From assembly GCA_019455045.1 (NCBI GenBank), contig JACFND010000010.1:1-59537 (forward strand): a stretch of 59,537 nucleotides of DNA, read 5' to 3'. Within the stretch, counting starts at the first letter, position 1, and the number at the start of each line of letters is the position of its first letter. The stretch comes from Flavobacteriia bacterium. GTDB taxonomy: Bacteria; Bacteroidota; Bacteroidia; Flavobacteriales; Weeksellaceae. The translations under genes were made by a program, and so were the position numbers. This document shows, piece after piece, positions 1 to 59,537 of this stretch. A model generated the notes under the pieces. That model saw only the letters and a program-made list of their open reading frames with translations, did no database searches and had not been told where the DNA came from.

Positions 1-192
1 AATTAGTCGCCTAATAATTTGTTTTTGTCTTAGAATGCTCAGCCTGACGAATGGATTCATTGAAGATTATTTATAATATAACGCGTCATCCTGAGTTTAT
101 CGAAGGACAGGTTTCAGGTTAGACATGAGACATTAGACTTTGAGATGTGAGACTTGTTGTATAATGTATATTGTAAAACTGTATAATGTAAA

Positions 193-367
193 CCGTCACA
201 TTGAGTGGGCTGAGGAACGAAGCTGTATCGAAATGCGGCGGTGGGTTTTATAAACGGTTCTCGATACAAGCGTCTTTGATTGGTATTGACAGTACTTTAA
301 TTTTGATAGAAAGTTTATTTTCAGAATAGGACTAATTTTGTTTAAGGACGCTTACTCAAACTGACGG
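193..367. repeat. Long imperfect palindromic intergenic repeat
   Basis: The first 463 bases contain no gene. Within them, 193-206 (CCGTCACATTGAGT) is nearly the reverse complement of 354-367 (ACTCAAACTGACGG), and inside that pair TGTATCGA (224-231) is the exact reverse complement of TCGATACA (261-268). The nested arms suggest a MITE-like or REP-like element. A related-looking stretch, GTCATCCTGAGTTTATCGAAGG, lies at about 88-109. Repeats of this general look are common between genes in Bacteroidota genomes. The rest of 1-463 is AT-rich and shows nothing else I recognise. Confidence 0.5.
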
Positions 368-463
368 GTTGGGAAATTAGTTTCGGAGTTCAAGCTCCAT
401 GGTAATCCACTAATCACTATTTACTAATTACTATAAATTCCTGAATAAATTAAAACTCTAATC

Positions 464-1021
464 ATGAAAACCTTAATTTCTTTAATTGCATTATTGTTTT
501 TGGCTGTTATTTCTTTTGGTCAGATTGAAACTGAAACCGATGATGATTATGAAGATCTGGAATGTGTAAGAAGTCTGCCCGAGCCGATACTTTTAAAAGA
601 ATATTTTCCGGATGCCCATTTTGAATTTCTAAAAAAGGAAAGAAAAGGAATTGAAACCGCATCGTTCGAAAACGTAGACCGGCTGACCGTTGAAAATTCA
701 GGCTGTGAGTTTTTTGTGCTTTCATTTCATTTTTTAACCAACCGTTTTCAGGCCGATCTCAACGATTGCAGTTACTGGTATAATCCTGCGCTTCAGCTGA
801 TGAATGAAATTATACCCGGTCTTGAATCACCGCTCGATATTGAATCCGGAAACAGTAAACTGGTTCGTTACATCGCCAAAAACAAATCAAAACTGAAATT
901 CAATACCGAAATCGATTATGGCGGAGACGATATCAGGAGTTTTATTTATCTGGATCCGGTCGAGAAGCTCGATGACGGAAAATTCAGAATCAATATCAGT
1001 TATGCGTTGGGACCGCTCTGA
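464..1021 (+). CDS. Hypothetical secreted protein
   Basis: This 185-residue protein begins with a clear Sec signal peptide (MKTLISLIALLFLAVISFGQ), with predicted cleavage near residue 19. The mature part is acidic at its start (ETETDDDYEDLE) and has two cysteines, one in ECVRSLP and one in SGCEFF, plus another in DCSYWY. I recognise no enzymatic motif or family. It stands alone, 122 bases before the acyl-CoA ligase on the same strand, so a shared transcript is possible but not shown. It is probably periplasmic. The call as a real gene rests on the signal peptide and the uninterrupted frame. Confidence 0.75.
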   Translation: MKTLISLIALLFLAVISFGQIETETDDDYEDLECVRSLPEPILLKEYFPDAHFEFLKKERKGIETASFENVDRLTVENSGCEFFVLSFHFLTNRFQADLNDCSYWYNPALQLMNEIIPGLESPLDIESGNSKLVRYIAKNKSKLKFNTEIDYGGDDIRSFIYLDPVEKLDDGKFRINISYALGPL

Positions 1022-1143
1022 TCTGTCCGGTCTGCCATATTTAATTTCAAACTGATTTTTTATTCGGAATGAAAAACCGATCGGAAATTGTGTTTGAATA
1101 ATTCAATATTATTAATAACTTGCTGAGGTTTAACATTACCACT

Positions 1144-2931
1144 ATGAAATTGGAAAGATTATTTGATTTTCTTGATTATCAGATGCAGAATTCCCCAAGA
1201 GAGGACAGTCTGGTGACCAAGAAAAACGGAGTTTGGGAAAAGACTTCGACTCAGGAATACATCAATAAGGCAAATGCCATCAGCCGCGGTTTTCTGAAAC
1301 TGGGCGTAAAACCGGGTGACAAAATTGCAATCGCATCGACCACCAACCGTACCGAATGGAATCTGCTCGACATCGGTCTGCAGCAGATCGGGGTGATCAG
1401 TGTTCCGGTCTATCCATCGATTTCAGCAGAAGATTATGTCTATATCTTTAATGATTCTGAAGTAAAATTTGCATTTGTATCAGACAAAGATCTTTTTGAA
1501 AAAATCAACGCAGTTAAAAACAATATTCCTTCATTGGTTTCAATCTATACTTTTGACGAAGTACAGGGCGCACCCAATTGGGCAGAAATTCTGGATCTGG
1601 GCGCCGACAACGGTACCCAGCACGAAGTTGAATCCATCAAAGAACAGGTGAAACCGGATGATCTGGTGACGCTGATCTATACTTCGGGTACCACCGGAAG
1701 ACCCAAAGGTGTGATGCTCAGCCACAACAATATCGTGTCAAATGTGATTGCGAGCAATCCGAGGGTTCCTAAATTTCCGTCAGAAAAACCAATCGCATTG
1801 AGCTTTCTTCCGATCTGCCATATTTTTGAAAGAATGCTGATTTATCTTTATACCTACAACGGCATCGGAATTTATTATGCAGAAAGTCTGGAGACCATCG
1901 GTGACAACCTCAAAGAAGTTCATCCGCATGTGATGACCGTGGTACCGAGGCTTGCCGAAAAAGTTTATGCAAAAATTTATGACAAAGGCGCTTCTGCAGG
2001 CGGTTTTAAAACCAAGATATTTATGTGGGCACTCAAACTGGTTGAAAATTATGAGCCGTACGGCAGCAAAAGTTTGGGCTGGACCATCAAACACAAGATT
2101 GCAGATGCGATCGTATTTAAAAAATGGAGAGAAGGTGTGGGCGGAAACCTGACCTGTATGGTTTCGGGCAGTGCATCGCTTTCGCCCAGGCTGAATCGTG
2201 TGTTCTGGGGTGCCGGAATTCCAATTTTGGAAGGTTACGGACTGACAGAAACTTCGCCGGTTTGTACCGTCAACGAAATGACAAAATCAGGTTTTGGCAT
2301 CGGAACTGTCGGCCGGCCAATTGACGGAGTTGAAGTTAAGATTGCAGAAGACGGTGAAATCCTGATCAAAGGACCAAACGTGATGCTCGGTTATTACAAC
2401 CATCCGGACAAAACAAAAGAGGTGATGACCGATGACGGCTATTTCAAAACCGGCGACATCGGAACTTTTGTGAACGGGCTGCTGAAAATTACAGACCGTA
2501 AAAAAGAAATATTTAAAACTTCGGGCGGAAAATACATTGCACCTCAAATCATAGAAAGCGATTTCAAACAGTCAAGATACATCGAACAGGTTATGGTGAT
2601 CGGTGAAGGCGAGAAAATGCCGTGTGCATTCATTCAGCCGAGTTTTGATAATGTTGTAGCCTGGGCAAAAGAAAAAGGAATCAGTCTGCCGGCTTCAAGA
2701 GAAGAATTGGTCAAAGACAAAAATGTGAACGAACTGATCCAGGGAGAAGTCGATCAGCACAACAAATCGCTCGGACACTGGGAAACCATCAAACTGTTCA
2801 GACTGACACCCGACGAATGGAGTATTGAAGGCGGACAGCTTACGCCAACTCTGAAACTCAAAAGAAGGGTGGTCATGGAAAAATACAAAGAACTGTACAA
2901 AGAAATGTACGGTCATTATAAGGGAGAATAA
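1144..2931 (+). CDS. Long-chain fatty acid--CoA ligase (AMP-forming)
   Basis: The protein belongs to the ANL adenylating superfamily and resembles the FadD15/ACSL-type long-chain acyl-CoA synthetases. It would activate fatty acids with ATP and CoA through an acyl-adenylate for beta-oxidation or lipid synthesis. The AMP/P-loop motif LIYTSGTTGRPKGVMLSH lies at about residues 176-193. GYGLTETSP is the A5-type motif, and GYFKTGDIG followed by ITDRKKEIFKTSGGKYIAP gives the A7/A8 hinge with its conserved Asp, Arg and Lys. The length of 595 residues is typical. The frame opens at a TTG at 1120, but the ATG at 1144 (MKLERLFDF) gives the usual N-terminus of the family and I prefer it. A strong terminator follows. 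Confidence 0.93.
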   Translation: MKLERLFDFLDYQMQNSPREDSLVTKKNGVWEKTSTQEYINKANAISRGFLKLGVKPGDKIAIASTTNRTEWNLLDIGLQQIGVISVPVYPSISAEDYVYIFNDSEVKFAFVSDKDLFEKINAVKNNIPSLVSIYTFDEVQGAPNWAEILDLGADNGTQHEVESIKEQVKPDDLVTLIYTSGTTGRPKGVMLSHNNIVSNVIASNPRVPKFPSEKPIALSFLPICHIFERMLIYLYTYNGIGIYYAESLETIGDNLKEVHPHVMTVVPRLAEKVYAKIYDKGASAGGFKTKIFMWALKLVENYEPYGSKSLGWTIKHKIADAIVFKKWREGVGGNLTCMVSGSASLSPRLNRVFWGAGIPILEGYGLTETSPVCTVNEMTKSGFGIGTVGRPIDGVEVKIAEDGEILIKGPNVMLGYYNHPDKTKEVMTDDGYFKTGDIGTFVNGLLKITDRKKEIFKTSGGKYIAPQIIESDFKQSRYIEQVMVIGEGEKMPCAFIQPSFDNVVAWAKEKGISLPASREELVKDKNVNELIQGEVDQHNKSLGHWETIKLFRLTPDEWSIEGGQLTPTLKLKRRVVMEKYKELYKEMYGHYKGE

Positions 2932-2954
2932 TTAAAATTAAACCAAAAAGTTCA

Positions 2955-2988
2955 AAAGCCTGAATTCTTTATGTCTTCAGGCTTTTTT
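2955..2988 (+). terminator. Rho-independent terminator of the acyl-CoA ligase gene
   Basis: AAAGCCTGAA (2955-2964) pairs with TTCAGGCTTT (2976-2985) around an 11-base loop and is followed by a T run to 2988, about 24 bases after the stop codon. Confidence 0.85.
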
Positions 2989-3084
2989 ATGATTCGGGAA
3001 TTGGAAATGTAGAGACGTACGGTACAAAGTAAATAATGATTCGGGAATTGGAAATGTAGAGACGTACGGCCGTACGTCTCTACA
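2989..3084. repeat. 34-bp direct repeat ending in a 30-bp perfect palindrome
   Basis: A 34-base unit starting ATGATTCGGGAATTGG occurs twice, at 2989-3022 and 3036-3069, identical and 47 bases apart. The second copy continues into its own reverse complement, so that 3055-3084 is a perfect 30-base palindrome with the half-site TGTAGAGACGTACGG. Nothing protein-coding is visible in 2932-3237 apart from these repeats and the two flanking terminators. Confidence 0.8.
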
Positions 3085-3190
3085 GTAAAAATCGAAATAT
3101 CTTTCAGGGTATTGTTTAACATTTATGCCAATTGTTTTTAGCTTCCCTGCAAAAAGAAAAACAATGGGAAAATTTAAATTAAACCAAAAA

Positions 3191-3214
3191 AAAGTCCCGA
3201 AAACCCGGGACTTT
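3191..3214 (-). terminator. Rho-independent terminator of rpmE2
   Basis: Read on the minus strand, AAAGTCCCG (3214-3206) pairs with CGGGACTTT (3199-3191) around a 6-base loop and is followed by a run of T (minus-strand sense). It sits 24 bases after the rpmE2 stop. Confidence 0.8.
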
Positions 3215-3237
3215 AATTATGAACAAATTATAAAATC

Positions 3238-3489
3238 TTATTTTTTCAAATTTCCGTATTTCTTTTTGAACTTGTCAACACGTCCTGCGGTATCCACAAG
3301 TTTCATTTTACCGGTATAGAACGGATGCGAAGTGCTTGAAATCTCCATCTTAACCAGCGGATATTCCACACCTTCAACTGTGATTGTGTCTCTGGTTTCA
3401 GCTGCTGAACGGCAGATGAAAAATTCTTCATTACTCATGTCTTTGAAGACAACCAGTCTGTAATTTTCAGGATGAATATCTTTTTTCAT
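3238..3489 (-). CDS. rpmE2: 50S ribosomal protein L31 type B
   Basis: This 83-residue protein starts [19 protein letters not shown] and contains the L31 signature region [22 protein letters not shown]. The paired CxxC zinc motifs of the zinc-binding L31 form are missing, which makes it the type B (zinc-independent) paralogue, usual in Bacteroidota. The ATG at 3489 was chosen over an upstream in-frame codon because it gives the canonical N-terminus. It is a single-gene unit with its own promoter (3510-3538) and terminator (3191-3214). Confidence 0.95.
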
Positions 3490-3509
3490 TTCATTTCTTT
3501 TTCGGTGTG

Positions 3510-3538
3510 CAAAGATAATTATTGTTTTGAGAAACAAA
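3510..3538 (-). promoter_or_regulatory. Bacteroidota-type promoter of rpmE2
   Basis: On the minus strand TTTG (3538-3535) is followed after 17 bases by TATCTTTG (3517-3510). This matches the -33 TTTG / -7 TAnnTTTG consensus and places the transcript start about 15 bases before the rpmE2 ATG. Confidence 0.65.
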
Positions 3539-3602
3539 AAACTTTTTCGAATATTATTTTTTCAGTTTTTAGGTTTTAAATTCTTTGTCCTAATTTCAAA
3601 TT

Positions 3603-6242
3603 TTAAACTGTTGTTCCCTCCTCCTCTTTTTCTTCCGTGGAACGGTTTTTCCACCACATATAACCGCCGCCCAAAACAATCAGAACAAACAAAACATTGA
3701 ACGCAAGCGTCATTGTCTTTCCGGTTTGAATGATCTGCGGTTTGAATTCCATCACGATCTGTTTGTCGCCTTTCTGCAATTGAACCGCTCTCAGGAAATA
3801 ATCTGCCTTCAGCAGCGGTCTCTCCTTCCCGTCCACTTTTACCGTCCAGCCGTGCGGATAATAAATTTCTGAAAATACAGCCAGTTTTGGCGAACTGACA
3901 TTAGCCGAATAAGTCAAACGGTCGGGTCTGTAATCGGTCAGTTTGATATTTGAATTATCAGCCGTAGCTGAGGTTTCAGCCTGTCCTTTGTATTTTGAAT
4001 TCAAAACCACAGTCGAATTCAGATCGGTGTCTTTCAGTGCAAGGATTTCTTCATTTGAATCATTTACCCATTTGATGTCCGATGCCAGCCACACCGGTCC
4101 GTATGCATTTCGGTTCAGCTGTACCAGCGGACTGTTTGAATTGCCGTGAATCAAATATTTTGTGTTGAGCAGATTGAGAATATCTTCCATATTTGCCTGA
4201 GAAATTCCAAGCTTTTCAGCCCTTGGCGAACCCGAAAAATACAGATCGATGATATCCTGATAATTTCTGAGTTTGGCACCGTGATAGCCGCCAATCGAAT
4301 GTGCAAAATAAGAAGTTGTCGCATCATTAAAGGCGCTGAAAACATTGTCAAATACTCTGTAATTAGATTTATCGGCAGTTTTCAAACTGTCAAGTGTCCG
4401 GTTGAAAGGAACTTTTTGTGCAATTCCGGCCAGTCTGAAATTCTCTTTTGCGCCGTTGAGCAGTTTGGGTGAATACTGGGTCGGGAAAGGATTGTCAACA
4501 AACATTTTGTCAACAAAATTATCGTCGTTCAAATATCTTTTGTCAATCTGCCAGCCGTCAACTAATGCCAATACAGTGATGCCAAGCACCAATGAAATGC
4601 TGCTTTTTAATTTATTGGTCAGATACAGAAACATCAGCCCCAAAGTGAGCAAAACAAAAATCAGTGTTCTCAGCGTGTCAGCTTTGAACATTGCAATCCT
4701 GTCCTGTTTCAGTGCGCTGTTCAGACTGTTCATCACAGAATCCCAGGTTCCGTAGGCGCTTTCATTGTATTGTTTGACCACATCCATCAGCTGCTGTTTG
4801 GCCATAAGATCATAATCGGTCATAAATCCGAAAAGATTTCCGCCAAACAGATAGAAAATCACAAGCAGTCCTACCACGCCTCCGCCGGCATAAATCAATA
4901 TTTTCTTTTTGAATTCTTCTGTCAGTTCGCTGTCTTTTACAAACACATAAAGCGTCAGTGCGGCAAGCAGCGGCATGGTGAATTCTGCCATCACCAGCAT
5001 TGACGAAACCGCCCTGAATTTGTCATAGAACGGAAAATAATCAATCATCAGATTGGTCAGAAATTCAAAATTCTTTCCCCATGCGAGGATGATGCTGAGC
5101 ACAGTCGCTCCCAAAAGCCACCATTTGTATCGTGTCCATTTGTTTCGAACCAGAAACAGACCGATAAAAAACAGAAATACGACCACCGCACCCTGATAGG
5201 CAGGTCCCGAAGTGCCCGGCTGATCGCCCCAATAGGTTGATACCGGTGATGATGCGAGATAATCAAACAGCTGTGCGTCAAATTCATCGTCAAGATTGAC
5301 AACATGCTGTTGTTTTTGAAATTCTGCGATATAATTTTTCAGATTATTTTCATCCGGCTGACTGGCACCTCCCATAAAATCAGGGATAAACAAATTGAAA
5401 GTTTCGAGTTTTCCGTAACTCCATCCGGTGATGTAATCGTGGTTCAGACCTTTTGTATTTTCCTGCAGCAAAGTCATATCCGACTGTCCGCGGGTGGTCT
5501 CTTTTGAATATTCATAAGTTGAAAGCAGTCTGCCCGAATTCAGTCCCAGACCGATCAGACAGGCAGCAATCAGCAGTCCGGTTGAAACTGCAAATGATTT
5601 GATTTCTTTGAGTTTGAATGCATTGAACAATTCCACAAAAAAATAAACCAGCATCACCAAAAAGAAATAATAGGTCATCTGCGGATGGTTCGCCGAAAGT
5701 TCAAGCCCCATAAAAAGTGCGGTCAGCACAAAACCCAAAATATATTTTTTCTGATACAGCAAAAGGATTCCGGCGGCAAGCGGTGCAAAATAAGCGATCG
5801 CATGCACCTTGGCATTGTGTCCGGCACCGATGATGATAAAATAATAGGCTGCCATTGCAAAGAAAATCGAGCCGGCAAGCGCATATTTCCAGTTTTTGAA
5901 CAAAACCAGGCCGAGAATAAAAAATCCGGCAAAAAGCAAAAAGATGTAATCGGCCGGACGGGGAAGAAATCTGAAGAAATGATCGATCGATTTGATCATA
6001 TCAAAATCATAGGATGCACCGGTCTGATAGGTCGGCATACCGCCAAACATCGCATCGGACCAATAGATGTTTTCACCCGTCTGAGTCTCAAAAGTCTTCA
6101 TTTCCTCAGCGCTTCCGCGATAATTCACGATATCGGGCTGAAGGATGGAATCTCCCGAAAGCACAGGCGAACAGTAGATGATTGCAATCAGCGCCATCAC
6201 CGCAATCGATACGATGCTGAAAATCAGATTTTTATTTTTCAT
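3603..6242 (-). CDS. YfhO-family multi-pass membrane protein
   Basis: This 879-residue integral membrane protein matches the bacterial membrane protein YfhO family (GT-C-like glycosyltransferase or lipoteichoic-acid-glycosylation related). A first helix follows MKNKNLIF. A long extracytoplasmic segment with GENIYWSDAMFGGMPTYQ is followed by about a dozen hydrophobic helices, then a large soluble C-terminal domain with YYPHGWTVKVDGKERPLLKAD, which is characteristic of YfhO. A last helix lies before a charged tail. The start at 6242 overlaps the upstream gene by 11 bases; an ATG at 6272 would also be in frame. It is the third gene of an operon with DUF4834 and DUF6263 genes. The exact substrate is unknown; a role in transfer of sugars to envelope polymers is inferred from the family. 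Confidence 0.88.
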   Translation of the reverse strand: MKNKNLIFSIVSIAVMALIAIIYCSPVLSGDSILQPDIVNYRGSAEEMKTFETQTGENIYWSDAMFGGMPTYQTGASYDFDMIKSIDHFFRFLPRPADYIFLLFAGFFILGLVLFKNWKYALAGSIFFAMAAYYFIIIGAGHNAKVHAIAYFAPLAAGILLLYQKKYILGFVLTALFMGLELSANHPQMTYYFFLVMLVYFFVELFNAFKLKEIKSFAVSTGLLIAACLIGLGLNSGRLLSTYEYSKETTRGQSDMTLLQENTKGLNHDYITGWSYGKLETFNLFIPDFMGGASQPDENNLKNYIAEFQKQQHVVNLDDEFDAQLFDYLASSPVSTYWGDQPGTSGPAYQGAVVVFLFFIGLFLVRNKWTRYKWWLLGATVLSIILAWGKNFEFLTNLMIDYFPFYDKFRAVSSMLVMAEFTMPLLAALTLYVFVKDSELTEEFKKKILIYAGGGVVGLLVIFYLFGGNLFGFMTDYDLMAKQQLMDVVKQYNESAYGTWDSVMNSLNSALKQDRIAMFKADTLRTLIFVLLTLGLMFLYLTNKLKSSISLVLGITVLALVDGWQIDKRYLNDDNFVDKMFVDNPFPTQYSPKLLNGAKENFRLAGIAQKVPFNRTLDSLKTADKSNYRVFDNVFSAFNDATTSYFAHSIGGYHGAKLRNYQDIIDLYFSGSPRAEKLGISQANMEDILNLLNTKYLIHGNSNSPLVQLNRNAYGPVWLASDIKWVNDSNEEILALKDTDLNSTVVLNSKYKGQAETSATADNSNIKLTDYRPDRLTYSANVSSPKLAVFSEIYYPHGWTVKVDGKERPLLKADYFLRAVQLQKGDKQIVMEFKPQIIQTGKTMTLAFNVLFVLIVLGGGYMWWKNRSTEEKEEEGTTV

Positions 6243-6447
6243 CCTTTTCTTTTTCTTCTTCAATGATCTCATAATCAACCGTGTCCGCCTCTATATTGAA
6301 TTTCGGCTGATCCTGATGGGTTGATCGCTTTTGGGTCGTATTCCCTGTATTTCCGCGTGGTGGCGCCTTCGGACTCAGCAGTCTGTTGATGAATCTGATC
6401 ACCAGATAGGCTGCAACCACATAGAATAAAAATTTTAAAAAAGACAT
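6232..6447 (-). CDS. DUF4834-family small membrane protein
   Basis: This 71-residue protein has one N-terminal membrane helix (SFLKFLFYVVAAYLVIRFIN) followed by a basic proline-rich linker and an acidic tail (EIIEEEKEKDEK). That shape is typical of DUF4834 proteins of Flavobacteria, which often lie directly before a YfhO gene. It starts one base after the stop codon of the upstream lipoprotein gene and overlaps the YfhO start, so the three are surely co-transcribed. Function unknown. Confidence 0.75.
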   Translation of the reverse strand: MSFLKFLFYVVAAYLVIRFINRLLSPKAPPRGNTGNTTQKRSTHQDQPKFNIEADTVDYEIIEEEKEKDEK

Positions 6448-6448
6448 C

Positions 6449-7510
6449 TTAATTGACTGTTGTTACTATGGTTTGCGTACCGGTTTCGGTTTCTTTCTGA
6501 TCTCCCTTTGAATAGGTCGTATTCACATTTTCGGTCTTTGTGATTTTTCCGGTTCTGATCCATCCGGTTTCATAATCCAGATCGATCTGACCGCTCACGG
6601 TTGCCTTGTTTTTTGTCACTGCGGTAATACCCGATTTGGGTTCCACATTGGTACTGCTCACATCCTGAGCACCATCCACCACAATGATTGCTTTTCCGTC
6701 TTTGATTTCTTTAAAAGTACGGGTGATTCTGTTTTGACCTTTGACCGGTCCTTCGCTGATGTTCTGAGTATCTTCCCACTTCTCGCCTACTTTCATGCTT
6801 TTGTCAGGAAAGATATTCAGCGATTCTTCAAATTGTGAAGTGATCGATTCTTTGCTCAGCGAATAATCCAAAAATTCTTTAATCTGTTTTTGATCTTCTG
6901 CATTGAATTCACCTTTGACCTTTGTCATCACATTTGCAATGATTTTATCCAAGCCGGTGACTGAAAGAACTTTTCCTTTGTTGTTCATCACCATATTGAA
7001 ATCCTGACCGGTAATCGCTTTGTAAATTAACCAGCTCATCGCAACTTCCTTATCGGCAGGTTTTGTCTTGTCGGTATCGTATGACAGTTGGCCCATTGGC
7101 GAATCTGAGCTTTCTGCAAATTTTTTGAAAGTCGCTTTGATGGTGAACTGATTGTTTTGAACTTCTTCAACCTTATAATCAAAAATCACGGTTCTCGAAG
7201 AATGAACTTTTATGGTTTTTCCGTCCGAAGTCAGACTCTGGTTCGAATTTACCACAAGTTTGAACGGATAAGATTCACCTTTTTTTAAATTATATCTGAA
7301 GGTATAACTTTCGTCTTCATTTTTTTTGAGCGCTGAATCAGTATCCGAAAACGCGGTTTCATCAACCTCTGCCGATTGCCCCTCTACTGCTTTATTTTCA
7401 ACTTCAGCCGTTTCAGTCTTGCCGTTTTCTGATTCTGCGGTCTTTTTTTCATCCTTTTTACAGCCGGCAAAAAGAGCGGCTGCCAACAGCATGATTGTTA
7501 ATTTCTTCAT
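6449..7510 (-). CDS. DUF6263-family lipoprotein
   Basis: This 353-residue protein begins with a lipoprotein signal peptide whose lipobox (LFAGC) puts the lipidated cysteine at residue 16. A charged, low-complexity linker (residues about 18-60, rich in K, E, T) follows, then a beta-rich domain with YTFRYNLKKGESYPFKLVV and a conserved stretch DLDYETGWIRTGKITK near the end, as in DUF6263 proteins. It would sit in the periplasm, anchored to a membrane. It is the first gene of the operon running toward 3603. Function unknown. Confidence 0.78.
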   Translation of the reverse strand: MKKLTIMLLAAALFAGCKKDEKKTAESENGKTETAEVENKAVEGQSAEVDETAFSDTDSALKKNEDESYTFRYNLKKGESYPFKLVVNSNQSLTSDGKTIKVHSSRTVIFDYKVEEVQNNQFTIKATFKKFAESSDSPMGQLSYDTDKTKPADKEVAMSWLIYKAITGQDFNMVMNNKGKVLSVTGLDKIIANVMTKVKGEFNAEDQKQIKEFLDYSLSKESITSQFEESLNIFPDKSMKVGEKWEDTQNISEGPVKGQNRITRTFKEIKDGKAIIVVDGAQDVSSTNVEPKSGITAVTKNKATVSGQIDLDYETGWIRTGKITKTENVNTTYSKGDQKETETGTQTIVTTVN

Positions 7511-7763
7511 CCGGTTTTAAAATTTGGGGCAAGATAGTTATAAAAACTCATTTTTAAGAAAATCGGAATTCATAAAATTGAGTTAACAGCAACAGACAAA
7601 AATCACAGTCTGCTGACTTTCAGTACGTTTATTCCTTAAACGATTTTCGGTGACTGAATTTTCAGAAATTTATTTGAAGTTCAACTTTCGATCAACCTCA
7701 ATCCCGATTTTGTCAAATTTTAATGAAAGCCTTAAAATCGGATGAAATAAAACAAGATTTTGT

Positions 7764-7771
7764 TACATTTG
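7764..7771 (+). promoter_or_regulatory. -7 promoter element upstream of the amino-acid permease
   Basis: TACATTTG matches TAnnTTTG and lies 31 bases before the ATG at 7803. I see no convincing -33 TTTG at the expected distance, so only the -7 box is called. Confidence 0.4.
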
Positions 7772-7802
7772 TTCATCAGGGAATTAAAACCTTTACACAC
7801 AC

Positions 7803-9488
7803 ATGAGCTTATTTATCAGAAAACCTTTGTCCCAGCTTTTGCACGAAGCGGGTGAAACCGGCGAAAATGCATTGGAAAAAACACTCGGACCTTTGGGTCT
7901 TGTCGCCCTGGGAATCGGGGTCATCATCGGCGCAGGTCTGTTTTCAATCACAGGAATCGCGGCCGCCGATTTTGCAGGCCCTTCAATCATCATTTCATTT
8001 ATCATTGCTGCAATGGGTTGTGCCTTTGCCGGCCTCTGCTATGCCGAATTTGCATCGATGATACCGGTTGCGGGCAGCGCATACACCTATTCCTATGCAA
8101 CCATGGGTGAATTTGTCGCCTGGATCATCGGTTGGGATCTGATCCTCGAATATGCAGTCGGTGCAGCCACGGTGGCATCGAGCTGGTCGGGCTATCTGGG
8201 TGAACTGGCAAAAAATTTCGGATTTGAAATTCCGCACGAATTCCTCGTCACCCCTTTTGACGGCGGGATCATCAATCTGCCGGCGGTCATCATCGTACTG
8301 CTGATGTCGATGGTTTTGATTCGAGGAATGAGGGAGTCATCATTTGTCAATGCCATCATCGTCATACTGAAAGTATCAATCGTACTGATCTTTATTGCAG
8401 TCGGTTTTCAATACATACGCCCTGAAAATCTTACTCCTTTTGTACCTGAAAATACCGGGAAATTTGGCGAATACGGAATATCTGGAATCGTCAGGGCAGC
8501 AGCCATCGTGTTCTTTGCCTACATCGGTTTTGATGCGGTGAGTACTGCCGCACAGGAAACAAAAAATCCGAAAAAAGCAATGCCAATCGGGATTTTGGGT
8601 TCGCTGCTGGTCTGTACCGTCCTGTATATCGCTTTTGCGTATGTGATGACAGGAGTTGTAAAATATACAGAATTCACTGCCAACAGTGAATCGAGTTTGG
8701 CTCCGGTGGCAATTGCAATAAAAAACATGGGTGAAATCGGGAGCAGCGGAATCGTGATTCCCGCTTATCCGTGGCTGAATACTTCCATCATCATTGCAAT
8801 CCTTTTGGGTTATTCATCTGTAATCCTGGTTCTGCTGATGGGTCAGAGCCGCGTGTTCTACTCGATGAGCAAGGACGGACTGATTCCAAAAATGTTTTCG
8901 GCAGTTCATCACAAATTCCATACGCCTTACAAATCAAATCTGTTCTTCCTGGTATTTGTTAGTGTCTTTGCAGCCTTTATTCCGGGACGTGTAGTGGGTG
9001 AAATGACGAGTATCGGTACGCTGTTCGCCTTTATACTGGTTTGTATCGGTGTGCTGATTATGAGAAAATCAATGCCCGATGCGCCAAGAGGATTTAGGAC
9101 ACCGCTGGTGCCGCTGGTGCCGATATTGGGCGTTGTTACCTGTCTGTTTATGATGGTTTTTCTTCCTTTGGACACCTGGATGCGACTTGTTATCTGGCTG
9201 ATCATCGGTTTGGATGTCTATCTGTTTTACAGCATCAAACACAGTAAGCTGACTTCAGATCAGCCGGGTGTCAGATTTATGGCGGATAAAACAGTGGGAA
9301 TTTTGGGAATTGTCTCTTCACTTGCTTTGTTTGCAATTGCATTCGGACATCATCAGACAGCTGACAGAGATCCGGTGACCGGACAGATCAGCGATGAGGG
9401 ATTGTTTTATTTCTCGCTGATATTTGCTGCGATTCATATGCTGATCTTTGTTGTAAAGACCATTCAGGGATACAACAGAAAACAGTAA
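7803..9488 (+). CDS. APC-family amino-acid permease (cationic amino-acid transporter type)
   Basis: This 561-residue transporter of the amino acid-polyamine-organocation superfamily would import amino acids across the inner membrane. The diagnostic first helix contains GIGVIIGAGLFSITG, the glycine motif that binds the substrate backbone. FFAYIGFDAVSTAAQETKNP is the conserved helix 6/loop signature of the YhdG/CAT subgroup. About 12 to 14 hydrophobic helices are visible, with a cytoplasmic loop SRVFYSMSKDGLIPKMFS. The start is fixed by the ATG at 7803 in a good context after a -7 box. It is a single-gene unit, since the next 1,060 bases hold only repeats. Confidence 0.9.
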   Translation: MSLFIRKPLSQLLHEAGETGENALEKTLGPLGLVALGIGVIIGAGLFSITGIAAADFAGPSIIISFIIAAMGCAFAGLCYAEFASMIPVAGSAYTYSYATMGEFVAWIIGWDLILEYAVGAATVASSWSGYLGELAKNFGFEIPHEFLVTPFDGGIINLPAVIIVLLMSMVLIRGMRESSFVNAIIVILKVSIVLIFIAVGFQYIRPENLTPFVPENTGKFGEYGISGIVRAAAIVFFAYIGFDAVSTAAQETKNPKKAMPIGILGSLLVCTVLYIAFAYVMTGVVKYTEFTANSESSLAPVAIAIKNMGEIGSSGIVIPAYPWLNTSIIIAILLGYSSVILVLLMGQSRVFYSMSKDGLIPKMFSAVHHKFHTPYKSNLFFLVFVSVFAAFIPGRVVGEMTSIGTLFAFILVCIGVLIMRKSMPDAPRGFRTPLVPLVPILGVVTCLFMMVFLPLDTWMRLVIWLIIGLDVYLFYSIKHSKLTSDQPGVRFMADKTVGILGIVSSLALFAIAFGHHQTADRDPVTGQISDEGLFYFSLIFAAIHMLIFVVKTIQGYNRKQ

Positions 9489-9574
9489 TTGAATCTGAAT
9501 TAAAGAAAATCAAATCATTGGCGTTCGTTTTAACGAACAGATATTGATTAGAACACAATCATTATTTAAATTTT

Positions 9575-9776
9575 AATGGTTCAACCCGCGTTGCGGGTTG
9601 GTTTGGGATGGCGTATTATCTTTCCCCTGATTTCATCAGGGACTACTAAAGGTTAAACCATTTCGTGGTTCTATATGATATTAACGTTAGCTAATTCAAA
9701 AAATCAATCTGTTTTGACAACATAAAAAAAATCCCAAAGGGATTTAACCATTAGTAGCCCCGGGTAAACACAGCGA
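9575..9776. repeat. Hairpin-rich intergenic repeat cassette (copy 1)
   Basis: The stretch carries short palindromes such as CAACCCGCGTTGCGGGTTG (9582-9600), CCCCTGATTTCATCAGGG and ATCCCAAAGGGATTTAACC, each linked to the words GGTTCAACC or GGTTAAACCA. A similar cassette, in the same order, lies at 21,232-21,475. No reading frame is present. It is one part of the gene-free region 9489-10550. Confidence 0.65.
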
Positions 9777-10477
9777 AGCGAAGTGCAACCCGTGGATAAT
9801 ATGAAAAGACGAGATTATGTTTTGGCGCTGATTTTGGCGCGAAGCATTCCAAAATCTGTGACAAAACATTTGACAATCAACAATGTGGATTTTTTAATTG
9901 AAATTTTCCATAATGAAAATCTGATCTGAAGATCGGTTTACGCCCTCACTGCGTCTGAAGACGCGTGAGAGCAATTGATTTTATTTTTAAGAAATGATTT
10001 CGTGAATTTAAAAAAGAGCTTTGAGCGCTGACCCCGGAGGGGTCGAACTGTTAATAGCCCCGGGTAAACGCAGCGAAGCGAAGTGCAACCCGTGGATAAT
10101 ATGAAAAGACGAGATTATGTTTTGGCGCTGATTTTGGCGCGAAGCATTCCAAAATCTGTGACAAAACATTTGACAATCAACAATGTGGATTTTTTAATTG
10201 AAATTTTCCATAATGAAAATCTGATCTGAAGATCGGTTTACGCCCTCACTGCGTCTGAAGACGCGTGAGAGCAATTGATTTTATTTTTAAGAAATGATTT
10301 CGTGAATTTAAAAAAGAGCTTTGAGCGCTGACCCCGGAGGGGTCGAACTGTTAATAGCCCCGGGTAAACGCAGCGAAGCGGAGTACAACCCGGGGGTTAA
10401 ATGATTAACCAGGATTATGTTTTGGCGCTGATTTTGGCGCGAAGCAATCCAAAATCTGTGACAAAACATTTGACAAT
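9757..10477. repeat. 300-bp tandem repeat, two full copies plus a partial third
   Basis: Bases 9781-10080 and 10081-10380 are identical in every line I compared, giving an exact 300-base period. A third partial copy runs to about 10,477 with substitutions and then stops. Each unit holds an AGCCCCGGGTAAACGCAGCG segment, a 53-base hairpin element (9817-9869 in copy 1), CTCACTGCGTCTGAAGACGC followed by GTGAG, and GACCCCGGAGGGGTC. No gene is visible inside. The identity of the copies implies a recent duplication. Confidence 0.9.
9817..9869. repeat. 53-nt structured hairpin element (further copies at 10117-10169, 10417-10469, 37070-37122)
   Basis: The element has an outer stem ATGTTTTG/CAAAACAT, a conserved internal loop GCGCT/TGTGA, an inner stem GATTTTGG/CCAAAATC and an apical loop CGCGAAGCATT. 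Four copies are in this window. The distant copy at 37 kb lies in the opposite orientation and keeps the same length and loops, with one compensatory pair change in the inner stem. It may be a REP-like or MITE-like unit. No protein is encoded in it. Confidence 0.7.
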
Positions 10478-10501
10478 CTGAAATTGAATCAAAACAAAAA
10501 A

Positions 10502-10527
10502 CCCGACAATTTCAAAAAACTGCCGTG
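10502..10527 (-). terminator. Probable terminator of the thiol peroxidase gene
   Basis: On the minus strand CGGCAG and TTGTCG can pair (two wobble pairs) around TTTTTTGAAA, followed by GG and a run of six T. It lies about 25 bases after the tpx stop. The stem is weak. Confidence 0.4.
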
Positions 10528-10550
10528 CTTTAATTATTATAAAATTATTT

Positions 10551-11171
10551 TTAATTCAATGAAGCCAGCGCCGCCTCATAATTCGGTTCTTCTGTCAGTT
10601 CAGCCACCTGTTCTTCATATACAATCTTTCCTTCCGGATTGATCACGATCACTGCACGGCTCAACAATCCTTTCAGCGGTCCGTCCGCCAGTTCAACTCC
10701 GTACTGATGTCCGAAATCGCTTCTGAAATCAGATAGTGTAATCACATTCTCGATTCCTTCGGCTGTACAGAATCTGCCCGATGCAAAAGGAAGATCTTTT
10801 GAAATCCCAAGAATTACGGTATTACCAAGAGATGCTGCTTTTTGGTTGAATGCTCTGACCGAAGCCGCGCAGGTGCCTGTGTCAAGACTCGGAAAAATAT
10901 TGAGGATTACATTTTTTCCTTTGAAATCACTCAATGATTTTTCTGACAAATCATTTGCAACCAGCGTGAAATCCTCTGCCTGTGTATTGACTGCGGGAAG
11001 ACTTCCGACGGTGTGGATGGTGTTTCCCTTAAAAGTGATGGCTGTGCCCTGTTGATTGTTGTTTTCCATTTCTGTTGTTTTTTCTGTTTGAACTTCTGTT
11101 TTTTCCGGCTGCGGTCTTGAATTGCAGCCGATAATTAGGGCTGCTGCGGCCAGTATAAGAATATTTTTCAT
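10551..11171 (-). CDS. tpx: Thiol peroxidase (Tpx) with a lipoprotein signal
   Basis: An atypical 2-Cys peroxiredoxin of the Tpx family that reduces peroxides using thioredoxin. The peroxidatic cysteine is C101 in SLDTGTCAASVRAFN and the resolving cysteine is C135 in ASGRFCTAEG. Their 34-residue spacing equals that of E. coli Tpx (C61/C95). The usual Tpx is cytoplasmic and about 167 residues. This one is 206 residues because it carries a lipoprotein signal peptide (lipobox IIGC, lipidated C16) and a linker rich in E, T, K and Q, so it is predicted to work tethered in the periplasm. It needs an extracytoplasmic reductant, which I do not see nearby. Confidence 0.92.
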   Translation of the reverse strand: MKNILILAAAALIIGCNSRPQPEKTEVQTEKTTEMENNNQQGTAITFKGNTIHTVGSLPAVNTQAEDFTLVANDLSEKSLSDFKGKNVILNIFPSLDTGTCAASVRAFNQKAASLGNTVILGISKDLPFASGRFCTAEGIENVITLSDFRSDFGHQYGVELADGPLKGLLSRAVIVINPEGKIVYEEQVAELTEEPNYEAALASLN

Positions 11172-11235
11172 TGTAAATAATATTGCTTTGCCTCTGATTG
11201 AGGTTCTGCAAAATTAGTCAAAAAATTACAGACTG

Positions 11236-12198
11236 TTATCTGAAATCGGGATCAAACGGATTTCCGAAGTTGTAACCAAGGCTGAAAAGAATACCGTTTC
11301 CGGCTTCTTTTGCAATATCCGACAGACCTATGTCATACGACATCCCCAGCTTCAATTCACCGATTTTTAGTTTCATCACCGGCGATATGCTCAGCCCCTG
11401 AGAACCGTTTTTGTCGATATCCTGACGATAAGATACGCCCAGATCAACTCCCTGCTGGAAATCTCCAAACGAGAAATGGGTCATCAGATTCAAATCAAAT
11501 TTTCGGGCTGAATTTGAACCGAGATTCATCACTACAGAAGGATCGATATGGATTTTGTCCGAAACATAAATCTGATAACCGACCAAAAAGTTGTACCAGG
11601 TCGGAATCGGTTCCACTCCGTTTGCAACCGCTTCATTGTCAATCAGCGGAATATTGTTGACCGCAACACCGCCGAATGCACCAAAATATCTGAATGAAGC
11701 ACCGAGGTTGAAATAATTCAGATTATAAGTCGGATCATCGAGCAGCGGATCATTGGGGTCATTGACGATGACTCTGTCTTTGTCGAGTTTTTGCTGAAAG
11801 AAATTATAGGACAAACCAAAAGAGAACAAATCCTCCTGTTCATCATCTCTGTATTCTCTTCTCGGATTGATCGGAATGTGATAAGCAGCCGAAGCATTGA
11901 TTCCTCTCAGACTTGACAGACCGTTCTGGTCGTTGAAAAGATAAACACCAAAAGCCAGTCGGTCCACAACGGTGGCATGAACGCTCAATGTCTGAGTGTT
12001 TGGACTTTCGGGCAGATTTGACCATTGATTTCTGTGTGTGGCTGTCAGGCTCAGTATTTCGGGATCCTGGCCAGCGTATGAAGGGTTGATCAAATACGGA
12101 TCACTTACCAGATAATGATTGTAAAACGGCATCCCTTCCTGAGAAAATAATTGTACGGATACGAATACAAGGATTACAGTAAATAAATTTCTTCTCAT
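11236..12198 (-). CDS. PorP/SprF-family type IX secretion membrane protein
   Basis: This 320-residue outer-membrane beta-barrel protein has a signal peptide (RRNLFTVILVFVSVQLFSQ) and the family start EGMPFYNHYLVSDPYLINPSYAG. It continues with alternating strands to a terminal strand LFSLGYNFGNPFDPDFR. PorP/SprF proteins work with T9SS to export or anchor type B cargo such as SprB. It follows the type B cargo gene at 12505-15747 on the same strand, the usual pairing, although a terminator lies between the two genes. Partner assignment is therefore inferred from position. Confidence 0.92.
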   Translation of the reverse strand: MRRNLFTVILVFVSVQLFSQEGMPFYNHYLVSDPYLINPSYAGQDPEILSLTATHRNQWSNLPESPNTQTLSVHATVVDRLAFGVYLFNDQNGLSSLRGINASAAYHIPINPRREYRDDEQEDLFSFGLSYNFFQQKLDKDRVIVNDPNDPLLDDPTYNLNYFNLGASFRYFGAFGGVAVNNIPLIDNEAVANGVEPIPTWYNFLVGYQIYVSDKIHIDPSVVMNLGSNSARKFDLNLMTHFSFGDFQQGVDLGVSYRQDIDKNGSQGLSISPVMKLKIGELKLGMSYDIGLSDIAKEAGNGILFSLGYNFGNPFDPDFR

Positions 12199-12449
12199 AT
12201 TTTTCTTTCTCTTTGTCTAAACGCTAATATCACCAATATATTTTAAAACACACCCAATTTTTGGCGCGCTGCCGGAAAGGACTGATTCTATTGGTTTGAA
12301 AAAGGTTTAAAAATCATTTCAAAATTATTCCGGTTTCGAATCTACAAAGATTTTTCGAAACCAATCAAAATTATTTTGTTTCGGATCATTAAAAAAGCTT
12401 TTGAGCTCGGCTTCAATCCGGTCTAATCTGCTGTTCACCCGAAAGAAAA

Positions 12450-12477
12450 AAGGATCTGCCGACTCCGACAGATCCTT
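12450..12477 (-). terminator. Strong terminator after the type B T9SS cargo gene
   Basis: On the minus strand AAGGATCTG (12477-12469) pairs with CAGATCCTT (12458-12450), followed by a T run. It lies 28 bases after the cargo-gene stop. The rest of the gene-free stretch 12199-12504 shows nothing recognisable. Confidence 0.85.
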
Positions 12478-12504
12478 AATATTTATTTTAAATATTAACA
12501 ATAA

Positions 12505-15500
12505 TTACTGGTTTCTTACCGAAATATGACCCACAAATTTCTGTGCCGGTGTCAGTTCGGTTTCCGGAATCTGTATGATGTACCAGTAATCGTCCGAAGG
12601 AACAACCCTGCCCATATATTTTCCGTCCCATTCATATCCGGATTCAAGCTTCCTGTCCACAAATACTTTACCGTAACGGTCAAATATTTTGATGGTCGCT
12701 CCTTTGTAGGCCTGAATTCCTCTGATCATCCAGGTATCGTTGATTCCGTCACCGTTTGGCGAAATAAAGTTCGGTACCGCCAGTATTGCAACCTCTGTTT
12801 TTGCGGTCATACAGCCGGATGACCTTACCCAAACCGTATAAACTTCACCCGGAACCAGATTCGGGAACTGGTTGCTCGACTGCCAGAAAATTCCGTCAAG
12901 CGAATATTCAAGCGGACCTTCGCCATTGTTGGTCGCACCGATGTTCAGATCATTTCCGCTGATCTCGATCTGTGTAATAACGGGGGTTGCCGGCAGATTG
13001 ACAGTCAGGGTTCTCACATCGCTGGCACAGCCAAACGGACTGTGTGCAATCACTGTATATGTTCCGATGTCTGTAATCACAATGGTCGGTCCGTCAACCG
13101 TACTTCCGTTGCTGAGCGTCCATTGGAAGATCGCATCCGGATCATCACTGGTCGCAGTCACTTCATATTCGTCATCCGGACAAAGTCTGATCAAAGGTTC
13201 CGGAATTTCGATCAATGGCAATGGATGTCTCAACAATGTAATTTCAACAATCGCAGGACAAAAATCGCCGGCTTCAATTCTGACAAATACAGAGTTCTGA
13301 TTTGAAGCCGGATTGAAATTCTGAGCATTGACAATCAGATTGGTATCGTTTTGTGCATTGTTCAGATTGTTGTAATATCCGAATTGGACACCGGTCACAC
13401 CGCTGATCTGTGCTTCGAACTGTGTCAGATCGATTGAATCGCCCTGACAGAATTCGATCGGACCAAAAGGACCGCTGTTGTGCTGAACCGTTTCACCTTT
13501 ATCAAATGTAATCGGCACCACATCAGATCTGCATCCCTGTCCGCTGGTTCCTGCCGCATAAATCGTAGCCGGAAGCACAGTGAACTGATAATCATTCAGC
13601 TGTCCGGTCGGAATCGGAATATCATTGTTGTAATCCGCCATTGAAGCATAATAAGTATAGGCGATGCCTGTACCTCCACCTAGCAGCTGATTCAGCGTGT
13701 TCAGATTTGTATGATAGATTCCGTCAAAATCATCGTCACAAAGCAATTGAGGAACCACCGAATTCAATACCGGTTTCTCATAAATCTCAATGGTCAGCAC
13801 CAGATCGTTTGAACATTGTCCGCTATCGGGTATAAATGTATAATTGAATACACCCGGCGTACCGGTATCAATCACCGAAGGCGACCAGACACCCGTAATT
13901 CCGTTGCCGGCGGTTGTCGGCAGCAGCTCAGGTGTTTCGTACTGACAATATGAATTCGGAAGACTGAATTCAGCGATGATTTCAGGACTGATCACCACCT
14001 GTATGGTCACCGGTTCCGAACATTCCATATCGGGTGTAAAGGTATAATCAAAAGTTCCCGGTGTTGTGGTATCGATCACTGCCGGCTGCCAGTTTCCGGT
14101 AATGCCTTCGTTTGGCTGAGGCAGAGCGGGTGGTGTCGAATACTGACACAATTCGGGTACATCTGCAAAAGTCGGAATGATGTAGGCTTCCACTTCTATC
14201 TCGATTGAGAATGTTTCGACACATCCTTCACCCGAAGGTGTAAACACATAGGTCTGCGTTCCGACCACCGAAGTATCGACCTGAGCAGGTACCCAGGTTC
14301 CGGGATAGTCATTGTCAGAGACAGTCGGAAGATCTATGATTTCTGTTCCCTGACAGTAATGATCGGGCAGTGTGGTAAATTCCGGATCAATTTTTTCAAG
14401 TATGGTAATGTCCATCACATATACCTCCGAACATGTATTATCGGGTGTATAGGTATACTGGAAAACACCCGGCGTACTTGTATCTATGACCGCCGGCGAC
14501 CAGGTTCCGCCCACATTTGGCGAAGGATTGGGCAAAGGCGGCGGTGTGTCGAACTGACAAATCGGTTCGACCGGCTGAAAAGTCAGATCGATCATCGGGA
14601 GAATCACAACTTCAACCTGAACAGGCACTGTAGCGCACTGACCCGGATCGGGTGTAAATGTATATGTAGCCGTATTGAACGGATCAAAAACCGGCGTCCA
14701 GGTTCCTGTCACCCCTTCAATTGACTGGGGCGGCAGCGGACTGTCCATACCGGGACACTGAGGCGGAATCGGTGCAAAAGTCGGCACATCGCTTGGCGGC
14801 AGACATGGCCCAACAATGACCGGTTTTCGTTCGCAGCCTTGTCCATCCGGACAGCAGGATGCGTAAATAATGGCTCCCTGCGGACAGGCCTGTCCGGGAG
14901 GATCCCAATAAAACGGTGAACCGGTTCCAAGCAGTACGCCTCCCGATGCCGAGCTCCACCAGGTAACATCATCACCTGATCCGCATTCTGCTTCGAGCAC
15001 TGCAATATAATTGAGCTGTGAACCTCCGTTCAAACATTCTGTAATCACTTCGGGATTTGCCGGACCTGATTCAAACAGCGGAATTTCGGATTCTATTGTA
15101 TTGATCGAAAAACTCACTGTATTGGTCAGCACATCCGGGATTGACCAGCAGCCGGTATTTCCGTCAGAACTTCCGCTCAGCGAAAAGAAAGTTGTCTCTG
15201 TTTCCACACGGCTGTTGCAAAAGGTCATATCAAAACCGATTGTAAAAGGAGTGCTGCAGTCCATCGACGACTGTCCGTAATTGTTGGACGGATCTCCGTC
15301 ATTGTTCGGATGTCCCGAACAGCATGAATTTCCAGTAGTTCCGTCATAATAGAATCCTACACCTCCTGTATCTCCTGCAGAACATGGCGCTCCTGTACAG
15401 GATGTCTGAGCAATCCACCCGCCCGGCAGATTCACATTGGTTACTGTAATATTTTCTCCCTCGGGAAAAAAGAATCCGTGCGGCCAGTTGGCACCCGGGT

Positions 15501-15747
15501 GGTCATATCTTAAATTTGACATAATGATCCTCAGGGTTGTAAAACCGCAGGGATCAGTAATCTGCAAATTTCCATTCACTACAGCGCTACCGTCAGAAGT
15601 AAGCATCTGCGCCGTTATCGTCGGATCGCCACCACTGCAGGCTGCAAAGTTACCGGTCCTGGTAATATTGGAAACGGTAATAAAGTCCTGTGAAAACAGC
15701 CAGGGCGAGATGACCGCCGACAGTATGAAAAGGTATTTTTTCAACAT
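12505..15747 (-). CDS. Secreted repeat protein with type B T9SS sorting domain
   Basis: This 1080-residue secreted protein starts with a signal peptide (LKKYLFILSAVISPWLFSQ). The N-terminal 310 residues are cysteine-rich. Residues about 320-660 hold five to six modules of about 75-80 residues with the pattern C-Q-x-PP-x-LP, G-x-W-x-P, DT-x-x-PG, Y-x-FTPD and a final Cys, an Ig-like adhesin-type repeat. The last 90 residues (FISPNGDGINDTWMIRGI, then IFDRYGKVF, WDGKYMGR, YWYII) form the gliding-motility-associated C-terminal domain that directs type IX secretion. The neighbouring PorP/SprF gene probably serves its export. A surface adhesin role is inferred from domain type. Confidence 0.9.
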   Translation of the reverse strand: MLKKYLFILSAVISPWLFSQDFITVSNITRTGNFAACSGGDPTITAQMLTSDGSAVVNGNLQITDPCGFTTLRIIMSNLRYDHPGANWPHGFFFPEGENITVTNVNLPGGWIAQTSCTGAPCSAGDTGGVGFYYDGTTGNSCCSGHPNNDGDPSNNYGQSSMDCSTPFTIGFDMTFCNSRVETETTFFSLSGSSDGNTGCWSIPDVLTNTVSFSINTIESEIPLFESGPANPEVITECLNGGSQLNYIAVLEAECGSGDDVTWWSSASGGVLLGTGSPFYWDPPGQACPQGAIIYASCCPDGQGCERKPVIVGPCLPPSDVPTFAPIPPQCPGMDSPLPPQSIEGVTGTWTPVFDPFNTATYTFTPDPGQCATVPVQVEVVILPMIDLTFQPVEPICQFDTPPPLPNPSPNVGGTWSPAVIDTSTPGVFQYTYTPDNTCSEVYVMDITILEKIDPEFTTLPDHYCQGTEIIDLPTVSDNDYPGTWVPAQVDTSVVGTQTYVFTPSGEGCVETFSIEIEVEAYIIPTFADVPELCQYSTPPALPQPNEGITGNWQPAVIDTTTPGTFDYTFTPDMECSEPVTIQVVISPEIIAEFSLPNSYCQYETPELLPTTAGNGITGVWSPSVIDTGTPGVFNYTFIPDSGQCSNDLVLTIEIYEKPVLNSVVPQLLCDDDFDGIYHTNLNTLNQLLGGGTGIAYTYYASMADYNNDIPIPTGQLNDYQFTVLPATIYAAGTSGQGCRSDVVPITFDKGETVQHNSGPFGPIEFCQGDSIDLTQFEAQISGVTGVQFGYYNNLNNAQNDTNLIVNAQNFNPASNQNSVFVRIEAGDFCPAIVEITLLRHPLPLIEIPEPLIRLCPDDEYEVTATSDDPDAIFQWTLSNGSTVDGPTIVITDIGTYTVIAHSPFGCASDVRTLTVNLPATPVITQIEISGNDLNIGATNNGEGPLEYSLDGIFWQSSNQFPNLVPGEVYTVWVRSSGCMTAKTEVAILAVPNFISPNGDGINDTWMIRGIQAYKGATIKIFDRYGKVFVDRKLESGYEWDGKYMGRVVPSDDYWYIIQIPETELTPAQKFVGHISVRNQ

Positions 15748-15785
15748 TTAGTAAAGTTTTGTGATGTGTTAATCAAAATCATTTT

Positions 15786-16199
15786 TTACAAAGTCCCGTT
15801 CGTTACATAGTTCTGAAGAATCGGAAGTATGGGTCCGTACTTATCATTATTTGAATGATTCAGATAATGATTGCAGATAAACTTCTTGTCTTCAGGACTT
15901 ATCCTTTCATTGTACAGGACTTTCAAAACTGAAGCTCTCATCCAAGTGAGTTTGGAGTGAATTTGAGGGTCTTCCTGTACCGCATCCAGCATACTTTCCA
16001 CATTTGCAGGCAATACTGTTGATTCACTGTTGGAAATCAAAAATTGCAAATGATCGATTAATTCATTTCCCTGAAAAGATTTTGACGCATCAAACACCAG
16101 ATAATCTCCTCCATGTCCTGTATTTGAATTCAGATTTTGTGAAAAACCGAAACCCGAAATCAAAAACAGCAGCGGGATCATTCTCCGAATCTGCTTCAT
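15786..16199 (-). CDS. Hypothetical secreted protein
   Basis: This 137-residue protein starts at the ATG at 16199, which yields a signal peptide (MKQIRRMIPLLFLISGFGFSQ). An upstream in-frame ATG at 16226 would add nine residues before it. The mature part looks mostly helical (NELIDHLQFLISNSEST, ESMLDAVQEDPQIHSKLTWMR). I recognise no family. It lies 38 bases upstream of the type B cargo gene on the same strand with no terminator between them, so it probably shares its transcript and may relate to its export or function. Confidence 0.65.
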   Translation of the reverse strand: MKQIRRMIPLLFLISGFGFSQNLNSNTGHGGDYLVFDASKSFQGNELIDHLQFLISNSESTVLPANVESMLDAVQEDPQIHSKLTWMRASVLKVLYNERISPEDKKFICNHYLNHSNNDKYGPILPILQNYVTNGTL

Positions 16200-16756
16200 T
16201 TTTCTGTCAAATTTTGGTAAATGCATAATAAATTTTTTAAAATTAAAACCAACCTATATTAAAACTATCAAATATAAAAATAATTGTTAAACTATTGTGA
16301 AGCCAAAGAAAATAATCCGCAGATGAAATGTTGGGTGTGTGGCGTCGGATGCGGGGTGTATATGAGGATGGAGGCCGGAAGATGGAGGATGGAGGTCGTG
16401 GCGTTTAACAACTTAAATTTACCAAAACCTCTAATGAGAACCTTGTCAAGCTTATTTTCACTCTGAAGTTTAAGCTTGACAAGGTTTTTTCAAAGGACAA
16501 AGAAGTCAATTTTCTAAAGGCAGAAGTTAGAAATTAGAGGTTAGAAGTTTTTTAATCTTTTTTTTCGATTAAAAACGGTCAACGTATTTCAGGCATTGAC
16601 AATGAGTAATTAGTAAAAAAACTTTTTCTAACTTCTAACTTCAAAATTCTAACTTGAAACCTGAAACCTGAAACAAAAAAAACATGATACAACCCTACTC
16701 TATACATTTATACTCTATACATTTTTACAATATACATTTATACAATATACATTCCC
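16200..16756. other. Gene-free region with hairpin and simple repeats
   Basis: No convincing gene is present. At 16439-16486 a perfect 15-bp stem (AACCTTGTCAAGCTT / AAGCTTGACAAGGTT) with an 18-base loop is followed by a T run on the plus strand, although no plus-strand gene precedes it. At 16526-16560 and 16613-16655 runs of GAAGTTAGAA and TTCTAACTTC form a long imperfect inverted repeat. At 16642-16675 the word GAAACCT repeats. At 16697-16752 the word TACTCTATACATT / TACAATATACATT repeats in tandem. Confidence 0.6.
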
Positions 16757-17899
16757 TTACCGTCTTCTTGGCGGTCCGGCAGTACCATCCTCAAGATCAG
16801 TATTAAAAATCTTAACCTTGTCTCCTGCTTTCAGACCGGCGGTCACCTGAGTATAAACTCCGTCAGAAATCCCGAGTTTCAGCATTTTTTTCTGATAAAC
16901 CGGCTGATCATACTTTTCGGTTCCGGGTTTTAAGATTTCAACATAAGGCTCGCCTTTGTCGTCATATCTGATATGTGCAGTTTCAATCGACAATGCATCT
17001 TTTGCTTCTGACAGTATCACTTCAGCGTTTGCACTGTAATTTGCCCTCAGAAATATATCTTCTTTGAGTTTGACATCCGCCTTGATTTCAAACTGGACAA
17101 TACCGTTGTTTTCCTCACCCGAAGGCGAAATAAAACTGAGTACACCTTCAAATTTCTCATCCGGCAAAGCGCCTATGGTCACCGAAATCGGCATTCCTTC
17201 TTTTAATTTCCCGACGTCCGCTTCATCTGCTTTTCCTTCAAAGATCATCTGTTTCACATCTGCCATGGTCGCAATGGTGGTACCGGTGCTGAAGTTGTTG
17301 ATCTCCTGAACCATATTCCCGATTTCGACCGGAATGGTAAGGATCATACCCGAAATGGTCGCACGAATCTGAGTGGTTGCATAATTTTCAAGTCCGGGTG
17401 CAACACCTGTCTGTGCAATCCTGTAATTGCTCTCCGCCTCTTTCAGATTTTGCTGTGCCATCCTGTAACTCGTCAGCGCATTGTCATAATCCTGTTTTGG
17501 AACCACCCCCTGTTCATAAAGTGATTTGGTTCGGTTGAACTGTATCTCTTCGTTGCTGAGTGTGATTCTGGCCGAATTGATCTGCTGCTGAGCCGAATTC
17601 AGACTGCTCACACTTGGAATTACTTTCAATGTTGCAATCAGATCACCCGAATTCACCACATCCCCTTCTTTGACATGAATCTGTGAAATCACACCCGAAA
17701 TATTCGGTTTGATCTCAATCAGCTCTCTCGGTTTCACAGAACCTGTAGCAACTGCCTTGGTTACAATATCCCGTTTGACCACATCTGCAGTTTCATATTT
17801 GTCAAGTTCCTTGGTGCTGGTTTTGTACATATAGCCGATGGCAAGTACAACCGCCAGTATAAAGCCGATGATCAGCAGAATTTTTAAACCTTTTTTCAT
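16757..17899 (-). CDS. MacA-like periplasmic adaptor (HlyD/RND-MFP family)
   Basis: This 380-residue membrane-fusion protein links an inner-membrane ABC exporter to an outer-membrane channel. It has one N-terminal membrane anchor (ILLIIGFILAVVLAIGYMY). A lipoyl/barrel-sandwich half-motif SGVISQIHVKEGDVVNSGDLIATL lies at about 69-92, and a helical hairpin at about 105-170 (QQINSARITLSNEEIQFNRTK and onward) precedes the second half-motif and a beta-barrel domain. It is the last gene of the operon ATPase - permease - permease - adaptor. No TolC-type gene is next to it, so an outer-membrane partner must come from elsewhere. The substrate is unknown. Confidence 0.88.
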   Translation of the reverse strand: MKKGLKILLIIGFILAVVLAIGYMYKTSTKELDKYETADVVKRDIVTKAVATGSVKPRELIEIKPNISGVISQIHVKEGDVVNSGDLIATLKVIPSVSSLNSAQQQINSARITLSNEEIQFNRTKSLYEQGVVPKQDYDNALTSYRMAQQNLKEAESNYRIAQTGVAPGLENYATTQIRATISGMILTIPVEIGNMVQEINNFSTGTTIATMADVKQMIFEGKADEADVGKLKEGMPISVTIGALPDEKFEGVLSFISPSGEENNGIVQFEIKADVKLKEDIFLRANYSANAEVILSEAKDALSIETAHIRYDDKGEPYVEILKPGTEKYDQPVYQKKMLKLGISDGVYTQVTAGLKAGDKVKIFNTDLEDGTAGPPRRR

Positions 17900-17916
17900 T
17901 TTCTCATTAAATTTTT

Positions 17917-19170
17917 TTATTCATCTCTCAACGCATCGATCGGTTTGATCGCGATGGCACGCTGTGCCGGTATCAGTCCGGCGGCCATCGCCATAATCAC
18001 CATAATTAGTAGCGACACACCCAAAGTTGTTACATCGACCGAAGCATTTATAAACGGAAAACTGTTTTCATTGCCCGACAACACAAAGGTGTTGATGACA
18101 TACAGTACAAATGTCGCACCCACAATTCCGGAAAGTCCGGCTATGGTGGTCAGCACAATCGATTCAAGCAAAATCTGTGAACGAATTTGAGACGGAACTG
18201 CACCCAATGCCCTTCTGATTCCAAATTCCTTGGTCCGTTCCGAAACCGTAATCAACAATATACTCGCAATTGCAATCACACCCGAAAACAGAGTCAACGC
18301 ACCAACGATGATCGCAAGCAGCTGAAGTCCCTTCATAAATGAAAACATCTTGTTCAGATTTTCACCCAGATTGAATCCGCCGATCGCCTGCGAATCGTCG
18401 GGTGAAACCGTTTTTCGTTTTTTCAGAAAATCTTTGACACGCTGTTCAAATTTTACGATATCCACATTGTCATAAGCATTAATAATTGCAAATCCGACCA
18501 CTCCCTGACGGTTGTAAACCTGCTGAAAAGTGGTAAACGGAATCTGTATATCGGTTGACCGGCCGAATGAAATTGCACTTTGACCGTAAACACCGATCAC
18601 TGTGTACATACCGTCTCCCAACTGTATCATCTTACCGATCGGATCCACATTCTGTCCAAAGACTTCGGTCTGATTGTCTTTTCCGATCACACATACTTTT
18701 CGTTTGTATTTGATATCATCCTGATTGATGAACCTGCCTTTGATGATCGGTTTTGGGAACATTTCGTTTTGTTCGGGATAATCTCCGACCACCGAATAAT
18801 TATTGGGTTTGCCCGCATACTGAATCACCACATTGGGCTCCATGCTTCTGGGGGCGATTTTTCTGATTTCGGGAAAATTCTGTCTCAGCGCTTCCAGGTC
18901 TTCAATTTTGAGTTCGAGCATTCTCCCCCTCTGATAACCTTCGAACGGAACAGCCGTCTGATTCATCCAGACAAAAAGACTGTTGGTCGCCGCATTGCCA
19001 AACAATTTGTCAAAACCGTTCTGTACACCTCTCGAAGCACCGAGCAGTGCGACAAACAAAAACATTCCCCAGGCAACACCGATCATGGTCAGCATCGTCC
19101 TCAGCTTGTTTTTTCGAATGGCTGCATACACTTCAGCCCATGCGTCAGTATTGAATATAATCGGTTTCAT
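17917..19170 (-). CDS. MacB-like ABC transporter permease (second)
   Basis: This 417-residue protein has the MacB/FtsX topology. One helix near residues 25-45 (RTMLTMIGVAWGMFLFVALLG) precedes a large periplasmic MacB_PCD domain. Three C-terminal helices follow, with the FtsX coupling segment SERTKEFGIRRALGAVPSQI. It overlaps the other permease gene by 4 bases (19167-19170), so the two are translationally coupled. They are diverged paralogues and may form a heterodimer, unlike homodimeric MacB. Confidence 0.9.
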   Translation of the reverse strand: MKPIIFNTDAWAEVYAAIRKNKLRTMLTMIGVAWGMFLFVALLGASRGVQNGFDKLFGNAATNSLFVWMNQTAVPFEGYQRGRMLELKIEDLEALRQNFPEIRKIAPRSMEPNVVIQYAGKPNNYSVVGDYPEQNEMFPKPIIKGRFINQDDIKYKRKVCVIGKDNQTEVFGQNVDPIGKMIQLGDGMYTVIGVYGQSAISFGRSTDIQIPFTTFQQVYNRQGVVGFAIINAYDNVDIVKFEQRVKDFLKKRKTVSPDDSQAIGGFNLGENLNKMFSFMKGLQLLAIIVGALTLFSGVIAIASILLITVSERTKEFGIRRALGAVPSQIRSQILLESIVLTTIAGLSGIVGATFVLYVINTFVLSGNENSFPFINASVDVTTLGVSLLIMVIMAMAAGLIPAQRAIAIKPIDALRDE

Positions 19171-20399
19171 GCTTCGTCTCTCAATGCGTCTATCGGTTTA
19201 ATTTTGGCAGCATATCTCGCCGGCAGAAATCCTGCAAGAAATCCTGCAAAAAACAGAATCACACAGGCCATAACCAGCGAGCCGGTGCTCACACCCGGAT
19301 CATAAATAAAATAAGAATCCAAACCGTGGTTGATGTTTTCAACCAGCAGCGTCGCGGCAACAATCCCAATCACACCAAACAGCAGCGTGATCATCACTGC
19401 TTCCTGCATCACCAGTGTGATGATATTGTAGGGCGTCGCGCCCAATGCTTTTCTGATTCCTATTTCCTTTGTTCTTTCTTTCACGCTGAAAACCATAATG
19501 TTGCCGATGCTCACCACACCCGCAATCAGACTTCCGCCGCCGATGACAAATACGATGATGGTCAGCACAAAGAAAAATGCGTTGGTATCGCTCATCTGTT
19601 CCGACGAATCCCAAACCCTGATTCCGCCCTGATCGGTCTGGCTGATGGTATGTCTTGATTTCAGATCGCTTCTCAAATCGTCTGCAAACTGACCGAGTTC
19701 GGTGGTTGACATTCCGTCTTTCGGTGCAATGGTGATGCTCGGCAGCTCGTCTGTTCCGTATATCGTTTGCAAAGTGGTGATGGGCACATAAATTTGTCTT
19801 TCCACACGATCGTCATTTGTATTGCTCGAAAAAACGCCGGCGATTTCATACATGCCCGAACCGATATTGATAAACTGGCCGACCACTTCGCGTCCTTTCA
19901 TCAGATCCTGAACCACCATCCGTCCGATGACGGCTGTCTTTTTCTGATCTTTCATATCGTCGCTGTTCAGAAATCTTCCTTTTTCGAGCTTGATATTGGT
20001 CATTCCAAGATAATCCTGACTGACACCGCTTACGGCATAACTGCCCGATTCGCCGCCGTATTTCACCATCAGCGACTGATCAAATTCACCGCTGATGTAT
20101 TTGATTTTGTCAGAATAATTGTCAATGACATAATTCAAATCCGCATTTTTCAGCTGTATCTGTCTTCCTTTCTGATAACCGCCAAAAGATTCCGAAGTCC
20201 GTGTTCCGAAGATGTTGATGTTCATTGCGCCCGCCTGAAAGAATTCCTGCTGAAAACCGTTTTGAAGACCGTTGCCCATACCGAAAAGCACAATGAAGAC
20301 AAAGAGTGCAAGCGAGATGGTAAATCCCGAAAGTATCGTCCTCAGTTTGTTGCTCCGGATCGAAGCCCATATCTCTGCCCAGCGGTCTATATCAAACAT
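19167..20399 (-). CDS. MacB-like ABC transporter permease (first)
   Basis: A 410-residue paralogue of the following permease, with the same layout. An N-terminal helix (LRTILSGFTISLALFVFIVLFG) is followed by a periplasmic MacB_PCD domain and three C-terminal helices, with the coupling motif KERTKEIGIRKALGATPYNI. It begins 19 bases after the ATPase stop codon. Together with the ATPase and adaptor it would form a tripartite ABC exporter for a peptide, lipid-like or drug substrate; the sequence does not show which. Confidence 0.9.
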   Translation of the reverse strand: MFDIDRWAEIWASIRSNKLRTILSGFTISLALFVFIVLFGMGNGLQNGFQQEFFQAGAMNINIFGTRTSESFGGYQKGRQIQLKNADLNYVIDNYSDKIKYISGEFDQSLMVKYGGESGSYAVSGVSQDYLGMTNIKLEKGRFLNSDDMKDQKKTAVIGRMVVQDLMKGREVVGQFINIGSGMYEIAGVFSSNTNDDRVERQIYVPITTLQTIYGTDELPSITIAPKDGMSTTELGQFADDLRSDLKSRHTISQTDQGGIRVWDSSEQMSDTNAFFFVLTIIVFVIGGGSLIAGVVSIGNIMVFSVKERTKEIGIRKALGATPYNIITLVMQEAVMITLLFGVIGIVAATLLVENINHGLDSYFIYDPGVSTGSLVMACVILFFAGFLAGFLPARYAAKIKPIDALRDEA

Positions 20400-20418
20400 T
20401 TCTCATTCATTTAATTTT

Positions 20419-21108
20419 TCAAAGTCTTCGCTGTTCGATTTTTATATCTTCGGTGATCATACCGTCCTTCAGTCTTACGATTCTTTTGCACATCTGGGCA
20501 ATATCGTTTTCGTGGGTCACCATCAGTATGGTTTTTCCTTCGTCGTTGATTTCCTGTATCAGTTTCATCACTTCTGCCGATGTTTTTGAATCAAGCGCAC
20601 CGGTCGGTTCGTCTGCAAGCAGCAGTTTTGGTTTTGCAGCAAGTGCTCTGGCTATCGCCACTCTTTGTTTCTGTCCGCCCGAAAGTTCGTTTGGCATGTG
20701 GTGTGCCCAATCGGTCAGTCCTACCCTTTCCAGATAATGCATTGCAATCTGTGAACGGTTTTTTCTGCTGATGTTTTGATAGTACAATGGCAGCGCCACA
20801 TTTTCGGCAACATTTTTAAAATTAATCAGATTGTAGGACTGAAAAATAAAACCAAGAAATTTATTTCTGTAATTGGCTGCCTTTCTTTCGTTCAGCTTTT
20901 CGATTTTCACACCTGCGAGTTCATATAGACCCGAATCGTGGGTATCGAGCATACCGATGATGTTGAGCAGTGTGGATTTTCCCGAACCGGATGCGCCCAT
21001 GATCGCAACAAACTCACCTTCATCCACATCCAGATTGATTCCTTTGAGCACATGAAGCTTGTTGGCACCCATTATATACGATTTGTTCAAATTCCGAATC
21101 TTTATCAT
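20419..21108 (-). CDS. ABC transporter ATP-binding protein (MacB/LolD type)
   Basis: This 229-residue ATPase energises the two FtsX-type permeases. Walker A GASGSGKST lies at residues 38-46, the Q-loop in GFIFQSYNLINF, signature LSGGQKQR at about 142, Walker B LLLADEPTGALD at about 161-172, and the H-loop His in MVTHENDI. As in LolD and MacB-type subunits, the nucleotide-binding domain is a separate protein here, not fused to the permease as in E. coli MacB. It is first in its operon. Confidence 0.93.
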   Translation of the reverse strand: MIKIRNLNKSYIMGANKLHVLKGINLDVDEGEFVAIMGASGSGKSTLLNIIGMLDTHDSGLYELAGVKIEKLNERKAANYRNKFLGFIFQSYNLINFKNVAENVALPLYYQNISRKNRSQIAMHYLERVGLTDWAHHMPNELSGGQKQRVAIARALAAKPKLLLADEPTGALDSKTSAEVMKLIQEINDEGKTILMVTHENDIAQMCKRIVRLKDGMITEDIKIEQRRL

Positions 21109-21231
21109 TTATCTGAAACTCTTGTTTAACTAATACATTTGTCAGTGATTTCGTCAAAAAGTTACAAAGCGGAAGAAAATTTAATTTTTAATTTTTCGCG
21201 ATTTAATAAATTATAACATTAAATGAAAATT

Positions 21232-21475
21232 AATGGTTCAACCCGACTTCGCGGGTTGGTTTGGGATGACGTATATTTTAACCCCGATTTCATCGGGGGG
21301 CTCCCGATAGCTATCGGGATGGTTGAACCACTTCGCGGTTCCGGCTGGAACATCTGTTTCAAAAATTTAAACTAAAAAATCCTGAAGGGATTTAACTATC
21401 AGTAACCACAGGTGAAACCTGTGGGAATAACACACAAAAGAAAAGAACTCCGGGAGGAGTTCAACCATTATCATT
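21232..21475. repeat. Hairpin-rich intergenic repeat cassette (copy 2)
   Basis: The region has the same building blocks and order as 9575-9776. GGTTCAACCCGACTTCGCGGGTTGG is followed by ACCCCGATTTCATCGGGG, CCCGATAGCTATCGGG, GGTTGAACCACTTCGCGGTT, CCTGAAGGGATTTAAC, CCACAGGTGAAACCTGTGG and CTCCGGGAGGAGTTCAACC. Each is a short palindrome with a GTTCAACC or TTTAACC tail. The gene-free stretch 21109-21577 holds nothing else except the promoter box at 21554. Confidence 0.65.
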
Positions 21476-21553
21476 CTTTTTGGAAACATTTGCTTTCAGA
21501 TCCATCCAAATTACATTTTTTGTTTGTTGAAATTTCTTTTTGAATTATAATTT

Positions 21554-21561
21554 TAACTTTG
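21554..21561 (+). promoter_or_regulatory. -7 promoter element of the following lipoprotein gene
   Basis: TAACTTTG fits TAnnTTTG and lies 16 bases before the ATG at 21578, so the transcript would have a leader of only about 10 bases. A TTTG at 21523-21526 is rather far away (27 bases) for a -33 box. Confidence 0.45.
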
Positions 21562-21577
21562 GCTCAAATCTCTTGAA

Positions 21578-22027
21578 ATGAAATATCGAATTCCTTTCCT
21601 GTTTCTGATCCTGTTCGGATTCTCACTGATTGCAGCCGGATGCAGCAGCGATGATGATTACAACCTCTGTTTTACGCCGCCTGCAGCAGTTGTATTTGAA
21701 TTTACGGATTCGGACGGAAACAATCTGATCGAAAACGGTGAACTCAAAATCAGCGATATCAAAATCAAAGAAATGATTGGAAATGATCAAACCCAAAATG
21801 TCGGTTTTATTCTGAGAGAAGACAATCGGATCACCGTCGGCGGAATCGGCTGGTACAACGGAACTAAAGATTATACTTTTGAATCACCACTGATCGAATT
21901 TGGTTTTCAGGTCAAATCTTCATCGATTTCGGGAAGCTGTGGCGGATATCGGATAGACAATATCGAATTCTTGGGTGCTTCGCCGATTTTGGGCGATTAT
22001 GATATCTACAAATTTGTGATTGAATAA
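21578..22027 (+). CDS. Hypothetical lipoprotein
   Basis: A 149-residue protein with a lipoprotein signal peptide (lipobox IAAGC, lipidated cysteine at residue 22) followed by SSDDDYNL, a charged tail often seen on exported lipoproteins of Bacteroidota. The mature part contains two further cysteines (LCFTPP and SGSCGGYR) that could form a disulfide, and looks beta-rich. I recognise no family. Its stop codon directly abuts the stop codon of the convergent apt gene, with no bases between them, so transcription of the two must collide or terminate inside the genes. Confidence 0.75.
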   Translation: MKYRIPFLFLILFGFSLIAAGCSSDDDYNLCFTPPAAVVFEFTDSDGNNLIENGELKISDIKIKEMIGNDQTQNVGFILREDNRITVGGIGWYNGTKDYTFESPLIEFGFQVKSSSISGSCGGYRIDNIEFLGASPILGDYDIYKFVIE

Positions 22028-22564
22028 TCAGTCATAATCAATCAGACACTGAATTTCATAACTGTACGAAAGAAGTCTTTGTTTTCCGCCCAGCGATAAA
22101 AGTTGGGCGATAAAACTGAACTGGCTCGGTATTCCGCCGCATTTTCGGATCAGTCTGGCGGTTGCTTCTGCGGTTCCGCCGGTTGCCAGCACATCGTCGT
22201 GAATCAGAAAACGCATTCCCGGCCTGACAAATTTTGGCTGCATTTCGATGACTGCATTTCCGTATTCGAGTTCATAGGATTCCGAGACCGTAGGCGGCGG
22301 AAGTTTTCCGACTTTTCTGATCAGCACAAACGGAAGTTTCAGCTTTTGGGCAATCAGCAGTCCGAACAGAAAACCGCGGCTTTCGATTCCGCAGACCGCA
22401 TCCACCTTTCCTCTGCTGAAAGCTGCAAAGACTTCGACCATTTCATCGACCAGCTGAGGATTTTGAAACAGTGTGGAAATGTCTTTGAACTGAATGCCGG
22501 GCGAAGGAAAATCGGGAACCCGTCCTATGTTTTCATCTATTCTTTTGCTGAATTCATCCATCAT
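22028..22564 (-). CDS. apt: Adenine phosphoribosyltransferase
   Basis: This 178-residue enzyme salvages adenine with PRPP to AMP in the cytoplasm. It begins with the family N-terminus RIDENIGRVPDFPSPGIQFKDIS. CGIESRGFLFGLLIA is the conserved loop I region, and the PRPP-binding motif FLIHDDVLATGGTAEA lies at residues 119-134. RKVGKLPPPTVSESYELEYG covers the flexible catalytic loop. The frame has two starting methionines (MM), either usable. It is monocistronic. Confidence 0.96.
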   Translation of the reverse strand: MMDEFSKRIDENIGRVPDFPSPGIQFKDISTLFQNPQLVDEMVEVFAAFSRGKVDAVCGIESRGFLFGLLIAQKLKLPFVLIRKVGKLPPPTVSESYELEYGNAVIEMQPKFVRPGMRFLIHDDVLATGGTAEATARLIRKCGGIPSQFSFIAQLLSLGGKQRLLSYSYEIQCLIDYD

Positions 22565-22620
22565 CTGATTTTTACAGTGCTTACAAATCTAAAAAACATC
22601 TTTGAAACGGCACAAAAAAA

Positions 22621-22646
22621 AGAGACCGCCACAAATGACGGTCTCT
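22621..22646 (-). terminator. Terminator after the type A T9SS protein gene
   Basis: On the minus strand AGAGACCG pairs with CGGTCTCT around TCATTTGTGG and is followed by a run of eight T (22620-22613). It lies 24 bases after the stop codon at 22670. Confidence 0.85.
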
Positions 22647-22669
22647 CGTTTCTAAAGTCTTAAAAAAGC

Positions 22670-24442
22670 TTATTTTTTAAGAATTTTGTGATTTGTTACT
22701 TTGCCATCGATGGTTACACTCATGATGTAAAGACCGGGCTGGAGATTTGAAAGATTAATATCCATTGAATTGGTATTGGTTTTCGCACTCTGAATTTTCT
22801 GTCCTGCAACGTTGTAGAATACAACAGACTGAATATTCTTTTCAGCTCTCAGTGAAATCATGTTTTTAACAGGGTTCGGATAGAAATTGAATCCTGCAAC
22901 TGACTGATCAGATACACCCAGATATTCGGTAATCGCAGAAGACCATCCGATCTGCATCAGCGCACCGCTTCTCAGGAATGCTCCGAGCATGGTTCCTGAA
23001 GCATCAAAAGTGTCGATTCTCCACCATTCAGCCTGGAATGTTCCGTTGTTGAATGCTGACAGATAAACCGCATCATCGTCACCTTCCATCCAGGTACCTC
23101 CCTGACCGTAGTTTGCGTCAAAAGGAAGAGGCCCGATGTAAGTAGCTGCTCCGGTTGAAAGATCGATTGCATACAATGAATCATCTACCAGGTCGTGTGT
23201 AAATCCTTGACCGTTTCCGTTGATCATCAGTGAGATTGAACCCGGATTTCCGGTCAGACCGATGTTCTGAGCAGTCAGACCCGAAATGTCGATTTTGAAC
23301 AGATAAGTATTTGCCAGGTCAGAAGCGATTGCATACAGCTCGCCGTCAACCGGATTGAATTCCGCACCTGTCCAAGTACTTGATCCGGCTCCTGTTGGCG
23401 CAATTGTACCCAATTGGGTATAAACACCGGTTGCCACATCAACTTGATAAAACTTATTGTCGTTTGACAGTACATAAGCTGTTGAATGATCGTTCGGATC
23501 GATTGAACCTGCATTCTCAAAGTTACCGCTTGCTCCGATCGGAGAAGGTCCGATATCAGTGAAATCTGAAGGATCAGCAGGGTTGAAGCTCAGGAAGCTC
23601 TGTGCTGCATTGTCAATTCCGTACACATAAGTAACAGCAGTTCCACCGCCACCTCCCGGCTCATCGTCTCCGATGATGTTGAAGATAAAGGTTCTGTCAC
23701 CAATACCCAAAGCAGAAAAGGCAGTCGGTGTGTTTGCACCGCACTCAGGCGCCATGATATAGCTTTCACCTGTAAAGGTATCCTGGGTTACACCCATTCT
23801 GGTATAATTGGATTCAGTTCCGTCATCGATCAGCACCAACTCCATTACCAATGATTTTCCGGCTGCAATTTCAGCTGAAATTGGTACATTGACAATTGAA
23901 AATGCATCCGAATTGCTGGCATTGTACACTGCACTTCCCACCAGTGTCATGGAAGCCCATACACCGGGGAAATCACTTGCATTGTCAATTTCATACAGAT
24001 TTACGGTAACAGGAAATCCTGTTGGTGTAACAATGTCGTCAAACGCAAATTCAACAGCGCTGATTTCCAGACCATTGGTTATACCAAATTCTCCGGGCAA
24101 ATCAAAAGGCTGATACAGATTGTTGTCTGTGAAACGAACCGAGTTTGCACATGCAATACCTGCGCCTGCCGCAATGTTCTGGGTAGGTGCATGGGTAAGA
24201 ACTACAGGAGCAAACTCCGGATTCTGATTGAAATGGTGATTCAGCATTCTTTGTTCGGAAGGAGTGAAATAATCACCCACTTCTCCAAGTGAATTGCCGA
24301 TGGTTCCCATTCTGTCCAAAAGATCATGGATGGTTACCTGGGAATTGTTTGAATTCACCGTTCCATCACTGACAAAAGAATTCTGTGCCATTAGTCCCAG
24401 AGAGCCGAAACAAACAGCAATTGCTAAATAGATTTTCTTCAT
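22670..24442 (-). CDS. Secreted protein with type A T9SS sorting domain
   Basis: This 590-residue secreted protein has a signal peptide (MKKIYLAIAVCFGSLGLMAQ). Its C-terminal about 75 residues are a type A sorting domain (FNFYPNPVKNMISLRAEKNI, then NVAGQKIQSAKTN, LQPGLYIMSVTIDGKVTNHKILKK) that sends it through the type IX system to the cell surface. The middle third (from about residue 270, after a GGGGG linker) resembles a beta-propeller-like repeat region with ADPSDFTDIGPSPIG and LYAIASDLANTYLFKIDISG. The first part looks like a jelly-roll-type domain. No catalytic motif is seen. It is flanked by its own promoter box and terminator. Confidence 0.88.
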   Translation of the reverse strand: MKKIYLAIAVCFGSLGLMAQNSFVSDGTVNSNNSQVTIHDLLDRMGTIGNSLGEVGDYFTPSEQRMLNHHFNQNPEFAPVVLTHAPTQNIAAGAGIACANSVRFTDNNLYQPFDLPGEFGITNGLEISAVEFAFDDIVTPTGFPVTVNLYEIDNASDFPGVWASMTLVGSAVYNASNSDAFSIVNVPISAEIAAGKSLVMELVLIDDGTESNYTRMGVTQDTFTGESYIMAPECGANTPTAFSALGIGDRTFIFNIIGDDEPGGGGGTAVTYVYGIDNAAQSFLSFNPADPSDFTDIGPSPIGASGNFENAGSIDPNDHSTAYVLSNDNKFYQVDVATGVYTQLGTIAPTGAGSSTWTGAEFNPVDGELYAIASDLANTYLFKIDISGLTAQNIGLTGNPGSISLMINGNGQGFTHDLVDDSLYAIDLSTGAATYIGPLPFDANYGQGGTWMEGDDDAVYLSAFNNGTFQAEWWRIDTFDASGTMLGAFLRSGALMQIGWSSAITEYLGVSDQSVAGFNFYPNPVKNMISLRAEKNIQSVVFYNVAGQKIQSAKTNTNSMDINLSNLQPGLYIMSVTIDGKVTNHKILKK

Positions 24443-24468
24443 ACTTGTTGATTTTAATTAAATTTGAA

Positions 24469-24476
24469 CAAACCTA
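24469..24476 (-). promoter_or_regulatory. -7 promoter element of the type A T9SS gene
   Basis: TAGGTTTG on the minus strand fits TAnnTTTG and lies 27 bases before the ATG at 24442. No good -33 TTTG is visible at the expected distance. Confidence 0.5.
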
Positions 24477-24723
24477 TTGAAAATAATTTAAATTCTTGTA
24501 ATCATTTAAAAATTAATAAGCAATAATAAAATACTGAAAGTCAAAATTAAAGTCGATTGTATTTTTCTTTGATTTGGAACAAACTGAAAGTCAATTATAT
24601 TTAAATGTAATGAAAATTAATTTTTATTTATTTTGTCAGATTAGAAATAAACACGAAACAGTTGCTCCAAAGATTTAATAATTTAATTATCCGATTGACC
24701 ACAGATGAATTTTTTAGTACTGA

Positions 24724-24930
24724 TCAATCAAATTTTTAAAAAGTGCCGATTTTAAAAGACCAATTGATAAATTAATTTTGACCGAAATACATGATTATAA
24801 ACATATTAAGAAAACAAAATTCGATAAGAGAAAATCATTTTATAATCAATTGGAGTCTGATGTGAGACGAAGATTTAAAAAACCTGATAAGGAAATTAAA
24901 AAAGCTCCGAAAAAGAGTTTGTACAATTAA
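24724..24930 (+). pseudogene. Short lysine-rich reading frame, possible gene remnant
   Basis: A stop-to-stop frame of 68 codons covers most of the otherwise empty stretch 24443-24998. It has no ATG; a TTG at 24778 would give 50 residues. The encoded tail (YKHIKKTKFDKRKSFYNQ, then DVRRRFKKPDKEIKK) is strongly basic and looks more like a protein than random AT-rich DNA. I recognise no family. It may be the 3' end of a decayed gene. The other sequence in this interval is AT-rich and featureless. Confidence 0.25.
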
Positions 24931-24998
24931 ACGGATTGTTGTAAAATTGCAATCCCTAAAAATCATAGAGAAAGGCAGGGTTTCCCCGTTAATCTCAC

Positions 24999-25072
24999 GG
25001 TCCTATAGCTCAGTTGGTTAGAGCACCTGACTCATAATCAGGTGGTCCCTGGTTCGAGCCCAGGTGGGACCA
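24999..25072 (+). tRNA. tRNA with CAU anticodon, probably tRNA-Ile2
   Basis: A complete cloverleaf of 74 nt. The acceptor stem is GGTCCTA/TGGGACC with discriminator A, the D-arm contains AGCTCAGTTGGTTAGAGC, the anticodon arm is CCTGA-CTCATAA-TCAGG (anticodon CAT), and the T-arm contains GGTTCGAGCC. CCA is not encoded. A CAU anticodon could mean Met (initiator or elongator) or Ile2 with lysidine. The acceptor pairs C4-G69 and C5-G68, described as positive determinants for TilS in E. coli, favour Ile2. It is not the initiator, which would have a mismatched first pair. Confidence 0.93.
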
Positions 25073-25084
25073 CGAAAATTAAAT

Positions 25085-25112
25085 GCACTTGTAAAAATAC
25101 AGGTGCTTTTTT
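25085..25112 (+). terminator. Terminator after the tRNA gene
   Basis: GCACTTG (25085-25091) pairs with CAGGTGC (25100-25106) around an 8-base loop and is followed by six T. It starts 13 bases after the tRNA 3' end. Confidence 0.8.
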
Positions 25113-25270
25113 ATTTGCTGAAATTTGGGATGGTTTTGAACGAAAGACAGGTTTTGTATATCGTATAAAGTAAACCGCCGTCAGCCTTCGCCCAAAAATA
25201 ATATTGAACCGTCATCAAACAATGCCTTAATGAAAAAAACCTTAATTTCGCATAATAAATAAAAGCTGTT

Positions 25271-25630
25271 TTGGAAACAAACCGACAAAAAAAAGTGGCC
25301 AATATCTTTCAGCAGGAACTGTCAGAGATTTTCAGAAAAGAAGCCGGCGAACATTTTCCGGGCATACTGATTACAGTGACCTCGGTCCGGGTGTCATCCG
25401 ATCTGTCCGTGTCAAAAGTCTATCTGAGCGTTTTTCCGACCAAAGACAAAATGGAAATCATTGAGAAAATCAAAGAAAAAGCGCCTTATTTCCGTTCGCT
25501 GATCGCAAAGACTGCTGCAAAAGACATGCGCACCACACCCGAACTGCTGTTCTATCTCGACACCTCGCTCGACGATATCGAAAAGATTGAAAAAGCACTC
25601 AGAGGCGAAGGCAACAATCCGAAGCTGTAA
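25271..25630 (+). CDS. rbfA: Ribosome-binding factor A
   Basis: This 119-residue KH-like protein binds the 30S subunit and helps 16S rRNA 5'-end maturation and cold adaptation. It shows the RbfA pattern. It starts ETNRQKKVANIFQQELSEIF, has the strand-helix block ILITVTSVRVSSDLSVSKVYLSVFP, and ends with PELLFYLDTSLDDIEKIEKAL, matching the family's PxLxFxxDxSxxxxxxIxxLL signature. The permease gene begins at the base after its stop codon, an arrangement common in Flavobacteria. Confidence 0.95.
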   Translation: METNRQKKVANIFQQELSEIFRKEAGEHFPGILITVTSVRVSSDLSVSKVYLSVFPTKDKMEIIEKIKEKAPYFRSLIAKTAAKDMRTTPELLFYLDTSLDDIEKIEKALRGEGNNPKL

Positions 25631-27217
25631 ATGAACAAGGTATCGCTCTATATAGCAAAAAGGTACAACACCTATACCCTGCTGATCAGCATTGCACTGA
25701 TCAGCATCGTGGCGCTGCTGACCGGTACACTCATCTATATGTCGAATACTTTTGTCGGACTGCTCAAATCCTCACTTTATGGCGATCTGACCATCGGAAT
25801 GGGCGAAAGACTGATGATCTATTCGGTCTGTTTTTGCTATATACTCATTCAAATTCTGATCGTCTATTTGTTTTTTAATCGAGTATTGAAAAAACTGAAA
25901 CCGGGAAAAAAACTTCCGGTCGGACTGCTGATTGCTGTTCTGTGTGCAATTCCGGCGGTTATCATTCAGTTTACCGCTTTGTCAAAAACCAATATCGGCG
26001 GTTTTGCATCTTTGATTTTGCTCTCAACCGGTCTGCTGTCGCTGATTATCGGTCTGCTTTCATTTTTGTTTTCGAGACGAAAGATTACAGGTGTCAATAT
26101 CATCACATCGATTGCGGTTTTTGCAATCACCATCGCAAGCTGTGCGCTGTTTATCATACTGTCGGTTTTTTCGGGTCTTGAAAAAATGAACATCAGACTG
26201 TTCACCAATGTGAATCCGGATCTCAGGGTTTCGCCGATCAAAGGAAAAGAACTGCCTGATATTGATAAGATTACAAAGATTCTTGACGATGATTCTCAGG
26301 TGCTGACCTATTCAAAAGTGATCGAAGAAAAGGTTTCAATCGAATTTGACGACAAACAGGATATTGCATACATCAAAGGCATCGACCCGAATTACAGATA
26401 TGTGGTAAAAGTCGATACTGCAGTGGTTTACGGCAGTTATTTTGATTTTAAAAATCCTTATGAAATCCTGGCTTCAGACGGTGTGGCAAGACGGCTTCAG
26501 ATGTATATCGACCATCAGCATACCGCACGGCTGAGGATGCCCAAACCCGGAACCGGTCTGATCAAAACCGAAGAAGAAGCTTTCAATACCGCGGTGGCCT
26601 CGCCCATCGGTGTTTTCATCATCAATGATCAGTTTGACAAATATGTGTTTGCACCCATCGAGCTGACACAAATCCTGCTCAATTTGCAGCCCGATTCTGC
26701 TTATGCCATTGAAGTCAGACTCAAAGCCGGCGCAACGCCTGCAACTGCAAAAACCAGACTTCAAAAAGAATTTGGAAATCAGATTCAGGTCGAAACCCGT
26801 CAGGATCTGGATGCGACTTTTCTAAAGGTGATGAATGTCGAAAATCTGATTATCTATCTGATATTCACACTGGTGATCATCATCGCATCATTCAATCTGG
26901 CCGGCGCGATCATCATCATCATCATCGACAAAAAAGAACAAATCAAAACCATCTGGGGATTTGGTATGCCGCTCAAAGACATCAAACAGATATTTTTTCA
27001 GACCGGCGTGCTGATCACTTTATTTTCGGTGGTCATCGGTCTGATTCAGGGCAGCATCATCGGTTGGATGCAGAACAGTTTTCATCTGGTGATGGCCAAT
27101 CCGTTTGTGCCGTTTCCGTTTGAATTTACGATTCTGAATTATCTGACGGTCACCGCAACCGTGCTGCTGATCGGCGGAACGGTTTCCTGGCTGGTTTCGA
27201 GAAAACTTCCGATATAA
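25631..27217 (+). CDS. FtsX/LolE-like ABC transporter permease with an inserted membrane domain
   Basis: A 528-residue permease related to LolC/LolE, the inner-membrane part of lipoprotein-release exporters. The family core starts SRRKITGVNIITSIAVFAIT at residue 148, with the periplasmic segment VNPDLRVSPIKGKELPD. It ends with three helices, including KKEQIKTIWGFGMPLKDIKQI, the coupling segment. In typical relatives LYIAKRY is followed almost at once by the core. Here residues 12-147 form an extra segment with about four membrane helices. No ATPase gene is adjacent; a LolD-type protein would have to come from elsewhere. It is probably co-transcribed with rbfA. Confidence 0.82.
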   Translation: MNKVSLYIAKRYNTYTLLISIALISIVALLTGTLIYMSNTFVGLLKSSLYGDLTIGMGERLMIYSVCFCYILIQILIVYLFFNRVLKKLKPGKKLPVGLLIAVLCAIPAVIIQFTALSKTNIGGFASLILLSTGLLSLIIGLLSFLFSRRKITGVNIITSIAVFAITIASCALFIILSVFSGLEKMNIRLFTNVNPDLRVSPIKGKELPDIDKITKILDDDSQVLTYSKVIEEKVSIEFDDKQDIAYIKGIDPNYRYVVKVDTAVVYGSYFDFKNPYEILASDGVARRLQMYIDHQHTARLRMPKPGTGLIKTEEEAFNTAVASPIGVFIINDQFDKYVFAPIELTQILLNLQPDSAYAIEVRLKAGATPATAKTRLQKEFGNQIQVETRQDLDATFLKVMNVENLIIYLIFTLVIIIASFNLAGAIIIIIIDKKEQIKTIWGFGMPLKDIKQIFFQTGVLITLFSVVIGLIQGSIIGWMQNSFHLVMANPFVPFPFEFTILNYLTVTATVLLIGGTVSWLVSRKLPI

Positions 27218-27243
27218 TTTCTTTTAATTTTATTTGAGATAAT

Positions 27244-27512
27244 TTCCCTGACCGTCATGACCTAGAAGAGGTCAAATGTGTATAGAATTTATTGAAAATG
27301 AGAGAATCCGACCCCGAAGGCGGTCGAACCATTGCATATCGAAATAGAGGTAGAAGGCTTTAATTCAATTAACTGTGGAAATTATATCTTTTTCAAAAAC
27401 TTAAAAAAATTCATATTATAACTTCCCTACCGTCATGACCTCGAAGAGGTTAAATGTGTATAGAAATATTTAGAAATTGAGAGGATCCGACCCCGAAGGC
27501 GGTCGAACCATT
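27244..27512. repeat. 90-bp direct repeat, two copies
   Basis: The blocks 27244-27333 and 27423-27512 are about 85-90 per cent identical by eye and 179 bases apart. Each begins TTCCCT and contains CCGTCATGACCT, a GACCTCGAAGAGGT palindrome, AATGTGTATAGAA and GACCCCGAAGGCGGTCGAACC. The last word resembles GACCCCGGAGGGGTCGAAC in the 300-bp repeat at 10 kb. They fill the gene-free stretch 27218-27529; no other feature is seen there. Confidence 0.8.
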
Positions 27513-27529
27513 ACAAAAACGATAAAACT

Positions 27530-28138
27530 TTAATAAAACTTATTGGACAATTCCTTTGAATAGGGCGTATTGTCAACAATCTTCCAATTATACGCCTTCG
27601 CAAGCAGATAAATTTCACCCAAATTCTGAATCAGCTGATCATGCGCATCGCTTTCCAACTGCTTCTTATCGATTGAATCTTCAATCTTTTTAACCGCCCG
27701 TTCTTTGATTTCATTCAGTTCATCACCTTTAAAGGTATTGAACCGGCTCTGATCCATGTCGTAAAACTTAAAATCCGGATAAGTTTTGATTTCCAGTTCG
27801 GGTATCTTATTGATATAGATGGTTTTATTTGCGGAATCAATTTTAACATCCATTTTGTTCAGATCATAGGTTGCCTGCACTTTTGCATCGACCATCAGCA
27901 GGACTTTTTTGTCAAAACTGAAATAATCTTCAAGACCGGGAATATGCCAGCTGCTTTTGTGCGAAATGACATCCGAAAAATTCTGTTCGGCAACGATCAG
28001 TTTGTTCAATCTTTTGATTTCATAAGCAATCGAATGGCTGCTTTCTGAAGTGGAACGGGTCTGAAATTTCTTCATGACGATGTAAGTTCCCATCACTCCG
28101 ATCAGCAGACCGTAAAATATGTACAGTAATTTTTTCAA
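27530..28138 (-). CDS. DUF4230-family membrane-anchored protein
   Basis: A 202-residue protein with an N-terminal membrane helix (LLYIFYGLLIGVMGTYIVM) and an extracytoplasmic alpha/beta domain of the DUF4230 type. Conserved features are AYEIKRLNKLIVAEQNFSDVI, KKVLLMVDAKVQATYDLNKM and INKIPELEIKTYPDFKFYD. The function of the family is unknown. Its start overlaps the stop of the upstream thioredoxin-like gene by 4 bases, so the two are co-translated and may act together in the periplasm. Confidence 0.85.
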   Translation of the reverse strand: MKKLLYIFYGLLIGVMGTYIVMKKFQTRSTSESSHSIAYEIKRLNKLIVAEQNFSDVISHKSSWHIPGLEDYFSFDKKVLLMVDAKVQATYDLNKMDVKIDSANKTIYINKIPELEIKTYPDFKFYDMDQSRFNTFKGDELNEIKERAVKKIEDSIDKKQLESDAHDQLIQNLGEIYLLAKAYNWKIVDNTPYSKELSNKFY

Positions 28139-28677
28139 TCTTCTGTATAGTTGGGCTTCAGCGGTTTCTCATTCACAATCATCAGTATATCCTCCTCCAA
28201 ACTGCCCGAAACCGGCGTTTCAACAATCCTGCCGACTTCAACTCCGCCTTTGTAGAATATAAAGGTGGGCACGTGGGTGATTTCTTTTCCGGCTTCTTCG
28301 CCATAAAAACTTTTCAGATTTTCATTGACCGCAAAGGTGAGCAGCCGCTGATCCGGAAATTTCACTTCATCCAGTATTTTGACAAATCTCGGATATTCGC
28401 GCTGTGTATCCTCGCACCAGCTGCCGACAAAGGCTTCGACCCGATATCTTTTGATTTTTGATTTGATTTCTTTTGTAATTTTCTGATCTGCTTTGTACGA
28501 ATCATATTCGGTATCAAACCATTCAGAAAAAGGCGCTTTTTTAAATGCCTCTCTGTTCACGCCGCCAAGCAGCTCTTTTTCACCATTTGATTTTTTCACC
28601 ACTCTGTTAAATATATATGGCCCTTCACAAGCCGTTATCAGTATTGTAAAAACGATTAGGAGTAAGCTGTTTTTCAT
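28135..28677 (-). CDS. Thioredoxin-fold lipoprotein lacking the second active-site cysteine
   Basis: A 180-residue protein with a lipoprotein signal (lipobox ITAC, lipidated C17) and a thioredoxin fold at about residues 60-170. The active-site motif is GSWCEDTQREYP, with a single cysteine C88; the usual CxxC is CEDT. The cis-proline loop HVPTFIFYKGGVEVGRIVE is intact. Single-cysteine thioredoxins cannot perform the normal dithiol cycle and may act in mixed-disulfide or binding roles. It is coupled by a 4-base overlap to the DUF4230 gene. Confidence 0.82.
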   Translation of the reverse strand: MKNSLLLIVFTILITACEGPYIFNRVVKKSNGEKELLGGVNREAFKKAPFSEWFDTEYDSYKADQKITKEIKSKIKRYRVEAFVGSWCEDTQREYPRFVKILDEVKFPDQRLLTFAVNENLKSFYGEEAGKEITHVPTFIFYKGGVEVGRIVETPVSGSLEEDILMIVNEKPLKPNYTED

Positions 28678-28713
28678 CGTTGGGTTTTGATTTGCAAAGA
28701 TATGAATATTCGA

Positions 28714-29871
28714 TTAACCTTTAAAGACTCCGTTTTCAAAATGAATGCTTCCGACCGAAAAATCAGCCGGTTTTCCAATTTCTGGATACATCGCATCTTT
28801 TCCAATCCAGGTTCTGCCTTCCATATCCAGATCGAGATGACCAAAATAAGCGGACAGATCACCGATTTCTTCAATTCTTGAATGAAATTCAATCTCCTGT
28901 TTGTCCAAATTCAGTTTTTCTTCAAAATAAATTCCGATATCGATCAGTGATTCAGCACTTTTTGATTTAACCGAAACATTTCTGAGCACGATATCCAGTG
29001 ATTTTTTGTCATTTTCGGGAATTTTATGATACAATTCTGAATCATCTTCTTTTGAATCCGAAATTTTCCCAAGCGCAAGCAGTATCGCCAGCGCATTGAA
29101 TCTTCTGACTTCGTTTCGCTGATAATCATTCGGAAAATGACCGGCTTCAAACAGCAGATTTGTATATCCGGCTTTCATAAAATTATCGCCGGTCGAAGTC
29201 GGATAGAATTCATCCGAAAACCTTGCTATATGACCGGGCATAACGGTTTCAAGCTGTTTGTAGATATAACCGATCACATCCATCGACTTTTTTCTGGCAG
29301 CTGTCACCGAACGCTGTACATCGGGCGAAGGTGCAAGAAACGAAAGCGTTGCAGGTTTTGAACTTCCGCTGACATTGAAAATACTGCGCTGGTCATGAAG
29401 ATTAAACAAAAAATCGGGTTTGATTTCATTGACCGTTCTTTTTAATGCTCTGATTTCGGTCGAGGATTCTTTGACATAATCACGGTTGAGATCGATTCCG
29501 CAGGCATTTCGGCGGCTGTAACGGTTGGAACCGTCAGGATTCAGCATTGGAACAAAATACAGACTGATCGATTCTTTTATTTTTTGGCTCAGTTCGTTTT
29601 CTGATTTTAAAAATTCAAACACATCGAACATCGCACGCGTTCCTGTCGATTCATTTCCGTGCATTTGTGACCAGCCAAAAACTTTTTGATTTCCGTTTCC
29701 GATTTTTATCAGATAAATGTCATTGTCCAAAAATGATTTTCCGATCAATTTTTTTTCGGGATAATTCAAATCCAAAAAAGATTTCAATTTCGAAAAAGGC
29801 AAAAATCTGGATTCAAAATCCTCAATTCTGATTTCCTGATAAATTTCCTCAAACACTTGGGTCAAATTCAT
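28714..29871 (-). CDS. M14-family zinc carboxypeptidase
   Basis: This 385-residue metallopeptidase would remove C-terminal residues from peptides. Zinc ligands His and Glu lie in SQMHGNESTGTRAMFDV at about residue 69, the third ligand His in FNLHDQRSIFNV at about 157, and the catalytic Glu in NLLFEAGHFPND at about 241. The substrate-binding RRNACGIDLNRDYV motif is present. I chose the ATG at 29871 (MNLTQVFEEIY) over upstream in-frame ATGs, since residues from the longer start are basic and atypical. No signal peptide is visible, so it is probably cytoplasmic. Confidence 0.88.
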   Translation of the reverse strand: MNLTQVFEEIYQEIRIEDFESRFLPFSKLKSFLDLNYPEKKLIGKSFLDNDIYLIKIGNGNQKVFGWSQMHGNESTGTRAMFDVFEFLKSENELSQKIKESISLYFVPMLNPDGSNRYSRRNACGIDLNRDYVKESSTEIRALKRTVNEIKPDFLFNLHDQRSIFNVSGSSKPATLSFLAPSPDVQRSVTAARKKSMDVIGYIYKQLETVMPGHIARFSDEFYPTSTGDNFMKAGYTNLLFEAGHFPNDYQRNEVRRFNALAILLALGKISDSKEDDSELYHKIPENDKKSLDIVLRNVSVKSKSAESLIDIGIYFEEKLNLDKQEIEFHSRIEEIGDLSAYFGHLDLDMEGRTWIGKDAMYPEIGKPADFSVGSIHFENGVFKG

Positions 29872-29993
29872 AAAACGAAGATACAATTTTTTAAAATCGA
29901 TTTTAAGACGATTTAAGCGCATCAAATTTTCACCAATAAACTCTGTGTTGAATTTTAAAAAATATGGTCAGAAATCAAATCAATTTTTTGCTT

Positions 29994-30019
29994 TACATTT
30001 GTAATTTACAATTGTAAAT
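29994..30019 (+). promoter_or_regulatory. -7 box overlapping a 16-bp palindrome
   Basis: TACATTTG (29994-30001) fits TAnnTTTG, and directly after it ATTTACAATTGTAAAT (30004-30019) is a perfect palindrome that would cover the transcript start, an operator-like arrangement. It lies in the gene-free interval 29872-30214 between the divergent M14 peptidase and XRE regulator genes. A likely binder is the adjacent XRE protein, but that is inference. Confidence 0.4.
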
Positions 30020-30179
30020 AAATTAAACTGACAATTGGTCGCACGAGCTGCATTTTAATAGTTATTGTTTATTTGAATTGCCTATTATATTATAAATGAG
30101 TTTTATAATTACGTTTAATTAATGTTTTAATCTTAATATGATTCAAGTAATTCTGTCAGAAATCGATGAATTTAAACAG

Positions 30180-30210
30180 TTGCGAAATGTAAATTAACTG
30201 TTTATATTTG
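30180..30210 (+). promoter_or_regulatory. Promoter of the XRE regulator, apparently leaderless
   Basis: TTG (30180-30182) is followed after 20 bases by TATATTTG (30203-30210), a good match to the -33/-7 consensus. The ATG follows at 30215, only 4 bases after the box, so the expected transcript start falls at or near the first codon. Confidence 0.5.
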
Positions 30211-30214
30211 TAAA

Positions 30215-30661
30215 ATGGAACCAAAAGAAAGAATCATAGAAATCATCGAAAAATCCGGTCTCACACCCTCAGAATTTGCAGACAAAATCGGTGTGCAGCG
30301 ATCAGCGATTTCACATATCACCTCCGGCCGAAATAATCCGAGTCTGGATTTTCTGATCAAAATCAAAAATGAATTTCCCGAAATCGACACCGACTGGCTG
30401 ATTTTTGGAATCGAAAAAGAGGATCAAAAAACGGATGAAGAATCCAAAATTGAAATTCAAAAAGAAAACCTTTTCGAAAAAACGGCTGTCCCCCAGCCTA
30501 CTCTTTTTGATGATTCAGAATTTGAAAAACCTGAAATTTCAAAAAATGAAGATTCACCTGTATATAAAGGTCAAAAATCAAATCCTGATCATTTCGAAAT
30601 CAAAAGGGTGATTATTTTCTACGAAGACGGCAGTTTTGAGGATTATTTCAAAAGAGAATAA
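30215..30661 (+). CDS. XRE-family helix-turn-helix regulator
   Basis: A 148-residue DNA-binding protein. Residues 1-60 form a Cro/C1-type HTH (KERIIEIIEKSGLTPSEFAD, then IGVQRSAISHITSGRNNPS, then FLIKIKNEFPEIDTDWLIFG). The rest is acidic, low-complexity and ends with KRVIIFYEDGSFEDYFKRE, a tail seen in several flavobacterial XRE proteins. There is no enzymatic or peptidase domain. It could regulate itself through the palindrome at 30004-30019. The next gene follows 66 bases later on the same strand. Confidence 0.87.
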   Translation: MEPKERIIEIIEKSGLTPSEFADKIGVQRSAISHITSGRNNPSLDFLIKIKNEFPEIDTDWLIFGIEKEDQKTDEESKIEIQKENLFEKTAVPQPTLFDDSEFEKPEISKNEDSPVYKGQKSNPDHFEIKRVIIFYEDGSFEDYFKRE

Positions 30662-30727
30662 TTTTTCGGTCAAAAACCGGATTGATTCTGAAAAAATTTG
30701 GAAATAAATCCTAAATTGCCACTGACT

Positions 30728-31315
30728 ATGAATTTTCTGGCACATCAGTTCTTATCGTTTCACAATCCGGATCTGCAAATCGGCAATCTGTACGGCGAAA
30801 TCGTGCGTGTAAAAGATTATCTTGATTATCCGGCGGGAATCCAAAAAGGGATACTTCTTCACCGTTCGATTGACAGTTATACAGATTCAAACGAAATCGT
30901 AAAAAACAGTACACGTCTGTTTCACGCCAAATACGGGAAATTTGCGCCGGTCATCGTGGATGTGCTGTATGATTATTTTCTGATCAAGAACTGGAAAAAA
31001 TATACAGATGATGATTTTGAAGAATTTGTCAGTGATTGTTATCTGCTTTTTCGCGAAAAATTTGAAGAATTTTCGCCAAATCTTCAGTACATCGTAAAAC
31101 ATCTGCTTGAATACGACTGGTTTCACAATTACAGCAATTACGACGGAATTCGTGAAACGCTGAACGGAATCAGACACAGAAGCAAATTTGATAACAATAT
31201 CGATGAAGCAGTCAGCGAACTGATAGAATTTGAAGACCGGCTCAACAGCGATTTCAATCTGTTTTTTCCAAAACTGGTCGAACACTGCAAAAGCTTTATC
31301 AAAAACGAATCTTAA
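30728..31315 (+). CDS. Acyl carrier protein phosphodiesterase-like protein
   Basis: This 195-residue protein of the AcpH/DUF479 family removes, in characterised members, the 4'-phosphopantetheine group from acyl carrier protein. The fold belongs to the HD-like superfamily. The family hallmarks are MNFLAHQFLSFHNPDLQIGN at the start, KGILLHRSIDSYTDSN (His and Asp) and PVIVDVLYDYFLIKNW. The ATG at 30728 was chosen because it gives the conserved MNFLAH start; the frame opens ten codons earlier. It is probably cytoplasmic. Confidence 0.87.
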   Translation: MNFLAHQFLSFHNPDLQIGNLYGEIVRVKDYLDYPAGIQKGILLHRSIDSYTDSNEIVKNSTRLFHAKYGKFAPVIVDVLYDYFLIKNWKKYTDDDFEEFVSDCYLLFREKFEEFSPNLQYIVKHLLEYDWFHNYSNYDGIRETLNGIRHRSKFDNNIDEAVSELIEFEDRLNSDFNLFFPKLVEHCKSFIKNES

Positions 31316-31356
31316 TTTTTAATTTTGAATACCTATTTTAATATCATCAAAAAATA

Positions 31357-32985
31357 ATGGACCTACAGTTTAATCAAAGAGAGGACAAAAACAAACTTCA
31401 GGTTTCGGATCTGAAAAAAAAACTGGCTCAAATCTATCTGGGCGGCGGAAAGAAAAAAATCGAAAAACATAAAGAAAGCGGAAAAATGACCGCCCGTGAA
31501 CGGATTGATTATCTGTTAGACAAAGATCGGCCATCGGTTGAAATCGGTGCTTTTGCTGGTTATGAAATGTATGAAGACGAAGGCGGATGCCCTGCAGGCG
31601 GTGTGGTTGTCGTAATCGGTTATGTATCGGGAAAACAATGTATTGTGGTTGCAAATGATGCAACCGTAAAAGCAGGTGCCTGGTTTCCAATCAGCGGAAA
31701 GAAAAATCTGAGAGCTCAGGAAATTGCAATTGAAAACCGACTGCCAATCATCTATCTGGTTGACAGCGCGGGTGTTTATCTGCCGATGCAGGCTGAAATT
31801 TTTCCCGACAAAGAACATTTCGGACGAATTTTCAGAAACAATGCGGTGATGAGTTCGATGGGAATCACACAGATTGCGGCCGTGATGGGCAGCTGTGTGG
31901 CTGGCGGTGCTTATCTGCCGATCATGAGTGATGAAGCACTGATCGTCGATAAAACCGGTTCAATATTTCTTGCCGGAAGTTATCTGGTGAAAGCTGCAAT
32001 CGGTGAGGATATTGACAATGAAACACTTGGCGGTGCAACAACCCATTGTGAGATTTCGGGTGTAACCGATTACAAAGCAAAAAATGATCAGGATGCGCTT
32101 GACAAAATCAGATCAATTGTCGATAAAATCGGTGATTTTGACAAAGCGGGTTACAACCGCTCCACTCCTGCTCCTCCGGCCGAAGATGAAGATGAAATCT
32201 ATGGAATTCTTCCGGTCAGCAGAGCCGAACAGTACGATATGCATGACATCATCAAAAGACTGGTTGACCATTCAGAATACGAAGAATACAAGGAAGGTTA
32301 CGGAAAGACGATCATCTGCTGTTATGCGCGTATCGACGGCTGGGCGGTCGGAATCGTTGCCAATCAGCGAAAGGTGGTGAAATCAAAAAAGGAAGGAATG
32401 CAGTTTGGTGGTGTAATCTATTCTGATTCAGCCGATAAAGCAACCCGTTTTATTGCGAACTGCAATCAGAAAAAAATTCCGCTGGTATTTCTTCAGGATG
32501 TGACCGGTTTTATGGTCGGTTCAAAATCTGAGCATGGAGGAATCATCAAAGACGGTGCAAAAATGGTGAATGCAGTTTCAAATTCAGTGGTGCCGAAATT
32601 CACGGTGGTCATCGGAAATTCGTATGGTGCAGGAAATTATGCAATGTGCGGAAAAGCTTATGATCCGAGACTGATTTTTGCCTGGCCTTCCGCCCGACTT
32701 GCTGTGATGGGCGGCGAACAGGCGGCAAAAGTACTGCTTCAGATCGAAGAGGCCTCGCTGAAGAAAAAAGGTGAAGTCATTGATGAAAAAGCAAAAAAGG
32801 ATCTGCTGACAAAAATCGAGGAAAGATATGACCGTCAAACCAGTCCTTATTATGCTGCGGCGCGGCTTTGGACAGATGCTGTGATCGATCCGAAGGACAC
32901 CCGAAAATGGATTTCGATGGGGATCGAGGCTGCGAATCATTCACCGATTGAAAAATCTTACAATCCGGGTGTGATTCAGGTTTAA
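31357..32985 (+). CDS. Acyl-CoA carboxylase beta subunit (carboxyltransferase)
   Basis: A 542-residue biotin-dependent carboxyltransferase of the methylcrotonyl-/propionyl-CoA carboxylase type, which transfers carboxyl from carboxybiotin to an acyl-CoA. Both crotonase-fold halves are present. The N-terminal half contains LGGGKKKIEKHKESGKMTARERI, VDSAGVYLPMQAEIFPD and GSCVAGGAYLPIMSDEA. The C-terminal half contains FLQDVTGFMVGSKSEHGGII and GNSYGAGNYAMCGKAYDPR. The PMQ-type loop and length fit the methylcrotonyl-CoA carboxylase group (leucine degradation), but I cannot settle the substrate. The biotin-carrying alpha subunit is not in the window. Confidence 0.92.
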   Translation: MDLQFNQREDKNKLQVSDLKKKLAQIYLGGGKKKIEKHKESGKMTARERIDYLLDKDRPSVEIGAFAGYEMYEDEGGCPAGGVVVVIGYVSGKQCIVVANDATVKAGAWFPISGKKNLRAQEIAIENRLPIIYLVDSAGVYLPMQAEIFPDKEHFGRIFRNNAVMSSMGITQIAAVMGSCVAGGAYLPIMSDEALIVDKTGSIFLAGSYLVKAAIGEDIDNETLGGATTHCEISGVTDYKAKNDQDALDKIRSIVDKIGDFDKAGYNRSTPAPPAEDEDEIYGILPVSRAEQYDMHDIIKRLVDHSEYEEYKEGYGKTIICCYARIDGWAVGIVANQRKVVKSKKEGMQFGGVIYSDSADKATRFIANCNQKKIPLVFLQDVTGFMVGSKSEHGGIIKDGAKMVNAVSNSVVPKFTVVIGNSYGAGNYAMCGKAYDPRLIFAWPSARLAVMGGEQAAKVLLQIEEASLKKKGEVIDEKAKKDLLTKIEERYDRQTSPYYAAARLWTDAVIDPKDTRKWISMGIEAANHSPIEKSYNPGVIQV

Positions 32986-33010
32986 ACCGAAATTTTAAAA
33001 CAAAAAATTA

Positions 33011-33040
33011 AACAGGATTTTTTCAAATCCTGTTTTTTTT
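33011..33040 (+). terminator. Terminator of the carboxylase gene
   Basis: AACAGGATT pairs with AATCCTGTT around a short loop and is followed by a run of eight T. It begins 26 bases after the stop codon. Confidence 0.85.
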
Positions 33041-33116
33041 GTGTTCACAATTCGACCGGTTGTTTCGGTTCGGATTGAAAAAAAATATGTACTTTCACTA
33101 ATAAATTTTCAATTCA

Positions 33117-35396
33117 ATGAGACTCAAATTTTTACTTATTTCCGTCCTTCAAATCTCAATCATCGGATTTGCACAGGACAAATCATTTGATCTGCTTCAG
33201 AATCAAACAGAAACACAGATACTTTACAATCGGGTGGTACCGATTTCAAAGGCAACCCAGCCAAATACAGAAAATATTTCTGCAATTTATTACAGACAGC
33301 TTTTCAGCGAAATCAGCCGATCTGATTTTCAGCAGAGACTGCCCGATTCAAAATGGCTGAAAGAACAGGGAAATCTGGGTTTCAGTCAAAATCAGGTTTT
33401 GCTTTCACTGCTGGTTGCAGACTTTGAAAACATAGAAAAATCTTCTTTTGAAACCGGAAAAGTCAATCAGAATGCCAACGGAAATTTTGTGCTCAATTCA
33501 AATCCTTCAGAAGTTTTTGAAAAATACGAAGTCAGTCTGATGGGTTCACTGCTGGCAAGAGCCGAAACCGATCATCCTGTTTTTGTTTTGAAAAATGATC
33601 TGATTTTTAATCTTTCAAACCGAAATATTTCAAAAATAGAGGTTTATGATAACCAATGGAAAGTCATTCAGCCGGATGTTCCTTTTCAGATTTATTTTGC
33701 AGAAAACTCAAATCAAAGCATCAAATACAGAATCACATTTGACAACGATGAAGCTGTGATTCAGTCATTTGGAATTGAAATCAGAAATAAAAAACTTGCA
33801 TCAGGCTCAGGTTTGGACACAAATTTTGCACCTGATGAAATCCATACCATCACTTCGACCATCGCTTTTCAGGGATATGACGAAACCGAAGCCTTTCAGG
33901 GAATCGGTGAATACGAAATCTTTTTGGATACGGTTGACGGAATCCTTGACCGGCCGGTGATTCTGATCGACGGTTTTGATCCGGGCGACGGCAGAAATAT
34001 CGACGCAATGTATCATATGCTTGATTTTGGCGGAACAGGCGAAAATCTGGCAGATCTGATTCGTGCAGAAGGTTATGATGTGATTTTGCTCAATTTTCCG
34101 GTTTATACACGTCCGGGAACTTCGACTGTGGTTGACGGCGGCGCAGATTATATCCAGCGAAATGCAATGATACTGGTCGAACTGATCAATCAGATCAATG
34201 CACAAAAAGAAGGCAACAGACAAAATGTGATCATCGGACCGAGCATGGGCGGACTGATTTCAAGATATGCACTCAAATACATGGAAATGAACGGAATGGA
34301 TCACGATGCAAGACTTTATCTGTCGTTTGATTCACCGCATCTGGGCGCAAATGTTCCGATCGGAATGCAGCATTTGTTCAATTATATGGCATACGGACCG
34401 GTTGGCGACGAATCGGTTCAGGGAATTGTGGACGGCATGCTGAGAAGTCCTGCAGCGCGTGAAATGCTGATCGATCATTTTGAAAGTCATCTGCTGGCAG
34501 GCAGCGAATTTGAATTTGACGGCAGCAAACTGCTTCCGGACGGAAGTCCGGGATTCAGAGATGATTTTCAAAATGAACTCGATGCAATGGGCTTTCCCGA
34601 AAATACAAGAAATGTGGCGATCATCAACGGTGCAGGCGACGGAACTTCGAACGGTACGCCCGGAATGACCGTGATCGATCATACTTTTGATCTCACTTCG
34701 ACCCAAAGAGCAATTATTGAGCTTCACTTTACACCCAATGCCGGACAAACCCTTGAGGTCAGCAATTTCAAAGGGCAGTTGTGGGTTTTTATATGGATTA
34801 CCCTTTATGAATCGATGGCAAATGCTCAGTCTCCGTCCTATACGGCAGGTTTGGATGCATCACCGGGCGGAAGATTCGATATGACTTCAATTGCTGAAAA
34901 CGCACCCGAGAATGATATGATTCAGGAATTTTTGGACAATCTTCAGATCGAATACTTTTCATTTATTCCGGCGGTCAGCTCAATGGCGATCACAAGTACA
35001 CAGAATCTGTACGATCCGGTTGAATCGGGGCTCAACACACCGTTTGTCAATTATTACATACCTGATGAAAATCAGCCGCATATCTTTTTGGACGAAGGAA
35101 ATGTACTATTCGCGCTGACCGAAATTCTGATTCCGGAAATGGGCACATCAGATGTTGAAATTTCGGGCATCAAAATCGAAAATCCGGTTAGAGATGTGCT
35201 TAGAATTTGGACTGACAAAGAAATTAAAAACGGCAGCATTCAAATTACCGACCTGTCAGGCAGAACCGTTTTTGGCAAATCAAATGTCAATCTGAACGGA
35301 CAAACCCAAATTCCGGTGAAACTGTCAAAAGGAACTTATATCGTTCAAATCAGCAGCGAAAAACAAAATCTGACCAAAAAAATCATCAAACTGTAA
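33117..35396 (+). CDS. Secreted alpha/beta hydrolase with type A T9SS sorting domain
   Basis: A 759-residue secreted protein. It has a signal peptide (MRLKFLLISVLQISIIGFAQ) and a region of beta character up to about residue 270. An alpha/beta-hydrolase domain starts with DRPVILIDGFDPGDGRN. The nucleophile elbow GPSMGGLISRYALKYMEMN (Ser at about 375) and YLSFDSPHLGANVPIGMQ resemble triacylglycerol lipases and PGAP1-like esterases. The C-terminus (IKIENPVRDVLRIWTDKEIK, then GTYIVQISSEKQNLTKKIIKL) is a type A sorting domain. It is probably a cell-surface lipase or esterase. It has its own terminator. Confidence 0.85.
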   Translation: MRLKFLLISVLQISIIGFAQDKSFDLLQNQTETQILYNRVVPISKATQPNTENISAIYYRQLFSEISRSDFQQRLPDSKWLKEQGNLGFSQNQVLLSLLVADFENIEKSSFETGKVNQNANGNFVLNSNPSEVFEKYEVSLMGSLLARAETDHPVFVLKNDLIFNLSNRNISKIEVYDNQWKVIQPDVPFQIYFAENSNQSIKYRITFDNDEAVIQSFGIEIRNKKLASGSGLDTNFAPDEIHTITSTIAFQGYDETEAFQGIGEYEIFLDTVDGILDRPVILIDGFDPGDGRNIDAMYHMLDFGGTGENLADLIRAEGYDVILLNFPVYTRPGTSTVVDGGADYIQRNAMILVELINQINAQKEGNRQNVIIGPSMGGLISRYALKYMEMNGMDHDARLYLSFDSPHLGANVPIGMQHLFNYMAYGPVGDESVQGIVDGMLRSPAAREMLIDHFESHLLAGSEFEFDGSKLLPDGSPGFRDDFQNELDAMGFPENTRNVAIINGAGDGTSNGTPGMTVIDHTFDLTSTQRAIIELHFTPNAGQTLEVSNFKGQLWVFIWITLYESMANAQSPSYTAGLDASPGGRFDMTSIAENAPENDMIQEFLDNLQIEYFSFIPAVSSMAITSTQNLYDPVESGLNTPFVNYYIPDENQPHIFLDEGNVLFALTEILIPEMGTSDVEISGIKIENPVRDVLRIWTDKEIKNGSIQITDLSGRTVFGKSNVNLNGQTQIPVKLSKGTYIVQISSEKQNLTKKIIKL

Positions 35397-35420
35397 TACC
35401 AAATTCACTCAATATCAATT

Positions 35421-35464
35421 AAAAGCCGGTGTCTGGACTGAATAATCAAAACCGGCTTTTTTTT
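35421..35464 (+). terminator. Terminator of the secreted hydrolase gene
   Basis: AAAAGCCGGT (35421-35430) pairs perfectly with ACCGGCTTTT (35451-35460) around a 20-base loop and is followed by a T run. Confidence 0.85.
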
Positions 35465-35483
35465 ATTTTAAAAAATTTATCAA

Positions 35484-35951
35484 ATGAAAAAATCAATCCT
35501 CACCTCTGCCCTGTTTTTGTTATTCGGCTTGATCGGATTTGGACAGCAAACCGCAAAAGACCAGATCAATACACTGATGAACAACTGGCACAAAGCGGCT
35601 GCAACGGCTGATGCTGAACTGTTTTTTGGTTCAATGACTGCAGATGCTCATTATCTCGGTACGGACGAAACCGAAGACTGGACAAGAGACGAAATGCAGA
35701 TTTGGGCAAAGGAAATTTTCAAAAGAGATTCCGCCTGGGATTTTAAAACCAAAGAAAGACATATTTATCTGTATGACGATCAGAAACTAGGCTGGTTTGA
35801 TGAAACGCTCGATACCTGGATGGGTGTCTGCAGAGGTTCGGGTGTGGTCGTGCTGACCGACGACGGCTGGAAGATCAAACACTATGTGCTTTCGGTGGCG
35901 GTTCCAAATGATGTGATCAATGATTATTTGAAACTGGTTAATCTGAAATAA
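35484..35951 (+). CDS. Secreted SnoaL-like (NTF2-fold) protein
   Basis: A 155-residue protein with a signal peptide (KKSILTSALFLLFGLIGFGQ) and one NTF2-like cone domain. The fold is seen from the pattern INTLMNNWHKAAATADAELFFGSMTADAHYLGTDE, WTRDEMQIWAKEIFKRD, then GSGVVVLTDDGWKIKHYVLSVAVPND, the usual SnoaL_3/DUF4440 layout. Members are enzymes or binding proteins with varied ligands, so no reaction can be assigned. It is presumably periplasmic and monocistronic, starting 20 bases after a terminator. Confidence 0.83.
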   Translation: MKKSILTSALFLLFGLIGFGQQTAKDQINTLMNNWHKAAATADAELFFGSMTADAHYLGTDETEDWTRDEMQIWAKEIFKRDSAWDFKTKERHIYLYDDQKLGWFDETLDTWMGVCRGSGVVVLTDDGWKIKHYVLSVAVPNDVINDYLKLVNLK

Positions 35952-36265
35952 AAAAATATCGCAGACTGATGTCATTTTTATTTTAGATTTTAAATTTTGA
36001 ATTTTAAATTATACATCAATACATTATACAAAGAAAAGTACCGTCATTTCTTGCAGGGTTCAGAACTCAACTGGCTGATGATGTCTGCGTATGATATGTA
36101 GAAAGGATTTTTCACGTTTTTTTTCTAAGGTTAAAGATAATCAATTTTTTCCATGCCCCAATCTGATACCGCCAAACTCAGGACTTTTGTTATTTTACAT
36201 AAGTTGTATCAACTCTAATATTGTAATTTAACGCTTTCACAGGAAGATTCACTTTATTGTTGTAT

Positions 36266-36397
36266 TTAACTGATTAAACTAATCACTTCTATGTCAGATA
36301 GTTTTGGCATTATAGGTTTAAAATAAAAATTATCGTTATAAGATATTTCTCGTAATACTTTCAGAATTAATTCATAACTTGCCTCAAAGTTGCTCAT
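36266..36397 (-). pseudogene. N-terminal fragment of an IS982-family transposase
   Basis: A 43-codon frame, below the usual gene-length cutoff. It begins MSNFEASYELILKVLREISY and continues to PKLSDIEVISLIS before a stop. As I remember the family, the N-terminus of Bacteroidota IS982 transposases has the same pattern (a short start, ILKVL, PKLSDIEVISL), which then leads into NLTAEYLGID. Here the sequence diverges after ISL, so the gene was cut by a deletion. The catalytic DDE residues are gone. Confidence 0.6.
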
Positions 36398-36476
36398 AAT
36401 TGTATTTATTTGAAGGTCAATACAATATATTAATTTTTAGTAGTTTGAGCAACTTTTTTTATAATGCACTACGGGT
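36266..36476 (-). mobile_element. Truncated IS982-family insertion sequence end
   Basis: The right boundary reads ACCCGTAGTGCATTATAAAA on the minus strand (36476-36457), which looks like an IS terminal repeat. It is followed by a promoter-like AT-rich leader and the start of a transposase (36397). The coding part ends after 43 codons and the rest of the IS, normally about 1 kb, is missing. Confidence 0.55.
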
Positions 36477-37069
36477 TTAATTATTATATTTTCAAACTGT
36501 TTGATATTGTCCGAGTCGTTTCTGTTATGGTTCATTTTTATAAAATAAATGCCTCTTTTGAAGTTTGAACCAAATCTGTATTCTCAATGAATATATAGAA
36601 GTACATCCCCGAAAATAAGTTTTCTTATCCGGTTTTTTGGCCACATTATTTCATACACTATCCATGCTTTATCCATACATTATCCATAAATGATCTATGG
36701 AGTATCTCAGCATCAGGATTTTTTATTTTCAGGCTAAATTACTGACAAACAATTGAATGTGCAAGTCATTGGAAATGACATTTGTGTCCTTTTGGTACGG
36801 AAGGAGAAATCTGTGACCCGGGCGGATATTTGTGCCGTTTTGGCGATTTGGAAACATTTGGGACAATTACTCTGAGGTGTGCCGTATTATAAAAATTTAA
36901 AAGTGAGGTTTTTAAGAAGCTGGTTTCATCAATTATAATTTTATATTGATTGAGGAATGTGGATGTTTACCTTTTCCATTTGGTTCTTTTCGGATAAGGT
37001 TTATTCATTAAAATCCAATTTATGATTTTATTCAAAATGAGCGGTTGGTTTTGTTGAAAAGGTTTCTCT

Positions 37070-37122
37070 CTGTTTTGTCACAGTTTTTGGACTGCTTCGC
37101 GCCAAAAACAGCGCCAAAACAT
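37070..37122 (-). repeat. Orphan copy of the 53-nt hairpin element
   Basis: On the minus strand this copy has the outer stem ATGTTTTG/CAAAACAG, the internal loop GCGCT/TGTGA, the inner stem GTTTTTGG/CCAAAAAC and the loop CGCGAAGCAGT. Compared with the copies at 9.8-10.5 kb, the second inner pair has changed from A:T to T:A on both sides, so pairing is kept. Confidence 0.7.
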
Positions 37123-37197
37123 TTTCTATTGTGTTCTCTTTAGGCTACTATATTTACGACTAATCCGTTTTTCGTATTTTAATTTAATTGTACAGCT

Positions 37198-37581
37198 ATG
37201 TCGTTATACCCGTTTACTCCTGCCGGAGTGCAAGACAAACTTGATGAACTCTATGCGCTGACCAATACGCAGCTTGCAGCAGAGGCCGAATCTATCAAAG
37301 AAGATTTCAGAGCCTGGATAAAAAGCGCATTTATTTTGAACAACGACCAAAAAGATTTTTTGGATGATATGAATGATTCTGCCATAACCTACTACGGTGA
37401 GCAATGCAGCCTTTGCTTTCTGCACCGGCTTGATATAACACTGATCTATCCTGATCCGCCGGCCAAGCCCGGCTATGCCAAATGGCCGGAAGCCACCAAC
37501 AACATCGTTGTCGCCGCAGACGGCAATGGCAAACTGACCGTCACCGGCTCACTGACCTTTACGATGGTGTATGAGCTGTGA
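37198..37581 (+). CDS. Hypothetical protein of the accessory island
   Basis: A 127-residue protein beginning MSLYPFTPAGVQDKLDELYA with no signal peptide or membrane helix. The first half is helical (LTNTQLAAEAESIKEDFRAWIK and the following DQKDFLDDMND). The second half has two cysteines (EQCSLCFLHRLD) and ends in beta-like residues GNGKLTVTGSLTFTMVYEL. I recognise no family. Its base composition is less AT-rich than the island around it. It lies alone between repeat-rich DNA and the convergent lipoprotein gene. Confidence 0.65.
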   Translation: MSLYPFTPAGVQDKLDELYALTNTQLAAEAESIKEDFRAWIKSAFILNNDQKDFLDDMNDSAITYYGEQCSLCFLHRLDITLIYPDPPAKPGYAKWPEATNNIVVAADGNGKLTVTGSLTFTMVYEL

Positions 37582-37729
37582 GGTGGTTTTCAGGGAAGGT
37601 TGAACATCTTTGGATGTTGATTCTAAAATATAGGATTATTTGATTCACTCCCTTAGTTGTGTTTATTAAATGAACTAAATTGCAAGGGGATTATGTGAGA
37701 AGGAATCTGTATGCTTCAATATTATTATA

Positions 37730-38158
37730 CTACTCAAAGCTATTAGAATGAACTTGAAAACCATATATTTTTATTCTATCGTTCTCTTTCTCCATACTTA
37801 TTAACTCTTCAGCTTGGTGATTAGGAAATACAGAGTTGTACCTTAGAAGATAATCTGATTTTGTATTTTTACCCTCTACTACAATAGTTTTCCACTCAAT
37901 TAGTTTTCTATTTCTTATTTCTCCAAGAGTTTTTATGGAGTCAAACAAATCATTCAAGTCCTTTTCAGAACTATATTTAAAAAATTTACTGCCAAATAAT
38001 CTCTTAGCTTCTTCAAAATCACCAGAGTCTATATTTTTAAAAAGCTCATTAGCAATTTTCTCTGCATCTATTAAATCAGACTCCCTGTTTTTATATACCG
38101 TATTTAAATTACAGCTTGCAAATAAGATTATAAAGCCTAAAAAAATATGATTTTTCAT
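37730..38158 (-). CDS. Small lipoprotein downstream of the RHS locus
   Basis: A 142-residue protein with a lipoprotein signal (lipobox LFASC, lipidated cysteine at residue 16). The mature part starts with an acidic helix (ESDLIDAEKIANELFKNIDSGDFEEAKRLFG) and ends with a beta-rich segment, a shape that recalls the small DUF3887/DUF4019-like domains, though I cannot confirm it. It starts inside the stop of the preceding gene (4-base overlap). It is the last of four coupled genes behind the RHS fragment and may be an accessory immunity or anchoring protein. Confidence 0.65.
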   Translation of the reverse strand: MKNHIFLGFIILFASCNLNTVYKNRESDLIDAEKIANELFKNIDSGDFEEAKRLFGSKFFKYSSEKDLNDLFDSIKTLGEIRNRKLIEWKTIVVEGKNTKSDYLLRYNSVFPNHQAEELISMEKENDRIKIYGFQVHSNSFE

Positions 38159-38487
38159 TTCCTATCGATAATTTGAATTAATCTATAATTATTTTCTTTA
38201 TCCTTTCTATATACTGATATTTCATCTGAAGAAAGAGGCTTGTAAATAGAATCTCCTTTTATTGGTTTTTCTTTTGTTCTAATTTTTGATAAAACATTGA
38301 ACTCCTCGGTTCCTTTAAATTTTATCAGATATGAGTTTTTTCCAACTTGTTTGGTTTCATCTATTACGCCGATTAAAGTATTTTGAAAACTGTCTTTATT
38401 ACGGATGTATGATTTTGTGCTCCATATAACAATTACTATTAAAATAACGAATATTATTCGTTGTTTACTTACAAAAACATTCTTCAT
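38155..38487 (-). CDS. Small membrane protein, paralogue of its upstream neighbour
   Basis: A 110-residue protein with one N-terminal helix (IIFVILIVIVIWSTKSYI) and an extracytoplasmic domain. It shares an ordered set of motifs with the neighbouring 121-residue protein: helix, then LIGVIDETKQ (LLGVVNDVHT in the neighbour), YLIKFKGTEEFNVLS (VYIKFKDTDKLNQLS), KGDSIYK (KGDSICK) and VYRK. The two are tandem paralogues. Position directly behind a RHS tail suggests an immunity protein. No known immunity family is recognised. Confidence 0.65.
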   Translation of the reverse strand: MKNVFVSKQRIIFVILIVIVIWSTKSYIRNKDSFQNTLIGVIDETKQVGKNSYLIKFKGTEEFNVLSKIRTKEKPIKGDSIYKPLSSDEISVYRKDKENNYRLIQIIDRK

Positions 38488-38849
38488 TTTTTTGAATCTA
38501 TATGATATAAAAAGACATACTCTTTATCAATTTTTCTATAAACGTCATAGCCTTGGGTAAACATCTTTTTACAGATAGAGTCTCCTTTCAATAATATATT
38601 TTTATCCTTATGGATTCGATCATTAAATAATAATGAAAGTTGGTTTAGTTTATCAGTATCCTTAAATTTAATATACACTTCTGATTTGTTACGATAATTT
38701 GTATGAACATCATTTACGACTCCCAATAATGAACTGTGTTCAATATCTGTTTTTCTTACATTATACGCGGTTATAAACCAAATTATGTAAATCAGTATAA
38801 AAAAAACAAAATACTCAATTGATTTTCTATTTAATGGTATTCGTTTCAT
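38484..38849 (-). CDS. Small membrane protein directly after the RHS tail, candidate immunity protein
   Basis: A 121-residue protein with one N-terminal membrane helix (IEYFVFFILIYIIWFITAY) and a soluble domain of about 90 residues. Its ATG overlaps the RHS stop codon by 4 bases and its own stop overlaps the next start by 4 bases. In RHS loci the immunity gene normally comes right after the toxin tail, and a membrane-anchored immunity protein would fit a toxin acting at the membrane or in the periplasm. The duplication (see the neighbour at 38155-38487) is also a known habit of immunity genes. Function is inferred from position. Confidence 0.65.
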   Translation of the reverse strand: MKRIPLNRKSIEYFVFFILIYIIWFITAYNVRKTDIEHSSLLGVVNDVHTNYRNKSEVYIKFKDTDKLNQLSLLFNDRIHKDKNILLKGDSICKKMFTQGYDVYRKIDKEYVFLYHIDSKK

Positions 38850-40096
38850 TTTTCCTCTAATGCATTAGCAACCCTAACTTTGCCATCGAAACCAACTCCA
38901 ACTCTTGTATTTGACCATTCCACTCCAAGCTTGCCAGCTAATCCTCCTCCTGCAACAGGGCCTATATTTATTGAAATCCACCTATTATTTATACTATTTA
39001 TATTTCCAGCCTCACAAATTGAGATAGAACCTTTTACTCCGACACCTTCGGCTACGACTCCTTCTACATGCATAGAGGATCCAATTGTGGAATCTAAAGT
39101 CATTTGAGAAACATCTCCTGTGAAATAAGATTTTCCAAATGTGAATGAACCATCAATTTCGGCACCGAATACAGCATCGAGTGAACCAGTATTTCCTGGA
39201 TCAAAATAAACTCCTGCATCTGGTCCTCTTAAAATTATATCCAATCCACCACTAATTGAGGCACCAAATAAACTACCGCCTGAGACCCCATAATTCAAGC
39301 TTATTTTATCTCCAGTAATTAGTCTTGTTAGTGGATGATTCCAAATAGCACTAAGTAACCCACCTTCAACTTCTGTAGATGACTCTGTCCAATTGCCGTT
39401 CTCGCCCAAAGTGACTTCCGTACCATTAACTGAAGGATAAGTATAATTATCAGTCCCATCGGAAATGTAAGTTAACCCTTGGGTTTCAGCTTGCTCCGGA
39501 CTGGTTATGTTTTTGTCCCAATAAATTAAATTGTTTTTTTGAACCCAATCTGTACCTTCCATTCCATCCGGATCAATAAAATACACCGGATTATTCAGCG
39601 CATAGGTAAATGGCGACCATCTTCTTGACTGCTCTGCAAGAGGGTCAATATTCATCCACCTCCCAATTGCTGGATCATAATTCCTCGCTCCATAATCATA
39701 AAGATTCAGATTCAACTCATCCTGAAACTCCTTCCCGTTGTACTTATACTTAAACGGATTATTCGCCACCGGTGCAATGATAATCCCCTGAATCGGGTTG
39801 GTTGTAAAACTGCTTGCCTGGTATTCCTGATGTTTCAGACCAAAAGGATAATAATGGGATTCATCAAGGATTTTCAGGTTTCCGGTTTGCGGGTCTTTGG
39901 CGTAGCTCAGTCTGACATTGCCAAGGTGATCTGTGTAATTGTAAACATAATTAAAAGCATAGTTGGGATTATTTCCAAGCGAAAGAGTAGTTGCTTTCAC
40001 ATAACCTTCCGAATGTGGAAAGAATTCAAGCAATTGCTGGTTGTACTGGAATCCGTCTAAATAATCAGTTGTTTTTATGTTTGCACCGTTAGTCAC
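38846..40096 (-). CDS. RHS core and variable C-terminal tail (3' part of a split RHS gene)
   Basis: This 416-codon piece carries the RHS-associated core: VYNYTDHLGNVRLSYAKD, YYPFGLKH, then LYDYGARNYDPAIGRWMNI and the tail boundary YFIDPDGM at about residue 179. Residues 180-416 are a non-repetitive tail, rich in glycine and beta-like (VSGGSLFGASISGGLDIIL, GPVAGGGLAGKLGVEW), with no nuclease or deaminase motif that I can see. The frame opens at a GTG (40096) that overlaps the GIY-YIG stop, so reinitiation is possible. The natural upstream part is cut off by the element at 40122-40406. Confidence 0.75.
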   Translation of the reverse strand: MTNGANIKTTDYLDGFQYNQQLLEFFPHSEGYVKATTLSLGNNPNYAFNYVYNYTDHLGNVRLSYAKDPQTGNLKILDESHYYPFGLKHQEYQASSFTTNPIQGIIIAPVANNPFKYKYNGKEFQDELNLNLYDYGARNYDPAIGRWMNIDPLAEQSRRWSPFTYALNNPVYFIDPDGMEGTDWVQKNNLIYWDKNITSPEQAETQGLTYISDGTDNYTYPSVNGTEVTLGENGNWTESSTEVEGGLLSAIWNHPLTRLITGDKISLNYGVSGGSLFGASISGGLDIILRGPDAGVYFDPGNTGSLDAVFGAEIDGSFTFGKSYFTGDVSQMTLDSTIGSSMHVEGVVAEGVGVKGSISICEAGNINSINNRWISINIGPVAGGGLAGKLGVEWSNTRVGVGFDGKVRVANALEEK

Positions 40097-40376
40097 TTTC
40101 TTCTGTACTTTTACACCCTTGTCCTGTCAAATAAGACTTGAGCCGATTTTTGATAAACATTTTGCCGTAATGGGTTTTTAAATATTTCTCACGATGGGTA
40201 GCATCTTGCTGATTTAAACACCCCTCAAAATATATGAGTTTTAACGGTCTTCTTGCTTTAGTTGACTCAACTTGACCTTTGTTGTGTTGCTCAAGTCTTA
40301 ATTTTAAATTTGATGTATATCCGGTATAGAATTTACTGTCTGCCTCACTTTCCAAAATGTAAACATAGTAAAACAC
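40089..40376 (-). CDS. GIY-YIG nuclease family protein
   Basis: A compact single-domain GIY-YIG endonuclease of 95 residues with the start FYYVYILESEADSKFYTGYTSNLKLRLEQHN. The two catalytic strands read YVYIL and FYTGY, and the helical Arg lies in LRLEQHN. GQVESTKARRPLKLIYFEG and a Glu in THREKYLKTH follow the usual core pattern. I chose the GTG at 40376 over an in-frame TTG at 40385. The last 11 codons lie outside the inverted-repeat boundary, so its stop codon is supplied by the host RHS gene. Confidence 0.85.
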   Translation of the reverse strand: MFYYVYILESEADSKFYTGYTSNLKLRLEQHNKGQVESTKARRPLKLIYFEGCLNQQDATHREKYLKTHYGKMFIKNRLKSYLTGQGCKSTEESD

Positions 40377-40406
40377 TTGAATCAAATTTAAAATTATTTG
40401 ACAGGA
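40122..40406 (-). mobile_element. 285-bp GIY-YIG element with 13-bp perfect terminal inverted repeats
   Basis: TCCTGTCAAATAA (40122-40134) and TTATTTGACAGGA (40394-40406) are exact reverse complements and flank almost all of the GIY-YIG gene. The flanks are RHS coding sequence on both sides. Joining the flanks restores one frame reading IEYLYNVHKGVKVQKKV, close to the usual RHS sequence. The element is a multiple of three in length, and its inverted repeat carries a TAA stop for the interrupted RHS frame. No clear target duplication is seen. Confidence 0.75.
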
Positions 40407-41277
40407 TGAACATTGTAAAGATACTCAATTTTTTTGGTTGAGCTCCATTAATTTCTATGGGCAGATTCAAATGATTGTAAACAATAGTTGTAATTCCTTT
40501 GTTGCGGTCAAGGGTCATATTCCCGTTCAAATCATATTCATAATCGTCTCCGGTGGTATTGCCGTCGTCAAAACCAATGCTGCTGTTTGTGGAATCCGAC
40601 ACTCTTTTGAGCCGGTTGGAATCGGTAAAATAAGTGTAGTCCAGATCATCTGCAGGGAAGGTCCCGGTCGGGCTGTCGTCACCCGAATATCTTTGCAGTC
40701 CGGTGATGTTGCCGTTCAGGTCATAAGAGAGGTATTCGTCAAAGGTCTGAGGCAGGGGAGTAATTGAGTTCGGTTTCTGGTAGTATGCGTTTTCCAGCCG
40801 GTTGAGTTCATCATAATCGTAGCCGTAACCGCGCAGGATATTGTCAGAAGCAGTACGCCAGTACGTTTCGGCTATATTGCCGTTGAAGAGCGGCTGCACA
40901 TCTGCACCGGATGATTGAAAATATCCGGCAACGGGTTCATTGTAGTTGATCCTGAATGCAAACAGATCAACAGGCTGTCCGGTTTTCTGCAGCTGTCCCG
41001 TATCGTTGATATCGGTCAGCCAGCCGCGGATGTTGTAGCGGTAATCCACCTGCTGCCAGCGGTCGCTGCCGTTCTGGGTGCCGCCTGTTTTTTTAATCTT
41101 CAGCTGTCCGAGTTTGTCGTATTCATTCAGTGCAATGAGATTTTGGGTGGAAGAATTGTTCAGTGATTGTGTATGTCGGGTCAGTCTTTCCATATTGTCA
41201 TAAACAAAAATGTCTTTTATCTCCAACTCGGGTGCCGCCCAGAACCTGCTGCCATTCGATTTTTTGCGACCGGACAC
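40345..41277 (-). pseudogene. RHS repeat fragment (5' part of the split RHS gene)
   Basis: Codons up to about 40,436 encode typical flavobacterial RHS repeats: KDIFVYDNMERLTRHTQSL, YRYNIRGWLTDIND, YDYDELNRLENAYY and YEYDLNGNMTLDRNKGIT. In a run of seven A (plus-strand T run 40429-40435) the frame shifts: the RHS continuation IEYLYN lies in another frame, so the last about 30 residues of this ORF are not RHS. The large N-terminal part of a full RHS protein is missing. It is a remnant, probably not a working full-length protein. Confidence 0.7.
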
Positions 41278-41338
41278 TTACTGAAAACAAAGTGGCTGAA
41301 ATCAGCAGAAAGATTATTTTAAGGTTATTTGTTTTCAC
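41198..41338 (-). pseudogene. Orphan signal-peptide fragment in front of the RHS fragment
   Basis: A frame from the GTG at 41338 encodes a good signal peptide (KTNNLKIIFLLISATLFSVSV, cleavage near SVRSQ) followed by KIEWQQVLGGT, which resembles the first residues of certain secreted flavobacterial proteins. It then runs out of frame into the RHS fragment and stops at 41198. The RHS frame overlaps it in another phase. This suggests a deletion that joined the 5' end of a secreted-protein gene to the middle of an RHS gene. Confidence 0.45.
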
Positions 41339-41507
41339 ACGATTCGATTTTAATAAAACGTTAATATTACTTTCTGACAAGATTAACAATTAAATTAATT
41401 TGAACCATCAGGAAAAAACCCCTTTGAAAAAAGGAAGAAAACATCCTTTATTAATGAGGTGAAACACCTCTTTGAACAAAACTCAGCCCCATTGAATTGT
41501 CTTTTAA

Positions 41508-41542
41508 TTTGTAATTATTAACGCCGCATAAGCCTATCTTTG
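41508..41542 (+). promoter_or_regulatory. Promoter of the FUSC-family gene
   Basis: TTTG (41508-41511) is followed after 23 bases by TATCTTTG (41535-41542), matching the -33/-7 consensus. The start codon at 41562 lies 19 bases further, with a purine-rich AAAAAAAGG just before it. A short hairpin GAGGTG-AAA-CACCTC (41456-41470) lies upstream. Confidence 0.6.
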
Positions 41543-41561
41543 CAGCTGTCAAAAAAAGGCT

Positions 41562-43790
41562 TTGGAACGCATCAAATCATATCTGCAACTTCAGTTTGTA
41601 CTCAGCCGGGAGCTCATCGGCAGCACCGATTTTTCAAGAGCAATTTTGGGCGGTACGGCGATGACGATTCCGATTCTGATTGGGATTCGTTTTGATCTGC
41701 TTCAATACTGCATTCCGGTTACCACAGGCGTTTTGCTCGCTTCACCCAGCGATACCAGAGGAAGTTTCAAACTGAAATCTCAGGGCATTTTTCTTTCTGC
41801 AGTGATTGCAACCGTCGTATTTTTTATTGTCGGTTATCTGAAAGGATCGGTCTGGCTGCTGCTTCCGATGATCGGTATTTTGACTTTTCTGATTTCATAT
41901 CTTTCGGTCTGGGGTTTTCGTGCTACGCTGGTCGGTTTTTCGGGTTTGCTGTCTTTGGTGATTGCATTGTCAAATTTTGCAGAGAAATTGCCGGTGTGGA
42001 CGGCTGCACTGCTGATCGGACTCGGCGGATTGTGGTATCTGTTTTTTGGTTTGATTTATCATTTGATCTTTCCAAAAAGCATGATTGAAGAAAGTCTGTC
42101 CGAAACCATCCGGCTGACTGCAAAATATATGAATATCCGCAGAAAACTGATCAATCCCGATTGTGACCGGGTCAAATATTTGGGCAGACTGATACAGCTG
42201 CAAAACCGTCTGACAGAATCTCACGAAGTTCTTCGCGAGCTGCTGTTTGCAGAAAAAAGACATTTTTGGAAATCAAATTATATTTCAAGCAGGCAATTGA
42301 TTTTTATTCAACTGATTGAGATACTTGAGCTTGCCGTCAGCAATCCTGTAGATTATGACAATGCGGATCGTTTGTTTAAAAACGTTCCGGGTGCACAAAG
42401 GGATTTTCAGGAACTGCTCAGTCAGATGAGTGTTCAGCTGACATCAATTTCAAAAAATTTATCAAAGCCCAAAAATATTCCTTCCGATCAGAACAGAGAC
42501 CGACTGATTGAAGAAATTGAAGGTCACATTCGAAATCTTGAAAAGAATCTTGACAATCAGTTTGATAATCATTTGCTTACGCTGAAAAATTATATCAAAT
42601 ACCTGAAACAGCAATCCGAGAAAATCAAAAACATCAGACAGTTTTTGAGCCGTGCGGGCAATCAGGAATTGAGAGAACTGAGAAAAAAAGAACTCGGCCG
42701 ATTTGTGAGCAGTACCTCTTATGATTGGGAAGTTTTGATTGAAAATCTGAATTTCAAATCATCGATTTTCAGGCATTCACTGAGGATTACGGTGGTCATG
42801 GTTATCGGCAGCATCGTCGGTCTGATCGCCGATCCGCACAATTATTATTGGGTACTGATGACAGTAATTGTAATCATGCGGCCAAATTACGGACTGACCA
42901 AAACCCGATCAAAACAAAGAACAATCGGAACGCTTTTGGGCGCCGGAATTGCACTGATCATACTGTTTTCGGTTCAAAGCCCGGTGGTTTACGGCATACT
43001 CGCGGCCATCAGTTTGACGCTTGCTTTTGCGATGCTTCAGCGAAATTACAGCACAGCCGCAATGTACATCACGTTAAGTGTCGTATTTGTATACGCCTTG
43101 CTGACGCCTGATGTCTTGAGCGTCATCCGTTTCAGACTGGTCGATACAGCGATCGGTGCAGCATTGGCGGTTGCAGGAAACATCTGGCTGTGGCCGGCAT
43201 GGGAATTCAAATCGATTAAAAACATACTTTCGGATACTTTGATTGCTCAAAAAAATTATCTGGAACAGATTGCAGTTTATTACAATCGTGTAGGCGAACT
43301 CAGTCCCGAATACAGACTGTCGAGAAAACACGCCTTTCTGTCGATTTCAGAACTGAATGCTGCTTTTCAGCGGATGACACAGGAACCCGAGCACAAACAC
43401 AAAAATCAGAATGAGATCTTTGAACTGGTACTGCTCAGTCACAGCTTTCTGGTGGCTGCCGCATCTTTGGGAACTTATACGGTCAACAATCCGACCACAC
43501 CGGCTTCTGAGAATTTCAATTCGATTATCTCACTGATTCTTCAAAATCTGCTGACTGCGGATGATCTGCTGAACGGAAAGACCGAAAATCCTGTTTTTGA
43601 ACTCAGTGCAGATGAAATCATCCGGCTGACTTACGGTAAGGAATTAAAAGATGTGTTTGCAGACGAACGCTATCAACTTTCGGAACAGACACTCGAAGAA
43701 GCGCATCTGGTGCTGGGTCAGCTGAGATGGATGCTTGAAATCAGCGAGAAAATGCTTGGCGTTTTGAAAAAAGAGAATTTTAAATCCTGA
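41562..43790 (+). CDS. FUSC-family (YccS-like) inner-membrane protein
   Basis: A 742-residue protein with two blocks of five to six membrane helices (about residues 20-160 and about 400-540) separated by a cytoplasmic, helical segment. This is the layout of the YccS/YhfK and aromatic-acid-exporter FUSC family. FRHSLRITVVMVIGSIVGLI, followed by YYWVLMTVIVIMRPNYGLTK and SKQRTIGTLLGAGIALIILF, is the typical second-block signature. The start is a TTG at 41562, which agrees with the promoter and a good ribosome-binding site. Substrates in the family are often organic acids; here it is unknown. Confidence 0.85.
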   Translation: MERIKSYLQLQFVLSRELIGSTDFSRAILGGTAMTIPILIGIRFDLLQYCIPVTTGVLLASPSDTRGSFKLKSQGIFLSAVIATVVFFIVGYLKGSVWLLLPMIGILTFLISYLSVWGFRATLVGFSGLLSLVIALSNFAEKLPVWTAALLIGLGGLWYLFFGLIYHLIFPKSMIEESLSETIRLTAKYMNIRRKLINPDCDRVKYLGRLIQLQNRLTESHEVLRELLFAEKRHFWKSNYISSRQLIFIQLIEILELAVSNPVDYDNADRLFKNVPGAQRDFQELLSQMSVQLTSISKNLSKPKNIPSDQNRDRLIEEIEGHIRNLEKNLDNQFDNHLLTLKNYIKYLKQQSEKIKNIRQFLSRAGNQELRELRKKELGRFVSSTSYDWEVLIENLNFKSSIFRHSLRITVVMVIGSIVGLIADPHNYYWVLMTVIVIMRPNYGLTKTRSKQRTIGTLLGAGIALIILFSVQSPVVYGILAAISLTLAFAMLQRNYSTAAMYITLSVVFVYALLTPDVLSVIRFRLVDTAIGAALAVAGNIWLWPAWEFKSIKNILSDTLIAQKNYLEQIAVYYNRVGELSPEYRLSRKHAFLSISELNAAFQRMTQEPEHKHKNQNEIFELVLLSHSFLVAAASLGTYTVNNPTTPASENFNSIISLILQNLLTADDLLNGKTENPVFELSADEIIRLTYGKELKDVFADERYQLSEQTLEEAHLVLGQLRWMLEISEKMLGVLKKENFKS

Positions 43791-43834
43791 CATTATTTCA
43801 TTAAATTACCGACAACCAAAATGAATGTTTTTAT

Positions 43835-45340
43835 ATGAAGATTGAAGTAAGAAAATTAAGGGCTGATGATTATGAACAGCTGATTGATTCAATGATTGAG
43901 GCTTATGGCAATTATGAAGATTATTGGAAAAAATCAACACTTGAAAAACTGATTCGGCTGTTTCCGGACGGTCAGTTTTGTGTGGAAGTCAACGGGAAAG
44001 TGGCGGCGGCTGCACTATCGATCATCGTGCTTTATGAATTGTATGGTGATGAACACAATTACAGGGAAATTACAGGAAATTTCAGTTTTGACACACATAC
44101 GGAAGACGGCGATGTGCTGTACGGAATCGATGTTTTTGTACATCCTGAATTTCGCGGAATGCGTTTGGGCAGAAGACTTTATCAGGCAAGAAAAGAATTG
44201 TGTGAAAAGTTAAATCTAAAAGGAATTGTAATCGGCGGAAGACTTCCGAATTATCACAATTACAGCGAAGAAATGTCGCCCAGAGAATACATTTCAAAGG
44301 TCCGGTCAAAGGAAATCCACGATCCGGTATTGAATTTTCAGCTGGCAAATAATTTTCATGTCATCAAAGTTTTGAAAAATTATCTGGAAGGCGATCAGGA
44401 ATCTGAGGAATATGCAGCGCTTCTTCAGTGGAACAATATTTATTATTCAAAAAAGAGAAATGCGATGACCGACAGCATCATCCGGCTTGGTCTGGTGCAA
44501 TGGCAGATGAGGCATTTCAAAGATTTGGATTCATTTTATGAACAGGTTGAATTTTTTATTGATGCACTTGCTGATTACAAATCAGATTTTGTAGTATTTC
44601 CCGAATTTTTCAATACACCGCTGCTTGCGCCTTACAACGATCTGCCGGAACACGAAGCGATGCGAAAACTCGCCGAGCTGACAGAACCGATCAAAAAGAA
44701 ATTATCAGAATATGCAATTTCGTACAATGTGAACATCATCGCGGGAAGCATGCCAACGGTTGAGGACGGTCAGATTTTCAATACCTCCTATCTGCTGCAC
44801 AGAAACGGAAAAACGGATTCCTATCAGAAAATCCATATTACGCCCAACGAACAGAAATATTACGGTTTTACAGGCGGTGAAAAAATCAAGGTTTTTGATA
44901 CCGACTGCGGAAAAATCGGTCTGCTGATCTGTTATGATGTTGAATTTCCGGAATTGCCGAGACTGCTTGCAGATCAGGGAATGAAGATCCTGTTTGTCCC
45001 CTATCTCACGGATACTCAAAACGCATACAACCGTGTCAGAGCATGTGCTCAGGCAAGGGCGATCGAGAACGAATGTTATGTGGCGATCACCGGCTGTGTG
45101 GGCAATCTGCCGGGTGTCAGCAATATGGATATACAGTTTGGTCAGGCTGCAGTTTTTACGCCTTCCGATTTTTCGTTTCCGGAAAATGCAATCAAAGCAG
45201 AAGCAACTCCAAATACAGAAATGACCATCATAGCCGACGTTGATCTAATGCTGCTCAAGGATCTGCATTACAACGGATCTGTCAGAACATTGGGTGACAG
45301 AAGAAAAGATCTGTATGAAGTCAAATTGAAAAAGAATTAA
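43835..45340 (+). CDS. GNAT acetyltransferase fused to a carbon-nitrogen hydrolase
   Basis: A 501-residue fusion. Residues 1 to about 205 are a GNAT domain with the acetyl-CoA motif VHPEFRGMRLGRRLYQARKE. Residues about 212-501 are a nitrilase-superfamily amidase with the catalytic triad Glu in VVFPEFFNTPL (about 256), Lys in YQKIHITPNE and Cys in GLLICYDVEFPEL. This fusion recurs widely in bacteria, but its physiological substrate is not settled. The next gene begins 2 bases after its stop, so it is co-transcribed with the deaminase. Confidence 0.92.
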   Translation: MKIEVRKLRADDYEQLIDSMIEAYGNYEDYWKKSTLEKLIRLFPDGQFCVEVNGKVAAAALSIIVLYELYGDEHNYREITGNFSFDTHTEDGDVLYGIDVFVHPEFRGMRLGRRLYQARKELCEKLNLKGIVIGGRLPNYHNYSEEMSPREYISKVRSKEIHDPVLNFQLANNFHVIKVLKNYLEGDQESEEYAALLQWNNIYYSKKRNAMTDSIIRLGLVQWQMRHFKDLDSFYEQVEFFIDALADYKSDFVVFPEFFNTPLLAPYNDLPEHEAMRKLAELTEPIKKKLSEYAISYNVNIIAGSMPTVEDGQIFNTSYLLHRNGKTDSYQKIHITPNEQKYYGFTGGEKIKVFDTDCGKIGLLICYDVEFPELPRLLADQGMKILFVPYLTDTQNAYNRVRACAQARAIENECYVAITGCVGNLPGVSNMDIQFGQAAVFTPSDFSFPENAIKAEATPNTEMTIIADVDLMLLKDLHYNGSVRTLGDRRKDLYEVKLKKN

Positions 45341-45342
45341 AA

Positions 45343-45786
45343 ATGGAATTCTCAGATATTACGGATGAATCCTTTATGAACCGCTGCATAGCGCTTGCAA
45401 AAATCTCAAAACAAAGAGGCGAAAGTCCGGTCGGGTCGGTCATTGTAAAAGACGGACAAATTATCGGTGAAGGAATTGAATCGGTAAAAGCGAGAAACGA
45501 TATCAGCTTTCATTCAGAAGTTGAAGCGATCCGTGATGCCTGTCAGCGGCTCGGTCACAGAGACCTGTCCGGCTGTGTGCTTTATACGACGCACGAGCCC
45601 TGTATCATGTGCAGTTACATCATCCGTCAGACAAAGATTTCAAAAGTTGTCTTTGGGATTTCGACCGGCGAAATCGGCGGTTACAGTTCAAAACTTCCTG
45701 TACTAACCGATCAGACGGTTGAAAGGTGGAATCAGCCGCCTGAGATCATTGCCGGATTTATGGAAAATGAATGCCGTATGATTTGA
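45343..45786 (+). CDS. Nucleoside/nucleobase deaminase (CDA superfamily)
   Basis: A 147-residue zinc deaminase. Zinc and catalytic residues are H57 and E59 in SFHSEVEAI, C87 and C90 in HEPCIMC. The family usually has HAE; here it is HSE. Its length fits guanine- or tRNA-adenosine-deaminase-like members, but the typical tRNA deaminase has further conserved residues I cannot confirm, so the substrate is left open. It is coupled to the GNAT-nitrilase gene. Confidence 0.87.
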   Translation: MEFSDITDESFMNRCIALAKISKQRGESPVGSVIVKDGQIIGEGIESVKARNDISFHSEVEAIRDACQRLGHRDLSGCVLYTTHEPCIMCSYIIRQTKISKVVFGISTGEIGGYSSKLPVLTDQTVERWNQPPEIIAGFMENECRMI

Positions 45787-45964
45787 TTCAAAAAATTTGA
45801 TTTTTTGATTTTCAATCTTTGAAATCCGTTTCGAATCGAAATTCAGCCCAAATGAAATCAACCGATATTTTGGTTTTTTAAATTAATTTGGTCAAATTTA
45901 CAATCGATTTTTTCAGAATTAATCCGATTGAATCATCTCTGCCAGACAGTCAATCCATAAAACT

Positions 45965-48175
45965 ATGACCAAGAAACAACTGATCCTTCTGCTCTTTCTT
46001 TTTCTGAAACCTTTGTTTATTGCGGCACAGGGTCCGATCTACATCACGCTCGATGTTTCGCCCAGCATGACCGGTACCCGTTACAATCTTGCGAATTACA
46101 GCGCCCAAACACTGGCTGTGCTCAATCAGAACAGAAATATCGTTTTTGTGGTCAATTCTGAAACTTATGAGATCAACAACGATTACAAACAGATCCAAAA
46201 ACGGATGAATGAATTTGGCGGTTTCAAATATTCCGAGATTTGGGACATCGACAAACTCAACGCAATTGTCAAACCCAAAACACTGAATCAGGATGCGTTC
46301 ATCATCGGTGACGGATATTGGGCTGAGGACAAACTTACCTATGATAATTTCACAAAAATCGTCGATTCTGGAAATGTCAAAGCAGTGTTTTTGGAAACGA
46401 TTTCAAGTAAATCAGAGATTTCATCTTTTGAAAATTATTTTCACGGTTCAGATATCGGAAAAATCTATAAGGTAACTTCTACCGAGGAAATCATCAATGC
46501 AATCAACCAGATTACAGAAGAGATCACCGGCGTGAGTGCAATTCCGACCAACCGGCTGCTGGCGGTTGATGACTGCGTGTCTTTCACCACCGAAATGACA
46601 GTGAACAATATGAAACTGATGGTACAGGCTTCATCCAAACTTTCGGATCTTCCAAAAATCGTATCGATCAGCGTCAACGGAAAAATGCTGAATTTCAACG
46701 AACTCGGCAGTCCGACCAATGAAGGTTTTGCACACAGAATGATGGGACTGATGAGCTCCGGAATTTATGAAGTGACCAGTAAAATTCCGTCAGGATCAAA
46801 AATCGAAATTTGTTTTGACAAAGCAATCGATCCGAATCTGCTGAAAATCTATCCGATCGTTGAAGCCGAAATCGGAAATTTCAATCTTGCCATCCAAAAC
46901 GGGCAGATCACCCAAATTGACGACAACACTTACGGAATCTGCAAAGAAAACAATACGACCGAAATCTTTTTTGAAATCAATCAAAAGGAAAATCAGATTC
47001 CGGAAGAACTGCTGAAAAAGACAGATGTCAAAGTGATTTCAGATCACAAAACTTATCATGCGGTATATTCGGGCGGCGTTTTCAGCGTCAGTATTCCGAC
47101 TGTGAAAAATACGACAACTTATACGATCGAAAGCGAGCTCAAAGGCTATTTCAGAAAGGTTTCGGGTCAGAAAAAGATTGTAAAAACAGACAACTGCAAA
47201 CCGCCGCCACCGCCCAGACTGGAACCGCTGCCTATGCAGTATCTTCATTTTGGCGAAATCTCACTTGACAATCTGCTTCGCGAAGGCAGAATTTCGAGCC
47301 GGATCGTTGACGAACAGACCGGTGAACCGATCAGTCCCGAATATTTTGACATCAAACTGAGCAACAATTACAAAGCGATTTTCAAAAACATCCGGATGGA
47401 GTTCAGAGAAGACAATTGGATCGATCTGATCATTGAACCGAGAGGCCAATGGTGCGACTGTTTTATTCCCGATCAGTTAAAAATCGATTTTTATGCAGAT
47501 CCGAAAGAAGGAATGACCATCGACGGAAAATATTACCGGCCGATACAGGCAATACTGACCGTTGACATCATCAAAGAAAAATCATGGATGGAAAGATGCG
47601 CCTGGCTGCTGTTTTCTATGATCGGAAGTCTGCTGCTGAGCTGGTATCTGATCCTGATCAGCCGAAAGAAAAGATTCAGAAACGGTTCGAGAATCGTATT
47701 CAAATATCCGAACATCAGTTCCAGAAAAACATTGAATCCGACCTATATCACTTCTGATTTCAATTTGAGAAAATCAGGCTTTATGGCCTGGCTGAACAGA
47801 TGGTTCAATCCGTTTGTCACCGAAAAAAATACGATCGGTTTTCACAACATCGATCTGACGCTTCAGTTCATTGCAGCCAAGTCGATGCACTATGTTTATT
47901 TCCCGAAAGCAAGTTTCAACGAAAGCACGATGGAAAGCGTGAATTATGATCCGGACAGCAAAGACAGACACATTCAGCTCGATGAAAACAACGAACTGAA
48001 AGTCACCCATCAGCGGCTGGCGGTCGGAAAAACAACAAATTTCCTGTCTTATGCATTCCCAAGAAAAGCGGGCAACGATATTTCCGCATTCAGATTTGTA
48101 TTGGGAATTTTTATCTTACTTTTATTGGCTTATTTCTTTATTGCATTAATTTTAATCATTAAATCCTTATTCTAA
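45965..48175 (+). CDS. Membrane-anchored vWA-domain protein of the tubulin-like operon
   Basis: A 736-residue protein, first in a five-gene operon. After a signal peptide (LLLFLFLKPLFIAAQ) comes a von Willebrand A-like domain (about 24-190) with the metal-site motif DVSPS (D30-x-S32-x-S34) and FIIGDGYWAED. An extracytoplasmic beta-rich region follows, with a proline stretch PPPPPR near 416. Helix WLLFSMIGSLLLSWYLILIS lies at about 546-565, then a domain of about 140 residues, then a last helix FVLGIFILLLLAYFFIALILII. The middle domain (566-707) would face the cytoplasm and could contact the GTPase. It starts 179 bases after the deaminase; no clear promoter was found. Confidence 0.83.
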   Translation: MTKKQLILLLFLFLKPLFIAAQGPIYITLDVSPSMTGTRYNLANYSAQTLAVLNQNRNIVFVVNSETYEINNDYKQIQKRMNEFGGFKYSEIWDIDKLNAIVKPKTLNQDAFIIGDGYWAEDKLTYDNFTKIVDSGNVKAVFLETISSKSEISSFENYFHGSDIGKIYKVTSTEEIINAINQITEEITGVSAIPTNRLLAVDDCVSFTTEMTVNNMKLMVQASSKLSDLPKIVSISVNGKMLNFNELGSPTNEGFAHRMMGLMSSGIYEVTSKIPSGSKIEICFDKAIDPNLLKIYPIVEAEIGNFNLAIQNGQITQIDDNTYGICKENNTTEIFFEINQKENQIPEELLKKTDVKVISDHKTYHAVYSGGVFSVSIPTVKNTTTYTIESELKGYFRKVSGQKKIVKTDNCKPPPPPRLEPLPMQYLHFGEISLDNLLREGRISSRIVDEQTGEPISPEYFDIKLSNNYKAIFKNIRMEFREDNWIDLIIEPRGQWCDCFIPDQLKIDFYADPKEGMTIDGKYYRPIQAILTVDIIKEKSWMERCAWLLFSMIGSLLLSWYLILISRKKRFRNGSRIVFKYPNISSRKTLNPTYITSDFNLRKSGFMAWLNRWFNPFVTEKNTIGFHNIDLTLQFIAAKSMHYVYFPKASFNESTMESVNYDPDSKDRHIQLDENNELKVTHQRLAVGKTTNFLSYAFPRKAGNDISAFRFVLGIFILLLLAYFFIALILIIKSLF

Positions 48176-48185
48176 ATACGATACT

Positions 48186-51100
48186 ATGGCAACATTTCCA
48201 AAAACACTGATCATCGGTTTGGGCGGTCTCGGCTCTGACATCGTGGTGGATGTATTCAAACGGTTCAGAAACCATTCTCAGCATGAAGACGATTTGAACA
48301 AGGTTCGTTTTCTTGCGCTGGACACAGATTCGGGCGAAGTCAGCGAACGAAGGGAAATCATGAAACCCGAAGATGTGATTCAGACCAGTGCCACAACCAA
48401 TATAACCGTCGGCCATTTTATTGATGAAATCAAAGGCAGCAGCACGGTGGAACAATGGTTTCCGACCGATTCGCCCGAGCTGACCCAAATGTCGATCAAC
48501 GACGGCGCCGGACAGATTCGTGTGGTGTCAAGACTTGCATTTTCACATGCGGTACAAAACAAAAAGCTCGATCGGCTCGAAAAAGCAATCAGCGAACTGC
48601 TTTCATTGAGCGCCGGCGAAGGAAATATCATAGAAGTCCATATCGTGACCAGTACCGCGGGCGGAACAGGCGCCGGATCATTTCTTCAGACCGCTTGTCT
48701 GGTCAGAGAAATTTTGATGCGAAACAATATCACAAATCCAAAAGTCTGGGGTTATTTTCTGCTCGGCGATGTATTTTTGAGAGATCCTTCGATCAATCTT
48801 GCCGATCCGACCAAAATGACCAATGTGCTGGCAAATACTTATGCCTGCATCAAGGAACTGAACGGGATTTTTGAAATCAAACCGGGTGATGAAATCGAAT
48901 TTGAATTCGGCAGATTTTCAACTGTCCCAACCGTTATTTCAAAAGACAATTCAATTCCGTTCAATCAGGTTTTTCTGTATGATTTTGAAAACAACGACGG
49001 AAACAATCTGAAGTTTATCAGAAATTACAGCAGACAAATATCCGAATTTCTATATCTGAACGCATTCAGTCCGGCAGGTTCGGAAACAAGATCAAGAGCA
49101 ATCAACGAGATTTTCAGACAGATCGAACAGGGCTCGGCTTCGAGATACGGGTCCACAGGAATTTCAAAAATCGTCTATCCGATCGAAAATCTGCTTCAGT
49201 ATTTTTCGGTCAGACGACTTGCAGACAATCTTCAGTCCACCTGGCAAAAGATCGATCTTGATTTTGAAAAACTGCACAATGAATGGCGGATCGATACCAA
49301 CAAAGGAATTTTCAAAAAAGAACCCATACTTGGCGAATTCTTTATCAGCAATGTGGATTCGCTTGCACAAAACGGAATGGGAACCGAACAGGTGATTTTT
49401 AAAAGCGTCTGGTCAAGCACCAAGGTCAAAGATCCCGAAACCCTGGACATCATCGGCAGCAAATCGGATTATCTGTTGCACGAAATCGTTGAATATCTGA
49501 GAGGATTGAGAGATTCAAATGCGGACATCAGCGCTCTGGCAAGGATTCATCACAACGAATCATTTACCGGAAAAGTAAATGACGAAGCAAATGACAGAAC
49601 CAATATCAAACAGGTGGAAGACCAGCTGGAAGCGCTTCAGAGAGAAGTTTTCAATTTTGTGGACGAAAACAAAAGTCTTGCGCTGGAAGAAATTTTCACA
49701 AAAGACATCAACAGCCCTGATTATCATTGGGACGAAGCCAGACACAGGATCAACGGTTATCTGCTCGAAAAAGGAAAGGCGATGCATCCGCTGGCTTTGA
49801 GATATTTCTTTTACGAACTGCTTCAAAAACTGGAAGACAATGCCGCAATGCTCAAAGAAAGCAATGACAAAAAGCTGGCAAATATTTCACAGTACAAAGA
49901 TGTTTATGACATCAAAGACGGCAGCGGTCCCGATACACACATAGAAACCGCGATTGAAGCTTATGAGGTTTACAGAAACGGAAGCAAATCTCTGGTGACC
50001 AAATTTGCAAAACTGACAGGAAAATCAACTGAATTGGCTGATTTCAAAGCAGATTATGTCAGAAAATCAAAAAATCAGGCGAGAACGCTTGAAGATTTTG
50101 CATTGGAAAGACTGGAAGAATATGTTTTTGACGGTCTGATCAGTCAGATCAAAAAGATGATCGACAATCTGGAAATGCTGTTCAAGGGAATTCCGAATGT
50201 GATGGTCAGTCTGAAGAATGAACAGAATTCACTGGTCAATATCACAGATGATTCAATGGGCGATCCGTCGGTGATCAACATACTTTCAAAACAGAAACAC
50301 AGAGATTTTATTTATGACGAAGTGATTGCAAAAAAAGACACCATCTTTTTTCCGGAGGACATTTCGAGAAATATTTATGAAGAACTGTACAGCAGAACGG
50401 TTCAGCAGCTGAGCAATCCATTGAGTTATATGTATGACCGTATGGATGAACGGATCGGCAACATCTTCAGCAAACTGGTGGTCAAAAAACAAAAAGAACA
50501 GCTGACTGCAGATTTTAAAAATGATTTTGCAGGATTCAACATCATCGAAGCGATGCGGAAACAGGCAGAACTCGACGGTGTGGAACCGGTTTCGTTTATG
50601 AGTCAGAAATGCAGAGATGCTGAGCGGATGGCAACACCGTTCGGGGCAAGATATGATGCTGCGGCTTCAAAAATCAATTCATGGGCTTTGCATCCTGAAT
50701 GTGTTGAATATCAGAATTTAACACCGAATGATGCAGACCAGTTGTTTAACAATCCGGGAAGCAGACAAAACAATGCAAACCGAATCATTTCCGACTATTT
50801 TGACCGAACCGAAATCATCAGGGAAGATTCGGTAATGGTACTGAGCGTACCTTCGAATTATCCGAAATTCGCGCCTCTGGATATGTCAAAAAGCTATTCA
50901 GCTTCGACAGAAGGAATTTATTACACCTATTACAGAAAAAGAATCAAAGAAATTCAGGAAGATTCAAATCTGCCGACACCTCATCTTGACAAAAGATGGA
51001 ACAATCCAAGATTTTTCAGAGATCTGGGTGTCAATCGGGATGCCTACGAGAAAAACATTCTCAGCGCATTTGTATACGGACTGGCAGCCGGAAATATCGT

Positions 51101-51644
51101 ACTGATCGATCATCAGGGCACGCCGACCTGGGGATACAATACCGACAGAGGAATTGCATTTATGCTGGATGACAACGGAAAGCCCATCAAATCAAGTGTC
51201 AAAAAACTGCTGATCGAATCGCTTTGGAACAATGAACAATTGATTGAAAGTCTGAATTCAAAATTCAGATCAGAAATTGAAAAATCAAGAAACATTTGGG
51301 AACAGATCCGTATGGAAGGCAAAAGCATGCTGAGCATACCGCTGATCAAGGACATCAGAAGATTTACATTCACTGCCGAAGGTCCGCACAAAAACGAAAA
51401 CCTCATTTCGGTTTTCAGCGGTTATCTGACCAATGCGCAGGACGACAGCAAATTCATCAGTCTGGTGCTTGAAATCATCATTGAAACCATTGCTTCGGTT
51501 GCAGGCGACAGAGGTGCAAACACTAAGGATCAGTGTGTTTCAATCGTCAGCAAACTTTTGGAAGGAATCAAGGACAGCGGAGTTCCGCTGACCAGACAGA
51601 CGGTCAGCAAACTGTTTGAAAACAAACTGGAAGATTTCTTTTAA
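48186..51644 (+). CDS. Large tubulin/FtsZ-like GTPase (Tubulin_2 type)
   Basis: A 1152-residue protein with a tubulin-superfamily GTPase at its N-terminus. Nucleotide motif 1 is IIGLGGLGSDIV (9-20, matching the GxGGxG loop of FtsZ), then FLALDTDSGEV (the NTD loop region), and the tubulin signature GGTGAGS at 159-165 (GGGTGTG in FtsZ). The segment ANTYACIKELNGIFEI matches the helix after the GTPase loops. FtsZ and tubulin are 350-450 residues; this one adds about 700 mainly helical residues with no known domain. Such FtsZ-like proteins have been proposed to act in membrane remodelling. It begins 10 bases after the vWA gene. Confidence 0.85.
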   Translation: MATFPKTLIIGLGGLGSDIVVDVFKRFRNHSQHEDDLNKVRFLALDTDSGEVSERREIMKPEDVIQTSATTNITVGHFIDEIKGSSTVEQWFPTDSPELTQMSINDGAGQIRVVSRLAFSHAVQNKKLDRLEKAISELLSLSAGEGNIIEVHIVTSTAGGTGAGSFLQTACLVREILMRNNITNPKVWGYFLLGDVFLRDPSINLADPTKMTNVLANTYACIKELNGIFEIKPGDEIEFEFGRFSTVPTVISKDNSIPFNQVFLYDFENNDGNNLKFIRNYSRQISEFLYLNAFSPAGSETRSRAINEIFRQIEQGSASRYGSTGISKIVYPIENLLQYFSVRRLADNLQSTWQKIDLDFEKLHNEWRIDTNKGIFKKEPILGEFFISNVDSLAQNGMGTEQVIFKSVWSSTKVKDPETLDIIGSKSDYLLHEIVEYLRGLRDSNADISALARIHHNESFTGKVNDEANDRTNIKQVEDQLEALQREVFNFVDENKSLALEEIFTKDINSPDYHWDEARHRINGYLLEKGKAMHPLALRYFFYELLQKLEDNAAMLKESNDKKLANISQYKDVYDIKDGSGPDTHIETAIEAYEVYRNGSKSLVTKFAKLTGKSTELADFKADYVRKSKNQARTLEDFALERLEEYVFDGLISQIKKMIDNLEMLFKGIPNVMVSLKNEQNSLVNITDDSMGDPSVINILSKQKHRDFIYDEVIAKKDTIFFPEDISRNIYEELYSRTVQQLSNPLSYMYDRMDERIGNIFSKLVVKKQKEQLTADFKNDFAGFNIIEAMRKQAELDGVEPVSFMSQKCRDAERMATPFGARYDAAASKINSWALHPECVEYQNLTPNDADQLFNNPGSRQNNANRIISDYFDRTEIIREDSVMVLSVPSNYPKFAPLDMSKSYSASTEGIYYTYYRKRIKEIQEDSNLPTPHLDKRWNNPRFFRDLGVNRDAYEKNILSAFVYGLAAGNIVLIDHQGTPTWGYNTDRGIAFMLDDNGKPIKSSVKKLLIESLWNNEQLIESLNSKFRSEIEKSRNIWEQIRMEGKSMLSIPLIKDIRRFTFTAEGPHKNENLISVFSGYLTNAQDDSKFISLVLEIIIETIASVAGDRGANTKDQCVSIVSKLLEGIKDSGVPLTRQTVSKLFENKLEDFF

Positions 51645-51647
51645 AAA

Positions 51648-53780
51648 ATGAAGAATTTAGGTTACATACTTAATTTCTCAACCAATTATAATGCAAACAA
51701 CTATTTGTATTATTTCCTGCCTGCGATCAGTTCGGGCAGGATACTGCTGTTCAATCAGCTGACCCGAAAACAGCTGCCTGTTGGTCCCAGACACAAAGAG
51801 GCGGTGCTGAAAGAAAAAATCATCAGTCTCAAAAACCATTGGGATCTGTATCGGCTCGATCCGAAAAACAAATACGAAAAACTCAGAATCAATATCGTTT
51901 TTGATTATGAACCTTGGGAATTTACCGGTTTTGGAAAATATTCGTCTTTTACATTTTCTAAAATTTATTATCTCAGAAAAGAATTTGAAAAACACTTCAG
52001 CGAATATGATCTGTCCAAAATCGTATTTCAGTATTTCGCGATCAAAAACAAGGCGGTCGGACTTGAAGAACTGATTCAGTTTTTGGATGAAAAAGGCGGA
52101 ATCAGCGATTCGTCGGGTCAGATCGAATATGGAGAAGTCAACCGTGATCTGATCGAATGGCCGGAATGGAAAGGAATTGAAGAATGCATCAGCGAGAAAT
52201 TTGATCTCAAAAACAAACAGTCAGATCAGCCGGTGACCGAAACCGAAAAAAAACTGGTCGAAAATATGATGCTCAAAATTGAAGACCGGATACTGAACGG
52301 TTTTCATTCGGACGAAAATTCAGTTTTTCCGGGATTTCTGAAAGAATGTATAGCCGAATTCAGAAAAGAGCTGATTTCGAGGATGCTCAAAATCGGCGAT
52401 TTGAACAATTTCAGCCAGAGAAAAGAACAGCTGCTCAGACTGTTTGAAAGATTTTCTTCGGGTTTTTATCTGAGAAAACAGGATATGCTTTTCAGATTTA
52501 CAATCGATTCACAGACCAATCATTCAAAGATTAACGGATATGAATCGCTGACAGCTTTTCTGACCGAATCTGTTGATTTTTTCGGTCAGGACAATCCGGT
52601 CGGATTTATCACCAACGGAAACAACAAACGGACGATCAGCATTGAAGAAATTGAATTTGACGAAGAAAAGACAGCGCTCCTTTTTGGCAGATACCAAAGT
52701 TTTTATCTGCAGGTAAAAAATCTGGCGGAACAGACCAATGAAAACAAAAAAAGACTCAAACAGTTCAAATTCAATTCTGAAATCGATCCCGACCGTTTTT
52801 TTAAAATTGATGAAAGAAAACAGGCCGACTTTCTGACTGTCAACGGAATGAGGAACAGATATCTTCATCTTTTCAGCCGAAAAAACTCTTATCAGATCAA
52901 AAAAGAACTCAATGAGAACAGCATACAGCCGCTTGAGGATTACATCCGCACACAAAGTCATCTGATCAGCAAATCATACAGTCTGGAAGGAAATTACGGT
53001 TTGTCCGAAACCTGGGATGAATTGAATTCAAGAGAGATAGCCGTGGCAATCGATAACATGAACCGTCAGGAAGAAGAATTCAGACTGAGTTCGTCGGGCA
53101 GATCAAAAAAATATGAATCGGCGGTGAGAAAATACAGACAGATGATCGGCGGTCTGAACAATGATTTTATGAATACGATGAAAATACTGCCTGCGCCCAA
53201 AGATATGCATGTATTTTTTCCGCTCGTATTGCTGCTGGTTTTGCTGATGGGCATGCCGTTGTACAAATTCACAGATTGGTTTGAAGCCATCATTTTCGGT
53301 CTGATTTTTATTTTCGGATTGTCGCTGATCGCACTGATCATCTGGTTTTTGGACAAATCTGAAGTCAATTCGAAATTTGAAAATATCTATCTTGAAAATG
53401 TTGAACTCTTCAGCCGTTTTCAGGATCATGTCACCGAATTGTCAAATATGTCGGTGAATATCAGAAAAAGCACGCTCAGACGAAAAAACATCAAAGAACT
53501 CAAAGATGCAAACCGTTCTCTGGAAGAGGAACAGCGAAAATACAGTCTGTATTCGAGATTTTATCAGGAAATCACAGATCAGATTCGTCTGAACGGACAC
53601 CAGTTCGCTGAGACGGCGGTCAATCTGCCTGCAGATATGGATTTACCGCCGATTGAAGATGTCAGAAACAGAATTTCTGATCGTGAGAGCCGTGTGGTGA
53701 TAAAATCGGGTGCGACCGTAAAAAATCATGAAAGCATGGAGAGTCAGTTGGGAATTATCAAATCGATAAAATCAAAATAG
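51648..53780 (+). CDS. Two-helix membrane protein of the tubulin-like operon
   Basis: A 710-residue protein that begins 3 bases after the tubulin-like gene. Residues 1-520 are soluble and charged, partly helical (SRKEQLLRLFERFS-like and NENKKRLKQFKF stretches). Two adjacent helices span about 521-540 and 546-568 (VFFPLVLLLVLLMGMPLY and AIIFGLIFIFGLSLIALIIW), followed by an about 140-residue helical tail (KELKDANRSLEEEQRKYSLY). No signal peptide is present, so both ends are expected in the cytoplasm, the position needed for an adaptor between a filament and the membrane. I recognise no family. Confidence 0.8.
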   Translation: MKNLGYILNFSTNYNANNYLYYFLPAISSGRILLFNQLTRKQLPVGPRHKEAVLKEKIISLKNHWDLYRLDPKNKYEKLRINIVFDYEPWEFTGFGKYSSFTFSKIYYLRKEFEKHFSEYDLSKIVFQYFAIKNKAVGLEELIQFLDEKGGISDSSGQIEYGEVNRDLIEWPEWKGIEECISEKFDLKNKQSDQPVTETEKKLVENMMLKIEDRILNGFHSDENSVFPGFLKECIAEFRKELISRMLKIGDLNNFSQRKEQLLRLFERFSSGFYLRKQDMLFRFTIDSQTNHSKINGYESLTAFLTESVDFFGQDNPVGFITNGNNKRTISIEEIEFDEEKTALLFGRYQSFYLQVKNLAEQTNENKKRLKQFKFNSEIDPDRFFKIDERKQADFLTVNGMRNRYLHLFSRKNSYQIKKELNENSIQPLEDYIRTQSHLISKSYSLEGNYGLSETWDELNSREIAVAIDNMNRQEEEFRLSSSGRSKKYESAVRKYRQMIGGLNNDFMNTMKILPAPKDMHVFFPLVLLLVLLMGMPLYKFTDWFEAIIFGLIFIFGLSLIALIIWFLDKSEVNSKFENIYLENVELFSRFQDHVTELSNMSVNIRKSTLRRKNIKELKDANRSLEEEQRKYSLYSRFYQEITDQIRLNGHQFAETAVNLPADMDLPPIEDVRNRISDRESRVVIKSGATVKNHESMESQLGIIKSIKSK

Positions 53781-53781
53781 G

Positions 53782-56700
53782 ATGAATACGATTTGGGAGA
53801 TATTTTTTACGATTTTGGCGTTCAACTATGTTTCGTTCAACGGAAAGAAAGATGTTCGCTATACCGGCTGGTATCGTCCCTGGCTGCTGGTTATCCTGAT
53901 TTTGGTCTGTCTCGGATTTTACAACAAACTGACTTCGGATCTGCCGAGTGTAGCGCTTTATCAGCATTACAGAATCGAGCTTGCCTTTTGCATGATCGTA
54001 ATCGTTTTCTGGATCGGACTCAAAATGTTGCTGGCTATCATCGGAGCCAACAAAAGACTGTTTCCGCTGCTTCAGAAATTCAACAAAGACAAGGTGCTCG
54101 AACGAAAAAAAGGATATGCAAACTATCTGCTCTGGCCTTATGTGATCGACGATTTCAAGATCAGATTCAGAAACGGTCACAAATTCTTTAAAAAACTGTT
54201 TTGGGTCGCCGTCATACTGCTGCTGATTTCAAATATATGGTCGTCCTATTATTATGACCGTTATTTACTTGTTCTGCCCAATCTGCTCAGTCTGCTTGCA
54301 GTTCCGGTATTGCTCGAATGGATCGTTTATTTCAACTGGAAAACGGCCAAAGATCAGAATCTGACCGATCAGTCCGAAAATCAGCAGACCGGTTCAAATT
54401 TTTATCAGCTGTTTGCGCGTTATCTCGACAAAGACCACGGTTTTTTTGACAGCTGGATTTCGGGTTATCTCAGTTCAAAAGAAGAAACCGCAAATGTAAA
54501 TCAAAGAAACAACGAAGCTTATCTGACCGAATACATCGACAAAATCAACAATGAAGATATTGATCTGATCATCGGTTCGGACAATTTCACGGATCTGGTT
54601 CCCGATGTGGCGGCTTTGCTTCTGAACACAATTGAAAAAGGTGGCAACATACTGATGATTGCAGATCTGGCGGATCACAGCACTTACAATCCATCGAGTG
54701 TGGGCATCAAAACCGAAAGCGACAATGCGCATTCTGTGGTGAAACTCTTTTCGGTTTTTCTGAACCAAATCCTGACCGATCGTATGCCATCGGCCGAAAA
54801 TCTGATCGATATCGGTTATTATTCAAAAAAGGATACTTCGGGGCTTTCAAAAAGAATACTGATCTGCAGTGCTGAAGATGCATTGTCAAAAGAGCTGATT
54901 CATTCGGAATGGATGAAGGAAATGGATCTGCTGATGGTTTTTCAGTTCAATGATTCGCTTGCCAACAATCTGGGTATCAAAAGACAGCTGAGCCTTTGGC
55001 TGAAACAGCAGAACAAAAGTTTTAAATCATTGTTTTTCAAGAACTACAGTGCGGGCGGTGACGAAGCCACTTCGGTGACCTGGATCAGTTCAAGAGACGT
55101 GCCCGAAGTCAATCTGCAGAACATTCAGACTTCAAAAACCAATTATTTCATCAATTTCGCTTATGAATACAGTGTCAGCAATCTGAACCAAATCCTGGTT
55201 GGCAATACCAACGAATTTGATCTGGCGCCGGGGATTGAGCTCGCTGTTTTTCCGATCATGGAAAACATCGATCACATCCATTATTTTGAAGGATTTGGTC
55301 TGGATTATATTCAGAGCAAAAACAAACTGGAAAATCTTCAGAAATCATTTAAAAGCGGTGACGGAAGTGCAAATGATCTTTTCAATTATTATGAAAATGC
55401 GGATCAGTCAAAACTGTTCAAAAGCATACTGATCAACAATCTGCCGTTTATCGTTCATCATCCGGGCAATCCCGAATGCAATGACAGACATGTTTCGGTA
55501 ATTTTTGACAGCATTAGCAATTCGCCAAAACTTTATCAGAAATATATGCATCTCGGCAAAACCGAATCTTTTGTCTGCATCGTTTCCAGACCTCATCTGA
55601 TGCGAGAATATTTTGCCGAAAACATCAATTTCTTTGTCGCTTCGACCATAGAACCGCTTGAACTTCAGTTGTCAAAATCAAAGATCAATCTCTGTCTGGA
55701 GCTGCTCAAACTGCTGATCAATGAGCAGATCGATATTGAATTTATCAAAAGTCTGATCAATTCGCATTCGATTGATCCGGGCGGCGGAAGCGTGATTGAA
55801 TTTATCAAAAAACTGTTCAGCCAGTATCTGTTTTTGGATGTGAGCAAAAATGCAATTCTGAAATCAGAGAGCAGATATGTGTTCAAAGACGGCGATTATT
55901 ACCATCTGCATGCGCTGAGCATGGACCGGCACAAACTGGAAATCAATGAGATTTTTGAATACCTGAAAAAGGTGAATGTGAAAGACAGCAGCGGAAATCT
56001 GATACTTGAGATACCGAAATATCTGCTGTTTCAAAATTTCCTTCCGCTTCAAAACATCATCATCGACGGAATCAGTTATGAATATGTGCAGTACAGCGAA
56101 ATCAACAAAGAACTGGTGCTCAAAACCCGTCCGACCGATATATTTTCGTTCAACAAACCGGCTGCAGTCATCGGTGTTTCAAATCATTCAAAGGCTGAAA
56201 TTATTGAAAGTACAGACAATCTCGGCATTTTTATAGACGGAAGGCTTCATCGTTTTTCATCAGAAATTACAGAAAACGAAATTGAAATTTATTATCAAAA
56301 TTATTATCAGTTCCACAGATTTTACAACAGTCCGCTTTCAAAACAGCAGACACCGAAACTGATCAATTTGGGCGAATTTGACAGTCTTATCGAAGATTCA
56401 AAAAGAAAATACAACACCCGTTATCTGCATTTTCAGTGGGAAGTTCCAAAAAAATATACTGACCGTCTGGCCGAACTGACCACAAGGATTCATCATCTGA
56501 TTTATGAATTTCTGCCGATACTTTTCCCGCAGAGAAGCCAGTACATACTGATTGCGTCTGACAATAATCTTGACGAACGGCACAGAAATGCGGTTCCCTG
56601 GATATTTCCCGAAAATAATTTTGAATACAATGCCGAAAACTGTATTGAGTTTTATGTAATTGAAGATTCGTTTGCTGATTTGGGAATTCTGAAACCGATA

Positions 56701-57609
56701 CAGAATTTCTTTTCAAAAAAGATACTGACCGATCTTTATTTTTATCTGAAATGGATCAGCGATCCCAATCCGGCTGTGCTCCCGCCCTATTTTCAGAATT
56801 TTAAAAACAATTTCTTTTATAAGGACAAACTTTCGTTTCTGAAATACGGTCTGACCGGAAATCAGATCAGCTGGGACATTGAATTTCTGATTGAGTTTCT
56901 GGAAGATTCAAAATTATTTGATAAAACAGCCATCGGTCAGGGATACAGCACCGGAAGACCTGCAGCTTCGGCAGTCAAAAGTTCAAATGTTGAATGTGAT
57001 TATTGCGGAAATAAATTCAAACTCGATCAGGTTCAGCTGATGGAGGACGGTCTTCATCGCTGTAAGGACTGTGCGGTAAATGCGGTCGAAAATGAAGCAA
57101 CTGCAAAAGATTTGGCGGTTCAGGCTGTCAAACTGTTCAATACCGTTTGCGGTGTTGATCTGAATGTTGCTTATGATCTGAAACTTGTCAGCGCGACCGA
57201 ACTGAATCATGCATTGGGCATCCCTTTCAGGGTGAGTGATAAATTTGACAAAAGAAAAAATTCTGGTGCTGTGATGAATACGATTTATCTTGAAAAAGGA
57301 GTGAGCAAAAACATCAGTTTGGGTTGTCTGATCAGGGAACTGACAGCATTGTATGAGATTCAGAAACTGAATTTTATGACCATGAAATATGCTGATCCGA
57401 AACTGACCGAAGGTTTGCCGATTTATGCAGAATACATACTGATGAAAAACAGCGGTAATGTGGATTTCATGAATTATGCAGACAGACTGAAACAGGTATA
57501 TGACAAAGGAAATGCAGCAGAATCTGAAATTTTCAAATATATGAATCAGAAATTCAAAGGACCTGAATTCTTAAAGACGATCGGCAGGATTTATTCCAAA
57601 AAGGCGTGA
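53782..57609 (+). CDS. Large membrane protein with C-terminal zinc finger and degenerate peptidase-like domain
   Basis: A 1275-residue protein beginning 1 base after the previous stop. Five or six helices occupy about residues 4-185. A long soluble region of alternating strands and helices (for example DLIIGSDNFTDLVPDVAALLL and NILMIADLADH) follows, unassigned. At about 1069-1099 four cysteines in CDYC and CKDC form a zinc finger of the treble-clef or LIM-like kind. After it, IYLEKGVSKNISLGCLIRELTALYE and LTEGLPIYAEYILM resemble the HExxH...E core of DA1-like gluzincin peptidases, but the HExxH is RELTA here. A bound metal for catalysis is therefore unlikely. Function unknown. Confidence 0.78.
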   Translation: MNTIWEIFFTILAFNYVSFNGKKDVRYTGWYRPWLLVILILVCLGFYNKLTSDLPSVALYQHYRIELAFCMIVIVFWIGLKMLLAIIGANKRLFPLLQKFNKDKVLERKKGYANYLLWPYVIDDFKIRFRNGHKFFKKLFWVAVILLLISNIWSSYYYDRYLLVLPNLLSLLAVPVLLEWIVYFNWKTAKDQNLTDQSENQQTGSNFYQLFARYLDKDHGFFDSWISGYLSSKEETANVNQRNNEAYLTEYIDKINNEDIDLIIGSDNFTDLVPDVAALLLNTIEKGGNILMIADLADHSTYNPSSVGIKTESDNAHSVVKLFSVFLNQILTDRMPSAENLIDIGYYSKKDTSGLSKRILICSAEDALSKELIHSEWMKEMDLLMVFQFNDSLANNLGIKRQLSLWLKQQNKSFKSLFFKNYSAGGDEATSVTWISSRDVPEVNLQNIQTSKTNYFINFAYEYSVSNLNQILVGNTNEFDLAPGIELAVFPIMENIDHIHYFEGFGLDYIQSKNKLENLQKSFKSGDGSANDLFNYYENADQSKLFKSILINNLPFIVHHPGNPECNDRHVSVIFDSISNSPKLYQKYMHLGKTESFVCIVSRPHLMREYFAENINFFVASTIEPLELQLSKSKINLCLELLKLLINEQIDIEFIKSLINSHSIDPGGGSVIEFIKKLFSQYLFLDVSKNAILKSESRYVFKDGDYYHLHALSMDRHKLEINEIFEYLKKVNVKDSSGNLILEIPKYLLFQNFLPLQNIIIDGISYEYVQYSEINKELVLKTRPTDIFSFNKPAAVIGVSNHSKAEIIESTDNLGIFIDGRLHRFSSEITENEIEIYYQNYYQFHRFYNSPLSKQQTPKLINLGEFDSLIEDSKRKYNTRYLHFQWEVPKKYTDRLAELTTRIHHLIYEFLPILFPQRSQYILIASDNNLDERHRNAVPWIFPENNFEYNAENCIEFYVIEDSFADLGILKPIQNFFSKKILTDLYFYLKWISDPNPAVLPPYFQNFKNNFFYKDKLSFLKYGLTGNQISWDIEFLIEFLEDSKLFDKTAIGQGYSTGRPAASAVKSSNVECDYCGNKFKLDQVQLMEDGLHRCKDCAVNAVENEATAKDLAVQAVKLFNTVCGVDLNVAYDLKLVSATELNHALGIPFRVSDKFDKRKNSGAVMNTIYLEKGVSKNISLGCLIRELTALYEIQKLNFMTMKYADPKLTEGLPIYAEYILMKNSGNVDFMNYADRLKQVYDKGNAAESEIFKYMNQKFKGPEFLKTIGRIYSKKA

Positions 57610-57626
57610 TTTTTGGAAGAATCATC

Positions 57627-59324
57627 ATGTCCGGTCGCACAATAAATCAATTATTCATCGTTTCAAAAAGAGTGAGGTTTAGAATCTTTTTTGGTGTATT
57701 TTTTCTGATTACTGTTGTCAGCGGACAGCAGAAAACCGATTCTTTGCTGAATTTTTTCAATTACAAACCCGAACTCAAAAAATACGAAGCCGATTTTCAG
57801 AAAAAGATTAAAAATGATTCAACTCTTTATTTTGCGCTTGATTCATTGAAAAATATCGGTTATTACACACTTTCGGTTGATTCAATCCGAAACAATGATG
57901 TCTGGCTCAACAAAGGGAAACTCTACAAACAGCTTTGGGTAAAAAATGATACTTTGTTCAATCAAAAAACCGACTGGTTTCCGGTTCGGAATCTGGATTC
58001 GCTGATTCAAAAAGTCAATCAGAAATATGCAGAAAAAGGTTATCCGTTTATCGAACTCAAAATCATTCCGATGGGTTACAAAGACGGTGAAGCCCGGCTC
58101 AGACTGGAACCTCAGCTTTTTGACCGAAGGACGCTGGACGGTGTCAGGGTGTCTGGTTATGAAAAACTTTCAAAAGGATACATCAGACATGCTTTGGGTT
58201 TGAAAACAGGTGTAACTTACAATGAATCCGAACTTTATAAAATCTCTGAAAGAATGAGTTACAGTCCCTTCATTGAAGAGGTCAGACCGGCACAGACGCT
58301 GTTCAATCCGGATTCGACTTATATCTATCTGTATGTCAACAAGGTGAAATCAAATATCTTTGACGGAATCATCGGTTTTGGAAATGACGAAAAAGGAGAT
58401 TTTCAACTGAACGGAAATGTGAAAATCGAACTAAACAACAATTTCAATGCGATGGAACAAATCCGGCTGAACTGGATTGCGACCGCCGACAAAAGCAGTA
58501 CACTTGATCTGAATGTTCGGATTCCTTATCTTTTCAAATCTGCAGTTGGGACACAGACCAGTCTGAATATGTTCAAAAGAGACAGCACTTTTGTGAATAC
58601 AAAACTGGAAGAACGGCTGTTTTATCAAATCACAATGAATTCAAATCTGGGTTTGAATCTGAGTTATGAAAGTTCAAATTTTGTATTGGACGATCATCCC
58701 GAAATGGCGCAGCTGTACGATGATTTCAGCAAAAGCGGTTACGGTTTGAGTTATGAATTTGTTCAGCCGATACAAAACCGGCTTTTTGAAGGAAAATCAA
58801 AAGTATTTCTGATCGGAAAGACGCTGAATCGAAAAATCACGGAATACGATCCCGAAATCAATGAATATCTCGATAACAAAAGCCGTCAGTACGAGATCGG
58901 TCTGGATGCTTTCCGACTTTTCAGACTGCATCCGCATCATTACATCAAAGCCCGGGTTCAGGGTTACGGTCTGTTTGGAAACGATGATTATTATTCGACC
59001 AACGAGCTGTACCGAATCGGCGGATTCAACAGTCTGCGCGGTTTTAACGAAGAAAGCATAACCGCTTCGGCATACGGGATTACAAGTCTGGAATACCGTT
59101 TTCTGCCGAATGACGGTTTTTATATTTCGGTATTTGGAGATTATGGATTTGTCGAAAACAAGGCTTCTGATTTGAGTCAGAATCTGTTTGGAACCGGCGT
59201 AGGATTTTCATTTCTGACCCAATTGGGAATTTTCAATATGAGTTATGCGGTCGGCAAACAGTCGAATACCGGATTTGATTTCAGAAATTCAAAAATTCAT
59301 TTTGGGATACTGACCCGTTTCTGA
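57627..59324 (+). CDS. BamA/TamA-type outer-membrane beta-barrel protein
   Basis: A 565-residue Omp85-type protein with a signal segment (FRIFFGVFFLITVVSGQQ), POTRA-like periplasmic modules at about 80-260 (KLYKQLWVKNDTLFNQ, GYPFIELKIIPMGYK and RIRHALGL-like helix stretches) and a 16-strand-type barrel. The lid loop motif IGGFNSLRGFNEES (about 463-476) holds the conserved VRGF-like RGF of Omp85 proteins, and the last strand ends FGILTRF with a terminal aromatic. The frame also opens at a GTG (57606) overlapping the previous stop; I prefer the ATG at 57627. It closes the tubulin-like operon and might insert or export an outer-membrane partner. Confidence 0.85.
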   Translation: MSGRTINQLFIVSKRVRFRIFFGVFFLITVVSGQQKTDSLLNFFNYKPELKKYEADFQKKIKNDSTLYFALDSLKNIGYYTLSVDSIRNNDVWLNKGKLYKQLWVKNDTLFNQKTDWFPVRNLDSLIQKVNQKYAEKGYPFIELKIIPMGYKDGEARLRLEPQLFDRRTLDGVRVSGYEKLSKGYIRHALGLKTGVTYNESELYKISERMSYSPFIEEVRPAQTLFNPDSTYIYLYVNKVKSNIFDGIIGFGNDEKGDFQLNGNVKIELNNNFNAMEQIRLNWIATADKSSTLDLNVRIPYLFKSAVGTQTSLNMFKRDSTFVNTKLEERLFYQITMNSNLGLNLSYESSNFVLDDHPEMAQLYDDFSKSGYGLSYEFVQPIQNRLFEGKSKVFLIGKTLNRKITEYDPEINEYLDNKSRQYEIGLDAFRLFRLHPHHYIKARVQGYGLFGNDDYYSTNELYRIGGFNSLRGFNEESITASAYGITSLEYRFLPNDGFYISVFGDYGFVENKASDLSQNLFGTGVGFSFLTQLGIFNMSYAVGKQSNTGFDFRNSKIHFGILTRF

Positions 59325-59328
59325 CGAA

Positions 59329-59520
59329 TCAGTTCATTCCGGGCTGATTTTTCGCCATCGACTGCATCATCTGTCTTCCGCCCGAAGACTGCATAAACTT
59401 CATCATCTTGCCCATTTCGGAGAATTGTTTCAACAGCTGGTTGACTTCCTGAATCGAAGTTCCCGAACCTTTTGCAATTCTGTTTTTTCCTGACTTCCGC
59501 AAATTAACACCCAAAATCAA
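59329..59520 (-). CDS. ffh: 3' end of ffh, signal recognition particle protein (partial)
   Basis: Minus-strand frame encoding the last 55-60 residues of the Ffh M domain: KNRIAKGSGTSIQEVNQLLK, then FSEMGKMMKFMQSSGGRQMM and the end NQPGMN. The remainder of the 450-residue protein is not in the window. Upstream of about 59,485 the frame no longer reads as Ffh and meets an in-frame stop (59530-59532), so the window end may contain frameshifts or another sequence. Convergent with the Omp85 gene, 4 bases apart. Confidence 0.75.
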   Translation of the reverse strand: MILGVNLRKSGKNRIAKGSGTSIQEVNQLLKQFSEMGKMMKFMQSSGGRQMMQSMAKNQPGMN

Positions 59521-59537
59521 AAAGTTCGTTTAGCTGT

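Follow-up and report, generated by a model that had tools for sequence, protein, structure and literature searches.

A tubulin-type GTPase gene, a vWA gene and two membrane-protein genes form a four-gene module found in several bacterial phyla

Operons combining FtsZ-like 1 (FtsZl1, Pfam Tubulin_2) and vWA genes were described in 2010 by Makarova and Koonin (PMC2875224). In the parts of that paper considered here, these operons resemble the locus analyzed in this study, which encodes a vWA protein, the GTPase TUB and two membrane proteins, O3 and O4, with respect to the GTPase family, the vWA gene, the lineage-specific membrane genes, the separate FtsZ and the long helical region following the GTPase core. 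They differ in that one partner set (vWA, TUB, third gene and O4) recurs here over several phyla; O3 and O4 may already figure, unnamed, among the supplementary gene families of the 2010 study. According to the same parts of the paper, the T6-H7 elements were not identifiable in FtsZl1 and no similarity was seen for the C-terminal domain, whereas the alignment of the predicted TUB model with tubulins extends to residue 949 and spans a large helical insertion.

Tubulin and vWA genes have also been published as components of predicted conflict systems. The GAP1-N2 GTPase-centered systems (PMC7159879, eLife 2020) likewise associate a tubulin with a vWA protein containing membrane segments, include members from Bacillota and have a predicted role in conflict. 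However, their defining components are a TRAFAC GTPase and GAP1, neither of which was detected by Pfam in the four window proteins (E values up to 1 for the TRAFAC GTPase), and the sections of that paper considered here describe no O4-like component. Tubulin/vWA genes have been published at CRISPR loci (PMC10910872, Science 2023, as far as the portion considered here goes), and the module studied here shares an association with CRISPR-type genes, in the form of a CARF-HEPN gene in one clade. Finally, window O4 is similar in predicted fold to MrfA, a DUF1998 superfamily 2 (SF2) helicase (PDB 6znp and 6zns), but is devoid of a Walker A motif.

The window, i.e., the whole stretch of 59,537 nucleotides analyzed from a Flavobacteriia bacterium, contains five open reading frames on one strand that an earlier note had assembled into a single operon (Table 1). 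The coordinates bore out this arrangement and the gaps of 10, 3 and 1 bases separating the vWA, TUB, O3 and O4 genes. The module consists of four genes rather than five, namely, those for the vWA protein, TUB, O3 and O4, the outer-membrane barrel being encoded by an ordinary chromosomal neighbor. Scans for terminators and promoters at the locus gave scores no better than those of shuffled sequences. PADLOC returned zero matches among all five window proteins, and a search of the same proteins against NCBIfam yielded nothing informative.

Table 1. Features of the four-gene module and its flanks (positions in the window)
Feature	Position	Strand	Remarks
Cytidine/deoxycytidylate-type deaminase gene	45343..45786	+	Left flank, outside module; Pfam
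Stretch without counterpart in congener G069	45787..57638 (approximate limits)	+	blastn
vWA protein gene, 736 aa	45965..48175	+	N-terminal signal-like segment, predicted extracytoplasmic vWA domain, hydrophobic segments near 548 and 714
vWA metal-site motif DVSPS (DxSxS), residues 30-34	46052..46066	+	Sequence
TUB, Tubulin_2 (FtsZl1) GTPase gene, 1152 aa	48186..51644	+	Predicted complete tubulin fold, large helical insertion
Tubulin/FtsZ signature loop GGTGAGS, residues 159-165	48660..48680	+	Invariant glycines
O3 gene, 710 aa, two-helix membrane protein, no known family	51648..53780	+	
O4 gene, 1275 aa	53782..57609	+	Membrane segments at the N-terminus, helicase-like part devoid of Walker A, zinc finger, metallopeptidase-like end (inactive)
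O4 CxxC...CxxC zinc finger, residues 1072-1097	56995..57072	+	Four cysteines
O4 RELTA, residues 1185-1189	57334..57348	+	Where most relatives have HExxH
Omp85-type gene	57672..59324	+	Right flank, outside module; POTRA and ShlB-type match; likely start GTG 57672

The assignment of TUB as a giant tubulin/FtsZ-like GTPase was confirmed by its match to Pfam Tubulin_2 (PF13809; residues 8 to 345, E = 9.4e-53, 180.1 bits for a curated cut-off of 27) and by the tubulin fold of its predicted model. Residues G159, G160, T161, G162 and G164 were invariant in a 33-row alignment, and the signature loop was in register with that of FtsZ (hhalign E = 0.0012, probability 19). Comparison of the TUB sequence profile with the PDB gave nothing useful. 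Structure modeling predicts that TUB comprises a complete tubulin fold interrupted by a large helical insertion. Cell division need not be the task of TUB, as the same genome encodes a separate FtsZ.

In agreement with the membrane anchoring previously proposed, the vWA protein combines a signal-like N-terminus and a DxSxS motif with two more hydrophobic segments. Residues D30, S32 and S34 of the motif were nearly invariant in a 30-row family alignment; a hydrophobic segment was found at the matching place in all 30 members, and the N-terminal segment in 26 of them. Pfam vWA models did not match the window copy; among 30 family members, VWA_2 matched 6 and VWA matched 4. The vWA domain is predicted to lie outside the cytoplasm. 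O3 contains two adjacent hydrophobic segments, in agreement with its description as a two-helix membrane protein; it was unmatched by Pfam at E = 0.01, and no named relative was found. Third genes of the related loci were counted and chosen by place and size, not by homology. On this basis, exactly two hydrophobic segments were present in 37 of 41 third-position proteins from the listed loci, some of which are about 10% identical. Profile homology to O3 was detected in only nine of the listed loci, all from Bacteroidota, and the third genes of the other listed loci gave no profile match. Pfam detected no GAP1 in the 41 third-position proteins, in a search that could miss divergent GAP1. In all three membrane families (vWA, O3 and O4), the segments occupy matching places.

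O4 had been described as a polytopic protein with a zinc finger and a peptidase-like end. The membrane segments, which are confined to the first 185 residues, the finger and the peptidase-like end were all recovered, but both histidines of the HExxH motif are lost from the window copy. Among the listed O4 proteins, window copy included, the four zinc-finger cysteines were present in 52 of 57, and HExxH plus the downstream Glu was intact in 43 of 57; this set and the 59-member set used below include near-duplicates and a few rows barely covering the region. The C-terminal end is probably peptidase-like, as judged from these motifs and from weak Pfam matches: at E values up to 0.1, of 35 O4 members, 19 matched the BSP profile, 17 matched DUF6782 and 1 matched a DA1-like profile, and window O4 was unmatched. 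An active O4 peptidase in the host lineage was rejected, since the window copy has RELTA in place of the motif. The peptidase-like end is predicted to be located inside the cell. Residues about 204 to 1044 are predicted, from structure models, to adopt a helicase-like fold of the SF2, MrfA/DUF1998 type, and this part filled the rows of the O4 fold search, in which other folds could go unseen. Alignment of O4 with six DUF1998 proteins by hhalign gave no significant match, and the O4 profile found nothing useful in the PDB. Walker A (motif I) is absent from window O4. The pattern [AG]x4GK[ST] occurred in 3 of 59 O4 sequences, in two cases far from the expected place and in one, a clostridial O4 (L049), at the aligned place.

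Conserved TUB patterns led to 61 related loci among the matches listed. Of the 39 listed loci in which the flanks of TUB reach at least 2.6 kb on the upstream side and 6.2 kb on the downstream side, 27 contained the full four-gene set and 12 did not. The vWA gene adjoined TUB in 39 of the 47 listed loci with enough upstream flank, and the third gene plus O4 were present in 34 of the 47 with enough downstream flank. Full sets were found in Bacteroidota, Bacillota, Thermodesulfobacteriota (L031), Pseudomonadota (L038) and Cloacimonadota (L057). A Rhodothermota locus (L017) contained TUB, the third gene and O4, its vWA side lying off the contig, and four loci of the Ectobacillus clade (L030, L034, L035 and L048), which belong to the 12 with an incomplete set, contained vWA and TUB only. 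For these four genes, both joint conservation in other genomes and a predicted tubulin fold, on which the earlier note had made its proposal of a shared machine depend, were thus observed. Conservation across Flavobacteriales, which it had suggested mapping, was not: TUB was found in one of 395 sampled genomes of the order, that of the window. Likewise, the window genome was alone in carrying TUB over the Pfam cut-off among 100 genomes of its family and alone among 395 sampled genomes of its class, these samples being evenly drawn, overlapping and incomplete. The closest relatives (P0002 and P0003; TUB 82 to 85% identical) are known as proteins alone, and a TUB with 82% identity is attributed to a MAG of Edaphocola, order Chitinophagales. 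One genome of the window's phylum carries a TUB identical to that on a Rhodothermia contig, which assigns the host to Bacteroidota in the wide sense. Use of a quick tree with several long branches was confined to the Bacillaceae clade and to the spread over phyla. Scanning genome contigs with TUB alone matched 86 stretches and a scan of viral contigs matched 19, none of which was a relative, and a plasmid scan yielded four distant tubulin-like records, all with a coverage below 80%.

The last open reading frame matches POTRA and ShlB models, indicating that its annotation as an Omp85-type barrel was correct, unlike its inclusion in the recurring gene set. Each of the five congeners compared has a GTG at the position matching 57672. 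In four of them it is the first start codon after an in-frame TAG, and the fifth has a TTG further upstream. The barrel gene therefore probably starts at this GTG, and a 62-base gap replaces the tight spacing (17 bases or a 4-base overlap) previously assumed. The gene was present in all five congeners, which lack TUB and two of which are only 76% and 81% complete. In congener G069 (76% complete), the site is uninterrupted within one 6,071-base contig, on which a deaminase gene 73% identical to that of the window adjoins the Omp85 gene; blastn matches to this genome end at 45774 and restart at 57639. No Omp85 gene was found at the 61 listed loci, 31 of which extend 1 kb or more past O4, by the tblastn search that recovered TUB in 58 of them. 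Because TUB is single in the family, class and order samples and has an 82% identical counterpart attributed to Edaphocola, and because the G069 site is empty, the module was likely acquired by horizontal transfer into the chromosome beside an unrelated Omp85 gene. The longest word shared by the insert ends, in a search for direct repeats, was 8 bases, and the GC content of the insert was not distinct from that of its neighbors.

In Evansella, Sutcliffiella and Alteribacter, a CARF-HEPN (Csx1/Csm6-type) gene lies 50 to 188 bases after O4, its product displaying the R-x6-H motif as RNKSRLAH or RNKSRLVH. This neighbor was present in 3 of the 36 loci with listed neighbors, and its carriers form one clade, indicating that the association probably reflects one evolutionary event. 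Other matches to defense models among 140 neighbor ORFs were single and mostly to broad families (25 of 57 families listed). The Csm1 model gave one weak match below the cut-off and none over it in two Bacillaceae genomes.

We tentatively favor, at somewhat less than an even chance, the interpretation that this likely transferred four-gene module encodes an inner-membrane sensing-and-response device. Its sensor would be the vWA domain, responding to an event on the outer side of the inner membrane; on the inner side, TUB would assemble, driven by GTP, and thereby bring O3 and O4 together. The zinc peptidase of O4 would then cut a target in most relatives; in the host lineage, from which the zinc ligands have been lost, O4 may instead serve as a scaffold for binding. 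Such a device would most likely operate in a biological conflict, for example, during an attack by phages.

It is also possible, if rather doubtful, that polymers of TUB work through O3 and O4 to bend the inner membrane or to partition it, the vWA protein acting as a cation-regulated outside partner in a vesicle-forming or remodeling machine. Such a role was proposed for FtsZ-like 1 operons from their vWA and membrane-protein context (PMC2875224, in the parts considered here), and it is consistent with the full predicted tubulin fold of TUB and with the separate FtsZ. However, remodeling leaves unexplained the O4 zinc finger and the metallopeptidase site intact in most listed relatives, the CARF-HEPN neighbor and the scattered occurrence of the module in the order, and no experiment on any member of the FtsZ-like 1 family was seen among the papers that our literature searches listed.

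An unlikely alternative is an envelope-stress or protein-quality module having no role in conflict, with the vWA protein as a detector of external damage and O4 as the component that would degrade a membrane protein or hold on to it. The predicted locations of the vWA domain and of the peptidase-like end, on opposite sides of the membrane, and the frequent conservation of HExxH argue for this possibility, but single carriers in the sampled families and orders are unlike housekeeping quality control. We regard as quite improbable a phage-entry alarm in which the vWA domain feels an injection at the inner membrane, TUB filaments grow at that site, and O4, a membrane-anchored dead helicase, grips the incoming nucleic acid and fires a linked effector, which would be its own peptidase in most lineages and the CARF-HEPN RNase in some. 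Zorya is a membrane-anchored system. The alarm would resemble it in its working and differ from it by the tubulin cytoskeleton as the moving part. A five-gene, two-membrane machine, for which the barrel gene lies on the same strand and close behind O4 in the window genome, is very improbable, and Omp85 was rejected as a fifth component, in view of its occurrence in congeners devoid of TUB, the empty G069 site, its absence from the listed loci and the four-gene sets of Bacillaceae, which have no outer membrane; with the fifth gene unsupported, the claim that the operon spans the whole cell envelope is unsupported as well.

The recurrence of the four-gene set across one- and two-membrane bacteria provides a testable unit for tubulin function, the outer membrane aside. 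The whole tubulin fold with its large insertion, as predicted by the models, speaks against the main published doubt on filament formation by these proteins. The modeled shape of O4, combining a helicase-like scaffold, a zinc finger and a peptidase, points to signaling or conflict beyond mere membrane bending.

Five ORFs lie on one strand at the place described in the earlier note, with gaps of 10, 3 and 1 bases between the first four (see the table). TUB, the Tubulin_2 (FtsZl1) GTPase, matched the corresponding Pfam model far above the cut-off, and the product of the fifth ORF matched the POTRA and ShlB models. The genes for the vWA protein, TUB, the two-helix membrane protein O3 and the polytopic protein O4 form a real and interesting set (the module), but the Omp85 gene, which the earlier note had included in a five-gene operon, is a neighbour added to that set.

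Positions of the module, the adjacent Omp85 gene and associated genes at other loci
Feature	Location	Coordinates	Remark
vWA gene	Window	45965-48175	Same strand as other four; ORF call
TUB gene	Window	48186-51644	Same strand as other four; ORF call
O3 gene	Window	51648-53780	Same strand as other four; ORF call
O4 gene	Window	53782-57609	Same strand as other four; ORF call
Omp85-type gene, fifth ORF	Window	57672-59324 (likely GTG start)	Same strand as other four; ORF call
Tandem vWA genes (two or three) before TUB	Locus L004	3721-9971	Varies in number among Bacteroidota loci
As above	Locus L029	4694-9944	
As above	Locus L025	5289-9956	
CARF-HEPN (Csx1/Csm6-type) RNase gene right after O4	Locus L020	12121-13599	Three Bacillaceae genera
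As above	Locus L024	19515-20972	
As above	Locus L028	19344-20840	

Relatives of TUB were found at 61 or more genome loci, at which vWA, TUB and O4 were identified by profile and the third gene was scored from its position and length. Among the 39 listed loci with sufficient upstream and downstream flank, vWA adjoins TUB in 33, the third gene and O4 are in place in 28 each, and the order vWA, TUB, third gene (500 to 950 residues), O4 is complete in 27. Full sets occur in Bacillaceae, Clostridia, Bacteroidota, Thermodesulfobacteriota, Pseudomonadota and Cloacimonadota. The unit is four genes, not five. Since O3 and O4 were not seen up to 9.6 kb downstream of vWA and TUB in four Ectobacillus-clade loci (L030, L034, L035 and L048), a two-gene form may also exist.

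The O3 profile matched in nine of the loci listed, all from Bacteroidota. Third-position proteins share about 10% identity across phyla; exactly two hydrophobic segments are present in 37 of 41, mostly located roughly two thirds to three quarters of the way towards the C-terminus. The vWA family alignment retains the metal-site motif, with a membrane segment at the corresponding place in 30/30 proteins, and in several Bacteroidota loci the vWA genes form a tandem pair or triplet. The clostridial O4 relatives (L049, L050, L056 and L058; ~1,730 to 1,770 residues) have kept the zinc finger and lost the HExxH motif, apparently independently of the loss in the window lineage. Among the O4 proteins compared, that of L049 (16028-21229) alone has a Walker A-like string, ASVMTGKS (residues 358 to 365), where motif I falls in the alignment; it may be either chance or the relic of an active helicase.

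The Omp85 query matched none of 635 ORFs (those of the 61 listed loci and four further loci) in an iterated-profile search, and tblastn detected no Omp85 match in the 61 listed loci, in 58 of which the TUB positive control was found; at least 1 kb of sequence lies beyond O4 in 31 of the 38 listed loci with O4. All five sampled congeners carry one Omp85 copy, 66 to 76% identical to that of the window, and none has a TUB match. In the nearest congener, G069, the end of the same FUSC-type gene as in the window is followed by a deaminase gene (73%), ~70 bases and the Omp85 gene (76%). Nucleotide matches to G069 end at window position 45774, restart at 57639 and include bases 3′ of the Omp85 gene (59335-59489). 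No other queried flank gene adjoins the Omp85 gene in the stretches examined from the other four congeners. The Omp85 gene is part of the host chromosome, and its role as a fifth component was rejected. The gap before it, previously given as ~17 bases or a 4-base overlap, is 62 bases from the GTG common to all six genomes in the alignment of 5′ ends. In four of the five congeners, no other start codon stands between an in-frame TAG and this GTG; the fifth has a TTG further upstream. One extra base in the window opens the upstream frame, hence the apparent overlap with O4.

A GNAT and carbon-nitrogen hydrolase fusion gene (43835-45340) is missing in G069 between the FUSC-type and deaminase genes and is therefore a second presence/absence difference in this stretch; 58 to 72% homologs occur in 12 of 39 other sampled genomes. 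Elsewhere, the window contains a tandem array (9751-10478; 300-base unit, 2.4 copies, 96% matches) and three genes whose products carry a CHU_C or Por_Secre_tail domain for type IX secretion sorting (12505-15747, 22670-24442 and 33117-35396).

The module is sporadic. Mapping across Flavobacteriales, proposed in the earlier note, revealed TUB in 1/395 sampled genomes of the order, the window's own, which was also the only positive in the class sample (1/395) and above the Pfam cut-off in the family sample (1/100; matches at an E value of 0.001 in 3/100). The TUB profile matched in 5/395 genomes of the phylum sample, and TUB was present in 1/18 genomes of a family-level sample around Sutcliffiella. 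A protein 82% identical to TUB is named from a MAG of Edaphocola, a genus of Chitinophagales. Based on this distribution and the empty site in G069, we infer that the module arrived by transfer; loss in G069 is possible. The GC content of the insert is not distinct from its surroundings, and no repeats of >8 bases were found at its ends.

The flank survey comprised 147 ORFs of 130 to 900 residues (up to three per side, 36 loci), of which 140 were scanned, leaving out seven of the longest; the families listed from the scans number 25 each for Pfam (155 in total) and PADLOC (57 in total). CARF-HEPN was the sole defence-related family with more than one member among those listed. Its genes, directly 3′ of O4 in three loci that form one clade in the tree, encode the R-x6-H motif. 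A search of two of these three genomes with the Csm1 model gave nothing above the cut-off and one weak match below it. In a Prevotella locus (L005, 19382-20950), an RmuC-like ORF (PADLOC model RTasRmuC) starts at the base after O4.

A role in biological conflict, as discussed in PMC7159879 and PMC10910872, is favoured, not proven. The sporadic distribution, the peptidase site of O4, its predicted helicase-like shape and the RNase neighbour lead us to lean towards conflict rather than the competing reading, membrane remodelling as in PMC2875224. Text searches pairing tubulin/vWA with defence or anti-phage activity returned no paper, and no functional study was among the matches listed for FtsZl1, Tubulin_2 or DUF1998/vWA/tubulin. 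New in this analysis are the four-gene limit of the module, its empty site in a congener, the complete tubulin fold predicted for TUB and the anatomy of O4.
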